Source: a virus
Virus record (IMG/VR): IMGVR_UViG_3300037961_006162
Location: 1-59,055 of that record
DNA: 59,055 nucleotides
Reading direction: 5' to 3' (one strand)
Below the pieces are notes generated by a model. The model searched no databases and was not told the DNA's origin. It saw only the letters and a program-made list of their open reading frames with translations. Each line of letters opens with the position of its first letter. Within the stretch, counting starts at the first letter, position 1. Both the position numbers and the translations under genes were made by a program. Shown piece after piece: positions 1 through 59,055 of the stretch.

Positions 1-283
1 AAGTAATTTTTATTGGAGTTGTATTTGCAATACTTACAAATCCTCCAGTTGCAGTTGCAGAACCATTTACATGTAATGGAGTTGTTGGTTGTGTAGTGCC
101 AATACCCACAGAAAATCCACTACCAACAATAACATCAGATTGAACTTTACCTCCAATTGTGATATTTGTACTAATCGCAACATTTGGTGCATTCAGATTG
201 AGAGCAGTTGGACTTGTTATCTTAGGAGTGCCGGAGGAACCAATCAGGTTTATCCTCTTCACACCAAAATCTCTATCAGCCAT
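1..283 (-). CDS. Tail-fibre-like virion protein, N-terminal part (runs off the left edge)
   Basis: The ATG is at 283 and the frame stays open to base 1, so only about 94 N-terminal residues are visible. It opens MADRDFGVKRINLIG and continues with beta-rich, Thr/Ile-rich sequence containing VGIGTTQPTTPLHVNG, a segment typical of cyanophage fibre and trimeric appendage proteins. Its first ~45 residues are clearly paralogous to the protein starting at 3544 (MADKSFGVRQLNLIG). It follows the subtilase gene ending at 306. No Shine-Dalgarno is visible; the leader is A-rich. By analogy with its two paralogues, a subtilase gene may follow outside the window (inference). Confidence 0.8.
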   Translation of the reverse strand, partial: MADRDFGVKRINLIGSSGTPKITSPTALNLNAPNVAISTNITIGGKVQSDVIVGSGFSVGIGTTQPTTPLHVNGSATATGGFVSIANTTPIKIT

Positions 284-297
284 ATGTCTTTTTTAGT

Positions 298-305
298 TAT
301 TTATT
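298..305 (-). promoter_or_regulatory. Candidate T4-type late promoter (AATAAATA)
   Basis: Read on the minus strand this is AATAAATA, matching the NATAAATA late -10 element of T4-like phages. It sits between the stop of the subtilase gene (306) and the ATG at 283, leaving a leader of under 10 nt if initiation is about 7 nt downstream. The same AATAAATAACTAAAAA context occurs before the paralogous gene at 3544. Confidence 0.45.
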
Positions 306-2393
306 TTAGTATGAAAAATCAATACCTTCAATTGCTACATTGTTAATTGAAGGAGACTCACCACCACTATATGGGTTGTATAATATTCTTGGAGCTGCAC
401 CCCTTAGGTTCGCATTACGTAAGGTGTATAAGGGGCTAGAAACTCCATACGGAGTATACCAGTAATTTTTGGTTGTTGGATCATTAAATGGCGAAAACCA
501 ACCATACGTATTTAAATAGTTATTCTGCTTTGCAGCTTCATCATCAGTAGTCCCAATTCCTACAACAGTAGCATTATCCTGAACCCAATTTTTAACTGAT
601 CTAGAATCTGCATCTGGATTTACTTCCAAATATAATGCGATGACTCCAGTTGCAACTGGAGCAGCAGCAGAAGTTCCACCAAAGTTATTATCATAAAATC
701 TAGTATCATCAATACGCACATAATCATCATAACCAGCATTAATAGCAGTTTGACCTGCTGCTAGTACAGTTTCTCCAGGTGCCCAGATATCAATACCGGG
801 ACCATTGTTTGAAAAATATGCTTTGTACTCATCACCTTTATAACTGGTCGATCTAGCCATGGCACCAACACATATGACAGGATGAAAGTCTGTTTTTTCA
901 TCAAACCCTATTCCAGAAGGATGCATCCAATCTCTATGTCCAAATGGACTAACGCCCGATATACCTTGAAATGAGAAAGTACCACCCCATGGATCATCAT
1001 TAGTTAGGTAGTCCAAACGATGAGGATCATTTGCACCAATTCCCATTCTTTGATTTTGATTTCCTCCCGAAGCAACAAAGATAACACCTTCTGCCATCAT
1101 CTCATCAGCAGCAGTATCGGTTGAATTTGAATGGGAGGCAGTTAAGAATTCCTTATAAGTGGTGCCAACAACAGTATAAAAATCAAGACCTCCAACTGCC
1201 GCAGTAATTCCAGCACCTGTTATGGAAGAAAGTGCACTACTATGTGCACTGCTAGTAGCAAAAGTGCCAGCTATACCCGCAAAACTAAAATCTTTGTAGT
1301 AACCACTATTATAACCATGAACATTCATATATCCCTTATAACTCCAACTACCATTAACAATTGTTGGATTTTTTTTGCCAGTTTCTGGATTGATTGGTTT
1401 ATACTTATGAAAAAGTTTCATCATATCATATGCTACTTCAGCTTCAAAACTTCCACTAAGAGCATTTATACTCCAAATGTTTGCTTCAAAAGCACTACCA
1501 AAGTTATTACCTGCCGCTAAAGATGCACATGAAGTTCCATGCCCAGCGGCCATAGCATTAGTACCATCCGTATTTGATCCCAAAGAGTTGTTCTCAGTAT
1601 AATTCCAAACACCACCACCAACTACCTGTGTTATATTTCCAATTCCAGAAAACTGTGCAGATCTATTATTTGTAAACCACCACCAATATTTGGCATCAGT
1701 TGTATTAATTCCTATACGACCATCAGATTTTGTATAAGTTTTATTATTTGTTGTAAAATAATCTGGATCAATATAGAATGGACCATCAAGAAGAATATCT
1801 CTAACTCTCGATTGTCCATTTGCATCCATAAACTCTGGATGATATTGTAAAACTCCGGTATCCATAATAACGAGATCTACATTTTTTCCAGTAGCTTGAT
1901 AATCTATATCCCTTTGAACAGAGTTACTAGCAGGATAAACCATAAGTGGCTCACCCGCCACCGCAGTGGGATCACATGCACCAGCGTTGGCACTAAAGTC
2001 TATAACACTTCTATGATTTACTCTTGATACACCCCAATTACTTCTATTCTGTTCATTCTCGTAGTCAGGATTACTACCCGCCTGCCATGGGGGAGACGTT
2101 CTATAAAATTTTGTACATCTTTTAAACCTTTTTGCATCAATTGATGGTTTTGGATATAAATCTGGATAATGTTCAGGAGATAATTCGATCCATTTAATAT
2201 GAGGATGTGTAGCAATTTCTGCTGCTTCTTCCTCAGTCAATTCATATGTTCCTCTTGTAGGACTGTGTTCTTTACAATCACTACATGTTACTTGTCTATC
2301 GGGAATACCATCTTGATTAGAATCTACGATTAATGCATTGTGAATTTCAGACCAGTATTCTGGATTTGTAACTGCCAACGTATATTTTCTCAT
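306..2393 (-). CDS. Subtilisin-like serine protease (S8 family), virion-associated
   Basis: 695-residue subtilase. The catalytic triad is visible: Asp178 in VIMDTGV, His285 in GHGTSCA and Ser575 in GGTSAAAP; an oxyanion-hole Asn lies in ASGGNQNQ. The first ~110 residues form a domain shared with the other subtilase at 3566-6907: it ends in a TRGTYELTEEEAAEIATHP segment that resembles an inhibitor/propeptide-like domain and carries a CSDC pair. No signal peptide is seen. The gene overlaps the stop of the preceding fibre gene by one base (TGATG), so translation is probably coupled. Its place among fibre genes suggests a structural or processing protease acting on the virion or host surface (inference). 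Protease fold is near certain; target unknown. Confidence 0.9.
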   Translation of the reverse strand: MRKYTLAVTNPEYWSEIHNALIVDSNQDGIPDRQVTCSDCKEHSPTRGTYELTEEEAAEIATHPHIKWIELSPEHYPDLYPKPSIDAKRFKRCTKFYRTSPPWQAGSNPDYENEQNRSNWGVSRVNHRSVIDFSANAGACDPTAVAGEPLMVYPASNSVQRDIDYQATGKNVDLVIMDTGVLQYHPEFMDANGQSRVRDILLDGPFYIDPDYFTTNNKTYTKSDGRIGINTTDAKYWWWFTNNRSAQFSGIGNITQVVGGGVWNYTENNSLGSNTDGTNAMAAGHGTSCASLAAGNNFGSAFEANIWSINALSGSFEAEVAYDMMKLFHKYKPINPETGKKNPTIVNGSWSYKGYMNVHGYNSGYYKDFSFAGIAGTFATSSAHSSALSSITGAGITAAVGGLDFYTVVGTTYKEFLTASHSNSTDTAADEMMAEGVIFVASGGNQNQRMGIGANDPHRLDYLTNDDPWGGTFSFQGISGVSPFGHRDWMHPSGIGFDEKTDFHPVICVGAMARSTSYKGDEYKAYFSNNGPGIDIWAPGETVLAAGQTAINAGYDDYVRIDDTRFYDNNFGGTSAAAPVATGVIALYLEVNPDADSRSVKNWVQDNATVVGIGTTDDEAAKQNNYLNTYGWFSPFNDPTTKNYWYTPYGVSSPLYTLRNANLRGAAPRILYNPYSGGESPSINNVAIEGIDFSY

Positions 2394-3544
2394 CAGCTCA
2401 GTTCCTCCCTCCTGTAACTATAAGTAACAATTCCATTAACTCCAGCCTCCGGTGTAAACTGAAGTCGAACAGTACCACTACTAAGTGTTGCACCTACAGA
2501 AACTAAGAGATCATTACTATGCATGATTCCATATTCTTCTGAATATGCATTTGTTCCATCATCCATAACAAGAACTCTTTGGGATTGAATACCAGATGTA
2601 TGTTGGAAAAATAGTATATATTCTGTATTTACATAAGTAGAAGCATTATAAGTGTTTAGTTGGTATGTAACACCTGCGGTAACGTTCATGTTACCATTAG
2701 CCTCAGTTCCACTAGCAGAAGCTGCAAAAGTTATGCTATCACCACTTGCATTTGTGGTAATAGTCATCCGATTACCAGCAACAAGGGTTAAAGTATCTGT
2801 AGCACTATCAGCAACTACATCACTTTGACCAGAAACTGAAATAGTTTTAAATGCTTCAGAAACACTTCCACCTCCTCCACCACCAGTGATGTTGATTGTA
2901 GAAATACCTGATGAAGGAGAAGTGATTGTAGATATGCCTGCTCCTCTAAAGTCAAGGAAGGTAACTCCAAATCCTACATTACCGCCTGATGTTTTAATAC
3001 CAACACCAGATTGAGGTAGTCCTGTCAGTGCAGAACCATCACCACTAAAACTGGTTGCTGTACAAACACCAGTGATATTAATTCCACCAGTTCCATTAAT
3101 AAGTTTCGAATTGAGATCTAAGTTTCCACCAAGTTGTGGTGTAATATCATCTTTAACCTCAGATATACCAGTATCTGCTGTATCAGTAGAAATTTCAACA
3201 GTCACAACAGCACCAGAAATTGTGGCAGTTACACCAGTTCCTACAAAATTAATAGTTTGTGCAGTTCCAACAGCAGATGTATTAGACTGAATTCCTACAC
3301 CAGATCCTACTGCCGTAAGTCCACTCAGTTGAGAACCATCACCATAATATTTTGTTGCACTAATGGTTCCAGTGGAACCATACATTGTAATTGCAGATCC
3401 AACAGAAGAAATACCACCAACAGTAACATTTGTGCTAATCGCAACAGTTGGTGCATCTAAATTTATTGTATCAGAACTCTCTATGGTCGGAGTACCAATT
3501 CCTATTAAATTTAGTTGCCTTACTCCAAAACTTTTATCCGCCAT
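2393..3544 (-). CDS. Tail-fibre-like virion protein, partner of the downstream subtilase
   Basis: 383 residues, repetitive beta-rich sequence (Ser/Thr/Gly/Val/Ile). It starts MADKSFGVRQLNLIG, as does the partial gene at the left edge. The middle has the recurring fibre module VGSAITMYGSTG...YGDGSQLSGL and a GDGSALTGL repeat. The last ~110 residues (GIQSQRVLVMDDG to YSYRREEL) form a domain shared with the C-terminus of the 6904-8505 protein, probably a receptor-facing or oligomerisation head. It has its own late-type promoter at 3563-3570 and overlaps the next gene, a subtilase, by one base. A virion fibre role is inferred from composition and context. Confidence 0.75.
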   Translation of the reverse strand: MADKSFGVRQLNLIGIGTPTIESSDTINLDAPTVAISTNVTVGGISSVGSAITMYGSTGTISATKYYGDGSQLSGLTAVGSGVGIQSNTSAVGTAQTINFVGTGVTATISGAVVTVEISTDTADTGISEVKDDITPQLGGNLDLNSKLINGTGGINITGVCTATSFSGDGSALTGLPQSGVGIKTSGGNVGFGVTFLDFRGAGISTITSPSSGISTINITGGGGGGSVSEAFKTISVSGQSDVVADSATDTLTLVAGNRMTITTNASGDSITFAASASGTEANGNMNVTAGVTYQLNTYNASTYVNTEYILFFQHTSGIQSQRVLVMDDGTNAYSEEYGIMHSNDLLVSVGATLSSGTVRLQFTPEAGVNGIVTYSYRREELS

Positions 3545-3562
3545 TAGACATACGTTTTTAGT

Positions 3563-3570
3563 TATTTATT
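3563..3570 (-). promoter_or_regulatory. Candidate T4-type late promoter (AATAAATA)
   Basis: The minus strand reads AATAAATAACTAAAAA, the same 16 bases as at the 298 site. The element overlaps the TAA stop of the subtilase gene at 3566, so the promoter is built into the end of the upstream coding sequence. The ATG served is at 3544, about 19 nt away. Confidence 0.5.
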
Positions 3571-6500
3571 TCATCACAATACGAGTAGACCCATTAAAGG
3601 TCAATCCATTACCACTTATAAATTTAACACTGTCTAATTGTTGTGGGATGGGAGAAAAATATATCCTTTTCTGGTTGTCTATGGCGTTGGTGGGGCCAAT
3701 ATTACCCGGATGGCCAGTGTATTGGTTTTCGTAATCAATACGATCATCATCCAAAACTATATGTATTCCTGGCCATATGTGTGCGGGGGTTCCAACTCCA
3801 TCACCATAAAATGTATCATTTACTGATTGGGGAAGTCTATTGGGACTTATAGTAAAACTCATGGTGGGGTTATTATTAGTAAAAGTATGATAACTTGGCA
3901 GGGTTCCAAGGAGATCATAGTCTTGTTGGTATATCAACTTATACCAATTCATGTATATTTTCAGACCCTCAACGTCGCTACCGTTGGCCCTTAGTGTGAA
4001 AGTTGCTGTAGTGCCAACTGTTATATGTGTTGGGTATGAATCCCAGGTAAATACTGGATCAGCAGTATTATCATTAATGATAACATTATTACTTGTCGCC
4101 AATACTGATCCACCAAATTGAGGACGTATTCTCAAATAAAGCGATTCGTCTTCTACTGTATGATCTTTTACAGGTATTACATTAATTGTTCCCACACCAG
4201 AACTAACTGTTACTATTCCAGAACTTGTACTAACTGTTCCATTTGTGATAATACCTGCAGTAATAGATGATTCAAAATCATATGGTCTGTTAAGATCCCA
4301 ATATAAATTTGTGCCATTAGAAAAACTTGGTGCAGATATCTCAAAAGTTCCCGTGGAGCCTTCATCAATAGATGTTGGAGTTGTTGTGAAAGTTACTGTT
4401 GGAGCATCAGAATCAACAATTGTAATGTACTTGGATGTTGCAAGAACAGTATCTGCAATTCCAGTACCTGTACGAACTCTAATCCTAAATGATTCTTTTG
4501 TTAACTCTTGCGTGGAATCAGTTGCAATACCTAAAGATATGGTTCCAATACCACTTACTACATTAAAACTTCCAGTCAAAGAATTAGAATCAAAGTCAGA
4601 TGCACTAATCGTTGAAGCAACACCAACATCAGTCGTGTAGTAATATATTCCATCAAAAGCATCTGTAGTTACTGCAATTTCTACAGTATCTCCTTCCGTA
4701 GGAGTGTGGTTACTTATAGATAATTCAAATGCATTATTTGGTTCATTCCCAGTAGGTTTATCCCATGCAATATATCCTGGATGTCCCTGCATACTGAAAT
4801 AATATCCAGAGTAGTTATAAGCATTTGCAGTTGTTGACTCAGTTCCATAATGAAAATTGGAAGAAGATATAGTTCCAAGTCCAACTATCCAACTTCTTAT
4901 ATCACTATAATCCCAAGATCTGTTATATTGCATCTTGGTGGCAAGAAGTCCAACAAATATAGGACATGCTGAACTAGTTCCGCTGAATGTATTATCATAA
5001 GACTTTATTGAAATCTGCCCATCGGTAGTATAAGTATGATCATATCTATGATATGCTCTGCCACCGAATCCTACTCTCTGGGCATAAAGATCAGAAGCAG
5101 CAAGGGTGTCGTGAGCTGCTGCAAATACATCCACTGCTTCTCCCATATTACTATAACTTGTTCTTCTTTCTTTAGTAGTAGCATCCGAATCAAAAGAATA
5201 CTGATTACTCATACTATCAAGAGCACCAACAGATATAGTTTTATATGTATAAGGAGAAGATGATGTAATTATTCCAATTTGTCCCGGGAATCCTTTTCTA
5301 TTAACAGCATGAGAATATTGAATGCCATACATGGAAGTGTAAGTATAATTAGTAGACTTAGCATCTTCTAAAGCAGTATAATTTGAACTTGCAAAATAAT
5401 TATTGTAGTCTGGATGATCACTGTTAACCTGTTTTTGATTTCGGTTTCCAGCAGCATGTACAAATATCACTCCAGAATCACATAGTTCTTCTCCTGCTTC
5501 TATTACACTATTATCGGTATCATAAACAATATTATATCTACCACCCATAAAATTATCTAAAAATTCAGGTCTAGTACCTGACGTATAAGCTATTCCAGCA
5601 ACCGTTCCATCAGTTGCTGATGGTCTAAACCAATAATATCCAGAAGAAGATGGACTTAATCTATTAGACCAACTATTACTCGATATTGTTGGATCTTTTG
5701 TTCCGTATGTTGGATTAATTGGTTTTATTTGATGAAATATTCTTTGAAGATCAAATCCAGTTTCCCACCCATTATGATTGTCTCCATATAAGTTCAAAAA
5801 CCACTTATTGGCATTATATGCCCATCCATATTGTCTTCCATATGCCTGTGAGGCACAAGGTGTTCCATGATATCCAGTTGCAGTTTGGCGTCTCCGATCA
5901 CTTCCATTGCAGCTTGATCTAGTGTATTGACCATCAATTGATAATGTTCCAAAATCATTATCGCCAGTAGCACTTCCACCATTCCCACTACTTACAAATT
6001 TAGCAGACCTATGACTGGTGCTATCGTTTTCCCACCACTCATGCGCTGCTAGGTCAGTAGGAACAATAGTCCCATCCCATCTTTTCATCAATTTTGATGG
6101 ATTGGCATTAAAAAAATCTGGATCAAGATAATAAGGAGCGTCTAAAATAAGATCTAGTAGATCACATGTTCCATTACCTGGAAGTACATTTCCACCTCGA
6201 TAATTTATTGGTCCTCCAAGATGGTTTTGAAATTCAATGTGGCCAAACCACATGTCTTGGTCACAAACAATTATATCAACATCACTTCCATCTCCATATT
6301 GGGCGATTCTATTATTGAAAATTGTTGCAGCAGTATTTCCAGAGCCAACCCATGGATCTTCTTGTTCCATGTGTCTTAATAACTGATAACCTCCTCTGTT
6401 TTTAAGATCACTACCTGGAAGTTTATCAGCGTCATCTGAAGTAGGAAATATACCCCACTCATAGCCATCGAAAGTGCTTATCTGTTCCCAAAGGTCTCTT

Positions 6501-6907
6501 TGATGTTTAACTTTGGTGGAATAACGATATACTTTAGTTGCATCTGCAATATCATCTGGATTATCCATAAAGGTTCCAGGATATCTTGCAGCATTTATAT
6601 TAACGTATCTAACCCTTGGATGATTTTTTAATTCTTCTGCTTCAGAATCCGATAGTAAATATATTCCTCTCCTAGGAGCATGTCTACAATCGTTACAACA
6701 TTCACAACAATGATCTGGAATATTATCTTCTAGTGTACCATCTTGCATCAATACTTCATGAATATATTGCCAATCTTCGGCACTATGACAACCAACATAA
6801 TATTCTTTTTTAGCATCTGGATCAGTTGGAACTTTTTTTAGAGTATCCTTAAACTGAAGAAATGATTGCTCCCTAATCTCATAATTTAAACTATTAGTCG
6901 TAATCAT
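3566..6907 (-). CDS. Large subtilisin-like protease with Calx-beta/Ig-like C-terminal repeats
   Basis: 1113 residues. The subtilase core shows Asp216 in IIVCDQDMW, His347 in GYHGTPCA and Ser645 in FSGTSSACP, with the oxyanion Asn in HAAGNRNQ. Residues ~1-140 are paralogous to the N-terminus of the 306-2393 protease and carry a dense Cys cluster (CCECCNDC). Beyond residue ~720 come beta-sandwich repeats of Calx-beta or Ig-like character (TPTEGDTVEIAV, SIDEGSTGTFEI), which the shorter protease lacks. It overlaps the upstream fibre gene by 4 nt (ATGA). The repeats suggest it is anchored in the virion as an appendage (inference). Substrate unknown. Confidence 0.9.
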   Translation of the reverse strand: MITTNSLNYEIREQSFLQFKDTLKKVPTDPDAKKEYYVGCHSAEDWQYIHEVLMQDGTLEDNIPDHCCECCNDCRHAPRRGIYLLSDSEAEELKNHPRVRYVNINAARYPGTFMDNPDDIADATKVYRYSTKVKHQRDLWEQISTFDGYEWGIFPTSDDADKLPGSDLKNRGGYQLLRHMEQEDPWVGSGNTAATIFNNRIAQYGDGSDVDIIVCDQDMWFGHIEFQNHLGGPINYRGGNVLPGNGTCDLLDLILDAPYYLDPDFFNANPSKLMKRWDGTIVPTDLAAHEWWENDSTSHRSAKFVSSGNGGSATGDNDFGTLSIDGQYTRSSCNGSDRRRQTATGYHGTPCASQAYGRQYGWAYNANKWFLNLYGDNHNGWETGFDLQRIFHQIKPINPTYGTKDPTISSNSWSNRLSPSSSGYYWFRPSATDGTVAGIAYTSGTRPEFLDNFMGGRYNIVYDTDNSVIEAGEELCDSGVIFVHAAGNRNQKQVNSDHPDYNNYFASSNYTALEDAKSTNYTYTSMYGIQYSHAVNRKGFPGQIGIITSSSPYTYKTISVGALDSMSNQYSFDSDATTKERRTSYSNMGEAVDVFAAAHDTLAASDLYAQRVGFGGRAYHRYDHTYTTDGQISIKSYDNTFSGTSSACPIFVGLLATKMQYNRSWDYSDIRSWIVGLGTISSSNFHYGTESTTANAYNYSGYYFSMQGHPGYIAWDKPTGNEPNNAFELSISNHTPTEGDTVEIAVTTDAFDGIYYYTTDVGVASTISASDFDSNSLTGSFNVVSGIGTISLGIATDSTQELTKESFRIRVRTGTGIADTVLATSKYITIVDSDAPTVTFTTTPTSIDEGSTGTFEISAPSFSNGTNLYWDLNRPYDFESSITAGIITNGTVSTSSGIVTVSSGVGTINVIPVKDHTVEDESLYLRIRPQFGGSVLATSNNVIINDNTADPVFTWDSYPTHITVGTTATFTLRANGSDVEGLKIYMNWYKLIYQQDYDLLGTLPSYHTFTNNNPTMSFTISPNRLPQSVNDTFYGDGVGTPAHIWPGIHIVLDDDRIDYENQYTGHPGNIGPTNAIDNQKRIYFSPIPQQLDSVKFISGNGLTFNGSTRIVMK

Positions 6908-8505
6908 AATACACCTCTTCTTACAAATCTATATGTTGTTAATCCAGTGCTCCCAGCATATTGACTATCTCCATCAGCAGTGGCTGCAAGCTCAGGAACT
7001 AACGATATTGAACAAATACCACTACTTGATGTTCCACTTATATAGAAGAAGGGTCCAGTAACTGAAGTAACTTCTGGTGATGTTTCATACATAACTGCAT
7101 ATTCTGATGTGTATATGTTAGATCCAGTCTGCATAACTAGAGTCTTTTGTGCTTGAATACCTGCAAAATTTTCAATATGAATCATATATTCATAAACTTT
7201 GAAGTCCACATTTGATGTATTTGTATCGATGGTGTCAATTATAGTTCCTACACCAGCATTAACAATATATGTACCAAATCCAGTTGCAACACCATATCTA
7301 TCAACCTGTAATGTTGATCCGGGATTTGTAGTGCCAATACCAACATAAGATGCGGTGGTATGAATACCAGAATTTGTCTGATCGTTACTAAAATATCCAG
7401 TGCCTCCACCACCTCCTGTTATTTCAACAGTGGCAATTCCTGCAGAAATTGTTGTAGTAACTCCTGATCCTACAAAATTTATAGTTGCTGCTGTTCCTAC
7501 ATTTGACCCTTCGTCCTGAATAACAACACCACTACCTGTTCCAGTAACATTGGTTAGTGCAGAACCATCAATTGCAGGTAGTGCTCCTGTTAATTGTGAT
7601 GAAGGGAGATTGGTTAAATTAGCACCAGAACCACTAAATGATGTTGCAGTTAAGATACCAGAAATAGAAACATTACCACCATCATCTTCGGTTAAACCAT
7701 CCGAATCAATTTTTTTGGCTTTTAAATTCTTTAAATTATTACTACTATCACGAATTTCAAGATCCCCAGTATGAATATTTCTCTTTAACTTTGTATCGCC
7801 AAGTTTAATTTCATTCTCATTAGGATCAAGAGTAATGGTTCCAGTACCAATAGAAAGAATACCAGTAACTCTTGCGTCACCATTGACAACTAAATCTTCT
7901 GTGAAGTATCCAGTATCAACTCCTACATGAAGTTCTGTGGTAGTAACAACACCAACAGATAATCCAATACCACTTATATTACCTAAACCAAGAACATCAT
8001 CAAGTGTTTGGGTTGAACCGCTTCCGACACTTCCACTTCCACCATTAAACTGAACCCATTGGGCAGAAGTGCCTCCAGCACCAACACCATCATCATAATA
8101 TACATGACCAACAGCAGTGTCACTATTCCACCAAAGATCACCAGGATTAGGATTACTTGGAGGATTATCGCTGATAGCAACTGTTCCACCAACACCAGTC
8201 AGTGCTGAACCATCTCCAGCAAATGCAGTTGCAGTTACTGTACCATCAACATCTAGTTTTGTGGTAGGTAATGTGGAGCCAATACCAACATTACCAGCAG
8301 TGAAATATGCGTTATATGTATCTGTTCCCGTACCAACTCTAAAAGGGTTGATAGCAATAACTGTGGTTCCAATACCTACATTTTTGGATGCGTAGAGATA
8401 TCCATCATAGGTATTAAGAGCTATTTCGCCTAAAGGAAGTTGGTCTGATGTTGGAATCTTTCCTTGTACCGACGACCTTTTAAGCCTAATCTTTGGGTCT
8501 GCCAT
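6904..8505 (-). CDS. Tail-fibre-like virion protein, first of the fibre-subtilase pairs
   Basis: 533 residues. The N-terminus (KIRLKRSSVQGKIPTSDQL, then LPLGEIALNTYDGYLYA) is the attachment-type motif seen at the start of many phage fibre proteins. Repetitive beta modules follow, including GDGSALTGV, VGIGSTLPTTKLDVDG and GSGANLTNLPS. The C-terminal ~110 residues (GIQAQKTLVMQTG to YRFVRRGVL) match the C-terminus of the 2393-3544 protein. A good Shine-Dalgarno (TGAGGA) lies about 6 nt before the ATG. The leader carries two palindromes (8518-8550) downstream of a late promoter at 8561. The gene overlaps the large subtilase by 4 nt. Fibre assignment is by composition and motif. Confidence 0.8.
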   Translation of the reverse strand: MADPKIRLKRSSVQGKIPTSDQLPLGEIALNTYDGYLYASKNVGIGTTVIAINPFRVGTGTDTYNAYFTAGNVGIGSTLPTTKLDVDGTVTATAFAGDGSALTGVGGTVAISDNPPSNPNPGDLWWNSDTAVGHVYYDDGVGAGGTSAQWVQFNGGSGSVGSGSTQTLDDVLGLGNISGIGLSVGVVTTTELHVGVDTGYFTEDLVVNGDARVTGILSIGTGTITLDPNENEIKLGDTKLKRNIHTGDLEIRDSSNNLKNLKAKKIDSDGLTEDDGGNVSISGILTATSFSGSGANLTNLPSSQLTGALPAIDGSALTNVTGTGSGVVIQDEGSNVGTAATINFVGSGVTTTISAGIATVEITGGGGGTGYFSNDQTNSGIHTTASYVGIGTTNPGSTLQVDRYGVATGFGTYIVNAGVGTIIDTIDTNTSNVDFKVYEYMIHIENFAGIQAQKTLVMQTGSNIYTSEYAVMYETSPEVTSVTGPFFYISGTSSSGICSISLVPELAATADGDSQYAGSTGLTTYRFVRRGVL

Positions 8506-8517
8506 CTATTCCTCAGT

Positions 8518-8550
8518 TGGTATATACCATTTTCCTAGTATATACTAGGA
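8518..8550 (-). repeat. Two adjacent palindromes in the leader of the fibre-subtilase operon
   Basis: A perfect 18-bp palindrome TCCTAGTATATACTAGGA (8533-8550) is followed 3 nt away by a perfect 12-bp palindrome TGGTATATACCA (8518-8529). Both share the core GTATATAC. They lie between the late -10 element (8561-8568) and the start codon at 8505, just at or after the expected transcription start. They could be operator sites for a dimeric protein or 5' mRNA hairpins (7-bp stem, AUAU loop). Confidence 0.7.
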
Positions 8551-8560
8551 GTGTTAATGA

Positions 8561-8568
8561 TATTTATC
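8561..8568 (-). promoter_or_regulatory. Candidate T4-type late promoter (GATAAATA)
   Basis: The minus strand reads CGATAAATATC, a match to the NATAAATA late element. It overlaps nothing coding: the LamG gene upstream stops at 8573. It would give a leader of about 50 nt for the fibre-subtilase operon, the longest of the late leaders here. Confidence 0.6.
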
Positions 8569-8572
8569 GTTA

Positions 8573-9271
8573 TTAAATCCCGTATCTTCCTCTGAGTGCA
8601 TTAAAGTTTTGTTCAATTTCTGCAGTTGTCAATGCTTTATTATCATATGCTTTTATACTGGCAATTTTTCCATTAAATCTTTGATCAAAACTTAAAGTTT
8701 GATTGAACATACCAATACCAATAGCAACAGTGCTCCCATACAATGAGGATGACGGATTTGATGAGTGAACTTCAGTTTTATTTTGATACATTTTAATAGT
8801 TGTTCCATTATATGTTACAACCAATTGATACCAAGTAGAATTAGAAAGTGCAGTATCCGATGCAATTGTAACCGCACTGCTTCTAGTAGATGATGTCCAA
8901 TACACAAACCTAACTTTACTATCACTATTTGTTACTTTCCATTGCCATCCATTACCATCATTATTCCCCGAATCTTGTGTAAATAATTGCCCTTCAGTAC
9001 CGTCATGAGAATTTCCTGTTCTATTAATCCACATTTCCATACTAAAACTTCCTCCAGTAAGGTTTATTCCTGAAAGAGTATTATCAGATGTAGAAGTTAT
9101 AGTAAATGATTCTCCAGTATTGTGAGTATTATTTGATATTGAAGCATTATTAGAGGAACCACTAAGATCTGTCCATGTGGATCCACTACCACTATAAGAT
9201 TTTGTATTGGCAGCATCAAGACATAATACAAGATTATCAGTAATTATTTGTGGTGAATGTCCGAGTCCCAT
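8573..9271 (-). CDS. LamG/concanavalin A-like lectin-fold virion protein
   Basis: 232 residues forming one LamG-like (Laminin_G_3 type) beta-sandwich: SFSMEMWINRTG, WYQLVVTYNGTTIKMYQNK and NGKIASIKAYDNKAL are the diagnostic strands. It starts MGLGHSPQIITDNLVLCLDAAN and ends LTTAEIEQNFNALRGRYGI. Both ends are shared with the two genes upstream (9271-10023 and the C-terminal half of 10023-11618), so these are tandem paralogues. It overlaps the neighbour by 1 nt. A carbohydrate-binding appendage role is inferred from the fold; such domains commonly bind host surface glycans. Confidence 0.8.
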   Translation of the reverse strand: MGLGHSPQIITDNLVLCLDAANTKSYSGSGSTWTDLSGSSNNASISNNTHNTGESFTITSTSDNTLSGINLTGGSFSMEMWINRTGNSHDGTEGQLFTQDSGNNDGNGWQWKVTNSDSKVRFVYWTSSTRSSAVTIASDTALSNSTWYQLVVTYNGTTIKMYQNKTEVHSSNPSSSLYGSTVAIGIGMFNQTLSFDQRFNGKIASIKAYDNKALTTAEIEQNFNALRGRYGI

Positions 9272-10023
9272 TAGAGTCCAAACCTCGCTTTATAAACATT
9301 GAAATTTTGTGACACTTCTGTTGCGGTTAGTGCCTTATTGTATATCCGAACAGTAGATAAGTATCCATTAAATTGAGAAGCATCTTCGGATGGTATAGGA
9401 TTTTGAGTGGTCATTCTGTACCGACCAAAATCAGTAACTATGGAATCTGGAAGTGTATAACTTCTAGTCTTAGTTCCCTGCAAACTATTATTAAGATAAA
9501 AATTTACATTAGAACCATCCCAAGTACCAACAAGATGATACCAGGTATTGAGTGAAACTGTACTAGAAGTATCAATGGTGCCAGAAGCAGCGCCACCTAA
9601 TCTGAACTGAATATAATTACCAGAAGTTTTAAAATCAAATCTTAAACTACTTCCACCACCTTGAATTATAAATGAACTATCACCATCATCTCCAGTCATA
9701 CTAGTAAGTCTTACCCATGCCTCTAGAGTTAATGAATTATTTGCATAAAATCCTGTAATGTTTCCACATTCAAAACGATCATTATATCCATCAAAAAGAA
9801 AAGAACCATTACCAACACTACTAGAATAAGTAGGACCATACTTGATTGCATTATTACCTGTGGTTAAATTGAACCAAGTAGTTCCAAATCCACCATTAGA
9901 TAAAGAACTTGAAACACCTGCATCAAGATTCAATAAAAGATTGTCTTGAACTACTGCTTGTTTGGCAGCAAATGTTGGATTGGAATCAATCCACCATCTT
10001 TGTGGTCCAGAAATGATAGCCAT
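9271..10023 (-). CDS. LamG/concanavalin A-like lectin-fold virion protein
   Basis: 250 residues, a second LamG-like domain: NSLTLEAWVRLTSM, WYHLVGTWDGSNVNFYLNN and NGYLSTVRIYNKALTATEV are the core strands. The end LTATEVSQNFNVYKARFGL matches the ends of both neighbours. It differs in its N-terminus (IISGPQRWWIDSNPTFAAKQAVVQD), which replaces the shorter lead of its paralogues. It overlaps both neighbours by single bases, so the three are one translationally coupled set. Probable adhesin or fibre tip module. Confidence 0.8.
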   Translation of the reverse strand: MAIISGPQRWWIDSNPTFAAKQAVVQDNLLLNLDAGVSSSLSNGGFGTTWFNLTTGNNAIKYGPTYSSSVGNGSFLFDGYNDRFECGNITGFYANNSLTLEAWVRLTSMTGDDGDSSFIIQGGGSSLRFDFKTSGNYIQFRLGGAASGTIDTSSTVSLNTWYHLVGTWDGSNVNFYLNNSLQGTKTRSYTLPDSIVTDFGRYRMTTQNPIPSEDASQFNGYLSTVRIYNKALTATEVSQNFNVYKARFGL

Positions 10024-11618
10024 TAGATTCCATACCTCTTTCTAAGTGCTTTGAAGTTTTGTTCGATTTCTGATGCTGTCAGTACTCGCTCATAAAAACT
10101 ACATCCACCAAGTGATCCATCAAAAGTGTGATAGTTACTAGATGCTTTGTGTAATATTTTAAAGAATCTTGCATTTGATCCTGAACCAGAATATGCACCA
10201 CCACCAGTATGAGATGCATCTAAACTACCATTCAAATAAATTTGCTTTTCATATGTGCTGTTGTTCAGTGTATAAACAATATTGTACCAAGTACCTGTAG
10301 ATATAGTAGCATTTCCTGTTAAATCATCAGAAGTTAAACCAAAAAACAATTTGTTACTATTATAATACCTAGAAGATAAAAGAAGTCCTTGTCTTGTAGC
10401 ATTAGTTCCATGAGTGAATAATGTATAATATTGATTAGAAGATGCTCCAAGAGTATCAAATTTAACCCAAAAACTAGCTGTCCAATTTCCTTGCAAAAAT
10501 GAATCTGTAAATACAGAATTATCTGTCATAATACCATAAGTACCATCAATATCGAAAGCAGAAGAAACTCCATCACTCACATATGATGATTTGCCAAATG
10601 TTGCTTCGGTTCTATTATTACTAAAAGTTATATTATTAATTCTAGAAGATGTAGATGCATCTCCTGCTTCTTCTGGATATTTTCTACCAAATCCCCAAAC
10701 AATTCTAGCAGCACCGGGAGCACCATTACCACCTGGTTCCTCATCAGTATTCCATCCGGCACCACCGCCACCACCACCTCCATAATTTCCACCATTTCCT
10801 GCCACTCCAGTAAAACTAGAACCAAATGTACCATTACTGCCACCAGAACCACCAATTCCACCATTTGGTGTTGGTGGTGAGCCGCCGGATCCTGATCTAT
10901 TTTGAGAAAGTAATCCAACACCTCCTCCACCTCCACCACCAGCTTTAGGAAAACTATCACTTCCTCCACCGCCACCTGCACCACCAGAACCACCATATCC
11001 ACCTATTGATGTTGAGGAAGATGCACCTGCTCCACCATTGCCAGCGTATCCACCAGCACCTCCACCTCCGCCACCATCTCCTCTTGTATTATCGGTAGCC
11101 TCTCCGCCAGCACCACCAGTTCCGCCACCATCTCTTTGCGGTCCACTACTAGGACCACCACCGCCACCAGATCCAGGTATTCCATGAGTGCCTTTGCCGC
11201 CACCACCTCCATGTAAAAGTACTGTACTACCTCTCCTTATTTGTGAAGAACCACCATTAGAACCAGCACCTGCAGGAGCAGATCCACCGCCACCACCAGT
11301 ACCAATAATAATTGTTAGGGTTTCTCCAGGTGTTACTGTAAAAGTTCCGTATGAAAGGCCTCCTCCACCTCCACCACAACCACCTTCTTCATCATTATTT
11401 CCATTACTATCTCCACCAGCACCTCCTCCACCTGCACCCACTACAACAGCAGAGACTTGTGTTACTCCATCAGGTACAGTCCAAGTGCTAGTTCCTGTTG
11501 AAGTAAATAACTGTTGTCCAAATGTACCTTCACTCGAATTATATGACTTTACATTTGCAGCATCAATACAAAATGCAAGTCCAATAGTAACCGTTTTTGG
11601 ATTATATCCAACTGCCAT
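10023..11618 (-). CDS. Glycine-rich plus LamG virion protein
   Basis: 531 residues in two parts. Residues ~25-310 are a glycine-rich domain starting FTSTGTSTWTVPDGVTQVSA, followed by long GGGG runs and YGTFTVTPGETLTIIIGTGG; the same architecture occurs at 14591-15886. Such glycine-rich domains in phage adhesins often fold as polyglycine-II sandwiches (established for T-even gp38-type adhesins; applying it here is inference). Residues ~340-531 are a LamG-like domain (GNWTASFWVKFDTLG, WYNIVYTLNNSTYEKQIYLN) ending EIEQNFKALRKRYGI like its two neighbours. A late promoter is at 11639-11646. Confidence 0.8.
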   Translation of the reverse strand: MAVGYNPKTVTIGLAFCIDAANVKSYNSSEGTFGQQLFTSTGTSTWTVPDGVTQVSAVVVGAGGGGAGGDSNGNNDEEGGCGGGGGGLSYGTFTVTPGETLTIIIGTGGGGGSAPAGAGSNGGSSQIRRGSTVLLHGGGGGKGTHGIPGSGGGGGPSSGPQRDGGGTGGAGGEATDNTRGDGGGGGGAGGYAGNGGAGASSSTSIGGYGGSGGAGGGGGSDSFPKAGGGGGGGVGLLSQNRSGSGGSPPTPNGGIGGSGGSNGTFGSSFTGVAGNGGNYGGGGGGGAGWNTDEEPGGNGAPGAARIVWGFGRKYPEEAGDASTSSRINNITFSNNRTEATFGKSSYVSDGVSSAFDIDGTYGIMTDNSVFTDSFLQGNWTASFWVKFDTLGASSNQYYTLFTHGTNATRQGLLLSSRYYNSNKLFFGLTSDDLTGNATISTGTWYNIVYTLNNSTYEKQIYLNGSLDASHTGGGAYSGSGSNARFFKILHKASSNYHTFDGSLGGCSFYERVLTASEIEQNFKALRKRYGI

Positions 11619-11638
11619 TATCTTTCAATATTTTCTTA

Positions 11639-11646
11639 TATTTATC
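11639..11646 (-). promoter_or_regulatory. Candidate T4-type late promoter (GATAAATA)
   Basis: The minus strand reads TTGATAAATATAAG. The element overlaps the stop region of the small coiled-coil gene at 11645 and lies 21 nt before the ATG at 11618. It would drive the Gly-rich/LamG cluster. Confidence 0.6.
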
Positions 11647-11833
11647 AATATTCGTCAGAATTTTTTATTGTTCTTTTTGACTTCTTTTCTAATTCTGATA
11701 TTTTTTCATTCAATGATTCTATAGTTTGTCTATATTTTAACTCTCTTGCTTCTAGTGCGACATTTTGATTTATGAAATCAAAAAGTTTAGCTTGATAAAC
11801 AGAAATCAAATTCTTATAATCTTGTTCATCCAT
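11645..11833 (-). CDS. Small coiled-coil protein (unknown function)
   Basis: About 62 residues from MDEQDYKNLISVYQAKLFDF. The C-terminal half is a predicted coiled coil rich in Glu/Lys/Leu (ESLNEKISELEKKSKRTI). An ATG at 11851 would add six residues but overlaps the upstream gene by 14 nt; I prefer 11833, just after that gene's stop at 11838, although the GGAG signal lies rather far away. It may be a small chaperone or linker for the adjacent fibre proteins, as T4 uses small coiled-coil proteins for fibre assembly; that is only inference. No family recognised. Confidence 0.6.
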   Translation of the reverse strand: MDEQDYKNLISVYQAKLFDFINQNVALEARELKYRQTIESLNEKISELEKKSKRTIKNSDEY

Positions 11834-11837
11834 AATA

Positions 11838-13595
11838 TCAGAATGCTCCACAATCTATCGTTGCATTATTGATGACTACTTCATTATTAGTACAACCAAT
11901 AACCTCTACAGCAGAACCAGTGCATCCATTTACATATAAAGAAGCAACTTCCAATGCGCCACTAGTGTTATTAGTAAGAACTCCAGTATTTTCTGAAACA
12001 TCGGCAGAAACAACAATTCTTGAAACACTATCATCCCAGTATACTGCTGCCTTTTTAGCAACACCACCAGGACCAGCAGTAAAGTAATTTAAAAGAATAC
12101 CAACATCCTTATTCAGATCACTTCCTGGAGCACTACCACTAACTGTACCAAGATCAAGAAGTTGATCATCAATTGTTGAAATTGTACTTTTGACAGTTGT
12201 AGTGCTGCCATTAACAATTAAATTGCCACCAACAGTTAGATGATTTCCAATAGTAACATCATTGGGAAGACCGATCGTAATGGTCTGGTTTGATGCTACG
12301 GTCTCAATCTCATTAGCAGTACCAGCAATCGTAAGTGATTGAGAATCCAAATCAACTGCACCAGTTCCAGAATCACCGGCAACATCGAGATCTTGTGCTG
12401 TTACTTGGGAGTCAACATATGCTTTAATTGACTGTTGAGTTGCTAGAGCATCTGCTCTATCAGATGTCATAGCATCTTCATCAAGAATTGCTGTAACAGC
12501 AACTCCAGCCATACTTAAATTACTGATTGTAAGAAGATTGGAACTAGGATTGTATGTAATGCCAGCATCAGTTTTAACACTTTCTTGAGTTTCAGACGCA
12601 TTATTAGAATCTACAAATGTAATATAGTGCGCTTGATCAATATCAGTACTCGCTACTGCAACAGAAGATCCACCATCAGATGTTACTGTAACAATGCCTG
12701 ACGATAATGCAGAAACATTCAGTCCAGATCCAAAATCAATTGTTCCTGCAGATCCGACAACTGAACCAGAATCTTTAACTGGAACTAAAATTGGTGTTGG
12801 TGTGCCAGTAACAGTAACAACACCAGCAGAAGCTGGACTTACTGTGAGGTTAGCACCAAAGTCAATTGTCCCTGCAGCTCCTATAAGAGTGCCATTATCC
12901 TCAATAATGATTGAGGATCCTCCACCCCCACCACCAGAGATAAGATTTGTACTAATAGAAGTAATTCTTCCATTAGAAACCGTGATTGATGGTGATACTG
13001 AAGAACTACCATAGGTTCCATCTGGAACAGTAACTGTTCCAGTCAGGCCAATACCTGATCCTGTGAATGTTGTAGCAGTGAGAGCATTACCAACAATTAC
13101 ATTATCTCGAAGTCCAATTTGAATTTGGTCATCAGATACTGTAGTTTCTATCTCATTTACCGTACCTGCAAAGGTTAATGTATCTCCAGTACTAAAAGCA
13201 TCATTAGATCCATTATCAGCAGCAAGAGTAAATGATGATGCTGCAGGTGATGCGAATGTTAAATTTCCTGCGCCATCAGTTTTTAAAACATCATTTGCAT
13301 TACCATCAGTTCCAGGCATTGTATAAGTTACAATGCCAGAAAGAGTATTTGGCGATTTAAGTGTAATATAATCCGTTCCGCTATTTGTTCCCTCTACAAG
13401 GTTAACGCCACTACCAACCGTTGTTGAGTTTACCGACCAATATCTTCCAGAACCTACAAACTGGTTATTTGATACTTCTGATGTAAGACCCACATAAAAA
13501 TCATAACTATCTGTAGTAAATCCAGGTTCTCCAGCTCTTAATCCAGGAAGATTTGCAAGAAGACCTCTTTTTACCTGAAGAATAGGAGCAGCCAT
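11838..13595 (-). CDS. Tail-fibre-like virion protein
   Basis: 585 residues. The N-terminus AAPILQVKRGLLANLPGLRAG, followed by GEPGFTTDSYDFYVG, is the common fibre N-terminal motif (compare LKRSSVQGKIPTSDQLPLGE in 6904-8505). The body is repetitive beta sequence with near-repeats such as GTIDFGANLTVSPASAGVVT and GTIDFGSGLNVSALSSGIVT. The tail has two Cys-containing turns (NGCTGSAVEVIGCTNNEV) and ends IDCGAF, a Gly-x-Phe terminus like those of the two small genes upstream. A perfect TATAAATA late promoter lies 30 nt before the start. Confidence 0.75.
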   Translation of the reverse strand: MAAPILQVKRGLLANLPGLRAGEPGFTTDSYDFYVGLTSEVSNNQFVGSGRYWSVNSTTVGSGVNLVEGTNSGTDYITLKSPNTLSGIVTYTMPGTDGNANDVLKTDGAGNLTFASPAASSFTLAADNGSNDAFSTGDTLTFAGTVNEIETTVSDDQIQIGLRDNVIVGNALTATTFTGSGIGLTGTVTVPDGTYGSSSVSPSITVSNGRITSISTNLISGGGGGGSSIIIEDNGTLIGAAGTIDFGANLTVSPASAGVVTVTGTPTPILVPVKDSGSVVGSAGTIDFGSGLNVSALSSGIVTVTSDGGSSVAVASTDIDQAHYITFVDSNNASETQESVKTDAGITYNPSSNLLTISNLSMAGVAVTAILDEDAMTSDRADALATQQSIKAYVDSQVTAQDLDVAGDSGTGAVDLDSQSLTIAGTANEIETVASNQTITIGLPNDVTIGNHLTVGGNLIVNGSTTTVKSTISTIDDQLLDLGTVSGSAPGSDLNKDVGILLNYFTAGPGGVAKKAAVYWDDSVSRIVVSADVSENTGVLTNNTSGALEVASLYVNGCTGSAVEVIGCTNNEVVINNATIDCGAF

Positions 13596-13624
13596 TTTAT
13601 CCCAGATAGAGGTTTATTTTTTAT

Positions 13625-13632
13625 TATTTATA
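13625..13632 (-). promoter_or_regulatory. T4-type late promoter, exact TATAAATA
   Basis: An exact match to the T4 late -10 octamer on the minus strand, between the stop at 13648 and the ATG at 13595, with a 30-nt gap to the start codon. This is one of two exact octamer copies in an intergenic position (the other is on the plus strand at 45967). Confidence 0.7.
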
Positions 13633-13647
13633 TTTCTTATAGAAGGG

Positions 13648-13884
13648 CTAAAATCCCCCACCATCAAAATCATAATCAAAGGCTTGGAGATCTCCAAGTT
13701 CTTGTTCTACCTGATCAATAAAATCTTCTGGAATAGGAGTTTCTGTAGATTTGATAAGAACATCATCAACTGATACTACTTCAAATTTATCAGTTGTAGC
13801 ATTATATTTTAATACATATTTATTTTTAGTACTATCAAGAGGTGATACGTTTGCGTCTGATAAGTCTCTTACTCTAGTTGACAT
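13648..13884 (-). CDS. Small virion-cluster protein, paralogue of its upstream neighbour
   Basis: 78 residues. The core NATTDKFEVVSVDDVLIKS, then IPEDFIDQVEQELGDL, aligns with SDNDKFILVTPDSMLLTS and LPDAFIEQIGDEI in the 104-residue neighbour, so the pair is a tandem duplication. It ends DGGGF. Start and upstream stop overlap by one base (TAATG), with the upstream GGAGCATTC acting as ribosome-binding site. Probably a small fibre or collar component. No named family known to me. Confidence 0.7.
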   Translation of the reverse strand: MSTRVRDLSDANVSPLDSTKNKYVLKYNATTDKFEVVSVDDVLIKSTETPIPEDFIDQVEQELGDLQAFDYDFDGGGF

Positions 13885-14198
13885 TAGAATGCTCCTGCAT
13901 CAAGATTACCTGAAGCAACAGTAATTTCATCTCCGATCTGTTCAATGAAAGCATCTGGTAAATCATTGTCATCAACTGATGTCAACAACATAGAATCTGG
14001 TGTAACCAATATAAACTTATCATTATCACTATCATACGAAACAATCGAACCATCATCAGAACTATCTAAAGTCCCAAAAGCAGTATCACCCATTTCTCTA
14101 ATTGTGGATGGTTGTCTTGTCGTACTGACAGTTACTTTTGCTGATGTTTTTCTTTTTGTTACAGTACCTGAAGAGTCTGATTTTCTAACTAATGGCAT
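13884..14198 (-). CDS. Small virion-cluster protein, paralogue of its downstream neighbour
   Basis: 104 residues. A basic, Ser/Thr-rich N-terminus (KSDSSGTVTKRKTSAKVTVS) precedes the same core found in the 78-residue neighbour. It ends NLDAGAF. The last codons GGA GCA TTC TAA TG double as the Shine-Dalgarno and overlap the ATG of the next gene. It lies 5 nt downstream of the 112-residue BppU-like gene. Function unknown; structural role inferred from context. Confidence 0.7.
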   Translation of the reverse strand: MPLVRKSDSSGTVTKRKTSAKVTVSTTRQPSTIREMGDTAFGTLDSSDDGSIVSYDSDNDKFILVTPDSMLLTSVDDNDLPDAFIEQIGDEITVASGNLDAGAF

Positions 14199-14203
14199 AA
14201 GAC

Positions 14204-14542
14204 TTAATTGGTAGTGATTCCTGCTGTCACAAAAGCCATACCCTCAACTAATCTTGAAACAGCACCTGATGGAGAAACCAATCTTACATCATAAACATGT
14301 CTACCAGGTGTTAGTCCAACAGTAGTTCCAGATGTCATTGCAATAGAAACTTCACCCACACCAGATACAATACTCACCGAAAATGAAGTTGAGGTAGTTG
14401 CCCCTGGGTGTTTTTTTAAAATGGCAGCACCAGTGTAACCAGCAAGATTTGATAGAGATCCATCAGATTCTGTCGAAACAAAAGTTTCTGAAAAATCTGA
14501 ACCTTGTGGGATAGAAATATTAAAAACTGGATTAACTGCCAT
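14204..14542 (-). CDS. BppU N-domain-like baseplate/fibre protein
   Basis: 112 residues, a single beta-sandwich. The opening FNISIPQGSDFSETFVS and the closing LTPGRHVYDVRLVSPSGAVSRLVEGMAFV resemble the N-terminal domain of baseplate upper proteins (BppU/DUF2479 type) and small proteins found beside phage fibres. In that family the domain attaches receptor-binding proteins to the baseplate. The assignment rests on motif resemblance alone. A late-type promoter lies 21 nt upstream. Confidence 0.6.
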   Translation of the reverse strand: MAVNPVFNISIPQGSDFSETFVSTESDGSLSNLAGYTGAAILKKHPGATTSTSFSVSIVSGVGEVSIAMTSGTTVGLTPGRHVYDVRLVSPSGAVSRLVEGMAFVTAGITTN

Positions 14543-14562
14543 TATTCAAATATATTTTTAAC

Positions 14563-14570
14563 TATTTATT
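14563..14570 (-). promoter_or_regulatory. Candidate T4-type late promoter (AATAAATA)
   Basis: The minus strand reads AATAAATAG in the short gap between the stop at 14591 and the ATG at 14542. It would start the group 14204, 13884, 13648. Confidence 0.55.
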
Positions 14571-14590
14571 ATTTGATAGTCTGAATAAAT

Positions 14591-15886
14591 TTATTCTGAT
14601 CCAAACGTGGTGTTATATTCGGGGAAAGATCTACCCGTCTCAACACCTGCTGTTGGGTTTCCACCAAATATAATTCTTACAACACCATTGGCACCATGAC
14701 CTCCGGTTTGTCCAATTGTGATTGTATCATCATGAGCATAATGTGTTGCTCCACCTCCTCCTCCACCAAATTGTCCTCCTTCTCCACCCCTGGTCGTTGT
14801 CCAACCGATAGTATCTCCGTTTGAATGAAATGGGGGAGTTTCGTGTGCCGTTCTTCCACCTAAGTAAATGTATCCAGAAGAACCACCATACTCACCAAGA
14901 CTTGTATCATATAATGTGCTGGTGGGGGTCCGACCTGAACCACCTTCTCCTGGGTGACCTCCATCTCCACCATTTTTGGTCTGATCATAAGTACCGTTAT
15001 AATCACGATATGGGTGATAAACACCGACTCCACCCCCACCATTAGAATGTGCCTGTATCAAATTGCCAGCCCCATAAATGTTATGTCTATCATATCCACC
15101 TCCACTTCCACCACCAAAGGTAGAACCAAAACCATCACCATTCTGACCAGCGTTGTTAGAACCACCTGAACCTAGTCCAACATGGAGGGCAGGGTCCGAT
15201 CCGTAAGAATATCCACCTGCACCACCTCCTCCACCACCTTCATTCCACCATTCACCATCACCACCACTACCTCCTGTCTGCCCACCTTCTCTTTCTGTTC
15301 CCCCAGTACTTCCACCACTACCACCATCAGCATCAGTTGAATAAGTGTTATGAATACCTGCTCTACCGCCCCCACCTTCAAGAAGAACTGTAGCACCTCT
15401 GAGTATCTTAGAATCTCCCCCATGTTGACCACTTCCAGCAGCAGCACGTAAACCTTGAGGTTTGAATAAATCCCCACCAGTACCTCCATAACCAACTCGA
15501 ATTGTCAACGTTTCTCCAGGAGTAACTGAAAATGTTCCGTAAGCAAGTCCACCACCTCCTCCACCACCTCCGCCAGTCTCCGCGTAATTGTTAGGAATAC
15601 TTGAATGTGCGGCCCCATACTGATTTGGGAAGGTCTCACCATCAAGATCTCTTTTATTATGACTTGCTGAGGCACCACCTCCCCCACCAACACAAACAGC
15701 AGAGATATATGTTACTCCATTGGGAACAACAAATGTATCAGACAAATATTGAGAACTATCCGTATCAGTGTTGAAGTTGCTACCATCCGCAATATAAACA
15801 GCATGACCCATTGGGTGAGGCCCACCTGTATGGGTATCTCCAGAAAATCCAAGTTTAAGGTGATATGAATTTGAAATTGGTGACAT
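14591..15886 (-). CDS. Glycine-rich adhesin-like virion protein
   Basis: 431 residues, dominated by glycine runs. After a ~45-residue lead comes YLSDTFVVPNGVTYISAVCV, matching the start of the Gly-rich domain in 10023-11618, then YGTFSVTPGETLTIRVGYGG and many GGSGG blocks alternating with Asn/Thr/His-rich loops. It has no LamG domain. The composition suggests a polyglycine-II adhesin-like fold presenting variable loops (inference from T-even gp38-type adhesins). Start: ATG with CGGAGA upstream. Confidence 0.7.
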   Translation of the reverse strand: MSPISNSYHLKLGFSGDTHTGGPHPMGHAVYIADGSNFNTDTDSSQYLSDTFVVPNGVTYISAVCVGGGGGASASHNKRDLDGETFPNQYGAAHSSIPNNYAETGGGGGGGGGLAYGTFSVTPGETLTIRVGYGGTGGDLFKPQGLRAAAGSGQHGGDSKILRGATVLLEGGGGRAGIHNTYSTDADGGSGGSTGGTEREGGQTGGSGGDGEWWNEGGGGGGAGGYSYGSDPALHVGLGSGGSNNAGQNGDGFGSTFGGGSGGGYDRHNIYGAGNLIQAHSNGGGGVGVYHPYRDYNGTYDQTKNGGDGGHPGEGGSGRTPTSTLYDTSLGEYGGSSGYIYLGGRTAHETPPFHSNGDTIGWTTTRGGEGGQFGGGGGGATHYAHDDTITIGQTGGHGANGVVRIIFGGNPTAGVETGRSFPEYNTTFGSE

Positions 15887-15922
15887 ATTTTTTTCTCCGA
15901 TTATGTTACAAATAAAAATAAA

Positions 15923-17896
15923 TTATAAAGCCGAGTTTTGAACACTAGCATAGATTTGCCAACCAGTATTGGAAACACTAGTACGTAGAATAGTAAATGT
16001 ATATACATCAAATCCACTACTTGAACCTGATGTTGGAGCAACTCCATTTGTCCAATATACACTGCTCTGGGAATATCCATCAATGTAGATCCCATTGCTA
16101 GCATCGGAAATATATGGTGATTGGGTGGCTGAACAAGTAAGGATTAAAATAACAGTACACGACTCACCTACGGCCATATGATCAGCAAGATCAGTACCGT
16201 CACTATACGTAATTTTAGTTAATGCTTTGATAGTCCCATTTAAGGAAGTACATCGATGAATCATCCCATGTTGAAGTTCAATACGTTGACTTAAGTTAGT
16301 AGTACTAAAAAGTCCATTAGTTGCTGTATTTGTAACAAATTTTTCTTTTACTAATCCAGTAGCATGAATCTCGGACTTGATAGCATCTACAGTCAACTCA
16401 TTATCTGTAGCATTATACAATAGATTTGCATTGGTCTTCAGATCTCTACCGACAGTACTGGAAGTGGTACTATAGTCATTAAAAATTAAATATCCTGTGC
16501 CAGAAGTATCATTTGTCACCTTAACTTTTGTTGATACATCAGCAGTTCCTGTTAGATCACCATAAAAATTTGGAGAAGTAACAGAACCAATACCCGAGGG
16601 AGTAAAGAAACTTGATGCAGTAGTAACACCTGAGGAAGCAAATATGTGCCTATCAATAAACAAATCTCCAAAAGTATTCCACTCTGGACGACCCGTACTG
16701 AGTTTTGAATATGTAACTTGAAGATCATTAAGTGTTACATTACCATCAAATGATGTTCCAGTAACAATACCAGTAACATCAATACCAGAAGAATTAATTG
16801 TTACTGCAGTTCCTACCTTAAATTCTGTTGCTGTTGCAACTCCAGAAACATATAAGTCGCCTCCATCATTCCATACTGGACCTCCAGTACTGAGCATTGA
16901 TGTTGTAATGAAGTTATCAGGAATACTAAGTTCTCCTGGACCTAGAATAAAGACAGTTGCAACACCAGCACTTGAATCATATTGTGATGTGGAGATACCA
17001 GGGCCTTTTAGATGTAAAAACGTTATTCCATAACCAACGGTATTGTTATCATTTGTTTGAATTCCAACACCCGAAATAGTATTGTCAAGATTTGCACCAT
17101 CACCATAAAATGCTGTTGCACTAATGATTCCACTGGAACCATACATTGTAATTGCAGATCCAACAGAAGAAATGCCAGAAACATCTAAGTTTCCTGTTAT
17201 ATCAAGATCCCCAGCAGACATTGTAACATTTCCAGATGTTACAGTAAAATCTCCAGAGGATATGGTAGTAGCACCAGATACATTTAATCCACCGTTTGCA
17301 TCAATAGCACCAGTAAATGTAGAAGCACCAGAAACATTTACATCATCAAGTTCAGTGTGTCCATCAATATCAACATTGTTATTAAAGTCTGCAGCACCAG
17401 TGAACGTAGAAAGACCAGAAACAGTCAACGATTCGTCTATGGTCGTTGATCCGCCGATTGATAGATTTCCACCACCAGTTATACTTCCACCACCAGTTAT
17501 ATTTCCAGTAGCTTCAAAATCACCATAGGAATAAATTGCAGTTTGTCCTGTACTTACTGATGAATTGACATCCAACGAGTATCTAGGAACGTTTGATCCA
17601 ATACCAACAGAACCACTTGCAACTAATGCTGTTAATACAGTTCCTCCTGTACCAACCTTAAGATCTTCTGCAATATTCGCATCAGTCAGACTTGCAGATG
17701 CGAATGTACCGATACCAGTAGAATATATGTGCCTATTATAAACATCCCTACTACGAACATCACCATCATAAAGATCGAGATCGTACTCTGGAACTGTTGA
17801 TCCAATACCAACTTTTTGTGTGTCAATATCTGCAAAAATGAGGCCTTGATTAACCTCTAGTCCATTCTTTACTACAAAACTCTTGCTTACTCCCAT
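15923..17896 (-). CDS. Long tail-fibre-like virion protein with repeated beta modules
   Basis: 657 residues. The N-terminus GVSKSFVVKNGLEVNQGLIF is a fibre-attachment-type motif, followed by VGIGSTVPEYDLDLYDGD. Residues ~110-260 are short imperfect repeats (DISG/NVSGASTFTGAIDANG type), as in trimeric beta-stalks. Residues ~240-270 contain the module VGSAITMYGSSGIISATAFY that recurs, almost identical in DNA, in 2393-3544. The C-terminus holds a distinct globular region (MIHRCTSLNGTIKALTKITY onward). Two late-type promoter elements overlap at 17931-17945. Confidence 0.75.
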   Translation of the reverse strand: MGVSKSFVVKNGLEVNQGLIFADIDTQKVGIGSTVPEYDLDLYDGDVRSRDVYNRHIYSTGIGTFASASLTDANIAEDLKVGTGGTVLTALVASGSVGIGSNVPRYSLDVNSSVSTGQTAIYSYGDFEATGNITGGGSITGGGNLSIGGSTTIDESLTVSGLSTFTGAADFNNNVDIDGHTELDDVNVSGASTFTGAIDANGGLNVSGATTISSGDFTVTSGNVTMSAGDLDITGNLDVSGISSVGSAITMYGSSGIISATAFYGDGANLDNTISGVGIQTNDNNTVGYGITFLHLKGPGISTSQYDSSAGVATVFILGPGELSIPDNFITTSMLSTGGPVWNDGGDLYVSGVATATEFKVGTAVTINSSGIDVTGIVTGTSFDGNVTLNDLQVTYSKLSTGRPEWNTFGDLFIDRHIFASSGVTTASSFFTPSGIGSVTSPNFYGDLTGTADVSTKVKVTNDTSGTGYLIFNDYSTTSSTVGRDLKTNANLLYNATDNELTVDAIKSEIHATGLVKEKFVTNTATNGLFSTTNLSQRIELQHGMIHRCTSLNGTIKALTKITYSDGTDLADHMAVGESCTVILILTCSATQSPYISDASNGIYIDGYSQSSVYWTNGVAPTSGSSSGFDVYTFTILRTSVSNTGWQIYASVQNSAL

Positions 17897-17930
17897 GGGT
17901 TCACTATCCCCCTTGCTTTTGTATTTTTTC

Positions 17931-17945
17931 TATTTATTATTTATC
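17931..17945 (-). promoter_or_regulatory. Tandem late promoter elements (GATAAATAATAAATA)
   Basis: On the minus strand GATAAATA (17938-17945) and AATAAATA (17931-17938) overlap by one base, 35-50 nt before the ATG at 17896. The upstream copy overlaps the TAA stop of the 776-residue gene. Doubling may allow alternative starts. Confidence 0.55.
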
Positions 17946-20271
17946 TAACAACATCAATTGTACAACTTCTAATAAAGGTATTATATCCACTTGATCTATT
18001 AAACCAAACTCTAAATTGGTTTGAATTTATTTTTTGAATTTGTCCAACATACATACCACGATCTCCCCAAGGCGGACCGCCACCTGCCGTAACAGTGGAA
18101 ATATCACTTATCTTAATATCAGAACATTGTTGATTCATTGTAATCAGATAGTGTTTTGCATTTAAATTTCCTTCAGCATTATACCATCTATCTCTAGCAC
18201 GTACTCCCTGTGCCTCAATATTTTTAATAGAACCACTAAAAGTGAGAGAAGTTGTTATGTTACTGCTATTAATAAATGAATGTGAAAATGTCCCAGTTGG
18301 AGGTAATGGTGGTGCAATTCTAAAAACTAGTCTACCAACATCTCTAGTGCTTCCTCCCTGTACGGAATTTACTACAACTACGTCTGAAGCATGATATCCT
18401 GATCCTCCTCCACCTCCACCACCAGCTGTTCCACCGCCACCACCAGTTGCTCCAATTCCTCCATCACCACCATCACTAATACCACCACCTCTAACGGCAC
18501 GATATGCACCAGTTCCAGGTTTCCATCCTCGCATAATGCTGGCGGTACTGTTACTAACTTCTACACCACTACCGTGTCTGTAACGTACAAGACCTACGTC
18601 TTGACATGGAGAAAATCCCTGTTGTCTCCAATAATTGCCAATTGGACACCTAACAGTTCTTCCACCGTCTGGAAAGTTTGCTCTTGGTTCAATGTCTCGT
18701 GGTTGATTGTTACTCGAACCAGATACTCCATTTTGATTTAATCCTTCAGGAGTAATGTATGCTCCCCCACGACCCATATTATGAAATCCACTGATACCGG
18801 CTGCAGGATTTGATGCTCCATTACCATCCTTGCCTGGATTGGATACTCCACCACCTTCTCCACCGTTTCCATATTTTCCAGCATCCCCACCAGATGCAGT
18901 TACAGCAATGAGTCTTGACTTTTTGAATACAAAAAATTGTGCAATAAAATGACCAGCAATTGCATATTCGGTATCTTTCTCTACAACAAATCGAACTACA
19001 GAATATCCACCACTTCCTCCCTGGAAGTCACCTCGATTCCTACCTTTTGGACCAAACATCTCAAGTTCTACTTCAACATCTCTGTCGGGAGAGTAAAATG
19101 TAATATTTTGATATTCAGTGCTTCTATCAATGATATATTCTACTCCATCTTGCAAATCAACAGACTCAAGTTTTGCTGTTGTTCCATTTCTTATCGGATG
19201 ATATTCAAAGTTAAGATTAGCTCTGTTGACAGTTGAAATAAAATCTAATTCAACAGCGTCACTAACAATTGGAGAATTGGATGCTGTTGGGTGTGTTATT
19301 ACACATTTTAGATTGTACTTACTTACATTACCAGAAAGAATAGTTAAGGTTTGAGTTTTTGCTCCAGAAACTTCTACTGCACCACCACTTGATCCAACAC
19401 TAGGATCTTGATCCAAACTCAGTGTTGGAAAATAATAATTTGAGGAATATGAAGAAGGTGTGGCAAGTGCCGTGCATTTAAGGTCAAGATTTGTAGATGG
19501 ATTTTCAGAATCGTTAACAATAGCAAAACGATTTTGAAGGAAAATATATAAAGGTCTTCCAGCTGCTTGGTAATTTCTTAAAGTACAGAAATGTCTACCA
19601 TTCTTATATAAATTTACTGCTCCTAATTCAGAATTTACAACAACTCCTATAATATCACCAGAAACAAATCTAAAATCTGTAGGAGAAAACTGAGGATTAC
19701 GTTGAAATGTAGTTCTTGTTCTTTCACCAAAAAGAAAACCTCTCGCTCCAAACCAAGGAGCCATTCTTACACCTGTAGACGAATCCCAATTAGTGCCAGT
19801 AACAATTCTTTGACTTGTTTCACCAACTGATGAGGCTACTATTTGTTTTTGTGGAAAATTTAAATGCGTAAAATCAGCAACACCAAAAAAACCACGATAA
19901 TCGAGCCAATCACCATTTACTTGAAATTCAGCAAAATATTTGTCATCCTCAAGTGGTGTATCAAATTCAACTCTATTTCCATTTCTAAATCCCTCTTGTA
20001 AAACATATGGACCAACAAAGGCCTCTTTTGAACCTATAGTGCCACAAGAAAATCCATAATCACCAGGTAAAAGAAATCTATCCGATGCATTACGAACATT
20101 GGGTGAATAGAAAAAACTACTAATTTCGGATTTTGTTGGAACAGCAGTACCATCAATTAAATCAACACCATCAATTTGCCACTGATATGTAATATCTTCA
20201 TTTGTATTATCGGAAACTTGTGCGACGGTTGTAAATACCGAAGGACTTCCTGCAGATACTTGTCTTGCCAT
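17941..20271 (-). CDS. Virion protein with SPRY-like and glycine-rich domains
   Basis: 776 residues. Residues ~85-265 resemble a SPRY/concanavalin-type domain: KYFAEFQVNGDWLDYRGFFG, then GDIIGVVVNSELGAVNLYKN and GRHFCTL are the usual strands. The middle has Ig-like segments. Residues ~430-640 are glycine-rich with cysteine-containing loops (TVRCPIGNYWRQQGFSPCQD) and an adhesin-like run near GGGGTAGGGGGGGSGY. The N-terminal ~30 residues (VTYQWQIDGVDL-type strand) echo the Ig-like neighbour. It shares a base with the upstream gene stop. Likely an adhesive appendage component. Confidence 0.65.
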   Translation of the reverse strand: MARQVSAGSPSVFTTVAQVSDNTNEDITYQWQIDGVDLIDGTAVPTKSEISSFFYSPNVRNASDRFLLPGDYGFSCGTIGSKEAFVGPYVLQEGFRNGNRVEFDTPLEDDKYFAEFQVNGDWLDYRGFFGVADFTHLNFPQKQIVASSVGETSQRIVTGTNWDSSTGVRMAPWFGARGFLFGERTRTTFQRNPQFSPTDFRFVSGDIIGVVVNSELGAVNLYKNGRHFCTLRNYQAAGRPLYIFLQNRFAIVNDSENPSTNLDLKCTALATPSSYSSNYYFPTLSLDQDPSVGSSGGAVEVSGAKTQTLTILSGNVSKYNLKCVITHPTASNSPIVSDAVELDFISTVNRANLNFEYHPIRNGTTAKLESVDLQDGVEYIIDRSTEYQNITFYSPDRDVEVELEMFGPKGRNRGDFQGGSGGYSVVRFVVEKDTEYAIAGHFIAQFFVFKKSRLIAVTASGGDAGKYGNGGEGGGVSNPGKDGNGASNPAAGISGFHNMGRGGAYITPEGLNQNGVSGSSNNQPRDIEPRANFPDGGRTVRCPIGNYWRQQGFSPCQDVGLVRYRHGSGVEVSNSTASIMRGWKPGTGAYRAVRGGGISDGGDGGIGATGGGGGTAGGGGGGGSGYHASDVVVVNSVQGGSTRDVGRLVFRIAPPLPPTGTFSHSFINSSNITTSLTFSGSIKNIEAQGVRARDRWYNAEGNLNAKHYLITMNQQCSDIKISDISTVTAGGGPPWGDRGMYVGQIQKINSNQFRVWFNRSSGYNTFIRSCTIDVVR

Positions 20272-20768
20272 TATTCTTGAGGTTGTACAGTAATTTCTAG
20301 TAGTGGTCTAACTGTTAATATTGCAGAACCTGATCTAAATGGTTCATTAACAGCATTGGCAGTTGATCTTGCTGTTCCCGCAACAACTGCAGAACCAACT
20401 GGTTGAGAATATGCACTTGGCACATAGTCTACAACCAACCAAAATTCTGTTTGATTGAGACTTTGATCAAATGCATCCTCAAGAAGTAACGTTGTTGTTC
20501 CAGTACCTATAAAGTTAACACCGACAGGAGTACCATCTTCCTTTAAAGGAGAACCATCAGTCAATGCACCAAGTACACTATTATACCATTGATAAGATAG
20601 TGTTCCATCATTTGCAGCAGGATTTGCTGGAGTTTGTTCTGGAAATGATGCTGTTGCAAAACCACTAAATTGTGCGGAGTTTGCAATACTAACAGTTGCA
20701 TCTACTGGTTCTGATATAAACGCCAGAATAGGGCCATTTATATCAAGTTGAGTTTGCTTTAAGACCAT
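20271..20768 (-). CDS. Ig-like virion protein
   Basis: 165 residues forming what looks like one Ig-like domain: PVDATVSIANSAQFSGFATA, then LSYQWYNSVLGALTDGS, with the YQWY strand typical of Ig/PKD-like folds. The C-terminal LTVRPLLEITVQPQE is a linker-type strand. Overlaps the next gene by 1 nt and follows the 1951-residue gene by about 9 nt. Ig-like domains on tailed phages commonly decorate virions and bind host polysaccharide weakly; that role is inference. Confidence 0.7.
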   Translation of the reverse strand: MVLKQTQLDINGPILAFISEPVDATVSIANSAQFSGFATASFPEQTPANPAANDGTLSYQWYNSVLGALTDGSPLKEDGTPVGVNFIGTGTTTLLLEDAFDQSLNQTEFWLVVDYVPSAYSQPVGSAVVAGTARSTANAVNEPFRSGSAILTVRPLLEITVQPQE

Positions 20769-20777
20769 TTAACTACC

Positions 20778-23700
20778 TCACACAAAATTTTGACCAACAA
20801 CGAATGCATACCAATTAGATCCACTATCAAAGGTCTTATATCCATATATATCAGACCTACTTGCAGTTGGAGTCATGATAGGCAATAAACCTCCACCAGG
20901 CCAATGTATTCCTAAAGCAGAACCATCATTGTCCCTAATATCATCAAAATCTACAGTGTAAGTTGTTGATGCATCCTGAGTGAATTTAATAGTAAATTCA
21001 CTGCAATCTGATGGTGCATTTTCTAATGTAATTTGTGTAATATTTTCGGTGAGAGTAACCTCAAAGATTTGTGATTGTGAGAGATCTAAAGTTAATACAC
21101 CCGCAACACTACTTGAACTCAGATTACTTCTAGCAATGGTCTTAAATCTTGAAAGACCCTCAACATCAAGTTTTGCTCTTGGAGTATCAGTCCCAACACC
21201 AATATTTGAATTGCTAGTCGATAAAGTTGTTCCGGAAGTTCCAACTTTAAGGTCTGTGGTTGTAACAATACCTGCAGTAATTCTTCCAGACGAACTCTGA
21301 AGATCAAATCCTGATGCTGTTGCAACACCACTTACATTTAGATCATTCGTATCAATAATTCCAACAAACTTAGCCTCACCATTTACCTCCATAGAGGTTG
21401 TACCCATTCCAACATATCCAACTTCAAGATAATGTCTAGGAACAGAAGTTCCAATTCCAACACTATCCAAATCAGTATTGTAAATGCCATTAGGAAGTTG
21501 TGTCCATCCAAATGCATTTCCATTAATATTTGTTAAACCAGAGCCATCTCCATTAATAGTTGATCCTGCTGCAACATATATTGATCCATTAAGATTAGAT
21601 TCTCCAACAACATGGAGAGCATAACCATTCGCAGTAGTTCCAATTCCAACACCATCAGCATCTACACAGAAGAGTGATGTTCCAGATCCAACTTTTAACT
21701 TACAATCTCCAGGACTTGTGGTTGCAATTCCGACTTGATCAAAAATTCCAATATCAATATCTTTAGATAGACTTACAGATCCAAATCGATACCAATCATT
21801 ATCAACGGTATAAATCCAACCAACATATCCACCTTTAGATGGGTTTGCATAATAAACAACATCTCCAGGGTTGCCTGCCGATGAAGGAGTAGAAATACCA
21901 ACAGTATACTTTCTTGATATTGTCGTATCACCTTGAATGAATAATGAATTGGATTCAATTCCTTTATCTGAGGTAGATGTAATTTTGTTATTAAAAATAA
22001 CAGGTCCGTTGAATTCTGATGTTGCAGTTCCATCATCACCACCCTCAACCTTAATTGAGCGAGTGAATAATCCTTCAATTGGGGTAATAACATTAATACC
22101 CTTCAGAATGCTAATATCTTCACCTGTTATAGTTTGAACTGGAGTATCAAAGATTTCTTCTTTACCAGTAATCGTACTTAACTTCTTGTTTCCTGCATAA
22201 GAGATACCTCTATCATTCATTCCGGTGTAGAAATTAATTCCACCCTCTCTCTTAGTCGATTGTGCTAATAACTCTTCTTGGGGCGAAATTTGACGATCTT
22301 GCTTGTCTGGGAATGCTGTTGAGTAGTTACCAGGACCGAAACCAACATATTCAAAAGTATGGCCAGAAGCACGAGAAATAGAGTGTCTTCTTAATTCAAT
22401 TGGTTCGACTTTAATTTTTCTGACAACAGAATTAACTGAGTGGTCAGTTGCCTTAGATCCAAGAACTCCACGGAAAACTTCTATTGGGTTTGCTGGTGGA
22501 TTAGATACTGTTGTTTTGATTCTCATAACTTCAGAACCAACTTCAAGATAATCTCCAATCTTTAAATCTAAAGTTGAAATATTCAAAAGAGAGACAGAAT
22601 CTATTGTTGCACTGGAAATAGATGTAATCAAAGTAGTAGTAATGCCTGCATAAACTGCATTCATTCTACCATCAATATTTTCCTTATTTTCAGTTATATT
22701 TCCTTGGTTTGAAGTTATACCTCTTCTATATCCATATAAAGTTCCTGTAGCTGTTGGAGAATAAGTTCCAATTCCAAGATTTAGTTCAAATGAGGTTCCA
22801 GCAGTACCTACAACCTCAGTAACAGGAAAATCTCCATTATAAATTGATTCGTTAGCACCAACGATACGGACAACATTATCTACTCTTAATCCGTGCTTAT
22901 TGGCAGAAAATACTGTTGCAATTCCAGTCTGATGATCATAAGTCAAAGAATTGATTCTGACAGATTCGCCAGTCAAATATGCAAAAGCATCTGTTACAAA
23001 TGCTGCACCAATTCCTGCTGCTGATCCAGATCCAACAGGATATGCAGATTCAACACTAAATGATTTTGCTGCACCAATATTAACACCTGTAATTCTATAG
23101 AGATCATTAAATGGAGAATATGCTTCAGATGTTACTCCAATAACTTTAACAGTATCTCCAATATTATCATAAATTTGAGTAACTTCTACAATGGCATCAC
23201 TATAAGTTCCACCACCATAAGTTCCAAATGTGGTAACTCCAGTGATTTTCATTGTATTACCAATACCATATGCACTACCACCATCCATGATAACAATATT
23301 GGTTATAGTACCAGCTGCATCAACAGATACTTTTGCTGTGGCATGTGAACCAGTGGTTGATCCTGCAAGTCCTACAAGTGTTGCATTATAAAGTTCTTCA
23401 GCAGAACCACCACCAGAACCATATCCACTACCAGCAGAAACAATGTTGACTTGAGTTATTCTATTAAGTCCATGATCAATAGATGTACTTACAACATGAT
23501 TAGAAGATGATTCTGATTGGATGTCTGTAATACCAACGCCAACAAAACCTTCAGAAATCTTTTTATTAATTGTTTCCCTAGTAATACTATTTTTATTATC
23601 GTCAACGACAACTTCACCAACAAGGGAATTTGATGCAAACGATACCGTTGCCTCAGGATCAGATTTTGGATCATCTCTATTTGTTTGTGGATAGAATTCT

Positions 23701-26633
23701 CTTACAGGTTGTGAGAATTTTTCTTCAGTAAATGGAGTAGCTGTTGGTGCGTTTGATGCATTGACGACGGACATATAGTAAACGCCATCTTGCTCACCTG
23801 GAACATATGGTCTAACTTCTTGATCCCTATAAACGTAGTAAACGTTTTTATATTTTTTTCTCTTGAAATATGGGAGAGAAGTATTTCTTTGTGAAGTATT
23901 ATTTGTAAAAGATCCAGGATCAGTAGTTAAAGTAAAAGTAAACTCTTTAGCATTATTAATTTCAGTTACAGTAAATGTTCCATTGAATCCAGAATTAGGA
24001 TCACCAGATGTGTTATTTGCACTTGTAATGTTTAAAATTTCTACTTGAGATCCAACAGACAAATCATGAGGAAGTTCTGTAGTGATAGTTGAAGTATCTG
24101 ATAACCAACTTGCATTAGCAATTATTTTGAAATTTCTCTGTTGGTTTTCATTTGTGATAGATCCAGTGCCAAAATAAGTTTGAATTTCTGTGTTACTAGA
24201 TCCAATAGAAGAACCAGACTCTTGAACAATGAATCCCTCGACTGGTGGTCTTCCTACTACTCCACCAGTATCTTTAGGAATAACATATCTTAAGCGATAT
24301 ACTGTATCAACCGCATTTCTAGAGTCAGATTTACGGTTGATAAATGTTCTTGGAGTTGAAGGACCAAGATCAGTAAATCCAATTCCAATAATATTTGGAT
24401 AAATCGTATTCTCCGTTGCTGCTGTTGCAACCTTAACATACCACTGAGAGTTTGTAGTATCAAATTGAATCGGGTGTCCGATATCACCAGAGTTCTTATC
24501 AGATACTCTACTAATAACTTTTAATTCTGCGCCAAGAGTATTGAATGTTAAATTATTTGGGCTTGCTACTTGATGTGATAGTGCATCATTTTGGGTTTTT
24601 GCAACTTTAATCTGACTGCTAGAAAGTCCTGAGTCAGTATCGTCAGTAATTGCAAAATATACTCTATTATTTTCTAATCCATCTGGAATTTGTCCTGTGG
24701 ATCCTTGTATACGAATAGATTCGCCTGATAAAAAGGTATGTGGACTATCAAAAGTTAAAATATTTGATGCATTTGTAGTAACTGCAAAACTCTTTTCAGA
24801 ACTTGATTCTGATCCAGGCATTACAATTCTAGAACTGTGTTGAGTTACAGTTCCAGCAGAAGATAAAAGAACATTTAATTGATCATTTTCTCTTGCACCG
24901 ATCCTATATCCATCAACAACGTTTTGTGGAGGAACATCTGGATTTGTTTGATTATAAAGATAAAGATTAGATACCGATGCTACACCAACAGTTTTTTCTG
25001 TATCAATAGAGTTAAATTCAATTGCAGTTTCTACAGTTGAAATTTCTTTTGGTGGAATAATGTGAGTGATGTAACCTAGATCATCCTGAGTGAAAGAATT
25101 TGTTCTAAATCCTGATGCAACAAGAGCTTTTGCTCCGAAGTTAGAGTTAGAGTTGGTGATTGACATATCACCACCATTTTCAACCACAAAATGTTCAGCA
25201 AATCCAATAGCAAAGATAGATACGCTTTGAATAAACGCACTATTTGTTACTTTGATATGGAAGTTTTTATATGATGGTTTAAAAACTGCTCTAGAATTAT
25301 TGCTAAGAGTTTCATTTCCAGGAGTTGAAGCATCCTCATATGTTCCACTATTTGAATTAAAGAGAACGAATGCGTTATCATCCTTTTGAAGACCAATACC
25401 AGTAAACTGGGCAACAACCATAGACTTAAATCCAGTGGATTTGTTTCCATCGGCTATAAGTCCACACATACCAAAAACAGATCTCAGAGAAACGTTGAAG
25501 ATATATGGCGATGCTCCGGTTACAGTATCAGATGAAAGTGAAAGTGTAGATCCTGCTACTGTTGGAAGTGCATCCACAGGAGGATTTTGTACAGTATACG
25601 TAATTTGAGTATCATTTAATCTTTCACTAACCACAAACTGACCATTATAACCAGGTGAAGAAATTCCTTGTACTCTAAATGGAGTGTCTACATCAAGACC
25701 CTCAACAGATTCATCTGTAGTTACAGTGATAATCGTTGATGACTCAATACCAGTACCTGCTTTAATACTAGAAATTCCAACTGAACGTCCGGTAGATCCT
25801 ACAATACGATATTCATCAATTTTTGGTTGAATGTCAAGAGCTGCTGATGGATAATCTGGTTCAATTGAACGTCCAGAAGCGGGACCATAAGCAATACCAA
25901 CCTTCTCATAATACATATCCAAATCAGTGCGAGTAGTACTATAAATCTGGAACTCGTCACTAATACTTACACCATTAACTCCATCAGCATACTCAAAACA
26001 AGACAGTTTGTGGTGAGAGAAGTTAGGGACGAAAGTATTGATAGTATAATCTTTGAATGCTACGCCATTTGGATCAGCATCAAATATTGAAAACTGCCAG
26101 AAATAGCAACCACCAGTTACTCTAAAAATGGAAGCTCTTTCAATATTGTCATTGGTTGGATTTGGAACATACTTTGGTCTAATCTTAGTTTTACGAAGAT
26201 CTAAACCAACAATAGAGGTGCCTCTCGGAACAATTACACCACCATGAATACTATTAAGCTTATAAAGGTCATTATTTGGACTTTCCAAATCAAAATTTGA
26301 CGTTGAGTCAAATGGAGACAAAGAACTTGATGTTGTTCCATTTCTCAATCTAAAGTTTCCCAAACCATCAGGAATCCATCCTGGACGGTTATCAATAGTA
26401 TGTTCTCCCGGATAAACTAGAATTGTTGTTTTTCCAAATCTATCATTATTGAGACCTCTCTGATAAGAAAATCTTGCCGATTCTATCAGTGCTCTCTGAA
26501 TGGTTTTGAATGGTCTAGCAAGAGAATTTCCTTGATTTTCAATACTATCTGTTGCATCCAAATCATTTGGATTAACATACAGAATTGTTCCTCTAGCTGA
26601 CTTTAAAAAATTATCTAATCTGGAGAGACCCAT
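20778..26633 (-). CDS. Giant virion protein with parallel beta-helix-like N-terminus
   Basis: 1951 residues, the largest product here. It opens GLSRLDNFLKSARGTILYVN and then has LARPFKTIQRALIESARFSY, the first turn typical of right-handed parallel beta-helix (pectate-lyase-like) proteins; YPGEHTID and VVENGGDMSITNSNSNFG fit further rungs. The middle has many repeated beta segments (HGL-V-V-V-G type near VFSANKHGLRVDNVVRIVG and ITTELPHDLSVGSQVEILN). Residues ~1600-1850 turn into fibre-like modules (VGIGTTANGYALHVVGESNL, GDGSGLTNINGNAF). The last ~90 residues form a compact end domain. Conserved in cyanomyoviruses as a structural protein; exact location in the virion not known to me. Confidence 0.75.
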   Translation of the reverse strand: MGLSRLDNFLKSARGTILYVNPNDLDATDSIENQGNSLARPFKTIQRALIESARFSYQRGLNNDRFGKTTILVYPGEHTIDNRPGWIPDGLGNFRLRNGTTSSSLSPFDSTSNFDLESPNNDLYKLNSIHGGVIVPRGTSIVGLDLRKTKIRPKYVPNPTNDNIERASIFRVTGGCYFWQFSIFDADPNGVAFKDYTINTFVPNFSHHKLSCFEYADGVNGVSISDEFQIYSTTRTDLDMYYEKVGIAYGPASGRSIEPDYPSAALDIQPKIDEYRIVGSTGRSVGISSIKAGTGIESSTIITVTTDESVEGLDVDTPFRVQGISSPGYNGQFVVSERLNDTQITYTVQNPPVDALPTVAGSTLSLSSDTVTGASPYIFNVSLRSVFGMCGLIADGNKSTGFKSMVVAQFTGIGLQKDDNAFVLFNSNSGTYEDASTPGNETLSNNSRAVFKPSYKNFHIKVTNSAFIQSVSIFAIGFAEHFVVENGGDMSITNSNSNFGAKALVASGFRTNSFTQDDLGYITHIIPPKEISTVETAIEFNSIDTEKTVGVASVSNLYLYNQTNPDVPPQNVVDGYRIGARENDQLNVLLSSAGTVTQHSSRIVMPGSESSSEKSFAVTTNASNILTFDSPHTFLSGESIRIQGSTGQIPDGLENNRVYFAITDDTDSGLSSSQIKVAKTQNDALSHQVASPNNLTFNTLGAELKVISRVSDKNSGDIGHPIQFDTTNSQWYVKVATAATENTIYPNIIGIGFTDLGPSTPRTFINRKSDSRNAVDTVYRLRYVIPKDTGGVVGRPPVEGFIVQESGSSIGSSNTEIQTYFGTGSITNENQQRNFKIIANASWLSDTSTITTELPHDLSVGSQVEILNITSANNTSGDPNSGFNGTFTVTEINNAKEFTFTLTTDPGSFTNNTSQRNTSLPYFKRKKYKNVYYVYRDQEVRPYVPGEQDGVYYMSVVNASNAPTATPFTEEKFSQPVREFYPQTNRDDPKSDPEATVSFASNSLVGEVVVDDNKNSITRETINKKISEGFVGVGITDIQSESSSNHVVSTSIDHGLNRITQVNIVSAGSGYGSGGGSAEELYNATLVGLAGSTTGSHATAKVSVDAAGTITNIVIMDGGSAYGIGNTMKITGVTTFGTYGGGTYSDAIVEVTQIYDNIGDTVKVIGVTSEAYSPFNDLYRITGVNIGAAKSFSVESAYPVGSGSAAGIGAAFVTDAFAYLTGESVRINSLTYDHQTGIATVFSANKHGLRVDNVVRIVGANESIYNGDFPVTEVVGTAGTSFELNLGIGTYSPTATGTLYGYRRGITSNQGNITENKENIDGRMNAVYAGITTTLITSISSATIDSVSLLNISTLDLKIGDYLEVGSEVMRIKTTVSNPPANPIEVFRGVLGSKATDHSVNSVVRKIKVEPIELRRHSISRASGHTFEYVGFGPGNYSTAFPDKQDRQISPQEELLAQSTKREGGINFYTGMNDRGISYAGNKKLSTITGKEEIFDTPVQTITGEDISILKGINVITPIEGLFTRSIKVEGGDDGTATSEFNGPVIFNNKITSTSDKGIESNSLFIQGDTTISRKYTVGISTPSSAGNPGDVVYYANPSKGGYVGWIYTVDNDWYRFGSVSLSKDIDIGIFDQVGIATTSPGDCKLKVGSGTSLFCVDADGVGIGTTANGYALHVVGESNLNGSIYVAAGSTINGDGSGLTNINGNAFGWTQLPNGIYNTDLDSVGIGTSVPRHYLEVGYVGMGTTSMEVNGEAKFVGIIDTNDLNVSGVATASGFDLQSSSGRITAGIVTTTDLKVGTSGTTLSTSNSNIGVGTDTPRAKLDVEGLSRFKTIARSNLSSSSVAGVLTLDLSQSQIFEVTLTENITQITLENAPSDCSEFTIKFTQDASTTYTVDFDDIRDNDGSALGIHWPGGGLLPIMTPTASRSDIYGYKTFDSGSNWYAFVVGQNFV

Positions 26634-26663
26634 CTTATTCGTACTATAGTTCCTGTTATGGAT

Positions 26664-26671
26664 TATTTATC
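26664..26671 (-). promoter_or_regulatory. Candidate T4-type late promoter within an inverted repeat
   Basis: The minus strand reads GGATAAATAATCC. The GATAAATA element lies inside an 8-bp inverted repeat (TTATGGAT at 26656-26663, ATCCATAA at 26669-26676) and 31 nt before the ATG of the 1951-residue gene. It directly follows the terminator at 26674-26697, so the late unit starts where the early island ends. Confidence 0.6.
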
Positions 26672-26673
26672 CA

Positions 26674-26697
26674 TAAAAAAACCTCCCAGTAGGAGGT
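26674..26697 (-). terminator. Rho-independent terminator of the tRNA/small-gene island
   Basis: On the minus strand ACCTCC pairs with GGAGGT around a TACTG loop, followed at once by a run of seven T. It ends transcripts coming from the small genes and tRNAs at 26746-27879. Confidence 0.85.
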
Positions 26698-26745
26698 CAG
26701 AATGCACAATGTGCCACTATTCACACGGAAGGAACTTATATTATA

Positions 26746-26928
26746 TTACCTCTCTTTTGGTTTGTCAAGTATATATTCAACTGTATTAGCAACATCGTCC
26801 ATAGCATGTCTTAAGTCTTCTTGTTGACCTGAGTGCTGTTCAAGTTTTGTCACTCCATTTTTAAACTCTTCACAAAGAGTCCATCTCCACTGTTGCATAC
26901 TTTTGGAATACCAAAGGTTAATTTTCAT
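26746..26928 (-). CDS. Small orphan protein of cyanophages
   Basis: 60 residues, starting MKINLWYSKSMQQWRWTLCE and ending with an acidic helix (DLRHAMDDVANTVEYILDKP). I recall similar short proteins in other T4-like cyanophages; no function is known to me. Last coding gene of the tRNA island, just before the terminator at 26674-26697 and 14 nt beyond tRNA-Thr. Soluble, no membrane segment. Confidence 0.75.
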   Translation of the reverse strand: MKINLWYSKSMQQWRWTLCEEFKNGVTKLEQHSGQQEDLRHAMDDVANTVEYILDKPKER

Positions 26929-26942
26929 AATACCTCTTAATA

Positions 26943-27016
26943 AGCCAACTAACGGACTTGAACCGTTGACCTGAGCTTTACAAAAACCCTGCTCTATCCA
27001 GCTGAGCTAAGTTGGC
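26943..27016 (-). tRNA. tRNA-Thr (anticodon UGU)
   Basis: The minus strand folds as a complete 74-nt cloverleaf: acceptor GCCAACT/AGTTGGC, D stem GCTC/GAGC, anticodon stem GGGTT/AGCTC (two G-U pairs) with loop TTTGTAA, and T stem AACGG/CCGTT with TTCAAGT loop. The anticodon UGU reads ACA, a frequent Thr codon in the AT-rich structural genes. CCA is not encoded. It lies 2 nt from the stop of the 90-residue gene. Confidence 0.93.
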
Positions 27017-27018
27017 AG

Positions 27019-27291
27019 TCAATCTACAGGCAATAGTTCTGGATTTTCTAATTCTAGTTCATACATCATTGGGTGACACTCTTCCATCATCAAATACATT
27101 GATGCACGATACATGTCTTCCGCAGTCCACCTGCGATAAGAATTTGCTAGTTGTATTACACTTGGATTTTGTCTAGCAAGTTCAGGGAGTTCATCAAAAG
27201 TAAATGGAATATTCTGAATCAAATATAACAATACTAGATGATCTCCCTCATGATCATACCAAGCATATTTCGTGTCTATGCGGTATTTCAT
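27019..27291 (-). CDS. Orphan protein of the tRNA island
   Basis: 90 residues, acidic, starting MKYRIDTKYAWYDHEGDHLV and containing a FTFDELPELARQNPSVIQLA helix-turn-helix-like stretch and many Met residues (YRASMYLMMEECHPMMYEL). No family recognised. It lies between tRNA-Leu (35 nt upstream) and tRNA-Thr (2 nt downstream), so its transcript must be processed around both tRNAs. No transmembrane segment. Confidence 0.7.
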   Translation of the reverse strand: MKYRIDTKYAWYDHEGDHLVLLYLIQNIPFTFDELPELARQNPSVIQLANSYRRWTAEDMYRASMYLMMEECHPMMYELELENPELLPVD

Positions 27292-27325
27292 GGGTTTATC
27301 GGATACCCCACTATATTTAGGGTAA

Positions 27326-27410
27326 TGCGAGTGGGGGGACTTGAACCCCCACGACTTTAACAGTCAACAGATTTTAAGTCTGGTGCGTCTACCGATTCCG
27401 CCACACTCGC
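27326..27410 (-). tRNA. tRNA-Leu (anticodon UAA)
   Basis: An 85-nt type II tRNA: acceptor GCGAGTG/CACTCGC, anticodon stem CCAGA/TCTGT region with loop CTTAAAA, a long variable arm (TTGACTGTTAAAGTCG) and T arm GGGGG TTCAAGT CCCCC. Anticodon UAA reads UUA, a favoured codon in AT-rich phage genes. Discriminator A; CCA not encoded. Confidence 0.93.
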
Positions 27411-27416
27411 AAAAAA

Positions 27417-27572
27417 TCACTCCCCTTCCCAGGTAGGAGGATTCAGACGGCAATACTCATTGAACGTGATTTTCATCTCCTTGTCCGTCAGATTGCAGTT
27501 CCTTGCTGCTTTGGGTAAATTCCATTTCGCTGCGAATAACATTTCCATAGATTGTCGGGTTTCTGGTCTCAT
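27417..27572 (-). CDS. 51-residue orphan protein conserved in cyanophages
   Basis: A short gene: MRPETRQSMEMLFAAKWNLP, then KAARNCNLTDKEMKITFNEY, ending PPTWEGE. The repeated helix pattern AAKWNLPKAARNCNLTDKEM resembles a helix-turn-helix-like motif, and I recall related short proteins in other cyanophages. Its stop lies 7 nt before tRNA-Leu. The Shine-Dalgarno is weak. Possible DNA-binding function is speculation. Confidence 0.7.
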   Translation of the reverse strand: MRPETRQSMEMLFAAKWNLPKAARNCNLTDKEMKITFNEYCRLNPPTWEGE

Positions 27573-27637
27573 AATCGTAGCACTCTAGAATTTTTTTGTA
27601 AAGATCTGACGAATAATAATTCATAAAAAAGTAATAG

Positions 27638-27698
27638 GAGCAAAATTTTTGCCGGATTTTTTTACCCCCAAAAATGGAAGCTAAAGCTAATTTTGCTC
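27638..27698 (-). repeat. Long-range inverted repeat at the end of the 60-residue gene
   Basis: GAGCAAAATT (27638-27647) is the reverse complement of AATTTTGCTC (27689-27698), a 10-bp stem with a 41-nt loop, starting inside the stop codon of the gene at 27697. On the minus strand a T-rich run (CTTTTTTATG) follows about 6 nt later. It could be a partial terminator or an mRNA 3' stabiliser before the 51-residue gene. Confidence 0.45.
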
Positions 27699-27879
27699 AG
27701 AGGGGATTGGTATACGCAAGTGTGTCTTCGTCCAGGTTATCACGGCAGAGTTCAAGCACTGCCATGAACTGATCCACGGTATCGCAATCCACGACACGTT
27801 CTTCACCTTCATTGGAGTAGAGGAAGAACTTACGGGACACGGGATCCACAACGCATCGTGTGAGGTACTCGTCTTGCAT
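27697..27879 (-). CDS. Small orphan protein of cyanophages
   Basis: 60 acidic residues, starting MQDEYLTRCVVDPVSRKFFL and containing EERVVDCDTVDQFMAVLELC. Similar proteins are, as I recall, widespread in T4-like cyanophages with no assigned function. It is the first gene behind the consensus promoter at 27903-27931, so it should be expressed early. Confidence 0.8.
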   Translation of the reverse strand: MQDEYLTRCVVDPVSRKFFLYSNEGEERVVDCDTVDQFMAVLELCRDNLDEDTLAYTNPL

Positions 27880-27902
27880 GGGGTTCGTTTGATTACCTAG
27901 TT

Positions 27903-27931
27903 ATTATAGGGTGTCCTGGGTCTGCTGTCAA
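27903..27931 (-). promoter_or_regulatory. Consensus sigma70-type promoter (TTGACA-17-TATAAT)
   Basis: On the minus strand TTGACA (27926-27931) and TATAAT (27903-27908) are separated by exactly 17 bp: a perfect consensus for host sigma70-type RNA polymerase, as used for T4-like early transcription. It begins just beyond the stop of the structural gene at 27933 and drives the tRNA/small-gene island. Confidence 0.85.
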
Positions 27932-27932
27932 C

Positions 27933-28577
27933 CTATTTGTTGTGAGTGTATTGAGAGTTGTCTCCAGGATAATCATCGATGGTCGTACCCTCATATTCTA
28001 CGATTAATTTCTCACCATCTTTTCTCTCTGCATGAACAAGATAGAAACAATCAATTGCTGATGCATTGCCAGATTTAATTTTAATTCTAGATGATCCATC
28101 AATATCATCAACAATCAGATCTTGAGTTGTCTTGATTTGAGTTAAAGTTACCGTGATCGTTTCTGCATCAACGAGGCCTCTCCAATATTCAGGTAGTTCA
28201 ATGACATTCTTACCTGTCAACCTACCACGATAGTAAACTCCTGCTTCTGGACCCTCTAAACAAACGTGTCTGAGTCTCCATCCATCTTTGGTTGGGTGAG
28301 GAATATCAAAGTCTTTTCTTGAGGTAAGGGTAATGCCACCAGCACTCACTTCATTAGCAATTACATCCCCTTCTACATTCACATCACCACCATTGACAAC
28401 ATTAATGGCATCAAATTTTCCCTTTACTTGAAGGAATATATCACAAGCATCATCAGGATAATCATCATCTCCTGTAGTTGTTCTATGAATATAATCAAAA
28501 CTAGGATGTTTAACTCCAGTTACTGGATCATCACAATTATTATTTTTAGTATCTTTTTTTACAAATTGACCTGCCAT
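27933..28577 (-). CDS. Virion-region protein with IPHPTK-GWRLRH domain (paralogue pair)
   Basis: 214 residues. From residue ~85 on, FDIPHPTKDGWRLRHVCLEG begins a ~120-residue domain nearly identical in plan to that in the gene upstream (28589-29380), ending EYEGTTIDDYPGDNSQY. Some cyanophage annotations, as I recall, call such proteins VrlC-like; I cannot confirm this. The N-terminal third differs (KNNNCDDPVTGVKHPSFDYI). It lies 11 nt after its paralogue and closes the large structural operon. Likely virion component; function unknown. Confidence 0.7.
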   Translation of the reverse strand: MAGQFVKKDTKNNNCDDPVTGVKHPSFDYIHRTTTGDDDYPDDACDIFLQVKGKFDAINVVNGGDVNVEGDVIANEVSAGGITLTSRKDFDIPHPTKDGWRLRHVCLEGPEAGVYYRGRLTGKNVIELPEYWRGLVDAETITVTLTQIKTTQDLIVDDIDGSSRIKIKSGNASAIDCFYLVHAERKDGEKLIVEYEGTTIDDYPGDNSQYTHNK

Positions 28578-28588
28578 GTTGAATCTCC

Positions 28589-29380
28589 TTATTTTTTACG
28601 ATCGTAGTGGTATCCAGAAACAGAATATTCATCATTGTTTCCTGGATAATCTGCTGGGCTCTGACCTTCATATTCTGGAATAAGTCTTTCGCCATCAGCA
28701 CGGGTTCCATAGATGTGATAGAAACAATCAATGGGCATACCACCTTTTGATTGAAGATGAATCTTGTCTTCATCAATTCGTTTTACAATTACATCTTGAT
28801 GAGATCCGATTGGAGTAAGATTAACTGTAATAGTTGTCCAATCAACCAAGTTTTTCCAATATGCTGGAAGAACTATTTCTTTTTTACCCGACACTCTACC
28901 ACGATAGTAAACATCGTTTGATGGTCCTTCTGGACAGGTATGGCGAAGTCTCCATCCTTCTTTAGTTGGGTGAGGAATATCAAAGTTTTTCTTTGCAGAT
29001 AAGATATGTCCACCACAACGGGACATTACTTCTCCTTGAGCAAGGAGATTGCCTCCAACAGTCACATCTGCATTTGTTTGAACCGCATCCATAAATCCTG
29101 CAGCACCACTCACTGCTAGTGAAAATGGATTTGCTACACCACCATAACAATTTCCACCCGGAATAAATGGTGTTTTTGAATCTGGATCAGGGTTTGATAA
29201 GGGACCAATATTGACTGTTGCATATGCTGTAGGGAATGTTGTAGAGGTTCCAAAAACAATTGGCCCTTCAGCATACATTGATCCATTAATTTTTTTATTA
29301 CCTTCTCCAATAGCAGGAACAAGACCTTGACCAGTTTTTAATTGGCCACCAACCATAAGATCGTCGAAATTAAATGACAT
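28589..29380 (-). CDS. Virion-region protein with IPHPTK-GWRLRH domain (paralogue pair)
   Basis: 263 residues. The N-terminal ~130 residues resemble fibre or spike modules (TTFPTAYATVNIGPLSN, DVTVGGNLLAQGEV). The C-terminal half starts FDIPHPTKEGWRLRHTCPEG and is paralogous to the downstream gene. A NLAQ/LSAKKNFDIPHPTK arrangement, with a beta stalk leading into a globular domain, suggests a short spike-like protein, possibly with the domain released or acting as an end cap (inference). Confidence 0.7.
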   Translation of the reverse strand: MSFNFDDLMVGGQLKTGQGLVPAIGEGNKKINGSMYAEGPIVFGTSTTFPTAYATVNIGPLSNPDPDSKTPFIPGGNCYGGVANPFSLAVSGAAGFMDAVQTNADVTVGGNLLAQGEVMSRCGGHILSAKKNFDIPHPTKEGWRLRHTCPEGPSNDVYYRGRVSGKKEIVLPAYWKNLVDWTTITVNLTPIGSHQDVIVKRIDEDKIHLQSKGGMPIDCFYHIYGTRADGERLIPEYEGQSPADYPGNNDEYSVSGYHYDRKK

Positions 29381-29389
29381 TTTTACTCC

Positions 29390-30022
29390 TTATACTTTTA
29401 CACACTGTTTTTGAAAACTTTGTCCACCAACTTTAGAATCTTTAACTGAACATGCATCAGTGACTCCACGAATTATAGAAGAATACATTTTTAAGCATCC
29501 ATTAGCACAAACTTCTCCAGTTCCGGGAGAAACAATTTTATAACTTGTGGATGCAGTAACCAAAAACTTTTTAGAATCACATAAAATATTTTCAGTTGCT
29601 GTTATCTGAACATTACCTTTAGAACCACCTTCACCAACAGCAACTAATTCAATATCAGTTCCCTGCAATCTGATTTTACCATTGGTTGCAACAATAGTTA
29701 TATTACCATTTTTTGCATTCAATAGCAAACTATCTTGTGCTTCTTCATTAGCAGACCCACACTCAAGTTGAAAACTTCCGGGAGAGGTTGATGATGTCCA
29801 ACCTTTTCTTGGACCATCAATATCCAGAGAAAGTTGATGAGTACCATCAGGAGTATTAAGTAAAACTCCTGCAGTCACATCTCCTTGTTTATGAATCTGG
29901 CCAAAACTGATTGATCCTTTATCATTTCCATACGTTAAGGCAGTGTAGTTTTGCTTAGCAGTATCTGTACGATTTTCTGAACCAGCTAATCGATCATTAT
30001 CAGAATGTCTTGGGATGGCCAT
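29390..30022 (-). CDS. Virion protein, possible spike-like beta-structure
   Basis: 210 residues. The segment SLLLNAKNGNITIVATNGKI followed by RLQGTDIELVAVGE and GNVQITATENILCDSKKFLV has the short-strand repeat of phage needle/spike beta-helices (gpV or gp5 C-terminal type). The end carries five Cys (CANGC, ACSV, KQC). It starts MAIPRHSDNDRLAGSENRTD. Position directly after the giant 1557-residue gene and in the hub region supports a baseplate or spike role, but I do not recognise a named family. Confidence 0.65.
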   Translation of the reverse strand: MAIPRHSDNDRLAGSENRTDTAKQNYTALTYGNDKGSISFGQIHKQGDVTAGVLLNTPDGTHQLSLDIDGPRKGWTSSTSPGSFQLECGSANEEAQDSLLLNAKNGNITIVATNGKIRLQGTDIELVAVGEGGSKGNVQITATENILCDSKKFLVTASTSYKIVSPGTGEVCANGCLKMYSSIIRGVTDACSVKDSKVGGQSFQKQCVKV

Positions 30023-30056
30023 TGGTTATTTGCTTATAGAGAACTATTTAATCGAT

Positions 30057-33000
30057 CTAAATCAATTCATCGGGAGTGTTTGGAATGTCGAGTCTAGGAT
30101 CATTACTGGTAACATCAGTACCAGATCTCTCAATTGCAGATGCAGGTGTAGTAACTGTAGCATCAATGCTCTCTTGTAGTGTATCATAAACTTGTACAAG
30201 TTGTCCAGCTGTTTCATAATATCCAGCAAAACGAACACCATCTTTATAGAAGACAGCACCATAATATGCACGACCATCAACATAACCAGTTTGTTTGAGA
30301 CCAACCAAATCAGTAACCTGAATAAGTTTATCTCTATCAACAACAATAGGATCTCTTATCACTTCAAATTGTGGTCTAAAGGTTGCATTAACACCTGGAG
30401 TTGGTTCCCCACCTTTTCCTTTCATTGTAATCGTAGGTGTAGAAGTAAATCCAAAACCTGGATTAGAAACAATCACTTGAGAAATTCTACCAAAAGTATC
30501 ACATTTATATTCCAATTCAGCACCATTGCTTGGTTCAATTACTAGTTCATCTTCTCCACAATTATAGTTAATGCCAGGAGTAATGATTTCAACGGTCTTT
30601 AGTTTCAATGCAACAGGATATCCTGGTTGCTCTGGAGGTAAATCTGGTGGAGGAGGAACTGGATATCCATTACCTGGATCCTCAACAATAACATCAATTA
30701 CAGTTCCTTTACCCCTAATAGTTTTGGGGCAAGGTGGAGGAATTAAAATTGCAGAAATTGCAAGTGGATTCTTAACCCAAGATACTGTCTTTCCTGTAGA
30801 AACTTTTATTTTCTTTTGAATAACAACAGCAAATCCAGAAGGATTATTTTTGAAAATATTGTCAGAATCTGCAGTATTTCCTGCTTCAACAACAATATCA
30901 TAAACACCCGCGTCCATGTTAAATCCATCTATAACAACATTACCATTAAATTGTTTGGCTGTTGCAACATGCACACCTCCAATGAAAAGTTTTGCAAAAT
31001 TATCTGCTTGGAATGCAATTTTATATTGACCATCTACTGGGAAATTAACATTTGACCATGTATATCGTTTCGTTGCATTAATTTCAGGATTATTTTGATC
31101 TATTGGTGGAAGATATGGAGAAACAGAGTGATTATTCATAAATGTACTCCATGCAGGATGTTTGAAATGGAAAATTTCTGGTCCTGTATAGGTTACATCA
31201 CCACCTTTTCTTGTTACCACTTTATTTGCATTTGAAGAGTGTGCAAAGTCAACCATAAATTTACATCTATTACCTCTAATATCAAAGAATCTACCCAGAC
31301 TTGAAGTTATAACAAGATCATTGTAATCACTGTCCTTAGAATCTTCCATTCTAATTACGTTGTTACCAGAATTTTTGAGTTTAGCTCTGGCACTCTGCCC
31401 TCCACTAACTTCAGTAGCATCTACATTAATAGTTTTAGTCACCTTTCCTGAGTTACCCGTCTGTCTAAATGCCTCACCAGCAACTTTAATGTTACCTACT
31501 GCTTTTCCATTTCGTGATTTATCATCATCCCATTCCAATTCAAGAGTAACAGTACCCTTACCCTTTACGATTAATTGAGACCCATCATTACTAAACCTTG
31601 CATAATCGGGTCCATCTTTTCTTAGGATTCTAAAAGACGCATCAGTATCCATTTGGAATTTTGAATCCGTAAATCTAATTCTACTATCCGAAACAGATTT
31701 AATAACGGCAAGAGGACCCCTACCTCTGCTTCCAGGTTCTGCTACCTCAATTGGTATTCCTTTTTGGACACTTCTAGAAGAACTAGTAGTACCACGAGTT
31801 TTAAAAATTACATCATATACTCTCCCAGTTTCTATTCTTCTTGTTCTTGACTCATTGAGTTGAGGTCCACCATGAGTTTTCCTAACAGCAAATTCACCAA
31901 CAAGTTCAACTCCATTTGCAAATTTTGCGCTAGTTGTTACTTGGAAATTAACATCGACAGTTTTAGCTCCAGTTGGTTTGGCTGCCTCTTGCCAATCTCT
32001 AGTTCTGAATATTTTAGCATCAACCCAAGTATACGTTTCAAATCTCTCTTGAGAAAGTTCTATGTTAATTGTGTGTTTTCCTTTTTTTATAAAAACTTTT
32101 TGTAACTTTGGTTTGTTTCTAAGATTTTTCCATATCGCATCACCTGCTGTTGTAACATCAAAAACTAAATTGCCATCAAGAAATATTCTTGCAGTCTCAT
32201 CTCTTTGTACGGCAAATTGATAAAATCCATCATACGGAGCATCTATCTCCCAAGTATTTGTCCAAAGGCGTCCACTACCGTCTGTATCTTCTTCTATTAA
32301 TGGAGGAACAGGAGAAATTGCATATCTACTCAAGAAATCAGACCATTTTGTTACCCCTGCAGCTGCCATAGCATCAGAATAATTAACTGGCCACCAACGG
32401 TCTTTAGCAGGATATCTTGTCGTCCAGAATGGATTAGGTGGACACTCATCTTCTGATGGTGGTATAGGTTCTTGTAAAATAGGGGGTAATGGAGCATCAA
32501 TAGTAACTGAAACTCCCATTGGATTATCATTCCATGGTGCTCTAGTAGGTACTTTTTTTGATACAAGTTTTGTTACTCTTGGCGCAACAACTCTAGTTCT
32601 AGAAGTTTCAGATACTGTTCCACCAGCCACTCTGACATTAGTGTCAATCTTAATAACTTCAGTGTCCTTTCCCTTCCTACCTCTTTGATTGAATTTTGCG
32701 CCAGCAACTTTGAGATTACCAACTGCCTTTCCATTCCGACCTGGATCATCCTTCCAACTCAATCGAAGTGTGATCGTACCACTACCTTTAACAACCAATT
32801 CTAGGTCGTTATCATTACTTCCTCTAAACTTTGCATACTGAATTCCAGGAGATGGGTTTAGAATTTCAAATTCTGCATCAGTATCATCCTGTGCTGCAAT
32901 TGGTTGAACTTTGCTGCTTGAATCCGTAAATTTAATTTTACGATCCGAAACAGATTTAACTCCAGCAAATTTACCCCTACCTCTGCTTTCACGTTCTGCA

Positions 33001-34730
33001 ACTTCAATTCGATATACTTTTTCTTCAGGTCTATTACTCCCTGGTATTGCTCCTCCAGCATCCGTAACTTGTATAGTTTCAGTTTCCTTGCCAGATTTAC
33101 CTTTCTGTGTCCAAGTTTTATTAGCAACACTGATGGATTCTACAGCAACATCATACTTAAAAGGATTATCATCCCATTCTAATCTGATAGTAACATTTCC
33201 ACTTCCTTGAACCTCAAGACTTCTTCCATCACTAGAAAATCTTGCATTGACCCCAGAAGAAGTTGAAATAATTCTAAATGTTGCATTAGCATCATTTTTA
33301 TCACTATCTTTTAATTCGATTCTTCTACCATTATCCTTAACTCTAATTGGATCATTTGATGGATTTAATCCTTTATAATCTATTGGATATGTTCTTGTAA
33401 CAGTATTAATAGTTTCTGTAACTTCTTCAGAAACAACAACTTCTTCTTGTATTTCTTTAAACTGTTGTCCATTTCTTAATGCTATTAAAATTCTATGAAC
33501 ACCTGCCTTATAATTTCTTTTTTTCTTTACTGGTTTTTGATTATATCCAGCAAGTGTCATTAATTTGTTATCAGAAGTAGCTTCCTCCCCATCTGGAAGA
33601 ATCCATAAATCTTTCACCTCACCATCACCACAACCTCTAATGGTGTAAATTCCATCATATGGGAAATCTTCTTCCCATTCAAATTGAAAATCAAATGTTC
33701 CAAAATCACTCCCAACAGCATTGGAAGGAGGAACTGGTGATACTGCATACTTATTCATAAAGTCATTCCAGATATGCCCTGCACCTATTGCGCCTTCCAG
33801 TCTACCTAGTGCTTTTTGTCTCGCTCTATACGGTCCATCTGTAACGTTAATCAAGGATCGACTATTATTATAACCTTTTGCTATTTTAGGACTTGAAGTA
33901 ACTTTTAAAGGTGCTTCTTTTTGTGTCGTCCACCAAGGTTTAGTTAGTTGCTGTAAAAATTCTTGATACTCTTTAATTTGTCTACGAATGGGATCCTCAT
34001 TTAAACTCGCATAAACTCTAGGATCCCATATACCAACAATACTACCATCTGTTGAAAATTTTGGAACAGCAGGTGCTTCATCAGAGACACACAATTGATA
34101 ATCTTCAAAATCTTCAAAAGCATCATAATATTGAAAACCCCTTGCAGATGATATGCCTATGATAGAACGTACTACAGATCCCACTCCTCGTCCACAATTA
34201 TCTTCTACTTTAGTTAATGGTGCATATTGATACCCATAACCACCACGAATAAGATCAACTGCCAGCAGAGATCCATCTGTTCCAACAATAGGATTGCCTT
34301 GAACACCAACTCCACCTCCACCAAAAAAATTAACTTTTAATGGTCCACACTTTTTATCTTTTTTGCCGGATGAAGAACCTCCAATAGATTCCCCATACAC
34401 AGATCTTGGTGATCGTGCAACTTGGTTCGTATCAAGAGAAAATAGATCACCAAGATCTAGATCAGAACTGGCTATGTCTAATTGAATACCTTCACATCCC
34501 AGTGTTCCAGAAGATCCAATCAGGTCATTAGGAGTTAATGCATTAACTTCATTAATGTTTAAATATTTTATACATTCCCTGGTTCTAAAAATAAAAGTTG
34601 TTCCAGGATTATTCTTGGCATGAAGATTGGCATCGCAAACTGTAAGTCCATCAATAAATCCACCATCGGGATCAATGTATCCGACTCTTATATCATCTTT
34701 TGTTGGTCTGCCAAAAATGTTAAACGCCAT
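30057..34730 (-). CDS. Giant multidomain virion protein with PA14-like and triplicated modules
   Basis: 1557 residues. Three PA14-like modules begin near residues 320, 797 and 1195 (WNDFMNKYAVSPVPP, WSDFLSRYAISPVPP, WSTFMNNHSVSPYLPP), each followed by a strand of the FPYDGIYTIRG type. Between them lies a second module in three copies (about 465-560, 580-700, 995-1110), recognisable by KSVSDRKIKFTDS and GKAVGNLKVAG. The N-terminus (FGRPTKDDIRVGYIDPDGGF) and the C-terminal ~200 residues are unique. PA14 and such beta-sandwich modules bind carbohydrate in other proteins. Likely a baseplate-attached appendage. Late promoter at 34753. Confidence 0.75.
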   Translation of the reverse strand: MAFNIFGRPTKDDIRVGYIDPDGGFIDGLTVCDANLHAKNNPGTTFIFRTRECIKYLNINEVNALTPNDLIGSSGTLGCEGIQLDIASSDLDLGDLFSLDTNQVARSPRSVYGESIGGSSSGKKDKKCGPLKVNFFGGGGVGVQGNPIVGTDGSLLAVDLIRGGYGYQYAPLTKVEDNCGRGVGSVVRSIIGISSARGFQYYDAFEDFEDYQLCVSDEAPAVPKFSTDGSIVGIWDPRVYASLNEDPIRRQIKEYQEFLQQLTKPWWTTQKEAPLKVTSSPKIAKGYNNSRSLINVTDGPYRARQKALGRLEGAIGAGHIWNDFMNKYAVSPVPPSNAVGSDFGTFDFQFEWEEDFPYDGIYTIRGCGDGEVKDLWILPDGEEATSDNKLMTLAGYNQKPVKKKRNYKAGVHRILIALRNGQQFKEIQEEVVVSEEVTETINTVTRTYPIDYKGLNPSNDPIRVKDNGRRIELKDSDKNDANATFRIISTSSGVNARFSSDGRSLEVQGSGNVTIRLEWDDNPFKYDVAVESISVANKTWTQKGKSGKETETIQVTDAGGAIPGSNRPEEKVYRIEVAERESRGRGKFAGVKSVSDRKIKFTDSSSKVQPIAAQDDTDAEFEILNPSPGIQYAKFRGSNDNDLELVVKGSGTITLRLSWKDDPGRNGKAVGNLKVAGAKFNQRGRKGKDTEVIKIDTNVRVAGGTVSETSRTRVVAPRVTKLVSKKVPTRAPWNDNPMGVSVTIDAPLPPILQEPIPPSEDECPPNPFWTTRYPAKDRWWPVNYSDAMAAAGVTKWSDFLSRYAISPVPPLIEEDTDGSGRLWTNTWEIDAPYDGFYQFAVQRDETARIFLDGNLVFDVTTAGDAIWKNLRNKPKLQKVFIKKGKHTINIELSQERFETYTWVDAKIFRTRDWQEAAKPTGAKTVDVNFQVTTSAKFANGVELVGEFAVRKTHGGPQLNESRTRRIETGRVYDVIFKTRGTTSSSRSVQKGIPIEVAEPGSRGRGPLAVIKSVSDSRIRFTDSKFQMDTDASFRILRKDGPDYARFSNDGSQLIVKGKGTVTLELEWDDDKSRNGKAVGNIKVAGEAFRQTGNSGKVTKTINVDATEVSGGQSARAKLKNSGNNVIRMEDSKDSDYNDLVITSSLGRFFDIRGNRCKFMVDFAHSSNANKVVTRKGGDVTYTGPEIFHFKHPAWSTFMNNHSVSPYLPPIDQNNPEINATKRYTWSNVNFPVDGQYKIAFQADNFAKLFIGGVHVATAKQFNGNVVIDGFNMDAGVYDIVVEAGNTADSDNIFKNNPSGFAVVIQKKIKVSTGKTVSWVKNPLAISAILIPPPCPKTIRGKGTVIDVIVEDPGNGYPVPPPPDLPPEQPGYPVALKLKTVEIITPGINYNCGEDELVIEPSNGAELEYKCDTFGRISQVIVSNPGFGFTSTPTITMKGKGGEPTPGVNATFRPQFEVIRDPIVVDRDKLIQVTDLVGLKQTGYVDGRAYYGAVFYKDGVRFAGYYETAGQLVQVYDTLQESIDATVTTPASAIERSGTDVTSNDPRLDIPNTPDELI

Positions 34731-34752
34731 TATTTACAAATTGCCGTAATAA

Positions 34753-34760
34753 TATTTATC
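34753..34760 (-). promoter_or_regulatory. Candidate T4-type late promoter (GATAAATA)
   Basis: The minus strand reads AGATAAATATT between the gp5 stop (34793) and the ATG at 34730, 23 nt before the start codon. It would drive the 1557-residue gene and the following genes to 27933. Confidence 0.6.
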
Positions 34761-34792
34761 TAATATTTTGATGATAATTTTTTTATATTCTA

Positions 34793-36586
34793 TCAATATA
34801 ATTCTAAATCTGCTTCCTCTTTTGATGGTCGAGCGAATGGAATTTCATCAGATGGTTTCACGTTAGGTTTTGCTTGACCTGCTGCATCATCAACTGATTT
34901 TTCACTAGGAGTTTGAGAATCTGGTTGAGAAGCACCACCATTTGCAAAAACATAAAAATCTGAAACAGCGACATTAGGTTTCAATTCACATCCAAATATA
35001 TCGAGAGACATGTTTGAAAATGAGAGTGCAGAAGTAACACTGCCATTAATTTCAGGTACTAATCCTTTAATATTTTCAAGATAGTCTGCTACTCCTGCCA
35101 TTTGATTTTGCATATCATCAAGAAAACCATTAATATTATCTAAAATAGAATTGTTTGCATCATCAATTTCATCTTTATTAAAAGCAATTACTTTTCCAAC
35201 TATACTTTCAGCAGCACACATGGGAACAAATGGTGCAGTAGCATTGGTTTCGCCATTTAAGTTTTCTAATGCCCTATCTTCTACTTCATCCATTGGAACT
35301 TTATTTCCATTAGAATCTCTAGCTTGCAATGCATCATCTAGAAGAGATTGAATTAGTCCACAAAGAGCTCCTGTCATCTTTCCATAAAGACAAAGAACCA
35401 ATTCAGTAATAATTTCTTTCATGTCCGAAAACATAAATCTCATGTTAGAAGGCATTGCTGAAACTGCGCTTGTTAAGGCTGCATTCAACTTCTTTAAGAC
35501 AAATTCCATCATCTTATCCATAATAATTTTCATATACTTAGCAATTTGGCAAGCAGCATCACTAATAAGTTTTTTTATATCGGATATAGTGTTTGATACT
35601 GCATCAATATAACTTCCAAGAGCACTAAGATACTTATTAATTTTTTGAGTTAACTCATCCATAACAGTTTGGATTGCTTTAATTGCTGATCGAACCTTAT
35701 CATTTCCAGGTTTCATTACAACAATTTTTTCTTGATACTTATCCTCTCTCTTTACATCAGAAGCACTTATTTCATGAACTGCATCTGGGTTTTCTTTTGT
35801 TGCCCCAGGTTGTGATGGAGCACTAGCAGAATTTGCCTGAGAACATCTGTTTTTAATGCCAGTAGCAACTGCTTGTTTTATTTCATCAGCAATGATTTGT
35901 GCAGTTTCTGCTTCGGTTAAATCCTCAAATTCTCCAGAATTTATTCTGTCTGCAAGTTCTGCTTTTTTAGATTCAATATCTGCTCTTTGTTGTTGAGTGG
36001 GACTACCTACCAATCCATACTTGTTAAGTGGAACTCCTGGTGGTGGAGGAGCACATTCATTTACTTGTTGTTGAGTTTTTGGTTTAGTGACTACTAGTGC
36101 TTCATCAGGAACTTGTTCTTTAGCAGGACCTTTTGGCTCTTTTCCCTCAGCAAATCCACTAGTTGCTGCAAAGTTAGAGTCATTATTGCCAATTTGAGTC
36201 TTTAATGCAGTTTGTGCATTATTACCAAGAACTCCCATAATAACAGGAACTTGTTGATCCTGACCATCTAAAAAGAATCCAAAGACAAAATTACCTTGTC
36301 TAAGATTTGGAGTTTGTTTTGAATTAGTCTGTCCACCACCTGCAGTGATGGGATACATCACTTGGGCCCAGGGAAGTTGATCTGATGGAATGGTCTCTTC
36401 TTCTTTATCGTGAAGACCTATGATTCTTACTTTATATCTTCTACCCCAACCAGGAATACTATTTTTATTTTCAAATTTACCGGAAAGAATATTATCTCTC
36501 CAAGTAGAATCGTCGGCAATTTGTCCTACCCACCATAGGAAACTACCGCCCAAAAATCCTGGATTAAATAATGCTCCGCCTTCCAT
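34793..36586 (-). CDS. 5: Baseplate hub protein gp5 (OB-fold), without lysozyme domain
   Basis: 597 residues. The N-terminal OB-fold of T4 gp5 is clear: RYKVRIIGLH (50-59), LPWAQVMYPI (71-80), GNFVFGFFLDG (98-108) and QQVPVIMGVLG (111-121). T4 gp5 continues into a lysozyme and a triple-stranded beta-helix. Here, the region after ~200 is instead helical and coiled-coil rich (VMDELTQKINKYLSALGSYI), and I see no lysozyme catalytic region. The C-terminus is Asp/Pro/Ser-rich. gp5 forms the membrane-piercing centre of the baseplate with gp27. Lytic activity appears to sit in the gene at 38190 instead. Confidence 0.85.
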   Translation of the reverse strand: MEGGALFNPGFLGGSFLWWVGQIADDSTWRDNILSGKFENKNSIPGWGRRYKVRIIGLHDKEEETIPSDQLPWAQVMYPITAGGGQTNSKQTPNLRQGNFVFGFFLDGQDQQVPVIMGVLGNNAQTALKTQIGNNDSNFAATSGFAEGKEPKGPAKEQVPDEALVVTKPKTQQQVNECAPPPPGVPLNKYGLVGSPTQQQRADIESKKAELADRINSGEFEDLTEAETAQIIADEIKQAVATGIKNRCSQANSASAPSQPGATKENPDAVHEISASDVKREDKYQEKIVVMKPGNDKVRSAIKAIQTVMDELTQKINKYLSALGSYIDAVSNTISDIKKLISDAACQIAKYMKIIMDKMMEFVLKKLNAALTSAVSAMPSNMRFMFSDMKEIITELVLCLYGKMTGALCGLIQSLLDDALQARDSNGNKVPMDEVEDRALENLNGETNATAPFVPMCAAESIVGKVIAFNKDEIDDANNSILDNINGFLDDMQNQMAGVADYLENIKGLVPEINGSVTSALSFSNMSLDIFGCELKPNVAVSDFYVFANGGASQPDSQTPSEKSVDDAAGQAKPNVKPSDEIPFARPSKEEADLELY

Positions 36587-36592
36587 GTATTA

Positions 36593-36811
36593 TCAGTCTT
36601 CGTAAATTCTACATTCGTCTGCTTCTGGATTCTCATCACAGTACATTTCAAATGCTGTTGGATCGTGATCTTCATCAGGATGCGCTGCCTGATACTTCTC
36701 AAGATGATCTAACTCGTCTGCTACATGACGACGCATCTGTGGAGATAGAGTTCCTTTCTCCAGCATATCTTTGTCGTCATTAATATGTTGTTGAATGCTT
36801 CTGTCTGTCAT
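36593..36811 (-). CDS. cp12: CP12-like Calvin-cycle regulator
   Basis: 72 acidic residues. The C-terminus AFEMYCDENPEADECRIYED matches the conserved CP12 C-terminal loop (Cys-x6-8-Cys with PEADEC and terminal YED), the part that binds glyceraldehyde-3-phosphate dehydrogenase. The N-terminal Cys pair of classical CP12, which binds phosphoribulokinase, is absent; this one-loop form is known from some cyanobacteria and phages. CP12 shuts down the Calvin cycle and favours the pentose phosphate pathway, useful to a phage needing NADPH and ribose. It overlaps the hub gene by 4 nt and lies 6 nt from gp5, inside the late tail operon. Confidence 0.85.
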   Translation of the reverse strand: MTDRSIQQHINDDKDMLEKGTLSPQMRRHVADELDHLEKYQAAHPDEDHDPTAFEMYCDENPEADECRIYED

Positions 36812-38166
36812 AATGGAATACTTCCTGAACTATGATTACCTTTTCTTCCAAAAGAATCTCTAACAAGATTTAATTTTGTATATGTTTCTTTTGGAGAAAT
36901 GAAATGACATAAATCTGCTATAATATATAGACCACCACTGTCCTTACTTACTTCATCAGTTTTTACATCAGGTTTTAGTTCTGGCGAATCAAGAAAGATA
37001 ACATCACCAGCATGTAAAGAAAAATCTCCAGGAATTGTGATGGTTGATTTTTGAGCAAACAATTGGCCATATCTCATAATCGATTGATTTAGAATATCTT
37101 TCGGTTGAAAATTTTCTTCTGTTGCTTTTTTTAATTGTTCTTGATCTTTACCAGTGCCGCTACCAGTAGGTAAAGATCCTTTATCAAGAAGCATATATGT
37201 AGTTCTAGAAAATTCTTTGTTTCTCCCTTCTCGTTCGAATTCCTTATTCAATACTGGCAAATCTTTTCCTGCAGTTTTGTAAGAGGATTTTTTTTGTTCT
37301 GCAGTGGGTGTAATGACTTCATAATAACAACTAAAAGGATCAAACAAAACAGTTCTTGTGGAGAAAGCACCCATTTGCAATTTATTTTGAACATTCACAG
37401 CATTATCTTTTTTAAAATCAAGTGCCTTTAAATCATAACCTTTAGGAGTTTTTTGACCACGGCCGTCTGGTGATTGGTTGAAAATGATTGATTTCTTTTT
37501 TTCTTGAGCAAGTAACCCGTCAATAGATTTGAAGAAAAATCCATTATAGGTTTCATAGAAAAAGTAACCTGCACTATCACCTTGCTTTTGATTCTTTGCA
37601 GAGACTGATTTTTTAGATAACCAATTCATCACATAATATGGTTTACGATTATTACCAATAAAATTATAATTATTTGAAGTTTCTTCAACATCTACTTTTT
37701 TTTCTGTTCCAAGATAGTTTGGATCAGTTAATATTTTTTTTATATGCTCAGATATCTTTCCATCAAACCTTTCATTTAGTCTAACTTTTTCATTCATTAT
37801 AAATTCTTTTGAAGTTAAGTCAAGTTGCACCATAGATTTAGTTGTATCATTACTCATTGGAGTAACTTTATTTACATATAAAGTCATCTTCAATTTATTT
37901 TCATTGTTATCATGAAATTCAACACCTACTTTCTCTTGACCTACAATAGGAAGGCCCTCTAATGCAGTTTTATCATTAATTGCATTTCCAGTATCAGCAA
38001 AAGTAACTGTTGCCCTCACAGAATCTTGAAGAATACTTTCATAGTAAAGCAATCCAGTTATACCACCAACAACACTTACCGTATCCCCTTGATTTTTATT
38101 TGATATAATATCAAGTTGATTGATATGAGATGGTTCTGCAGATTTTGATGTGATTTGATTTGCCAT
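36808..38166 (-). CDS. Baseplate hub protein, probable gp27 equivalent
   Basis: 452 residues. Early strands (HINQLDIISNKNQGDTVSVV, YYESILQDSVRATVTFADTG), the central PYYVMNWLSKKSVSAKNQKQ followed by YFFYETYNGFFFKSIDGLLA, and the closing FSLHAGDVIFLDSPE form the pattern of gp27/gpD-type hub proteins, in which a tube-like domain pair docks onto the tail tube. Position next to gp5 and the lysin agrees. T4 gp27 is 391 residues. Overlaps cp12 by 4 nt. I am confident of the hub role, less so of strict orthology to gp27. Confidence 0.7.
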   Translation of the reverse strand: MANQITSKSAEPSHINQLDIISNKNQGDTVSVVGGITGLLYYESILQDSVRATVTFADTGNAINDKTALEGLPIVGQEKVGVEFHDNNENKLKMTLYVNKVTPMSNDTTKSMVQLDLTSKEFIMNEKVRLNERFDGKISEHIKKILTDPNYLGTEKKVDVEETSNNYNFIGNNRKPYYVMNWLSKKSVSAKNQKQGDSAGYFFYETYNGFFFKSIDGLLAQEKKKSIIFNQSPDGRGQKTPKGYDLKALDFKKDNAVNVQNKLQMGAFSTRTVLFDPFSCYYEVITPTAEQKKSSYKTAGKDLPVLNKEFEREGRNKEFSRTTYMLLDKGSLPTGSGTGKDQEQLKKATEENFQPKDILNQSIMRYGQLFAQKSTITIPGDFSLHAGDVIFLDSPELKPDVKTDEVSKDSGGLYIIADLCHFISPKETYTKLNLVRDSFGRKGNHSSGSIPL

Positions 38167-38189
38167 TTGATATAACCTCTTAATTATAT

Positions 38190-41100
38190 TTAACCACCTT
38201 GATAAAGAGCTTCAAATGGATCATCATCACTACCACCACCAAAAGACATAGGTGCCATAGCCATAGATGATTCATCAGATTCAAACGAATCTCCCTCTTC
38301 TACATCATCAGCAGATACAAATACTTCATCAGGCGGTCCAAATCCATATTCATTGATAGATTGTAACACACTTGCCAACTGTTGCCTGCTATCTGCACCA
38401 ATAATTGCAGGCAAAATGCCTGGAGCCATCTCATTCAAATATTGAGTGATTTTACTACCAACAACACCTTCAGGTTTCCCACTCTCACCAAGAATAGCAG
38501 GCGTCATTCTATTAATTATACCACCCTCATCCATTAATCTCACACCAGCAAACCAATTTGTTCCAGCATATGAATCCCAGTGATTTCTATATTGCCATCC
38601 ACCTCTCGTACTATGATCATATTGTTTTGTTAATCCATCATTAGCAGCAATGCCCACATGAGTAATTGCATGTTTATTATATTTTCCACTAGAAGTTGTT
38701 TGTCTCCATAAAATAATATCGCCGGCTTTAATCTGTGATTTATTACGAATGATTTGTCCCAAATCACTTCCACCAAAAGATGCAGCAGCTTCCTGACCCC
38801 TGGTCCAAGAACTAGCTACTGGTATATCCAGATCACCTTTTTTTGTAGTTTTTCCTCCACCACCTTTAAAAGTTAATCCAAATTCTTTTAGACCACCAGC
38901 CGCAAGAGCACTTCTAGTTGTCCTTGCACAACCATTGGCTACACCATTTTCCTGTCCCAATATTTTTTTAGCACCAGCAAGAATTTTGGCTGCTTTTGGA
39001 CTACCATCCCCAGATAATCTTGCATCACCAATATCACCACCACTAGATGATGTTACATCAATCGATCCAATATCTCTTTCACTTCCAGTAATACCAGAAT
39101 ACTGATTCAACAATCTCCTAAGAGCTTGAGCATATGCAGGATCAGTAGCATATCCCTCTGCTCTCAATTGATCAGCGGCTGCAAGAGCAGACGGTGCATT
39201 GTTTACACCCTTGTATCCTTTATAATCTTTATACCACTCAGTTACTAAGTGATTAACAGCTCCCTGTGGTTCGTTAAAATTCTTAAACCTTTCATCAAGA
39301 AATACATCCTTACCATTGATTACTTCTCTTGTTCTAGAAACCGTTACATCAGTGTCAGATGCAGTTGCTTTGATACCAAAGAAGTTATTTCTAGCAGCCA
39401 GTTTAGTTCCCCAACCTGACTCTAATGCAAATTGTGCTGCTACCAATTCTGGATATCCTGCTCCTGCCTTTTGACCCATCGCATAAAATGCTTTCCACTT
39501 TTCTTTATTAGTGCCGGTTACAGCGCCCATTGAACCGCCAGAAGAAGCAGAAGAAAAATCTGATAACATTGATGTGTTTACAGATTGGCCTGTTTTTCTT
39601 GCTTCTTTTGCAATATCGCTCAGACTCTTATCAGCACTTTTTTTAATACTTTTTTCAAAAGTACTCCCAACCCATTTAGTAATATCACCACCTTCGGTTG
39701 TGGCAAATATAGATTGAACATCTACCATACCTCCATTTGCAAAGGCAGCAGCAAGACCTCCACTTAATGTCCCATCACTCAATCCTCTTGATATTAACTG
39801 ATTAATACCAAGTCCAACATTTTCATAATCCTTTCGTTCTGGTTTTTTTCCTGTTAATATTTTAGCAGTTATTGCAAGAATAGGTCCAAAGTAATCAGTT
39901 TTCCCTAAATTTTTTCCGGTTTGTTTAATAGTACCAAGAGGACCTGCACCCGAAGATTTTGGTTTTGAGAATAATCCAAGTATTTTACTCTCACCACCAA
40001 CATCTATTCCTGGATTATCAAATTTAACTTCTCCAGGTTTTCTAACTACCTTTCTCTTATATCTAAATTTAGAAACAGACCTTCTTGGCCCAGTTCGGCC
40101 ACCAGAACCACCGCCACGATACCCCATTCCTTTGGTTCCCTTTTCGCCATAAAGACTTCCCCAGGAACCTTTTTTATCAAGTCCATCTGCCCAGTCTTTC
40201 TTACCAACAAGTCTTAGCAGAGGACTTAAAAATCCGGCAAAATGTTCTCGAATACCATCTCTAATTCTTGCATCAAACTTTGCAAGATTCTTTGCTTGTT
40301 TAATTTTATCCTCATCACTTAAGAAAGGATATCGAATTAATTCAATAGCATATCTAAATGGAGCACCAAGAATGTCTAAAGTGACTCCAATACCATTTAA
40401 CATCCAATTCCCGAATCTCAAAAATGGCATAACAAAAGCAGAGGTTGCCATTTTAAATGTTCGTGTTATAGGATTGGGATCTTTTTTTGCTCCCTCACCA
40501 AATTCATGTACCTTTTTCTCAAAACCTTGCGATGCTTTCTTGACTTGGAAAGATCCTTCTCCCAGTGCGGATGCAAGTAAACCTACCCCACCAACAATTG
40601 CAGCAGCAGTTCCAACAGTAAGACCAGTACCTTTGGCAGCAACACCAGTTAGCTTGCTAGTTAGAGTTTTTGCAGCTAATTTCTTTTTTAATTTGTTGCC
40701 AATAAAATCTGTAATAATATCACCAAGGCCACCACCACTATCACCCATGGATGACGTGGCAATTGATGCAGCAATAGCAACTGTGACTAATGTTTGAACT
40801 GTACCAAGAAACTTATCAAATGTTTTTGCAGCATTTTCTCCACCAAAAGTTTTTAATGCGTTTTTGGTAAAATCAATTGCTTTATATCCCCAATCAATAA
40901 ATGTAACTAACCCATTCAGAACTTTTCCACCAACATCAATAACAAAGTCAGCAGCATTTCCAAGAAACTTCAGTAATGGTTTTATTTTTGGTAGATATTT
41001 TATCAACCTTATGGCAAAGTATCCAAGTATTATATTACCAATAAAGTTTTTAATCCAACCCAAAAACCCCATCCTTGGAAGTTTTGGTGTTTTGATTTTA

Positions 41101-41372
41101 CCTTTTCCTGCTTGTGGTTTTGTTTCTAATTTTTCTTCAGATTTATCTCTTCTCTTTTTACTTTGCTCTCTCTTGTCAAGATCAAGTGATTTCTTCTCTG
41201 ATGCAAGAGTTCCCTTTAAGATTTTTTCAATCTTAATTACATTTACTTTAACAGATGCAATATTCTTAACAGATTTTTGTGATAAAACAACTCCAGATGA
41301 TCCAGAAAGAACTAATTTTTGATTAGTTTCCGCTGTAGATTTGTTTAAAAGTTTGCTTGAAGTTATTGCCAT
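38190..41372 (-). CDS. Bifunctional tail lysin: glucosaminidase plus NlpC/P60- or CHAP-like peptidase
   Basis: 1060 residues. Residues ~1-100 are charged, then several hydrophobic stretches (FLGWIKNFIGNIILGYFAIR; GTAAAIVGGVGLLASALGEG) resemble a tape-measure segment. Residues ~621-760 form a GH73-type glucosaminidase: VAAQFALESGWGTK (catalytic Glu ~651) and NNFFGIKA. Residues ~800-945 look like a cysteine peptidase: GCARTTRSALAAGG (Cys), KAGDIILWRQ and HAITHVGIA (His). Together these would cut both glycan and peptide of host murein during injection. T4 puts its lysozyme on gp5 instead. Follows the tape measure by 10 nt. Residue numbers are estimates. Confidence 0.85.
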   Translation of the reverse strand: MAITSSKLLNKSTAETNQKLVLSGSSGVVLSQKSVKNIASVKVNVIKIEKILKGTLASEKKSLDLDKREQSKKRRDKSEEKLETKPQAGKGKIKTPKLPRMGFLGWIKNFIGNIILGYFAIRLIKYLPKIKPLLKFLGNAADFVIDVGGKVLNGLVTFIDWGYKAIDFTKNALKTFGGENAAKTFDKFLGTVQTLVTVAIAASIATSSMGDSGGGLGDIITDFIGNKLKKKLAAKTLTSKLTGVAAKGTGLTVGTAAAIVGGVGLLASALGEGSFQVKKASQGFEKKVHEFGEGAKKDPNPITRTFKMATSAFVMPFLRFGNWMLNGIGVTLDILGAPFRYAIELIRYPFLSDEDKIKQAKNLAKFDARIRDGIREHFAGFLSPLLRLVGKKDWADGLDKKGSWGSLYGEKGTKGMGYRGGGSGGRTGPRRSVSKFRYKRKVVRKPGEVKFDNPGIDVGGESKILGLFSKPKSSGAGPLGTIKQTGKNLGKTDYFGPILAITAKILTGKKPERKDYENVGLGINQLISRGLSDGTLSGGLAAAFANGGMVDVQSIFATTEGGDITKWVGSTFEKSIKKSADKSLSDIAKEARKTGQSVNTSMLSDFSSASSGGSMGAVTGTNKEKWKAFYAMGQKAGAGYPELVAAQFALESGWGTKLAARNNFFGIKATASDTDVTVSRTREVINGKDVFLDERFKNFNEPQGAVNHLVTEWYKDYKGYKGVNNAPSALAAADQLRAEGYATDPAYAQALRRLLNQYSGITGSERDIGSIDVTSSSGGDIGDARLSGDGSPKAAKILAGAKKILGQENGVANGCARTTRSALAAGGLKEFGLTFKGGGGKTTKKGDLDIPVASSWTRGQEAAASFGGSDLGQIIRNKSQIKAGDIILWRQTTSSGKYNKHAITHVGIAANDGLTKQYDHSTRGGWQYRNHWDSYAGTNWFAGVRLMDEGGIINRMTPAILGESGKPEGVVGSKITQYLNEMAPGILPAIIGADSRQQLASVLQSINEYGFGPPDEVFVSADDVEEGDSFESDESSMAMAPMSFGGGSDDDPFEALYQGG

Positions 41373-41382
41373 TTGTTATACC

Positions 41383-44148
41383 TCAGAAAATACCAAAGAG
41401 TTTTTGTCTTTGTTTTCTATTTGCAGTACTAGCAGGACTAGTTGCACCAAAATTCGGAGTCTTTGGAGCTGCATTAGCACCCTGAGAATATCTAGACCTC
41501 TTAGAAGATGATTTTACAACTGTAACTTTTGGTTTAGGTTTAGGTGATGGAGTAATACTCGGAACTTTTGGTGGATCTTTTTTAATTTGTGCTGGTTGTT
41601 GATTTTCGGCTTGGCGTTTCATCTCTGCACTAGCACCACCGAACCATCCAGCCTTATCCCACCAAGGACGTTTTGCTTCAAGTGCTTTTTGATTTTTTAT
41701 CTCTGCCTGTTTTTTTCTTTCTTGTTCAGTTTTTTCTTGTTTCAACTTTTCATCAACTAATCTTTTTTGGGTTGGGCTAAGTTGTGCTGCAAACTTTTTG
41801 AGATCACCAAGTTCTGATAGTTCATCAATTTGTGCCTTTGATTTAAATCGTTTTGGATCTAATCCTCCACCCTCTTTCGCAGCATCATAACCAAATAATT
41901 TATTTCTAAGTGCAAGAATATATTGAGGAAGACCTCCACCCTCGGTAGCATCTTGCATTGGTCTCAAATCTAACTTTTTAGCAATTTGTCCAAGTGGAAT
42001 ATCAAGTGGGCCTAACTTTAACTTTTTATTTTCATCTTGGAAGGATGCTACTTGCTTTTCATATTGCCTTTGAGCATCTGATCCAGGTCCACCAAGATCA
42101 ACCTTTCCAGGATCAAATCCATAAGTATCCAAAAGATATCCTTTTCCTGTCTTTGGATCAACATAAAATCTTACACTACCTTGTTCTCTATATCTTGGAT
42201 CAGTCTTGTCAACTTTGGCATATGGATTAATAACATCACCACTCTTCAAAGTTCCTGCAGACATTTTTTGTTTCAAAATATCCATATATACTTTTTTACT
42301 TTCCTTACTCATCTTATTGAGTTGCATTTCACCAATATTATATGCACTCTCAATTCCAGACTTACCAGTAATCATAGCTTGAGCCGCTAGATCACCATAC
42401 TTTGCGTTTTCTTTTGATATTCCAATAGATTTTAAATAAGACTCAGTTTTCATCTTATTCAAGCTATTAACAAAAGGCAAATTTGGAAGCAAATCACTTA
42501 AAAAGTTTGTTGCTTGGTTTTTTGCTGCACCGGACAGTTGACCATCTTCGTTCAAATATCCACTTTTTACAAGTTTTTTTTGTATATCTCCAACAGCTTT
42601 TGAAATATCTTGAACTCTTGGATCTGATTTTAACTTTTTAAAAGTGTCTTGAATATAAGTTTGAACTCCACTTGCACTTTGAGTAATTTGATTTCCTAGA
42701 CCACCAAGAGTGCCTCCACCAAATTCTCTTGGTATTTTAATGCCTGAAATATTTGGCATTCTAAAGCCACCACCTCCACCCCAAGTACGTGGATCTTGTA
42801 GATTGATTCCTTGAGAACTAAAATAGTTGCCAATGTCTATTAATGCTTTTCTAGCATCACCAATATATCCACCACCAGCAGCATAAGTTGTTCCACTTAC
42901 AATCTTTGGTACGTTTGTTCCGCCACCAGCAGCATTCATTGCTTCTAGTGTGCCAACTCCATACTTATCAACAGCACCACGAGACATGACAAATTCGCCA
43001 TCACTCAACATGGCAGGAACTTTGTCTACACCCTTCTCGCCGCTGACAAAACCATTTGATTTGCCACCTCCAAGAAGCATTCCAAGAGGACCAAACATAG
43101 CGCCCATAGAAGCGCCACCCATCATACCTTTAAAATTAAATCCACCACCAGAGAATGAAGGAAAACGTGGTTTTACATAACCACCACCATTAAAGTTTTG
43201 TATTTTTGTTTGTCCGGCCTCTCCGCCACCACCATCACCTTTAAGAGCATTACCTATAGCTACAGTGCTACCAACAGCAAATAAAGTTTCTAATCCAGCA
43301 CCAAGAAGTTGTCCTTTCTTGCCGCCAAGAAATTTACTTACCTTAGATAACTTACCACCAACACGACCAATACCTGCTTTTACTGCAAGTTTAGTCGCCA
43401 ATGCACCAATTTTAATGGTACTCTTTATGAGTAAACCAACCAATCCCCTAGCAAACCTACCAAGAGACGTTCCAAATACAATATAAAGAGATAAAAGTTG
43501 AGGAGCCCAATCCTTAAAGAAACGTATGACTGAATTAAGTTTTTCTCTATTCTGAGGATTGCCGAACCATCGAATAATTTTAACTAATATTCTACCAAAA
43601 ATAATGGTTCCAATAAACTCAAGTATTCTATCAAGAATACTTTTAACAGGTTGTATAATTTTTTGTGCTGTATTAGCAATACCCTGAAATGCTTTTTCTA
43701 ATTTGCTTTCAGCAAGTGCTCTCTTTTCTTTCTCTTTTTTTCTTCTTTCGCTTTCAGCTTGTTTGGCAGAAAGTTTTTTCCTTCCTAGTAATATTTTTGC
43801 AATAGAATCTACTGATTTTGAAATTGTAGAAATATTTTCTTCTACATTTTTACCACTACCACCAGGTAATTTTGATCCAATATCTGCACCACTTATTCTA
43901 CCACTTTGAGTCTTAGATGTAGTTTTAAGACTCGTAATTTTTTTAGAATTAATATTTGACTTCTTTTCTATCTCACTAACACGACCAACAAGTTTTCTTG
44001 TGTGTCCAGCAAGACTACTTATATTCTTATGAATACTTGAAAGATTTTTTGAAGAACCCGTAAAAGTTCCTCTCCCAAATTTTTCAGCAGAGATGGATAT
44101 CTTTTTAAATTGTACGTCTAGGTCCTTTAAGTCCTTAGAAGTTTGCAT
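41383..44148 (-). CDS. Tail tape-measure-like protein (gp29 position)
   Basis: 921 residues. N-terminal ~150 residues are helical and Lys/Ser-rich; two hydrophobic segments follow (ILEFIGTIIFGRILVKIIRW, LLSLYIVFGTSLGRFARGLV). The motif VPAMLSDGEFVMSRGAVDKY is typical of phage tape-measure proteins. The C-terminal ~250 residues are Lys/Glu/Pro-rich. It lies immediately after the gp26/gp51-like chaperone genes and overlaps the latter by 14 nt, the classic place of a tape measure. T4 gp29 is 590 residues; a longer protein suggests a longer tail, or extra domains. Name by position and motif, not by close alignment. Confidence 0.75.
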   Translation of the reverse strand: MQTSKDLKDLDVQFKKISISAEKFGRGTFTGSSKNLSSIHKNISSLAGHTRKLVGRVSEIEKKSNINSKKITSLKTTSKTQSGRISGADIGSKLPGGSGKNVEENISTISKSVDSIAKILLGRKKLSAKQAESERRKKEKEKRALAESKLEKAFQGIANTAQKIIQPVKSILDRILEFIGTIIFGRILVKIIRWFGNPQNREKLNSVIRFFKDWAPQLLSLYIVFGTSLGRFARGLVGLLIKSTIKIGALATKLAVKAGIGRVGGKLSKVSKFLGGKKGQLLGAGLETLFAVGSTVAIGNALKGDGGGGEAGQTKIQNFNGGGYVKPRFPSFSGGGFNFKGMMGGASMGAMFGPLGMLLGGGKSNGFVSGEKGVDKVPAMLSDGEFVMSRGAVDKYGVGTLEAMNAAGGGTNVPKIVSGTTYAAGGGYIGDARKALIDIGNYFSSQGINLQDPRTWGGGGGFRMPNISGIKIPREFGGGTLGGLGNQITQSASGVQTYIQDTFKKLKSDPRVQDISKAVGDIQKKLVKSGYLNEDGQLSGAAKNQATNFLSDLLPNLPFVNSLNKMKTESYLKSIGISKENAKYGDLAAQAMITGKSGIESAYNIGEMQLNKMSKESKKVYMDILKQKMSAGTLKSGDVINPYAKVDKTDPRYREQGSVRFYVDPKTGKGYLLDTYGFDPGKVDLGGPGSDAQRQYEKQVASFQDENKKLKLGPLDIPLGQIAKKLDLRPMQDATEGGGLPQYILALRNKLFGYDAAKEGGGLDPKRFKSKAQIDELSELGDLKKFAAQLSPTQKRLVDEKLKQEKTEQERKKQAEIKNQKALEAKRPWWDKAGWFGGASAEMKRQAENQQPAQIKKDPPKVPSITPSPKPKPKVTVVKSSSKRSRYSQGANAAPKTPNFGATSPASTANRKQRQKLFGIF

Positions 44149-44323
44149 TGCTCATCTGCTGCTGTTGATTTAACCGTTCTTCTTCAAGATGTTGCTGCAA
44201 TAAAGCAATATAAACATCTCTTTCCCATGGTATCATATTTTCTATCTCCCATAAAGAATATTTATGATACTGCATCAGGGAGAAATTGAGACGAAAATAA
44301 TTCTCAAGATCCATATGGACCAT
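44135..44323 (-). CDS. Small gp51-like hub assembly/tail chaperone; likely also made as a gp26 fusion
   Basis: 62 residues starting MVHMDLENYFRLNFSLMQYH. The core WEIENMIPWERDVYIALLQQ, followed by a charged Gln-rich tail, is the signature seen in the frameshifted half of tail assembly chaperones (W...PW.R..Y...L). In T4 the gene after 26 is 51, the hub assembly catalyst, but T4 gp51 is far longer. It lies 2 nt after the gp26 stop, in the -1 frame relative to gp26, with a slippery heptamer at 44332-44338. It overlaps the tape-measure gene by 14 nt. The independent ATG may or may not be used. Confidence 0.7.
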   Translation of the reverse strand: MVHMDLENYFRLNFSLMQYHKYSLWEIENMIPWERDVYIALLQQHLEEERLNQQQQMSNANF

Positions 44324-44325
44324 GC

Positions 44326-45045
44326 TTATGCGAAAAAAGATGCTAAGCCCTCAAGAACAACCTCACTTTCAGTTTTTGTCTTTGGATTCTTAACTTTAAT
44401 TGTATGAGATAATTTTGGCATTGTCTCAAAAAATGTTTCAATATTTTTGAACTGAGAAGAGTTCATTGATTCAAGAAATTCATTAATTTCTTTTTTAGAA
44501 ACATCACTGGAAGTCCACACTTCTTCTTCAGTAAAAATCTTATCAATACAAGAACCAATCAATTCAAAGGATTGATCCATTGCGTTTTTGTTATCAAAGT
44601 CAAAATTATTTTTGATAAATTGATCAAGAGATGGATACTTCATTTCCATCATGATCTTATCATCAACCTTGATACGATTTGTATGTTCTTTACTTTTTTG
44701 AACTTCAATATCATCAAGATTGATTTTTACAGGAACCTGTGTCTCTCCATCATCTGGACAAATAATATTAACTTCAAGTTCTTCTCCAACAGATTTACCA
44801 CGAATATTCAAAAACAAAAATTCAATATCAAATGTTGGGAGGGTTTCAACTTTAATATTTTTAGTTAAAATACAATTTTTAATTACTGCCTTAATTGCTG
44901 TTGTAATTTGCTTATTGTCTTCACTCTCCAGTGCAATTACAAGAAGTTTTTCTTCTTTAACTAAAAACGGCCTATATCGAATTGTTTCTTCTGTCGATGG
45001 CAATTCAAGTTCATAAGTTGGTGTAGAAATTTTTGGTAAAGGCAT
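44326..45045 (-). CDS. 26: Baseplate hub/tail chaperone protein gp26 (T4_baseplate family)
   Basis: 239 residues. The opening LPKISTPTYELELPSTEETI and the RYRPFLVKEEKLLVIALESE motif are the hallmark of the T4 gp26 family. It contains a Cys-containing zinc-ribbon-like turn region (NIICPDDGETQVPVKINLDD) and ends SFFA. Known T4 gp26 takes part in hub assembly; by position (directly before the tape measure) it resembles the G chaperone of lambda. The gene ends in a slippery sequence that would extend it into the next frame. Leader at 45046-45099 has TCTAAATA, one base off the late consensus. T4 gp26 is 208 residues. Confidence 0.88.
   Translation of the reverse strand: MPLPKISTPTYELELPSTEETIRYRPFLVKEEKLLVIALESEDNKQITTAIKAVIKNCILTKNIKVETLPTFDIEFLFLNIRGKSVGEELEVNIICPDDGETQVPVKINLDDIEVQKSKEHTNRIKVDDKIMMEMKYPSLDQFIKNNFDFDNKNAMDQSFELIGSCIDKIFTEEEVWTSSDVSKKEINEFLESMNSSQFKNIETFFETMPKLSHTIKVKNPKTKTESEVVLEGLASFFA
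44332..44338 (-). promoter_or_regulatory. Candidate programmed -1 frameshift site (T TTT TTC)
   Basis: In the gp26 frame the codons run TCT TTT TTC GCA TAA; the heptamer T TTT TTC is a canonical X XXY YYZ slippery site just 3 nt before the gp26 stop codon. A -1 slip continues as CGC ATA AGC ATG into the 62-residue open frame, with no stop between. A potential hairpin GGTCC-ATAT-GGATC follows about 12 nt downstream. The fusion would be about 302 residues. Confidence 0.7.
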
Positions 45046-45098
45046 AATGTCCTATAGTGTATTTCAGATGTGATTATTTAGATACTTAACCGGATGAT

Positions 45099-45965
45099 TT
45101 AATCAAACTGAGAAGCATGTTCTGGATCAAACTGTCCACTAAGTTTAGCTTGCATCGATCTAGCAAATTTCGTATGTTTGCTATCGGGACTTCCTGTATA
45201 TCCTGAAGCTCCCCAAGCAACTTGGTAAGCATCATCTTGATTGAAGAACTCTGAATTTGATGCAAAACCATCATTATATCCCGCTTGTTCTATTGGGGTT
45301 GATGGATTTCCTGGTGCTCCAGGATCAGCTACCTTATTTAAAACATATCTAATATATGCCATGGAAACAGTACATTTTAAAAGATTGGAAGATTCATAAG
45401 AAACAGGCATAGAAGATATGCTGATTGGATATGATTTCACAAAATCATATCTCAAGTATTGACCTTTACCATAACTACTTTTTTCAAATTTAGTGACATG
45501 CAATCCACTTGCAGAATATTCATCAATATACTGAAATCTATAAAAATAATTGTCATATGCTGATGTAATGTTTCCTCTTTCTGGTTGAGGTTTCTCTGAA
45601 GATTCTTGTGAAATAAACTTCATCCAAGTTTCAAAGACTCTAATTGGCAAATAAAAATCAGCATCAACATAAAAAGTTAAATCAATCCTATCATCATAGA
45701 TTCTTCTATATGCATGTTTTTCAGTGACCCCATGAAAATCACCAGTAACTTCAAGTGTTGCCAGGTTAGAACCTGGGAGTGTTGCATCACAACACATTAA
45801 GTTCAATCTATCAAGGTTGGTTGTTGTCAAATTAATTCCATTATCAGATAAAAACCCACCACTTGTTAGTTTTTTAGGAAGACCAATCCCAACCTCAAAA
45901 TGAGAAGTTGTTGCGGGATGTAATAGTGCAGATTTGATATCGGCTATGCGCTTTGGAGTAGGCAT
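45099..45965 (-). CDS. 54: Baseplate tail-tube initiator gp54 (tail-tube fold)
   Basis: 288 residues. The fold is that of a tail-tube family protein: TTSHFEVGIGLPKKL, LMCCDATLPGSNLATLEVTG and RRIYDDRIDLTFYVDADFYL are the expected strands, and PIRVFETWMKFISQE is the characteristic loop helix. T4 gp54 (320 residues) caps the baseplate and starts tube polymerisation with gp48; gp19 (163 residues) is smaller. Length and the neighbouring gp26 favour gp54 over gp19. It diverges from gp4 across a 32-bp gap that carries a plus-strand late promoter. Confidence 0.75.
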   Translation of the reverse strand: MPTPKRIADIKSALLHPATTSHFEVGIGLPKKLTSGGFLSDNGINLTTTNLDRLNLMCCDATLPGSNLATLEVTGDFHGVTEKHAYRRIYDDRIDLTFYVDADFYLPIRVFETWMKFISQESSEKPQPERGNITSAYDNYFYRFQYIDEYSASGLHVTKFEKSSYGKGQYLRYDFVKSYPISISSMPVSYESSNLLKCTVSMAYIRYVLNKVADPGAPGNPSTPIEQAGYNDGFASNSEFFNQDDAYQVAWGASGYTGSPDSKHTKFARSMQAKLSGQFDPEHASQFD

Positions 45966-45966
45966 C

Positions 45967-45974
45967 TATAAATA
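45967..45974 (+). promoter_or_regulatory. T4-type late promoter, exact TATAAATA
   Basis: Exact late octamer on the plus strand (CTATAAATAG), 24 nt before the gp4 start at 45998, so it drives gp4, the orphan, gp48 and gp53. It lies in the 32-bp divergent gap next to gp54; the flanks are palindromic-like (CTATAAATAG), but the minus strand shows no matching octamer. Confidence 0.75.
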
Positions 45975-45997
45975 GTTTTTGACCTTATATATTATGT

Positions 45998-46441
45998 ATG
46001 GCAGAAAGTATTAAAAGTAAATACCACCCATCATATCCCAGCAAATATAAAGGTGATTCAAATAATATTATATGCAGAAGTAGTTGGGAAAGAAAATTTT
46101 GTAGGTATTGTGACTTAAATGAGAATGTTCTTCAGTGGGGAAGTGAAGAATTTTATATCCCATATGTTTCACCTGTTGATAATCGTATTCATAAGTACTT
46201 TCCAGATTTTATCATGAAAGTCAAAGAAAGTACAGGAAGAATTAAGACATATGTAATTGAGGTTAAACCAAAAAAACAAACTGTACCACCTAAAAAACGA
46301 CAACGACAAACAAAATCATACCTATATGAATGCAAAACATATGCAGTCAATCAAGCAAAGTGGAAAGCTGCAGTTGAGTTTTGTGCGGACAGAAAAATCG
46401 AATTTAAAATAATCACGGAAGACGAACTAGGTATCAAATGA
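45998..46441 (+). CDS. 4: Head completion protein gp4
   Basis: 147 residues, close to the ~150 of T4 gp4. It has a nuclease-like set of residues: Glu31 in SSWERKFCRY, Asp70 in YFPDFIMK and Glu88-x-Lys90 in VIEVKPKK, the pattern of a PD-(D/E)XK fold as in TnsA-type enzymes. gp4 completes the DNA-filled head so tails can attach; an endonuclease-like role in trimming DNA is suggested by this fold. The start at 45998 is supported by the late promoter 24 nt upstream; an ATG at 45994 is in another frame. Stop overlaps the next ATG (ATGA). Confidence 0.85.
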   Translation: MAESIKSKYHPSYPSKYKGDSNNIICRSSWERKFCRYCDLNENVLQWGSEEFYIPYVSPVDNRIHKYFPDFIMKVKESTGRIKTYVIEVKPKKQTVPPKKRQRQTKSYLYECKTYAVNQAKWKAAVEFCADRKIEFKIITEDELGIK

Positions 46442-46788
46442 ATCGTATCGAACCCGTAAGATTTGACATTCAATCTGAGAAGAATATTGATGACAGAATG
46501 GAGTTAATCATGTATGCCTTGAATGATACTGTAGCACCAATTCCCGAAGAGGGAAACTTTTGTACCTTTAAATATTATGCAAAGACTCCTAACATCGAGT
46601 ATGACCAACACCCACTAGTTGCAGTAACTGAAGTACTTCGATGGGGATTTCGTGGTATAAATTTTCATCTTAGAAAGTATAGACAATACACTTGGGAAGA
46701 GTTGGGAACTCAGGTTTACGTTGTAGGAAAAGATGAACTTGATGATTTGTTATCACTAGATTATGAGAAACGTGTACTAAATAAGTAA
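46438..46788 (+). CDS. Orphan protein between gp4 and gp48
   Basis: 116 residues, acidic, starting MNRIEPVRFDIQSEKNIDDR and containing VAVTEVLRWGFRGINFHLRK, then a YTWEELGTQVYVV segment. ATG overlaps the gp4 stop by 4 nt. It is present at the same place in other cyanophages as I recall, always without function. Its position among head and baseplate genes suggests a tail or baseplate role, possibly a baseplate wedge helper. No known family, no membrane segment. Confidence 0.75.
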   Translation: MNRIEPVRFDIQSEKNIDDRMELIMYALNDTVAPIPEEGNFCTFKYYAKTPNIEYDQHPLVAVTEVLRWGFRGINFHLRKYRQYTWEELGTQVYVVGKDELDDLLSLDYEKRVLNK

Positions 46789-46804
46789 AAAAGAACCATA
46801 TCTA

Positions 46805-48133
46805 ATGGCATCTGCAACTAGCGGTATAAGCAAAATAAAAACATATACAGGAAACGCCCAACAGAGGCGTAGTGGTAAGGGTTCTAGTGTAACAAATCAT
46901 TATAAGACCCAAGTCACTACTCTTGCAGGTGGTGGTGTTAAGAGAGAAACCTTCAGAGTTGATGCAAATGGAGGAAATTCTGTAAAAATTTCAGAAGTTA
47001 CTACAGATAAAGATGGTAAGATTACTAACGATACAGTACTACCTGCGGCCTCAGCAATAGAAAAGAAATCATTAAAAGATCCAAACTCTAAATTGAGCAG
47101 AGAGGTAAAACAGCAAACTAAACAAGCTGGAGATCAAGCAAAGAAAAGTTCAATAGATGATACTACTGATGAGGCAATTGATAATGCAGGTGGTGGAGGT
47201 GGCAATGATGCAAAGACAGAAGAGGATGAAGATTCTACAACAGAAGCACCAGAATCAGATCTCAAAAGTCAGAATGAGGAAACAAGAGATGATTTTAGAA
47301 AGGATTTAATATATCCATTAACTTTAAATCCTGAGTTTCAAGATATTCTAAAAATTGATATGGTGAAATATAGTCCTAAAGCTATGGGTACAGGACAATT
47401 CGGAAATACTTTCCAGGATAGAAGAGCGATAACAGATGGTTCCAATAGTAATATAATAGGAACAGTAATGCTACCAATTCCTGCAGGCATTCAAGATCAG
47501 AATACTGCAAATTGGAACATGGATCAGATGGATCCAGTGAAATCTGCACTTGCTAATATAGCAAAAACAGGTATGACACAAGGTTTAGGTGCAGCTGTAG
47601 ATACTGCTGGCAATACAGCACAGTCTGCTGCAAACAATTCTGGTGAGGTTGAGGAGATGATCGTAGGAGGTCTAGTCAATCAAGCACTTGGAACACAAAA
47701 CTTTTTATCAAGAACTAAAGGTGCTGTTGTAAATCCCAACATGGAATTATTATTCCTGGGACCTCAACTAAGAAGTTTTGGTTTTTCATTTAAATTTTCT
47801 GCAAGAAGTGCTCCTGAATCTGATATGATAAGAGACATCATAAGATTTTTTAAACAAGGGATGTCTCCTATTAGATCAAAATCTAATTTATTTTTGAAGG
47901 CACCACATACATTTAGACTTACATATAAGAATCAAAACCAAGATCACATTTACTTAAATAGATTTAAAGAATGTGCATTAACAAATTGTGCTGTTCAATA
48001 TACACCAGAAGGTCAATACGCAACTTTCCATACAGGTGCAATGGTTTCTTACCAAGTCAACCTAACCTTCCAAGAACTTGAACCAATATTTAATGATGAT
48101 CATGGCAAAGCAGACGGCAACATAGGATACTAA
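46805..48133 (+). CDS. 48: Baseplate tail-tube cap gp48
   Basis: 442 residues (T4 gp48: 364). The C-terminal half, from VKSALANIAKTG through LELLFLGPQLRSFGFSFKFS-like strands (here MELLFLGPQLRSFGF) to TFHTGAMVSYQVNLTFQELE, matches the gp48 family: a tube-like domain with the FxFK/TFxE pattern. The extra ~100 residues near the front are acidic, low-complexity (DAKTEEDEDSTTEAPESDLK). gp48 caps the baseplate dome and is the platform on which gp54 starts the tail tube. Short spacing to gp53 (2 nt) indicates one operon. Confidence 0.85.
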   Translation: MASATSGISKIKTYTGNAQQRRSGKGSSVTNHYKTQVTTLAGGGVKRETFRVDANGGNSVKISEVTTDKDGKITNDTVLPAASAIEKKSLKDPNSKLSREVKQQTKQAGDQAKKSSIDDTTDEAIDNAGGGGGNDAKTEEDEDSTTEAPESDLKSQNEETRDDFRKDLIYPLTLNPEFQDILKIDMVKYSPKAMGTGQFGNTFQDRRAITDGSNSNIIGTVMLPIPAGIQDQNTANWNMDQMDPVKSALANIAKTGMTQGLGAAVDTAGNTAQSAANNSGEVEEMIVGGLVNQALGTQNFLSRTKGAVVNPNMELLFLGPQLRSFGFSFKFSARSAPESDMIRDIIRFFKQGMSPIRSKSNLFLKAPHTFRLTYKNQNQDHIYLNRFKECALTNCAVQYTPEGQYATFHTGAMVSYQVNLTFQELEPIFNDDHGKADGNIGY

Positions 48134-48135
48134 AA

Positions 48136-48858
48136 ATGTCAAACTATTTCAGAAGACTTCCAGATTTCGAATACGTTAGCAGACTTCCCGATGCTAAAAT
48201 ATCAGACTACGTAAAAGTCAAAAATTTATTTAAAAAAGGTGCTCTAAGAGAAGACATCTTTCAGAATACAGTATTCTTTACCAAATATGATATCAAAGGT
48301 GATGATAGACCAGATAATGTTGCACAAGAAATTTACAATGATCCAACATTAGATTGGGTTGTTTTAGTATCAAATAATATTATTAACATTCAATCTGAAT
48401 GGCCTCTTCCACAAAATGTTTTTGACAGTCACCTTCTTGAAAAGTATGGGGATTATAATACTCTTTATAATGGAGTTCATCATTACGTAACAACAGAAGT
48501 TAAGGATTCTTCAGGAACAGTTATAATGCCAGCAGGAGTTAGAGTTCAATCACCATTTAGTTTCACATATCACGATCTTACTTTTGATACTTCACCACTT
48601 GAAGATGTACCAGAGGGTGAAATTGCAACACCTAAAGATGGATTTGTAATTGATACCGGAAACATTGCAGTTCCAGTAACAAACTATGAATATGAAGAAG
48701 AACTTGAAAATAAAAAAAGAAATATCTACATATTGAAACCAGAATATCTGAACATTGTCACCGATGACTTGGAAGAAATGATGACATATAAAAAAGGTTC
48801 CACTCAATATGTGAGTGAAACCCTTAAGCGTGCTGATAATATTAGACTTTATGAATAA
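48136..48858 (+). CDS. 53: Baseplate wedge protein gp53
   Basis: 240 residues (T4 gp53: 196). The family core reads YTKYDIKGDDRPDNVAQEIY (here FTKYDIKGDDRPDNVAQEIY), then LDWVVLVSNNIINIQSEWPL, matching T4's YYIKGSPRPEELANAIY and LYWVLLMCNDNYD. It has an added beta-rich insert near residue ~120-190 (KDSSGTVIMPAGVRVQSPFS). gp53 joins baseplate wedges into the hexagon. Last gene of the plus-strand operon; its stop abuts the gp32 stop on the other strand with no gap. Confidence 0.9.
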   Translation: MSNYFRRLPDFEYVSRLPDAKISDYVKVKNLFKKGALREDIFQNTVFFTKYDIKGDDRPDNVAQEIYNDPTLDWVVLVSNNIINIQSEWPLPQNVFDSHLLEKYGDYNTLYNGVHHYVTTEVKDSSGTVIMPAGVRVQSPFSFTYHDLTFDTSPLEDVPEGEIATPKDGFVIDTGNIAVPVTNYEYEEELENKKRNIYILKPEYLNIVTDDLEEMMTYKKGSTQYVSETLKRADNIRLYE

Positions 48859-49806
48859 TCACTCTTCAGCCAAACGCTGGAAATATGAGAGTGCATCATC
48901 TTCATCTTCACTAGAATTAGATTTTGAAGAACTCAAACTGCTCAATTGCTGACTCAGTTCTTCAGGAAGTTCAGACTTCTGAGAACGTGAAGAGAAGTCG
49001 GGAGAATAAGAACCACGATCATTATCTTCATTAGCAGTCTCCTCATCAAAACGAGGACGTGAAGAAGTTTTTTGTCCAAGGACTGCCTTGAGACGAGTTT
49101 CAAGTTGCTCATAAGACTTGAACTGATCTGGAGCAGTGATAGCAGTCAGTGAATACTGCTTCTTCCAGATAGCTTCCATTGCATCGTCATCATCCAGAAG
49201 AGCACCAGGACGATCAAACTCAGAAGCATCATAGTTCCAGTAACCATCCTTCTTCTTCAGTTTCAGTTTGAAATTAGCACCTTGCCAGAAGTCGAAAGGA
49301 TTGATTGCCGTTTCATCTTCAAACTCAGGTTGCATTGCTTCCATGATCTTATCAAAGATCTTCTTACCGAACTTATAGAGGAAGACACGACCTTCATTCC
49401 CAGGATTAGCAGCATCCTTTACAACATAGATGTTGGCATAATAAGACAGTTTACGCTTCTGCTTACGAACAGTGTCCTTATCTGCATCGCTGCCACTGTT
49501 CCACAGTTCACGATTGTACTCACCAAGGGGATCTTTCTGACCAATCGTAGTCAGAGAATTTTCAATGTACCAACCACCAGGGCCTTGGAAGGCATGGGAG
49601 TACATCTTTGCCCAAGGAAGTTCTTCTCCATCAGGAGCAGGCAGGAAACGGATAACTGCATAACCATTACCAGACTTATCCATTTCTGGTTTCCAGAGAC
49701 GGTCATCACCACCGCCACCAGTATTGTTCATCTTCTCAACCTCCTTGACCAGTTTGGAAGTCAAGGAACCAAGAGAAGATTGCTTTTTAAGATTTGCGAA
49801 AGACAT
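48859..49806 (-). CDS. 32: Single-stranded DNA-binding protein gp32
   Basis: 315 residues (T4 gp32: 301). The N-terminal LAST motif LKKQSSLGSLTSKL gives cooperative binding; the OB core includes YAVIRFLPAPDGEELPWAKM and YYANIYVVKDAANPGNEGRV, and the acidic C-terminal tail (SSSKSNSSEDEDDALSYFQR) recruits partners. The protein has no cysteine at all, so the T4 zinc site is missing. It is the last gene of the replication operon. The 48-nt leader has an A-rich CCAAAAAAATCC next to the start, compatible with autogenous control as in T4, where gp32 binds its own mRNA (established for T4; inferred here). Confidence 0.9.
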   Translation of the reverse strand: MSFANLKKQSSLGSLTSKLVKEVEKMNNTGGGGDDRLWKPEMDKSGNGYAVIRFLPAPDGEELPWAKMYSHAFQGPGGWYIENSLTTIGQKDPLGEYNRELWNSGSDADKDTVRKQKRKLSYYANIYVVKDAANPGNEGRVFLYKFGKKIFDKIMEAMQPEFEDETAINPFDFWQGANFKLKLKKKDGYWNYDASEFDRPGALLDDDDAMEAIWKKQYSLTAITAPDQFKSYEQLETRLKAVLGQKTSSRPRFDEETANEDNDRGSYSPDFSSRSQKSELPEELSQQLSSLSSSKSNSSEDEDDALSYFQRLAEE

Positions 49807-49854
49807 AGGATTTTTTTGGATTAATTGGATTTGGCTTGTGTGTACCCCAGTATT

Positions 49855-50199
49855 CTACAGGTCAGAACCAGTCTTGTCAATCTGATCCTTCATCACTTCA
49901 AGCATTTTTGACATGTTACTGAAGACAGTATTCATATCAGAATCGGGTGGAAGACCCATCATAGTTGCGGATTCGACAATGCGATCCTTCATCATCTTTG
50001 CTTCAGGATCGTCTGATAAACTCAGACGAGTATAAAGAATTCTCTGTTTATCAAGAAGTCTTTCCAACATACCTACATGAAACTTTTTCTCCTCTTTATT
50101 CATAGAGGGGAACTTGAAGACGTTACGATAAACATCTTCTTGCAACTCACTTATTTCCGTCATTTCTGCACGGACTACATCAGAATCGAAAAAACTCAT
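49855..50199 (-). CDS. DUF1825-family protein shared with cyanobacteria
   Basis: 114 residues. The start SFFDSDVVRAEMTEISELQE and the middle KKFHVGMLERLLDKQRILYT match the cyanobacterial DUF1825 family (FFDSEIVQ..., ...MEALMDRYRIF), also found in cyanophages. Function unknown. It lies between gp59 (4-nt overlap) and gp32, in the place where T4 has dsbA/gp59/gp32, so a role in replication or late transcription is likely. Mostly helical, no membrane segment. Not similar to T4 DsbA. Confidence 0.85.
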   Translation of the reverse strand: MSFFDSDVVRAEMTEISELQEDVYRNVFKFPSMNKEEKKFHVGMLERLLDKQRILYTRLSLSDDPEAKMMKDRIVESATMMGLPPDSDMNTVFSNMSKMLEVMKDQIDKTGSDL

Positions 50200-50789
50200 T
50201 TACTTAATACAACCTGTTTTAGGATTTTTTTATAGTGGAATACATCGATATTTAGGAATGGAGAATATTTTTTAATTCTCATACTGACGGTTTCCCACAC
50301 AGGATCACTTAATTTGTCATCAAAGTCCTGACGGAATCCAAGAATTTTATCAAGGATTACCATAGTTTCGGCAGATATCTCATCACTTAGATATTTTTTA
50401 AGAATGATTGGATGGCCTTTCTTTGGTGAAAATACTGTATCAATCTTTTGATTTGATAGGACACTTTCAACCTCTTCCTTAAAGATGTAAGAAAGTGATT
50501 GATTTCTTTTCTTCCATGACATATATCTACCCTCACCTTCTCTTACCATTTCTCCTATCCAAAGCTTACTTGGATCAGTGCAGGTGATAAAGTTAGATAC
50601 AAAAAACTCTACAACTTCCCTATCATCTTTATTTCTGGCTAATTTTTCAAACCAAAATCTATCCTTTCTTTTATAGAAAGATTGAACAGTTGCTCTACTC
50701 TTGCCACAGTATTTGTGATAATCATAACTGTCTTTAGTGAAGTGATTCTTTAAAGACAGGTAGCATTTATATGCATCAAAAGGCATCAT
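50196..50789 (-). CDS. 59: Helicase loader gp59
   Basis: 197 residues (T4 gp59: 217). N-terminal FDAYKCYLSLKNHFTKDSYD plus the conserved YHKYCGKSRATVQSFYKRKD motif match the DNA-binding N-domain; C-terminal ETMVILDKILGF and SMRIKKYSPFLNID match T4's ETFILLDSFL and KAYRKILNID. gp59 loads gp41 helicase onto gp32-covered forks. Starts ATGATG at 50789; the second Met (50786) is possible. Overlaps DUF1825 by 4 nt and follows the gp33 stop by 3 nt. Confidence 0.88.
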   Translation of the reverse strand: MMPFDAYKCYLSLKNHFTKDSYDYHKYCGKSRATVQSFYKRKDRFWFEKLARNKDDREVVEFFVSNFITCTDPSKLWIGEMVREGEGRYMSWKKRNQSLSYIFKEEVESVLSNQKIDTVFSPKKGHPIILKKYLSDEISAETMVILDKILGFRQDFDDKLSDPVWETVSMRIKKYSPFLNIDVFHYKKILKQVVLSK

Positions 50790-50792
50790 TCA

Positions 50793-51050
50793 TTATAATG
50801 GTAGTTTTGCTCTTGAACTTCTCTTGAGAAAGTTTAATTCCATTGCTTCATATTTGATCTTTTCCTTTAAAGGTTTTGAGATCAATTTAGGAACTGATTC
50901 CAAATCAATTTTATTCTGCTCACAGAAGTAAACAATGGCATCAATATAACTCATACCATCAGTTTCATGAACAATTGATTCAATTTCCTGTGCAAACCGA
51001 GAAGGACAAAAGAATTTACTTTCTAATACTTTTTCTAGTTCATTCTCCAT
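50793..51050 (-). CDS. 33: Late-transcription co-activator gp33
   Basis: 85 residues from MENELEKVLESKFFCPSRFA. The core DGMSYIDAIVYFCEQNKIDL with LISKPLKEKIKYEAMELNFL aligns with T4 gp33 (GMSYLEATTAFLEENSIP...IIEKIQSEAIDENLL). gp33 links RNA polymerase to the sliding clamp for late transcription, with sigma gp55; it fits the NATAAATA promoters here. A longer frame starts at 51077 but the second Met at 51050 has better spacing and agrees with the family; the gene overlaps the exonuclease by 11 nt. Terminal LPL resembles the clamp-binding C-terminus of gp33 (LDFLL). Confidence 0.85.
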   Translation of the reverse strand: MENELEKVLESKFFCPSRFAQEIESIVHETDGMSYIDAIVYFCEQNKIDLESVPKLISKPLKEKIKYEAMELNFLKRSSRAKLPL

Positions 51051-51723
51051 TCTCTGACCTAAGATTGTGAGATACAAATTCTTTAATATACCGAACTAAT
51101 AATTTAATATAATCCCCTTTGTTTCTTTTGTCAAATACTTTGACTTCACCACCAGGAGTAACCATCAAAGTGATAAGTTTTTTGATCGGGATTCCTGTCA
51201 ATTCATAATATGCAGCCGCATAGAACATTTCTTGGACGAAGTAGTTTTCAATCCACTTCTCAGGTTTAATCTTTTCAGATGTTTTAAAGTCAATGACTGC
51301 AAGTTCTCCTTCGTACTCTGCGATGCAGTCAACTCTACCAGCTAGTCCAAGGTACTCAGAGTAAAGAGTACGTTCGATTGCGTGAATATTATTTATCTTA
51401 TCTAGTTCTGGTTTCAAATGATAAAACATGAACTTAGATGCTGGAAGATAATTATTCCAATCAAGTTCTTTATTCAACAAATAATCTTGTGCTACTTCAT
51501 GAAAGTCAGTACCACGGGTAGTGGCTTTCTTAGTAATACGATTTGCTTCTTCAATACCAACACGCTTACGCCAGTCAACAAAAATCTGTCGATTATAGAA
51601 AGAAGTGACAGACGTAATAGAAGGCACCCAGTCTCCATTTGGAAGGTTATAGAGACGGATGCCTTGTTGTTCTTTTTTGTTTAGTTCAAGATCACCGAGA
51701 TAATTATGATGAATAAAACTCAT
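51040..51723 (-). CDS. PD-(D/E)XK exonuclease (RecB/Cas4-like fold)
   Basis: 227 residues. The catalytic set is visible: His75 in TRGTDFHEVAQ, Asp132 in GRVDCIAEY, Asp145-x-Lys147 in AVIDFKTSE, and Gln164 in YFVQEMFYAAAY, as in RecB/Cas4/MGME1-type exonucleases. No Cas4 iron-sulphur cysteines. Cyanophages often have such an exonuclease, annotated only as exonuclease; likely acts in replication, recombination or host DNA breakdown. Between phoH (4-nt overlap) and gp33 (11-nt overlap). Confidence 0.85.
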   Translation of the reverse strand: MSFIHHNYLGDLELNKKEQQGIRLYNLPNGDWVPSITSVTSFYNRQIFVDWRKRVGIEEANRITKKATTRGTDFHEVAQDYLLNKELDWNNYLPASKFMFYHLKPELDKINNIHAIERTLYSEYLGLAGRVDCIAEYEGELAVIDFKTSEKIKPEKWIENYFVQEMFYAAAYYELTGIPIKKLITLMVTPGGEVKVFDKRNKGDYIKLLVRYIKEFVSHNLRSENGE

Positions 51724-52475
51724 AGATTCATTTCCATTTTAGCAAGTAGATATTCTTTAACAAGACCAGAACGAACGATATCTTCTACTCCAAATTCAAC
51801 AATGTCAACCGAAGGCATGACTCGAAGAATCTTCATGAAGTCAGCAATGCCATTCTTTTCTCTATCCTTTACCAAGTCAGATTGAGTAGCATCACCACAG
51901 AACATAATCTTACTGTTCTCACCAATCCTCGTAATTATACTATCAAGTTCGTGATAGTTCAAGTTCTGAAACTCATCAACAATAACAATAGCATTGTCAA
52001 GAGTTGTGCCACGAATAAAGCTTGTAGACCAAAAACTAATTGTTCCTTGAGTTTTGAGATTGCCATAAAGCATTTCAAAATCAGTTTCTGTTGGCATCTC
52101 AAACATGTACTTCACCATATTCTTATATGGAATCTGATACAGTGAAGACTTGTCTTCATGATCCCCAGGAAGAAAACCAATCTCTCTAGTGGCCACAAGC
52201 GACCTGACGATGTAGATTTTCTCATATGGAGTCTTTACATCTAAGACATCTCTGATGGCATTGTACAGGGTAATAAAAGTCTTACCCGTACCTGCACATC
52301 CATAAGCAACTAGATTTTGATCATTCTTATAACATCTAAAAAGTTCCTCCTGATTCTGAGTCAGGGGTTCTATTTGTTTGATAAGATCTAAATTGATCGG
52401 TTTCTTTCTTTTCATATGCTTGGTACTCATCCCAAATGGGACAATTGGTGTTTGAGTCTTTCTTTTTGCGGGCAT
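51720..52475 (-). CDS. phoH: PhoH-family P-loop ATPase
   Basis: 251 residues. Walker A is AYGCAGTGKTF (residues ~57-67), Walker B is AIVIVDEFQNL, and a sensor-like GENSKIMFCGDATQSDL follows; these define PhoH proteins. Common in cyanophages; named for the E. coli phosphate regulon member, though a link to phosphate stress is not proven for phage copies and a nucleic-acid role (helicase-like) is often suggested. It heads the overlapping series phoH, exonuclease, gp33, gp59, DUF1825, gp32. Start ATG at 52475, 15 nt from the upstream stop. Confidence 0.9.
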   Translation of the reverse strand: MPAKRKTQTPIVPFGMSTKHMKRKKPINLDLIKQIEPLTQNQEELFRCYKNDQNLVAYGCAGTGKTFITLYNAIRDVLDVKTPYEKIYIVRSLVATREIGFLPGDHEDKSSLYQIPYKNMVKYMFEMPTETDFEMLYGNLKTQGTISFWSTSFIRGTTLDNAIVIVDEFQNLNYHELDSIITRIGENSKIMFCGDATQSDLVKDREKNGIADFMKILRVMPSVDIVEFGVEDIVRSGLVKEYLLAKMEMNL

Positions 52476-52490
52476 AAGTTGAGTTTAGAT

Positions 52491-52742
52491 TTAGAAGGAG
52501 TAGTCGCGGTTTTTCCGAACCGTGGCACCCGGTTGTTTGGATGCACGGTCCAGAACTTCATTCCAACCGCTAGACTTTGCTTCTCCTGTCCACCTAAACT
52601 CTGTATCTACTCCAGCACATCCTTGTGACCAGTCCTTATCCCACTCTGGGTTTTCTTCTTTCCATTCAGCATACTGCTTCATGGTCATATTGAGAGTTTT
52701 TGTTTCTTTCGTCTTTTTATTAATAACGGGGTACGTTGGCAT
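52491..52742 (-). CDS. Small orphan protein, zinc-ribbon-less FmdB-like cyanophage family
   Basis: 83 residues. It starts MPTYPVINKKTKETKTLNMT followed by MKQYAEWKEENPEWDKDWSQ and ends GATVRKNRDYSF. The MPTYxxxxxxxxE...M.....EW....P pattern resembles the FmdB-like family of regulatory proteins found in many phages, but without the zinc-ribbon cysteines (it has one Cys). Function unknown. It lies between thyX and phoH and may be transcribed from the late-type element at 52764-52771 as well as read-through. Confidence 0.7.
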   Translation of the reverse strand: MPTYPVINKKTKETKTLNMTMKQYAEWKEENPEWDKDWSQGCAGVDTEFRWTGEAKSSGWNEVLDRASKQPGATVRKNRDYSF

Positions 52743-52763
52743 AAACGTTCAATCCTTTTCTAG

Positions 52764-52771
52764 TATTTATT
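52764..52771 (-). promoter_or_regulatory. Possible late promoter (AATAAATA)
   Basis: AATAAATA on the minus strand, 22 nt before the start at 52742 and overlapping the thyX stop codon (52770). If real, the replication operon from here on would also be transcribed late, as T4 gp32 is. AT-rich DNA makes chance occurrence plausible. Confidence 0.4.
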
Positions 52772-53420
52772 AAATCCATTCCATTGCTTCTGCAACGGCA
52801 GGAAACTGTTCGATAAAAATCTTCTTTGCACCTAGAGCAATGTCCATGTGCTCCTTCTGTGTGCCGTTTGCAGAGCGCAATTCGATATAATGAAGCCATG
52901 AACGCACAGAACCCGTCATGTAGATTCTAGTGGGCGTGGCTAGTGGCAGAACGAACCTAGCACACTCCTTTGCAATTTCAGCATCAAGCATTTCTTTGTA
53001 GAGTTTCATTCCCTCGTCAAAGTGCTTTTGCATTTTGATCTGGAACTCTTGACGGACAAACGGGTCAATATCATCAATAGAATTCTGACGATTCTTGGTG
53101 TCTTGACGCCGTAGTTCAGGTAGAGGGATCGTCTCCGCGAGTAGGGAAGAGTCAGCATAGCGTTGTGAAAATTCTTGATATGTGAAACTACGATGCCGGA
53201 GCACTTGAGCCGCTACCCCCCTGGTAGTATTGATCTCCAGGGTCATGAATGCTTGCTCAAAGATGCTCCAGTGCTGGTGCTTCACACAATACTTAAGCAG
53301 TCCAGAGAACTTCTCATTCTCCTGGTTATTGGGGTTAGAGACACGAGCACAATAAGCCATGTGCTTCTCTGCATCAGGTGTTACGCTGATAAGTTTAGTC
53401 AGGGTATCCGTCATCGTCAT
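52770..53420 (-). CDS. thyX: Flavin-dependent thymidylate synthase ThyX
   Basis: 216 residues from ATG at 53420 (a second ATG at 53414 is equally good; the frame is open to 53486 but the part before overlaps another gene). The ThyX motif RHRxxSxxxxSxR is present as RHRSFTYQEFSQRY (residues ~75-88). LPLATPTRIYMTGSVRSWLHY near the C-terminus supplies the further flavin/dUMP-binding part. It converts dUMP to dTMP with FAD and NADPH, aiding DNA synthesis. Overlaps the 58-residue gene by 26 nt, so expressed with it from the promoter at 53595. Confidence 0.95.
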   Translation of the reverse strand: MTMTDTLTKLISVTPDAEKHMAYCARVSNPNNQENEKFSGLLKYCVKHQHWSIFEQAFMTLEINTTRGVAAQVLRHRSFTYQEFSQRYADSSLLAETIPLPELRRQDTKNRQNSIDDIDPFVRQEFQIKMQKHFDEGMKLYKEMLDAEIAKECARFVLPLATPTRIYMTGSVRSWLHYIELRSANGTQKEHMDIALGAKKIFIEQFPAVAEAMEWI

Positions 53421-53571
53421 AAAATACTTCGTCGTAATCTGAAATGTGTGGTGCGATTTGATCGTACTCCATTGGTTTGTATGCATCTACATCAGAGTAT
53501 ACCTCTGACTTTAGACATTCTACTAGAGACTCAAGGTTTCTGACAATCAGCTTGAGCTTTTCTTTTTCCAT
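53395..53571 (-). CDS. 58-residue acidic protein upstream of thyX
   Basis: A short gene: MEKEKLKLIVRNLESLVECL, then KSEVYSDVDAYKPMEY, ending in the acidic DEVFYDDDGYPD. It begins with a charged helix and ends very acidic. Its end overlaps the start of thyX by 26 nt in another frame. No Shine-Dalgarno is visible (AACC before ATG), and the leader from the promoter at 53595-53623 is only about 17 nt. As I recall, similar short proteins sit before thyX in other cyanophages. Function unknown. Confidence 0.7.
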   Translation of the reverse strand: MEKEKLKLIVRNLESLVECLKSEVYSDVDAYKPMEYDQIAPHISDYDEVFYDDDGYPD

Positions 53572-53594
53572 GGTTATTATCGCTGACAGAGCTA

Positions 53595-53623
53595 ATTATA
53601 GACAAAAAAAGAAGGGTAGTCAA
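53595..53623 (-). promoter_or_regulatory. Sigma70-type promoter (TTGACT-17-TATAAT) inside a terminator
   Basis: On the minus strand TTGACT (53618-53623) and TATAAT (53595-53600) are 17 bp apart. The -35 hexamer is in the loop and arm of the terminator hairpin at 53613-53627, and the terminator T-run forms the spacer. The leader before the 58-residue gene is about 17 nt. The same GTC-TATAAT flank is seen at 54726-54754. Confidence 0.8.
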
Positions 53624-53630
53624 CCCTCCT
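53601..53630 (-). terminator. Rho-independent terminator after the 61-residue gene
   Basis: On the minus strand AGGGT-TGACT-ACCCT is followed by TCTTTTTTTG. It ends transcripts of 53637-53819. It is interlaced with a promoter that fires in the same direction. Confidence 0.75.
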
Positions 53631-53636
53631 TAAAGA

Positions 53637-53819
53637 CTATTTTAAAATCTCCCGACATACTCGTTTACATGTTGCTTGGTCGTTATCACACTCGATTAAG
53701 CAATTGTAATAATCATTAAGTAAATCAGATTCCTCCATACTTTTGTCTAATGTTTTTCCCAATCTCACTACACTTTGTTTCCATCCAGCTAATTGATTAT
53801 GCGATAATAGATTATGCAT
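53637..53819 (-). CDS. Small orphan protein of cyanophages
   Basis: 60 residues starting MHNLLSHNQLAGWKQSVVRL. The second part, NDYYNCLIECDNDQATCKRV followed by CREILK, has four regularly placed Cys, suggesting a metal-binding or disulphide helical hairpin. A strong Shine-Dalgarno (GGAGGA) lies 4 nt before ATG 53819; an ATG at 53831 would add four residues without such a signal. Conserved, as I recall, in T4-like cyanophages. Terminated at 53601-53630. Confidence 0.8.
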   Translation of the reverse strand: MHNLLSHNQLAGWKQSVVRLGKTLDKSMEESDLLNDYYNCLIECDNDQATCKRVCREILK

Positions 53820-53977
53820 AATGTCCTCCAATAGTTAGTTTTTCAACTCATAATACAAGTCGATTTTTTTTCAGACCACTTTACTATTCTCCAATTCTAT
53901 CACTATATATGAAAAATGTGCTGATTTACACAAAAATTATTAAACTTTTCTTTCTTTTTTACATAGGTATAAAAAAA
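53820..53977 (-). other. AT-rich intergenic region, probable promoter for the 60-residue gene
   Basis: 158 bases between the terminator of the upstream cluster and the ATG at 53819. It holds the GGAGGA ribosome-binding site, a TATTAT hexamer on the minus strand near 53845 and a TATATA near 53905, but no convincing -35. No coding sequence seen on either strand. Confidence 0.4.
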
Positions 53978-53997
53978 GAGAGGTTTCTCAACCTCTC
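53978..53997 (-). terminator. Rho-independent terminator after the 30-residue membrane peptide gene
   Basis: On the minus strand GAGAGGTT-GAGA-AACCTCTC forms an 8-bp stem with a GAGA tetraloop, followed by seven T. It closes the group 54003-54470. Confidence 0.85.
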
Positions 53998-54002
53998 TCG
54001 TA

Positions 54003-54095
54003 TTATTTGGTGAGAACTTTAATCTCTCCATATATCAATGAAAGGAATGCTACAGAACCAAGGGATACGATCCCAGCAATTTGTAGTGCTTCCAT
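54003..54095 (-). CDS. 30-residue single-membrane-span peptide
   Basis: MEALQIAGIVSLGSVAFLSL then IYGEIKVLTK. A single hydrophobic helix (about residues 5-22) with an acidic start and a basic end, the size and shape of photosystem or cytochrome b6f low-molecular-weight subunits, but I cannot match it to a named subunit. Starts one base after the TGA of the DUF4278 gene (TGATATG), hence translationally coupled. Below usual length cut-offs. Real status rests on coupling, terminator and composition. Confidence 0.6.
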   Translation of the reverse strand: MEALQIAGIVSLGSVAFLSLIYGEIKVLTK

Positions 54096-54096
54096 A

Positions 54097-54261
54097 TCAC
54101 TTTACGTAAGTGCGACCACGATAGCAGTAGGTGCCGTGAGTTTCCTCAGGTGCCTCATGCACTTTGCAATCAACTCCACGATACTTAGTAACATGGATTT
54201 GTGCGTCGTGCAATGCTGCTGCCTTGTCGATTTGCTTTTTGATGAGTGTAAGGGTGTTCAT
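54097..54261 (-). CDS. DUF4278-like small protein
   Basis: 54 residues: MNTLTLIKKQIDKAAALHDA followed by QIHVTKYRGVDCKVHEAPEE and ending YCYRGRTYVK. The YRGV...YRGRTY pair matches the cyanobacterial DUF4278 motif, known from cyanobacteria and cyanophages; function unknown. A strong Shine-Dalgarno AGGAG lies 7 nt upstream. Coupled to the downstream 30-residue gene. Confidence 0.8.
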   Translation of the reverse strand: MNTLTLIKKQIDKAAALHDAQIHVTKYRGVDCKVHEAPEETHGTYCYRGRTYVK

Positions 54262-54305
54262 TTGTTTTACTCCTGAAATACTAGGGTGAATTAACTCCCG
54301 TTCCT

Positions 54306-54470
54306 TCAGTCGTTTGCGTCCCAGTTACATTCAGGTGTTGCTTCTTGAATTACTTCAATAAGCTCAACCTTGACTTGATTTTCCATATTCTGATTAGTAT
54401 CAATACGACTGATTATCTCAGCAGCATCAGTACAAACAATACCAGAATAAAGTAACAATTTAAATAACAT
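54306..54470 (-). CDS. 54-residue orphan protein
   Basis: MLFKLLLYSGIVCTDAAEII, then SRIDTNQNMENQVKVELIEV, ending EATPECNWDAND. The N-terminal ~12 residues are hydrophobic; the remainder is an acidic helix. The CNWDAND end recalls other cyanophage short proteins. GGAG lies about 11 nt before the ATG. Function unknown; too short for standard gene calling. Confidence 0.65.
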   Translation of the reverse strand: MLFKLLLYSGIVCTDAAEIISRIDTNQNMENQVKVELIEVIQEATPECNWDAND

Positions 54471-54505
54471 GGGATGAACGCTCCGTTCCGCGACTTACTT
54501 GCGTC

Positions 54506-54706
54506 CTATGTTAGCACACTATCACACTTTCCATCAACCTTCGTTCTAAAATAACCTATAAGGTTATATTTTGTACGACGATCCAAGTTGTCGTCCATAA
54601 GGACTTCAACTCGTTTCTGGAGGAACCTTTCACACGACATATGCCATCCATAAGGAGTGCCGTCTGCATGATGGGCAAGATTCAGTGCCAACAGTAGTGC
54701 TAACAT
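54506..54706 (-). CDS. Small orphan protein with hydrophobic N-terminus
   Basis: 66 residues starting MLALLLALNLAHHADGTPYG, with a possible signal peptide or membrane anchor (about residues 1-12) and the remainder HMSCERFLQKRVEVLMDDNL to the end CDSVLT. An ATG at 54727 would add seven residues, but it lies inside the -10 hexamer of a TTGACT-17-TATAAT promoter, so transcripts from that promoter cannot use it; I choose Met 54706. Two Cys may form a disulphide if exported. Conserved in cyanophages as I recall. Confidence 0.65.
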   Translation of the reverse strand: MLALLLALNLAHHADGTPYGWHMSCERFLQKRVEVLMDDNLDRRTKYNLIGYFRTKVDGKCDSVLT

Positions 54707-54725
54707 GTTGGATGAACGTATGGCC

Positions 54726-54754
54726 ATTATAGACCGAACACATTATATAGTCAA
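54726..54754 (-). promoter_or_regulatory. Sigma70-type promoter (TTGACT-17-TATAAT)
   Basis: On the minus strand TTGACT (54749-54754) and TATAAT (54726-54731) with 17 bp between. The TATAAT box overlaps the first possible ATG of the next gene. It resembles the promoter at 53595 (GTC before TATAAT). Confidence 0.75.
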
Positions 54755-54779
54755 GTAGTTTTGTAACTTATAATACAGT

Positions 54780-55016
54780 TTACAAAAACATACCTTTCTC
54801 ACTCATGTACTGGAGAGTTTCTTTCATACTACCGATGTGCTTAAACCCAATATTAACTTGAGGATACTCAGCATCTTTACCAAACTCTGCCTCAAATCCT
54901 TTTTGGGTGAAGTGGTGATTCAATTTATACTCCAAAAAATCACCACCCAATGATTCCAAGAGTTCTGCCATACGCTGACACTCTTGACTACCGTTGCTAT
55001 AAATTACTGCTGCCAT
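54780..55016 (-). CDS. Degenerate glutaredoxin-like (thioredoxin fold) protein
   Basis: 78 residues. The fold signature is retained: VIYSNGSQECQRMAELLESL (first strand and helix), EYPQVNIGFKHIGSMKETLQ (cis-Pro and GSMKE, like the GGCTE of glutaredoxins). Against the CPYC glutaredoxin at 57770-58006 the active site reads S-Q-E-C: only the second Cys (Cys13) remains. It may be a monothiol-like redox-inactive partner, a chaperone or a regulator. Overlaps the next gene by 1 nt. Confidence 0.8.
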   Translation of the reverse strand: MAAVIYSNGSQECQRMAELLESLGGDFLEYKLNHHFTQKGFEAEFGKDAEYPQVNIGFKHIGSMKETLQYMSEKGMFL

Positions 55017-55165
55017 TAGTCTTTATAGATAATTGAGATTTTTCTTTGTTCTTGACCTTTATGATCAACTAAAAGGGAATGATGAACTTCTGCATTCAAA
55101 AGTTCAGCAATCTTTTCCACTAAGTTATTTACTATGTTCAGCTCGGTTACCTTTTTGCCAGTCAT
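55016..55165 (-). CDS. Small orphan, uncertain start
   Basis: 49 residues if it starts at ATG 55165 (MTGKKVTELNIVNNLVEKIA...ISIIYKD). That start overlaps the 47-residue gene by 41 nt in another frame; a GTG at 55120 just after the stop of that gene would give only 35 residues (VEKIAELLNAEVHHSLLVDH). The frame is open up to 55228, but the additional part lacks a good start. Its end overlaps the next gene by 1 nt (A of TAATG). Function unknown. Confidence 0.5.
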   Translation of the reverse strand: MTGKKVTELNIVNNLVEKIAELLNAEVHHSLLVDHKGQEQRKISIIYKD

Positions 55166-55268
55166 CAATTTCTTTTTGTGTAGGGACAATAATTCGGAAG
55201 GCAAGACCTTCTTCCTCAAACTCTTCATTCATCTTTTCATATGTCTCAGGTGTGATTTTTTCAGTCAC
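55125..55268 (-). CDS. 47-residue acidic orphan with GTG start
   Basis: MTEKITPETYEKMNEEFEEE then GLAFRIIVPTQKEIDDWQKG ending NRAEHSK. The start GTG at 55268 overlaps the TGA of the previous gene by 8 nt (GTGACTGA), suggesting re-initiation. The acidic EFEEEGLAFRIIVPTQ pattern, with a charged helix followed by one strand, recalls other short cyanophage proteins. Overlooked by length filters. Function unknown. Confidence 0.6.
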   Translation of the reverse strand: MTEKITPETYEKMNEEFEEEGLAFRIIVPTQKEIDDWQKGNRAEHSK

Positions 55269-55575
55269 GTTGCCTCCAATCATCAGGTTTATCTCTCTGA
55301 AACCAATCTACAATCTCATCTGCACCATCAAACCCCGTTTTATGATTAGATGGGTCGGGGTCTCCTAGTCCCATCTTATTCATAAAATCATCCATACTAC
55401 CTTCCTCAATATTTTGAGAGGCTTGTCGTCTTGCTTTTTGAAGCCAATCTCTTGCAAGGGTGTGTGCTTTAGCAAGTTTCTCTGCCCAAATCATATCTTC
55501 CAAGGGCACTTGTTCTTTGTTTGCGATGCATCTACAAATAGACTCTAACCTTAGTCTGTATTGAGTTGATAGCAT
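55261..55575 (-). CDS. Orphan protein conserved in cyanophages
   Basis: 104 residues: MLSTQYRLRLESICRCIANK, then VPLEDMIWAEKLAKAHTLAR and a long basic helix; the C-terminal half MDDFMNKMGLGDPDPSNHKT ends in DKPDDWRQRD. The WAEKLAKAHT and GDPDPSNHKTGF motifs are, as I recall, shared by many T4-like cyanophage proteins. All-helical N-domain followed by an acidic, probably disordered tail. No function assigned. Confidence 0.8.
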   Translation of the reverse strand: MLSTQYRLRLESICRCIANKEQVPLEDMIWAEKLAKAHTLARDWLQKARRQASQNIEEGSMDDFMNKMGLGDPDPSNHKTGFDGADEIVDWFQRDKPDDWRQRD

Positions 55576-55576
55576 A

Positions 55577-55768
55577 TTAGTCCCGCAGTTTTAATTCGAG
55601 GTCTTCTAATTTGTGATACTCTGCATGTGCTCGTTCTTGACGAACACATACAATATCTAAAATATCATTAACAATTACTTGATTGTCAACATAATCATCA
55701 AGATACTTGTCAATTGCCTCTTTTAAGTATCTATACCTGTGCCACTCAGGTGAATATGGTTTATACAT
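55577..55768 (-). CDS. Small orphan protein conserved in cyanophages
   Basis: 63 residues: MYKPYSPEWHRYRYLKEAID, then KYLDDYVDNQVIVNDILDIV and an acidic helical end. One nt separates it from the next gene. It is the first gene behind the promoter at 55792-55820. Helical; function unknown. Confidence 0.8.
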   Translation of the reverse strand: MYKPYSPEWHRYRYLKEAIDKYLDDYVDNQVIVNDILDIVCVRQERAHAEYHKLEDLELKLRD

Positions 55769-55791
55769 GATAATAATAATACATGCTAACG

Positions 55792-55820
55792 ATCATAATA
55801 CTATTTAATCAAGTTGTCAA
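55792..55820 (-). promoter_or_regulatory. Sigma70-type promoter (TTGACA-17-TATGAT)
   Basis: On the minus strand TTGACA (55815-55820) and TATGAT (55792-55797) with a 17-bp spacer. The -35 box overlaps the stop codon of the 97-residue gene (55817). It drives 55577-55768 and following genes. Confidence 0.75.
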
Positions 55821-56110
55821 TTCAATGGTCGGCCGTGTTTATCAACTAACCCAAGTTTCTTGATCTGAGTTAAATTTGATTTTTCATTCTTTTTAATTTT
55901 CTTATATTCCTTAAGGATTTGATCAACTTGATCTTTAGATATATTGACTCTCAATTCATTTACATCTGATTCCTTATCGACAAAACCAAGTCCACTTTGT
56001 TTTGATGCCTCTACTTCAGATTCTTTTTCATCAACATAATCATTAATTACTTCTTGAATTTCATCTCGGATTAAAGAGTTTATTTGATCTCTAAGATGCT
56101 TATCATTCAT
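55817..56110 (-). CDS. Acidic helical orphan protein
   Basis: 97 residues, highly charged (MNDKHLRDQINSLIRDEIQE, VEASKQSGLGFVDKESDV, KKIKKNEKSNLTQIKKLGLV). Predicted mostly helical with a possible coiled coil (residues ~5-30, ~60-80). It overlaps the upstream gene by 4 nt (ATGA). No family recognised. Resembles small scaffold or anti-restriction type proteins only in composition. Confidence 0.65.
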   Translation of the reverse strand: MNDKHLRDQINSLIRDEIQEVINDYVDEKESEVEASKQSGLGFVDKESDVNELRVNISKDQVDQILKEYKKIKKNEKSNLTQIKKLGLVDKHGRPLN

Positions 56111-56448
56111 TTTCTTTTCTTATCATTTTTTGATTTATTTCCCCAGAGTTTGGGATTCATTGTTCCAAACCCAAAGCCAATCTTTTGAACTGCTCCAGGA
56201 CCATACTTATCATAGTACATATCAAACAACTCTACAGTTTTTCTGCATCGAGTGAGATCAATGTGCTCTACACCATCTACAATGTACCAAATAAGTCTGG
56301 CATCATTTGGAAGAGACTTATCATTTGCTGCTTCAAGAGTAGTTTTCTCTTGCAGAATCTGGCAACAGTAATCAGAAGGATTGATTTGTACTTTATCTGC
56401 TCCAAAATCTGGCATGTCGGTTTCTTTTTCTTGTACAGCTACTGTCAT
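56107..56448 (-). CDS. Orphan protein downstream of the DUF6433 gene
   Basis: 113 residues from MTVAVQEKETDMPDFGADKV; ends KNDKKRK. The segment NDARLIWYIVDGVEHIDLTR, then CRKTVELFDMYYDKYGPGAV and QKIGFGFGTMNPKLWG, suggests a compact alpha/beta protein. Start at 56448: the ATG overlaps the TGA of the upstream gene (ATGA) behind a strong GGGGAGG Shine-Dalgarno. Earlier in-frame codons overlap coding upstream. Conserved in cyanophages as I recall; function unknown. Confidence 0.75.
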   Translation of the reverse strand: MTVAVQEKETDMPDFGADKVQINPSDYCCQILQEKTTLEAANDKSLPNDARLIWYIVDGVEHIDLTRCRKTVELFDMYYDKYGPGAVQKIGFGFGTMNPKLWGNKSKNDKKRK

Positions 56449-57032
56449 GAACGACCTCCCCACTGAATATCCGGATAGGCTTTTTTTACACAATCAAAAG
56501 ATATTTTATATTTATCTGTCAATTTTTTATCCTTCACTAGAATCAAAATTTCTGCTTCTTTGGGATGTAAACCTTGGAGAAGATTAATAAACATCGTTTC
56601 TCTACGAATAGTTGTGAGAGAATTATTTCCACCACGGATAAAATGGTAGAGGTTTACATATTCATTACGAAGTGATGTGCGTCCTCTGCCATCCAAGTCT
56701 TGACCTGTTGCAGACTCACCACCGTAGGCTTCCTTTTTCAAGTTTTCAGAAAGTGTTCCAGAATACACAGATTGATCTTCAGCTTCTGCATAAGGCACTT
56801 CACCTTCAGGAAGTAAAGAAACTATCGTCTCATCAAAGTTCCAAATAAAAATAGACTTTAATGATGGATGACTGTAAGTTTTTAATGTTTCAACTTTCTT
56901 TGCAATTGATCTTTGCTTTGATGCAAGTTCTAAAATCTCAAATACAAACGGGTTTGTCGGGAGAGTTTCAACCTTGATAGTTCTAGTAGACTTTGATTTA
57001 GTTGTTGTCGTCTTCTTCTTCGTCGTAGTCAT
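56445..57032 (-). CDS. DUF6433-family cyanophage protein
   Basis: 195 residues. The core PFVFEILELASKQRSIAKKV, then HPSLKSIFIWNFDETIVSLL, PEGEVPYAEAE, and the end YKISFDCVKKAYPDIQWGGR match the DUF6433 family of T4-like cyanophages; unknown function, found close to replication or auxiliary genes. The N-terminal 15 residues are Thr/Lys-rich and coded in a 35-nt overlap with the acidic tail of the upstream gene; no later Met fits. Confidence 0.85.
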   Translation of the reverse strand: MTTTKKKTTTTKSKSTRTIKVETLPTNPFVFEILELASKQRSIAKKVETLKTYSHPSLKSIFIWNFDETIVSLLPEGEVPYAEAEDQSVYSGTLSENLKKEAYGGESATGQDLDGRGRTSLRNEYVNLYHFIRGGNNSLTTIRRETMFINLLQGLHPKEAEILILVKDKKLTDKYKISFDCVKKAYPDIQWGGRS

Positions 57033-57222
57033 AATCGTTTTCGAATCTCACTGCTAAAATTTCGTCGGGGAAAACATTCCCATTTTCATCAAACATCTCT
57101 GGATGTGTATATGCAACATTACTAGTATATACATGTTCTTTTGCCAACCATCCTACCACACCTCCTACAAAAAACATCATGATTGAAACAAGTGTGCTGA
57201 TGGTGAGAGTTACTGCTAACAT
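56998..57222 (-). CDS. Small membrane protein with acidic tail
   Basis: 74 residues. N-terminal membrane helix (LTISTLVSIMMFFVGGVVGW), then TSNVAYTHPEMFDENGNVFP and an acidic C-terminus (NDYDYDEEEDDNN). The HPEMFDENGNVFPDE motif recurs, as I recall, in small proteins of other cyanophages. Its acidic tail is encoded by the same bases that give the Lys/Thr-rich start of the next gene. Inner or thylakoid membrane location plausible; function unknown. Confidence 0.75.
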   Translation of the reverse strand: MLAVTLTISTLVSIMMFFVGGVVGWLAKEHVYTSNVAYTHPEMFDENGNVFPDEILAVRFENDYDYDEEEDDNN

Positions 57223-57241
57223 CTTTCTTTCTCCAGAGAGT

Positions 57242-57451
57242 TTATTTTTTCCTGATGTCCAAGTAAAAGTTCAGATGTAAAACAATCTCTCTACGAAGGA
57301 GGGTGACCATTTTACCAAACTTTACTTGAAAAGTTTTTGGTTTTTCTGGTGGTTTTTTCCTCCTATTACGTAACATTAATTCAATGCCCCGATTTATTTC
57401 AGGCTCTGAATTATTTAGTTTGCTTTTTGCGTCTTCCAGGTTTTCTGTCAT
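57242..57451 (-). CDS. Small basic orphan protein
   Basis: 69 residues from MTENLEDAKSKLNNSEPEIN; basic middle (LMLRNRRKKPPEKPKTFQVK) and end VLHLNFYLDIRKK. A Met at 57469 is possible but GGAAG sits 8 nt before the ATG at 57451, which I prefer. Overlaps the upstream gene by 41 nt. Function unknown; C-terminal half might pack on nucleic acid or membrane because of its basic character. Confidence 0.65.
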   Translation of the reverse strand: MTENLEDAKSKLNNSEPEINRGIELMLRNRRKKPPEKPKTFQVKFGKMVTLLRREIVLHLNFYLDIRKK

Positions 57452-57770
57452 TACTATACTTCCAGGCATCTTCTAAAATGCCATACAAATAATTTTTAAT
57501 TTTTCTTGCTTGTGGTTTTGGAATATGTCCATACCCTTCACGCAATTGTTTGTGCTCATTATCTTGACCACCTTTGAGATATTCATCAAGTTCTAATGTA
57601 AGATCACTAATCTCTGCAGCTGTGGTGCTTTCAATGAAAGCATCAATCTCATGCTTTTTAGTTTTAGTTGCCTTGAGATAATCATAAAACTTTAAATTCA
57701 TTTGTCCCTCAAAGGCATTATCGATTGCATGTTCAATAAGATCATAGATGTCGATGAGGTTTTGTTCCAT
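57411..57770 (-). CDS. Orphan helical protein after glutaredoxin
   Basis: 119 residues. An acidic helical region (MEQNLIDIYDLIEHAIDNAF, then YDYLKATKTKKHEIDAFIES) is followed by a Lys/Arg-rich end (PKPQARKIKNYLYGILEDAW, RKPGRRKKQTK). It overlaps the glutaredoxin stop by one base (TAATG) and the next gene by 41 nt. No family recognised. Basic tail suggests nucleic acid contact. Confidence 0.7.
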   Translation of the reverse strand: MEQNLIDIYDLIEHAIDNAFEGQMNLKFYDYLKATKTKKHEIDAFIESTTAAEISDLTLELDEYLKGGQDNEHKQLREGYGHIPKPQARKIKNYLYGILEDAWKYSNDRKPGRRKKQTK

Positions 57771-58006
57771 TAGACTAAATTTTGCTCCCGCAAATACTTA
57801 ACAGTTTCAGTGCATCCGCCAATCATTTTATCATCAAGGATTACTTGTGGAAATGTTGATCCTTGACCAAATTTATCATAAAACTCAGTTCTGTCAAAGT
57901 CAGTGCCAAGTTTATAAACAACGTGCTTCAATTCAGCCAATTCTAGGACTTGTTTAACCTTTGTGCAATAAGGACAACCATTCCTTGAGTATACGGTAAA
58001 TGTCAT
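57770..58006 (-). CDS. nrdC: Glutaredoxin (NrdC-like), CPYC active site
   Basis: 78 residues with the active-site CPYC at Cys11-Cys14 (VYSRNGCPYCTKVKQVLELA), the cis-Pro loop STFPQVILDD and the GGCTETVKYL glutathione-binding segment: a complete dithiol glutaredoxin. In T4-like phages it reduces ribonucleotide reductase, feeding dNTP synthesis; here no nrd genes are in view. Start ATG at 58006; a CATAAATA element lies 27 nt upstream at 58033-58040 inside the preceding gene and could be a late promoter. Compare the degenerate copy at 54780-55016. Confidence 0.92.
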   Translation of the reverse strand: MTFTVYSRNGCPYCTKVKQVLELAELKHVVYKLGTDFDRTEFYDKFGQGSTFPQVILDDKMIGGCTETVKYLREQNLV

Positions 58007-58031
58007 GATAATTAAAAAAATATTTTAAAGA

Positions 58032-58367
58032 TTATTTATGTTTGGGATTAAATTCACCTTCTGGAAAAGGTTGTGATTTGGTTAGGTCGCGACGAGATTG
58101 ATTCTTAATGATGATGAATGCATCTTTGTTATATTTGCGAGTACCTAAAGGTGATTGCCACTTCTTGTTATACTCTTCACCCACATCAATACCAGAAACA
58201 GATGTTCCACCAATTTCAATTTCAACATCATCATAACAATCCCAACCCAGTGTTGCAATTGTATCTGACAATTTGCTAGAAACAGTCTTCATAACTGCTG
58301 CTGCTTTTCTATTTCTTGCAATGGTTTCGTCCATAACATTTTCATCTGGATCTAGTTTCCCAATCAT
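58032..58367 (-). CDS. Orphan protein after the psbD operon
   Basis: 111 residues from MIGKLDPDENVMDETIARNR; middle LGWDCYDDVEIEIGGTSVSG, end PFPEGEFNPKHK. The in-frame TTG at 58382 would lie within a terminator hairpin, so I take the ATG at 58367. The ATG sits directly against the T-run of the terminator at 58371-58395 and has no ribosome-binding signal. Conserved small protein, role unknown. Confidence 0.7.
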   Translation of the reverse strand: MIGKLDPDENVMDETIARNRKAAAVMKTVSSKLSDTIATLGWDCYDDVEIEIGGTSVSGIDVGEEYNKKWQSPLGTRKYNKDAFIIIKNQSRRDLTKSQPFPEGEFNPKHK

Positions 58368-58370
58368 AAA

Positions 58371-58395
58371 AAAAGAGGGCAATTAACCCCCTTAG
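58371..58395 (-). terminator. Terminator of the psbD operon
   Basis: On the minus strand AAGGGGG-TTAATTG-CCCTCTT makes a 7-bp stem (one G-U), then a T-run that reaches the ATG at 58367. It closes the psbD / 72-residue gene unit. Confidence 0.75.
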
Positions 58396-58399
58396 TGTA

Positions 58400-58618
58400 T
58401 CACAAATCATCTTCGCTGTAAAGTTCTTCTAGTCGTTCTCTAGAAAGATCAACGTACATAACTTCATCACCAGGTGCAGGTGCTTCTGGATGACGTGGTT
58501 TAGGTGGTTCATCCATCATTTTATTGATGTCACGAATATTAGACCACATCAGAGCGAAGGCTCCCCCCGCAATAAGGGAGAAGCACACACCCCATACAAA
58601 AGCAAGATAATGGTTCAC
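58400..58618 (-). CDS. Small membrane protein translationally coupled to psbD (GTG start)
   Basis: 72 residues. Membrane helix at residues ~5-25 ([20 protein letters not shown]), then a Pro-rich linker ([20 protein letters not shown]) and an acidic end. It starts GTG at 58618, overlapping the psbD stop by 4 nt (GTGA), so made together with D2. I recall similar small proteins near photosynthesis genes in cyanophages. It might assist D2 insertion or thylakoid association, but this is inference. Confidence 0.8.
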
Positions 58619-59055
58619 AGTGCATTACCGCGTGGAAGAACTTCCTCAGGGAATACAAAATTTTCATGTGGTTGGTCAACAGTTGCCATCCAATTACGAA
58701 GACCTTCATTCAAGAGAATATTCTTGGTGTAGAAGGTTTCAAACTCTGGATCTTCTGCTGCCCTCAGTTCTTGTGAAACAAAGTCATAAGCACGAAGGTT
58801 GAGAGCAAGACCAATAATACCGATGGAACTTGTCCAAAGACCCATAACAGGAACAAACAACATAAAGAAATGAAGCCACCTCTTATTACTAAACGCAATA
58901 CCGAAGATCTGAGACCAGAAACGGTTTGCAGTAACCATTGAGTAAGTTTCTTCTTCTTGTGTTGAATCAAATGCTTTGAATGTATTTGCTTGTTCACCAT
59001 CTTGATACAAGGTGTTCTCTACTGTAACACCATGAATCGCAGAAAGCAATGCTCC
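58615..59055 (-). CDS. psbD: Photosystem II reaction-centre D2 protein, C-terminal part (runs off the right edge)
   Basis: 146 residues visible, equivalent to D2 residues 207-352. Present: His214 and His268 (non-haem iron ligands; SAIHG and KRWLHFF), Tyr244 (bicarbonate) and Trp253 (quinone site), the conserved [18 protein letters not shown] stretch, and the end [11 protein letters not shown]. The many matches to cyanobacterial D2 and the absence of the D1-type end exclude psbA. Phage D2 keeps photosystem II active during infection. The start lies beyond the window. It heads the D2/membrane protein unit ended at 58371. Confidence 0.97.

Follow-up and report, generated by a model that had tools for sequence, protein, structure and literature searches.

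A candidate three-part display module carrying exchangeable subtilases between fibre genes of T4-like cyanophages

Gene organization of the fibre and subtilase array

The window analysed here was the entire 59,055-b virus record IMGVR_UViG_3300037961_006162, and its base 1 was a contig end. The initial annotation had described an alternating array of fibre and subtilase genes, and all five ORFs were recovered on the minus strand, in the transcription order FibA, SubA, FibB, SubB and edge gene. FibA (533 aa; positions 6904–8505) was the upstream fibre of the first unit and ended in a domain resembling the C-terminal domain of T4 gp9, hereafter the C-domain (6907–7281; profile match at residues 409–529, E = 2.5e-27). 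It was followed by the subtilase SubA (1113 aa; 3566–6907), the cargo of the first slot. FibB (383 aa; 2393–3544) carried an N-motif at its start (residues 1–44; 3413–3544; E = 3.6e-22) and a C-domain at its end (residues 283–383; 2396–2698; E = 4.2e-39; model pLDDT 90.7). It was the downstream partner of SubA and the upstream partner of SubB (695 aa; 306–2393), the subtilase that formed the cargo of the second slot. The edge gene (94 aa; 2–283), which was open at the contig end, started with the N-motif (residues 1–48; E = 5.4e-28) and was the downstream fibre of the second unit. TAAATA late-promoter-like motifs preceded FibB (3563–3568) and the edge gene (298–303) on the same strand.

The overlaps and the shared fibre ends that had been noted initially were also found. 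FibA and SubA overlapped by 4 nt (ATGA), and FibB and SubB by 1 nt (TGATG). FibA and FibB were similar (E = 7e-28, blastp without low-complexity filtering) and their C-terminal domains were both matched by the C-domain profile, while the N-termini of FibB and the edge gene were alike (E = 1e-15).

SubA and SubB are Peptidase_S8 subtilases and predicted proteases. Peptidase_S8 (PF00082) was the sole Pfam family listed for them at E 0.01, with E values of 2.7e-13 and 4.6e-24 and scores of 85.7 and 50.3 bits against a cut-off of 21.8 (figures for the two proteins, in no assigned pairing). The C-terminal extension of SubA gave no Pfam match at E 0.01. The full triad described before, together with the oxyanion Asn, was intact in both (SubA D216/H347/N488/S645; SubB D178/H285/N445/S575). 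Among relatives of at least 450 aa, D, H and N were kept in 68 of 68 and S in 67, the exception being the frame-broken L054. SubA and SubB shared 27% identity across 715 aa (E = 2e-63) and matched PHROG 9158 at 2e-86 and 1e-76, respectively. The SubB model (mean pLDDT 54) had a subtilisin fold, with Z of about 22–23 to the proteinase K group.

The Cys-bearing N-domain of the subtilases covered approximately residues 1–75 in SubB (2169–2393, minus strand), and its near-invariant Cys, C37 in SubB, was present in 65 of the 68 relatives. The SubB model contained E2–8, H11–22, E47–52, H54–61 and E66–71 in this domain, with block pLDDT mostly 65–84. Inhibitor_I9 was matched by none of ten isolated subtilase N-domains, and a PDB comparison of the N-domain gave no match. 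One relative, L153, matched I9 weakly at the expected end (E = 0.0062, below the cut-off). The local fold and this weak match make the domain a possible I9-type prodomain, which may keep the enzyme inactive until processing.

Composition and distribution of the unit

In related loci, the genes were arranged in the order of C-domain fibre, protease and N-motif fibre. The true unit is a fibre with the gp9-like C-domain at its end, a cargo gene, and a fibre that starts with the fixed N-motif. The window carried two consecutive slots, and FibB, which had both ends, served both units. The edge gene had been taken for the start of a probable third cassette. Because the unit comprises the C-fibre, the protease and the next N-fibre, the edge gene is the ordinary downstream partner of SubB and announces no third protease, and the third-cassette reading is probably wrong. 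The proposed pairing of fibre and protease stood, with overlapping or nearly abutting genes and no late promoter of the protease's own; its boundaries had to be redrawn, since the next N-fibre belongs to the unit and FibB to two units. The C-domain was also present in 6 of 99 complete downstream N-fibres (related loci, not dereplicated), and a protease followed in four of the six (FibB of the window, L124, its duplicate L127, and L136).

The module was carried by marine and freshwater cyanobacterial phages, and the slot was usually occupied by a protease. The C-domain searched alone was found in 18 phage records, and its best place was directly before a subtilase in all 18; the N-motif searched alone was directly behind a subtilase in 16 of 16 phage records. 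C-domain relatives were fetched as the best 80 of 265 and the best 80 of 170. In the IMG/VR loci retrieved with the C-domain as the sole query (best 80 of 265 relatives), 79 of the 82 readable C-domain ORFs led to a protease: 75 directly, three (L124, L126, and L127) once a spurious ORF was dropped, and L153 past an 85-aa ORF. Relatives of SubB occurred in 47 phage records, only 18 of which had the C-domain. The proteases of L023 and L025 fitted the tail pattern described below, and neither an adjoining C-fibre nor a downstream N-fibre was detected for them. A search for the C-domain in bacterial and archaeal genomes gave 46 candidate stretches, none of which was confirmed, and staphostatin matches to the C-domain profile were treated as chance (E = 0.41).

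The protease gene overlapped or nearly abutted the upstream fibre gene. A late-promoter-like motif was located upstream of one of 84 unique protease regions, whereas it preceded all 66 downstream fibres.

The FibB C-domain model matched residues 169–283 of T4 gp9 (1qex; Z 12.4, rmsd 2.6, 104 aligned) and had the eight-stranded barrel of the gp9 C-terminal domain. According to the available text of PMC3004832, the long tail fibres of T4 attach coaxially to this domain, so that the same fold carries the next fibre there. However, the C-domain in our loci ended fibres of variable length (about 160 to 1,770 aa) rather than gp9, and an extra cargo gene lay in between. The likeness to the gp9/gp34 pair concerns the C-domain only, and no likeness of the N-motif to gp34 is claimed.

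Cargo exchange and the common C-terminal tail

Of 110 readable unique C-domain variants, nine had no protease in the slot, which was either empty or filled by a stub, a lectin or a beta-propeller. This census of 112 variants took in loci from the protease search and was therefore biased to proteases; the set fetched by the C-domain alone is the 79 of 82 given above. LamG, beta-propeller or Ig domains were fused to the protease or replaced it. Between L098 and S-SCSM1, the C-domains shared 91% identity and the N-motifs 96%, versus 28% for the proteases. The DNA identity dropped at the protease start and recovered past the protease stop. The protease gene was cleanly replaced between near-identical flanks.

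Covariation was analyzed in cassettes with both C-domain and N-motif (116, dereplicated to 66). It was 0.68 between the C-domain and the N-motif, versus 0.43 and 0.42 for each of them with the protease, and the difference was zero or lower in 0.1% of bootstraps. Clade A loci were nearer to the C-domain of FibA in 15 of 33 cases, and clade B loci to that of FibB in 19 of 25. A matched-set idea raised by the first loci, in which there is one C-domain per protease clade and the window arose from two single cassettes joined inside FibB, was accordingly not upheld on the 66 cassettes.

A C-terminal tail of 15 residues was common to the proteases of both clades, and it was also found on three of five non-protease cargos. 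The tail of SubB was PSINNVAIEGIDFSY (309–353, minus strand), and that of SubA, GNGLTFNGSTRIVMK (3569–3613, minus strand), was like the common tail. SubB fitted tail pattern A and SubA did not; this strict pattern was written post hoc, and the cross-clade model was the fairer test, on the same sequence set. The tail model of one clade recognised the other clade with AUC of 0.978 and 0.948, and the preceding 15 residues failed as a cross-clade model (AUC 0.424 and 0.475). The frame-broken L020 and L054 were excluded from the tail analyses. An initial, ungapped tail model built on the last 26 residues was discarded because it caught on a clade-specific NPFAND stretch. A proposed likeness of the tail to the N-motif was dropped; the best windows were spread, and upstream fibres scored equally high.

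In the S-SCSM1 record, the upstream fibre, the protease protein and the downstream fibre were all tagged as virion proteins; the protease part of the tagged protease protein was fused to LamG. We counted the tag on 48 CDS, versus 45 virion proteins identified by MS in the available text of PMC9602691. The record tag suggests that the protease is present in the virion.

Possible role of the module and alternative explanations

In our reading, a three-part display module of T4-like cyanophages (Kyanoviridae and relatives) occurs here twice in succession. The C-domain and the N-motif of the next fibre would form a fibre–fibre joint, and the gene between them encodes a cargo that can be exchanged and is in most cases a subtilisin-type protease. 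The cargo would be made together with the upstream fibre, as the overlapping or abutting genes and the lack of its own late promoter suggest, and its mounting site is probably the joint, with the common tail as the proposed docking element. On the outside of the virion, the protease may cut host surface proteins while the phage adsorbs, or it may strip away proteins covering the receptor. FibB, with both N-motif and C-domain, would be a middle segment, and therefore this phage would have two joints with two different proteases. We consider it fairly likely that an exchangeable, virion-displayed protease is mounted at the joint and acts on host surface proteins; degradation of such a protein was also the best-fitting of the roles suggested initially. 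In line with this reading, dN/dS had a median of 0.20, and none of 211 pairs reached 1.

The subtilase might instead trim one of the two neighbouring fibre ends, either the C-domain upstream of it or the N-motif downstream, to allow folding or joining of the fibres, and it might then leave or stay. Its gene is coupled to the upstream fibre and placed between two fibre ends, as a maturation enzyme would be, and the accessible part of PMC7824862 describes conserved jumbo-phage peptidases thought to process virion proteins. However, the nine variants above kept the same C- and N-domains with no protease between them, and trimming gives no role to the lectin, Ig and propeller domains that stood in for the protease or were fused to it. 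Flanks that stay 91–96% identical while the protease falls to 28% would be odd for a co-adapted enzyme and substrate. We regard maturation as unlikely, and the suggestion that the protease cuts, matures or arms its partner fibre is disfavoured.

Somewhat more doubtful is that nothing is docked: the C-domain would be a trimerisation cap only, and a free late protease would have its targets among host or phage proteins, inside the cell or during lysis, and would be linked to the fibres by co-inheritance. Tailspikes also have C-domain folds that act simply as trimerisation caps, PMC10253068 describes gp9-like C-domains as folding or trimerisation domains, and co-inheritance alone produces some covariation. 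However, linkage alone predicts that neighbours covary more than the distant C-domain and N-motif, and the reverse was observed. The virion tag of the S-SCSM1 protease protein, the LamG and Ig fusions, and the shared tail also speak against this reading. Action against competing phages, or release of progeny from cell debris, is compatible with a virion-displayed enzyme but highly improbable as its role, as the position among adsorption fibres favours entry.

If an exchangeable protease is displayed on a constant mount, it would represent a different attack on the host surface, and marine picocyanobacteria, for which, to our knowledge, few phage receptors are known, would be implied to have proteins that serve as barriers or receptors. 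More broadly, the module may be a general plug-in platform, in which a gp9-like socket takes up an invariant plug of the following fibre, and a shared short tail recruits cargo of unrelated folds to this joint. Whole proteases, lectins and propellers would be swapped while the docking ends stay constant, several joints could follow one another on a single fibre, each with its own enzyme, and the subtilisins would be the first known, within the literature searched, to be displayed on virions against host surface proteins. We put this wider proposal forward tentatively, as a possibility rather than an expectation. The short tail would be a sequence handle for finding further cargo, and the constant docking ends make the idea testable.

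In T-even phages, a small accessory gene (gp38) lies directly downstream of the fibre gene (gp37), and its product sits on the fibre. Our module is similar to this tip adhesin in working principle only, as an accessory gene downstream of a fibre, whereas a subtilisin-type protease or a lectin serves as its cargo and its partner domain is gp9-like. Glycan-cutting enzymes are also carried by phage fibres. The branched receptor-binding complexes of CBA120 and RaK2, as far as the available sources describe them, likewise bear several exchangeable enzymes on docking domains, and RaK2 gp529 has a gp9-like C-domain (PMC10253068). However, those enzymes are glycan depolymerases in trimeric spikes, and here the protease is a protein of its own and bears the common tail. 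The cyanophage subtilases of PHROG 9158/T4-GC292 (P-SSM2 PSSM2_297 and S-SSM7 SSSM7_232) have the same gene order but in single copy, and their annotation says no more than "unknown function" or "contains PF00082." A description of the module was not found in the available portions of the literature searched, including PMC3037559, PMC9602691, PMC9964418, PMC3004832, PMC10253068, and PMC7824862.

Specialisation of the two divergent proteases, which the initial annotation had suggested, is plausible.

The fibre–subtilase unit in the window and its relatives

The five genes at the left edge of the window are all on the minus strand, and their frames agreed exactly with the initial annotation. In order of transcription they are fibre FibA (6904–8505), subtilase SubA (3566–6907), fibre FibB (2393–3544), subtilase SubB (306–2393) and a fibre gene open at the contig end (2–283). 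Both subtilases matched Peptidase_S8 (Pfam) and PHROG 9158, a phage protein family with no assigned function, and their catalytic triads were complete, as had been claimed, and invariant among relatives. The median dN/dS of 211 close protease pairs was 0.20 and never reached 1, which indicated purifying selection. In the SubB model, residues 1–75, a possible prodomain, showed a strand and helix order resembling that of the I9 propeptide; an I9 match in relative L153 was weak but at the expected place, and N-terminal domains searched in isolation gave none. The window is a complete virus record of 59,055 b. The rest of it encodes baseplate hub lysozyme, tail tube, tube cap, wedge, ssDNA-binding protein, exonuclease and PhoH, genes that mark the virus as a T4-like cyanophage. 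As in cyanophage S-SCSM1, the module is part of the tail-fibre cluster.

The proposed pairing of fibre and subtilase was real; it is modular and was found widely among cyanophages. Across related loci, the gene upstream of the protease ended in the same ~100-residue domain as FibA and FibB (C-domain), and the downstream gene opened with a motif common to FibB and the edge gene (N-motif). Each end was searched alone, with the protease not used as query, and showed the same order. Of 50,697 phage records, 18 contained the C-domain, in every case immediately upstream of a subtilase; these held 20 C-domain places, the extra two arising because the downstream fibre of S-SCSM1 has a second C-domain and this phage stands twice among the records. 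The N-motif alone was found in 16 phage records, all directly downstream of a subtilase. From IMG/VR, the C-domain fetched 80 loci (the best 80 of 265 relatives) with 83 C-domain ORFs, in all of which the domain ended 3–6 residues short of the C-terminus. The very next gene was a subtilase for 75 of the 83; inspection of the others added four with a protease (L124, L126, L127, and L153), whereas one ran into a contig end and three (L088, L094, and L129) were genuine exceptions, giving a protease after 79 of the 82 readable ORFs in this best-80 set. In the records and papers covered here, parts of the module appeared solely as hypothetical proteins, S8 peptidases, subtilisin-like proteases or structural proteins.

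Since the unit comprises C-fibre, protease and N-fibre, the window reads FibA (C)–SubA–FibB (N and C)–SubB–edge gene (N). The edge gene, previously taken as the probable start of a third cassette, is the expected downstream partner of SubB. A third protease beyond it is possible but unlikely, since the C-domain was present in just 6 of 99 complete downstream fibres. The same double layout was present in L124 (= L127) and partially in L136, while L086 held two proteases in a single slot, the position between the two fibres; these four (L086, L124, L127, and L136) were the loci with two proteases in a set of 184 IMG/VR loci that contain a protease ORF, a set that was not dereplicated and in which the frame-broken L054 counted as one protease.

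Exchange of the slot contents and the common tail

Among 66 dereplicated cassettes, C and N distances correlated at 0.68, compared with 0.43 for protease–C and 0.42 for protease–N; the correlation difference was ≤0 in 0.1% of 1,000 bootstraps over loci. At fixed similarity thresholds, similar C and N accompanied dissimilar proteases in 27 pairs, and the converse on the C side occurred in 2. Between the DNA of L098 and S-SCSM1, the C-domain was 88–94% identical up to the fibre stop, the protease ends ~50%, and the downstream leader plus N-motif 93–97%. Entire protease genes have been swapped between constant ends, and the slot protein would be a cargo, not a partner of the fibres.

In a census of 112 unique C-domain variants, which includes loci fetched through protease searches, 100 preceded a protease directly, one via a short ORF, five another protein and then the N-fibre, four the N-fibre directly, and two ended. 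The other cargos were a LamG lectin (L176 and L190), a beta-propeller with or without LamG (L155 = L088; L156 = L094) and a 136-aa stub (L185 = L129). The final residues of this stub were nearly identical to those of the protease of L193 (= L153), and it looks like a remnant with only the tail region left. Proteases were fused to LamG or Ig-like domains in L018, L092, L098, L056, S-SCSM1, and L027, and the protein of cyanophage S-TIM54 adds an esterase-like stretch. L027 (6033–10463) is a natural fusion of four LamG domains and a subtilase; an N-fibre comes next, and a separate C-fibre was not detected at that locus. The S-TIM54 protein (L004, 11995–18417; 2140 aa, virion-annotated) had esterase-like, subtilase and Ig-like domains, and both slot partners and tail were absent.

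Slot proteases of both clades (A and B) shared a short C-terminal pattern like GLTFSGNVTIKF (clade A model consensus). Trained on the final 15 residues of clade A proteases, a model ranked clade B tails over 682 other C-termini with an AUC of 0.978, and the reverse test gave 0.948; the 15 residues ahead of the tail, as control, gave 0.424 and 0.475. Of five non-protease cargos scored with the clade A model, L156, L185, and L190 reached at least the 99.9th control percentile, and L155 and L176 stood at 94.9 and 58.7. The motif written for the tail (pattern A) matched 61/79 slot proteases, 4/682 other genes and 4/9 proteases without detected partners. The tail is conserved as protein, because the DNA just before the stop differs between L098 and S-SCSM1. 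We propose that it docks the cargo. The top-scoring control was a 165-aa gene outside the slot in L062 (cyanophage S-SSM7) ending in NEQRLIVSGNITFTY, either a chance likeness or an unrecognised cargo.

Expression, virion and a proposed fibre joint

TAAATA, the core motif of T4-type late promoters, lay ≤45 nt upstream of 66/66 unique downstream fibres, 1/84 proteases and 120/353 other genes. In the window it preceded FibB and the edge gene, and neither SubA nor SubB. Hence the protease is probably made together with the upstream fibre. In the S-SCSM1 record, the protease-LamG protein and the fibres on either side of it are all tagged "virion protein"; 48 CDS carry this tag, vs. 45 proteins found by mass spectrometry according to PMC9602691.

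The C-domain model was confident (mean pLDDT 90.7), and its best structural match was T4 gp9 residues 169–283 (Z 12.4), followed by phage tailspike C-termini. In T4, the long tail fibres are attached coaxially to this gp9 domain (PMC3004832), which the C-domain resembles in fold. A role in trimerisation has also been reported for the gp9-like C-domain, and such a domain is present in a fibre protein of RaK2 (PMC10253068). From the gp9 fold, the adjacency and the covariation of C and N, we infer that C-domain and N-motif form a fibre–fibre joint. On the best-supported reading, the protease is exchangeable, is displayed by the virion at this joint and acts against proteins of the host surface; maturation of the fibres by the protease is a less likely alternative.

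Other features of the window

All of the following are on the minus strand. Three consecutive LamG (concanavalin-like) genes with 1-nt overlaps occupy 8573–11618, the first transcribed being also glycine-rich; the cargo tail was absent from all three. At 17941–20768, two neighbouring genes of 776 and 165 aa that overlap by 1 nt matched different parts of a single family, phrog_24848, and may derive from one gene that was split or rebuilt. tRNA-Thr(tgt) and tRNA-Leu(taa) lie at 26943–27411, between the baseplate genes and the fibre cluster. Neighbours of 214 and 263 aa at 27933–29380 matched each other's PHROG families (28536 and 17490) and are probable tandem paralogues. A 1060-aa tail-module protein (38190–41372) has an endolysin-like stretch at residues ~540–780, and the comparable region of S-SCSM1 encodes large lytic tail-module proteins, which are tagged as virion proteins.

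Follow-up and report, generated by a model that had tools for sequence, protein, structure and literature searches.

The window analyzed here is a 59,055-nucleotide stretch of viral DNA (IMG/VR record IMGVR_UViG_3300037961_006162, positions 1 to 59,055), and among cultured viruses its closest relatives are phages of Synechococcus and Prochlorococcus, e.g., S-SM2. On its minus strand, a tail-tube-like gene is followed by a gp26-like open reading frame (ORF), a small ORF in the −1 frame, and a tape-measure-like gene. From 5′ to 3′ on that strand, the features are as follows.

45099..45965, minus strand: tail-tube-like gene, the upstream member of the tail module (PF23849 Phage_TTP_2, E=2.6e-14; phrog_45 tail tube, E=2e-28)
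44326..45045, minus strand: gp26-like ORF, the putative short chaperone and equivalent of G / TAC-N (PF12322, phrog_150, AlphaFold2 pLDDT 85)
44348..44352, minus strand: Shine-Dalgarno-like GAGGG, candidate stimulator, 9 nt from the slippery heptamer (codon enrichment among relatives)
44332..44338, minus strand: slippery heptamer T_TTT_TTC (exactly at −10 from the stop in 188/199 distinct relatives; codon fixation)
44135..44334, minus strand: −1 frame extension, a T-like C-terminal domain (phrog_634, E=2.8e-26; phrog_150 positions 241-281; alignment to the T4 gp51 C terminus)
44326..44328, minus strand: zero-frame stop TAA of gp26, which the proposed shift would bypass (DNA read directly)
44308..44321, minus strand: stem-loop GGUCC-AUAU-GGAUC, candidate stimulatory structure, 10 nt 3′ of the heptamer (covariation, codon-shuffle peak)
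41383..44148, minus strand: tape-measure-like gene, 921 aa (weak tape measure PHROG matches; position)

Profile searches matched the 239-residue gp26-like protein to PF12322 (E=9.2e-77) and phrog_150 (E=4.5e-80). Direct reading of the DNA shows that its gene ends ...GGC TTA GCA TCT TTT TTC GCA TAA, as originally predicted, with T_TTT_TTC in the canonical X_XXY_YYZ register of a textbook −1 slippery site, one codon (GCA) before the stop. The small ORF (62 codons, 44323..44135, minus strand) was likewise correctly placed in the −1 frame with no intervening stop; the fusion frame is open, and the predicted fusion length of ~302 residues becomes exactly 303 aa. The −1 ORF has matches in two PHROGs: phrog_634, annotated "baseplate hub assembly catalyst" (gp51), and the gp26 profile phrog_150, of whose 282 positions it matches 241-281; this second match indicates that fused versions exist. 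Its end overlaps the start of the 921-aa gene by 14 nt. The predicted gene order, with gp26 and the small ORF ahead of a tape-measure gene, was also borne out and is the location expected of a G/GT-type system; the tape-measure assignment is drawn from position, from relatives (a nearby downstream gene of phage Cr30 is annotated tail tape measure), and from weak profile matches. Adjoining the tape-measure-like gene, a 1060-aa protein (38190-41372, minus strand) with a glucosaminidase domain (PF01832) is probably a tail-associated cell-wall enzyme.

Within the window, TTTTTTC occurs only three times on the entire minus strand, and only two further candidates for similar frameshift sites were found elsewhere. 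An ORF at 56445-57032 (minus strand) has A_AAA_AAA 40 nt upstream of its stop, and its −1 frame stays open for 126 codons; this may reflect chance or overlapping genes.

To place the junction in context, 199 distinct junctions were gathered from IMG/VR scans and GenBank phages. T_TTT_TTC lies exactly 10 nt upstream of the gp26 stop in 188 of them, while two carry it at −7, one at −13, and two have T_TTT_TTT at −10. The conserved site is shared by cyanophages, Vibrio KVP40, Aeromonas phages, Cronobacter S13, Stenotrophomonas Marzo, Caulobacter Cr30, Pseudomonas pf16, and Agrobacterium OLIVR5, and it is kept by almost all T4-type relatives checked outside T4's own branch. The original prediction would have suffered had close relatives lost the heptamer while keeping both genes, and this is not what the 188/199 figure shows. 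The locus shares this feature with G/GT-type systems, in which a conserved canonical heptamer lies in the reading frame of the short gene, close to its end. The junction observation is real and far beyond chance.

Further exceptions to the pattern are Vibrio D528, the T4-type phage Melville, two Ackermannviridae (VAP7 and VP-1), and one IMG/VR contig (IMGVR_UViG_3300049043_000112). In Vibrio phages VP-1 and VAP7, gp26 ends GTT TTT CGC TAA, and in D528 it ends CTT TTC AAG TAATGG; in all three, the T-like ORF is still in the −1 frame. The GTTTTT of VAP7 is similar to the motif reported for Vandenendeviridae. On the IMG/VR contig (~2210-2391), the slippery run lacks 2 nt (TCTTTTTGG), and gp26 and the T domain are fused in one frame without a short form; this fusion may be either natural or a long-read/assembly error. 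Pelagibacter phage Mosig (~2125-2166) has the same heptamer, and its zero frame continues for several codons to a later stop.

Could the heptamer be kept solely because the protein requires Phe-Phe, a pair that is indeed invariant across the protein family? We examined codon use in a non-redundant set of 153 sequences (identity below 90%), all of them chosen from carriers of the heptamer at −10, so the fair conservation figure remains 188/199. The slippery-site pair is TTT TTC in 153/153, so the codons are fixed along with the residues, unlike those of a second conserved Phe-Phe pair in gp26, where usage is mixed (TTC/TTT 103/49 and TTT/TTC 138/9); Phe elsewhere is 72% TTT. Because this internal control is mixed, the codon fixation at the slippery site is local. 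The codon just before this pair invariably has T in its third position (AGT, TCT, GCT, GAT, AAT, or GGT), and serine at this position alternates between AGT (63) and TCT (56), T-ending both ways, while synonymous sites flanking the heptamer vary freely. Furthermore, T4-type gene 26, which has no downstream ORF, keeps Phe-Phe as TTC TTT. Conservation of protein sequence alone was therefore rejected on the internal Phe-Phe control, and we assign it a probability close to nil.

The homopolymer run itself raises a different possibility, namely, that transcriptional slippage on the six Ts yields mixed mRNAs, part of them in the −1 phase. Recoding by transcriptional slippage is an established phenomenon (PMC5009743). 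The run, however, is fixed in length and codon register with its closing C, and it is followed by structure at ribosome-like spacing. Six Ts are also short for slippage by bacterial polymerase. We regard this explanation as exceedingly unlikely.

Upstream of the heptamer, codon choice in the same 153 sequences points to a second candidate signal. At position −24, Glu is encoded by GAG in 115/143 sequences (80%), versus 31% elsewhere in gp26, and at −21 Gly is encoded by GGG in 42/152 (28%), versus 6% elsewhere; Fisher P values for both count related sequences as independent and are indicative only. Together, the favored GAG and GGG form a GGAGGG-like element ~10 nt upstream of the heptamer, a spacing that it shares with the stimulator of dnaX.

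Downstream, the original prediction had described a weak hairpin, GGTCC-ATAT-GGATC. It is present at 44308-44321 and is short, yet it is supported by covariation in the window's clade. When the window's own 106-nt RNA was folded singly, its stability was not unusual (z=−0.23), so the case for structure rests on comparison. In a scan in which codons were shuffled so as to keep every protein and the codons of each column, the 39 nt starting at the gp26 stop gave z=−13.5; upstream windows ranged from +1.7 to −4.7, and later windows were back in that range. This measure is inflated by shared ancestry. A single hairpin common to all relatives was rejected, as the window's 5-bp stem is complete in only 47/153 sequences. 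Tested by codon shuffling over all clades, that stem alone gave z=2.3 to −0.9, and splitting the sequences by clade revealed two different stems.

Clades were split by gp26 protein similarity, and the alignments were ungapped and built without reference to structure; the stems were picked after viewing folds of the same sequences. The window's clade (86 sequences) has a 5-bp stem with a 4-nt loop, in which 81.6% of cells are paired, two-sided changes occur in 5/5 pairs, and covariation exceeds that of 500/500 shuffles and of every slid control. Its sister clade (46 sequences) has a different stem of 11 bp with a 9-nt loop, 88.1% paired versus ≤48% when slid, in which one pair varies U-A/G-C/A-U. 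Comparative evidence thus points to a stimulatory signal, as expected of a G/GT-type system, with both the RNA structure and the Shine-Dalgarno-like element as candidates.

The small ORF could instead be a separate gene, reached by reinitiation at an ATG just past the gp26 stop, with the heptamer incidental. Database annotation favors this reading, the small ORF being listed as a separate "gp51" gene in P-SSM4, S-RIM32, and other relatives, and so does an ATG at +5 in 95/153 sequences. A Shine-Dalgarno sequence within reach of that ATG, however, was found in 0/95, and 22/153 sequences have no ATG, GTG, or TTG in the −1 frame ahead of the conserved core. A separate gene would also leave the invariance of T_TTT_TTC and the structured 3′ element unexplained. 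Reinitiation as the main route was rejected on the start-less sequences and the missing Shine-Dalgarno, and we consider it very unlikely. Across relatives, the −1 frame is open and its protein sequence conserved, and, as in a G/GT-type system, the extension needs no start of its own. The start-less frames account for the missing "gp51" annotation in S-CAM4, Aeromonas G2, and Cronobacter S13, in all of which the domain is present.

Comparison with T4 suggests what the two products are. T4 gp26 (208 aa) and gp51 (249 aa) each span the full PF12322 profile and, by sequence, are homologous; only gp51 extends into phrog_634. In a BLASTP search, the window's −1 ORF aligned to T4 gp51 residues 212-246 (E=9e-5). 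The locus thus has both parts of the T4 gp26/gp51 family, a short protein matching the family profile and, at the C terminus, an extension homologous to the end of gp51. By these alignments, T4 gp51 is the short protein plus a C-terminal domain, and T4 uses two genes where the window's phage would frameshift. In T4, by contrast, the two genes are divergently transcribed, and gene 26 has no slippery site. Both T4 proteins are hub assembly chaperones (PMC3004832). Sullivan et al. (2010, PMC3037559) noted that cyanophage and marine vibriophage gp51 proteins are short of ~200 N-terminal residues and that one phage apparently lacks gp51 altogether; the frameshift probably supplies those missing residues.

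An AlphaFold2 model of gp26 (pLDDT 85, pTM 0.78) was compared with the PDB, where the HK97 tail chaperone 2ob9 (HK97 gp13) ranked 3-4 without significance (E=0.73, TM≤0.41, high rmsd). Searching PDB sequences with the gp26 profile gave chance caspase matches only, and matches in a viral structure library were to baseplate-hub (gp26-like), unnamed, or uncharacterized proteins. With so weak a match to HK97, the chaperone role is argued from homology to the T4 hub chaperones, architecture, and gene order rather than from fold. In an alignment of gp26 C termini, CxxCG zinc-ribbon-like motifs precede Phe-Phe in non-cyanophage proteins (KVP40, Aeromonas, Marzo, OLIVR5), and cyanophage gp26 has NPKTK in their place.

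In light of these data, we consider it very likely that a −1 programmed frameshift of the lambda G/GT type makes short and long tail-assembly chaperones from this locus; the gene order and a T domain homologous to the T4 gp51 C terminus fit such a chaperone pair, as originally proposed. Most ribosomes would terminate at the TAA, yielding the short protein of 239 aa. The short RNA stem-loop would slow a minority of them, which, probably aided by the internal Shine-Dalgarno-like GAGGG, would slip at U_UUU_UUC as tRNA-Phe in both the P and the A site shifts its pairing back by one base; these ribosomes would continue in the −1 frame to make the 303-aa fusion with the T-like domain. As in lambda G/GT, the part shared by both products would serve to coat the tape measure protein, and the C-terminal domain, present on the rarer product, would bring in the tail tube protein. 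The sequence itself shows the heptamer, frame, conservation, structure, homology, and gene order; slippage and its rate are inferred, and the chaperone role of the products would follow from homology with T4 gp26/gp51 and from position directly ahead of the tape-measure-like gene.

The lambda G/GT tail assembly chaperones use a −1 frameshift (Levin 1993, Xu 2004, 2013, as cited in PMC5009743). The proposed arrangement resembles theirs: a short chaperone would be accompanied by a less abundant −1 fusion, and the coding region lies between the tail tube and tape measure genes. The lambda heptamer is GGGAAAG, unlike the T_TTT_TTC found here. The slippery site also lies only one codon before the stop, whereas other sets average 26-36 nt (PMC10885494). 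According to that same paper, which draws on Vladimirov, Gautam and Davidson (2022, PMID 34826709), some T4-like phages have a short copy and a fused long copy, and T4 gp26 and gp51, one short and one fused gene, match that report as relayed there. Crediting Vladimirov et al. (2022), PMC12846349 describes poly-T sequences as established −1 signals in the TAC-N genes of T4-like phages; the chaperone frameshift of Vandenendeviridae and Andersonviridae treated in that paper (phage Adele) differs in having the motif GTTTTT, not T_TTT_TTC.

Judging from these citing papers, the core claim was very probably already published for T4-like phages by Vladimirov et al. (2022). The original prediction knew of no report for T4-like cyanophages; for T4-like phages the phenomenon has apparently been reported. 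No cyanophage-specific paper on the frameshift was found, which is weak evidence given a literature search covering few subscription journals. The useful additions here are the switching RNA stem, the upstream signal, and an answer to the puzzle of the truncated cyanophage gp51. On balance, we favor a model in which cyanophage lineages swap the stimulatory stem around a fixed heptamer and keep the upstream Shine-Dalgarno-like element, the chaperone ratio being held by an element free of fixed sequence, and in which the T4 branch uses two homologous genes, gp26 and gp51, instead of the frameshift, explaining the "truncated" gp51.

The "gp51" gene listed for many marine T4-like phages is thus probably the tail of a frameshift product rather than a gene of its own, and gp26, which bears the label of a baseplate hub subunit, is probably the short tail-assembly chaperone. 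This would explain the 2010 remark on gp51 lacking its first ~200 residues and on a phage seemingly without gp51 (PMC3037559). The natural series of a frameshift site, stem variants, and a two-gene form could be used for testing how phages hold their chaperone ratio.
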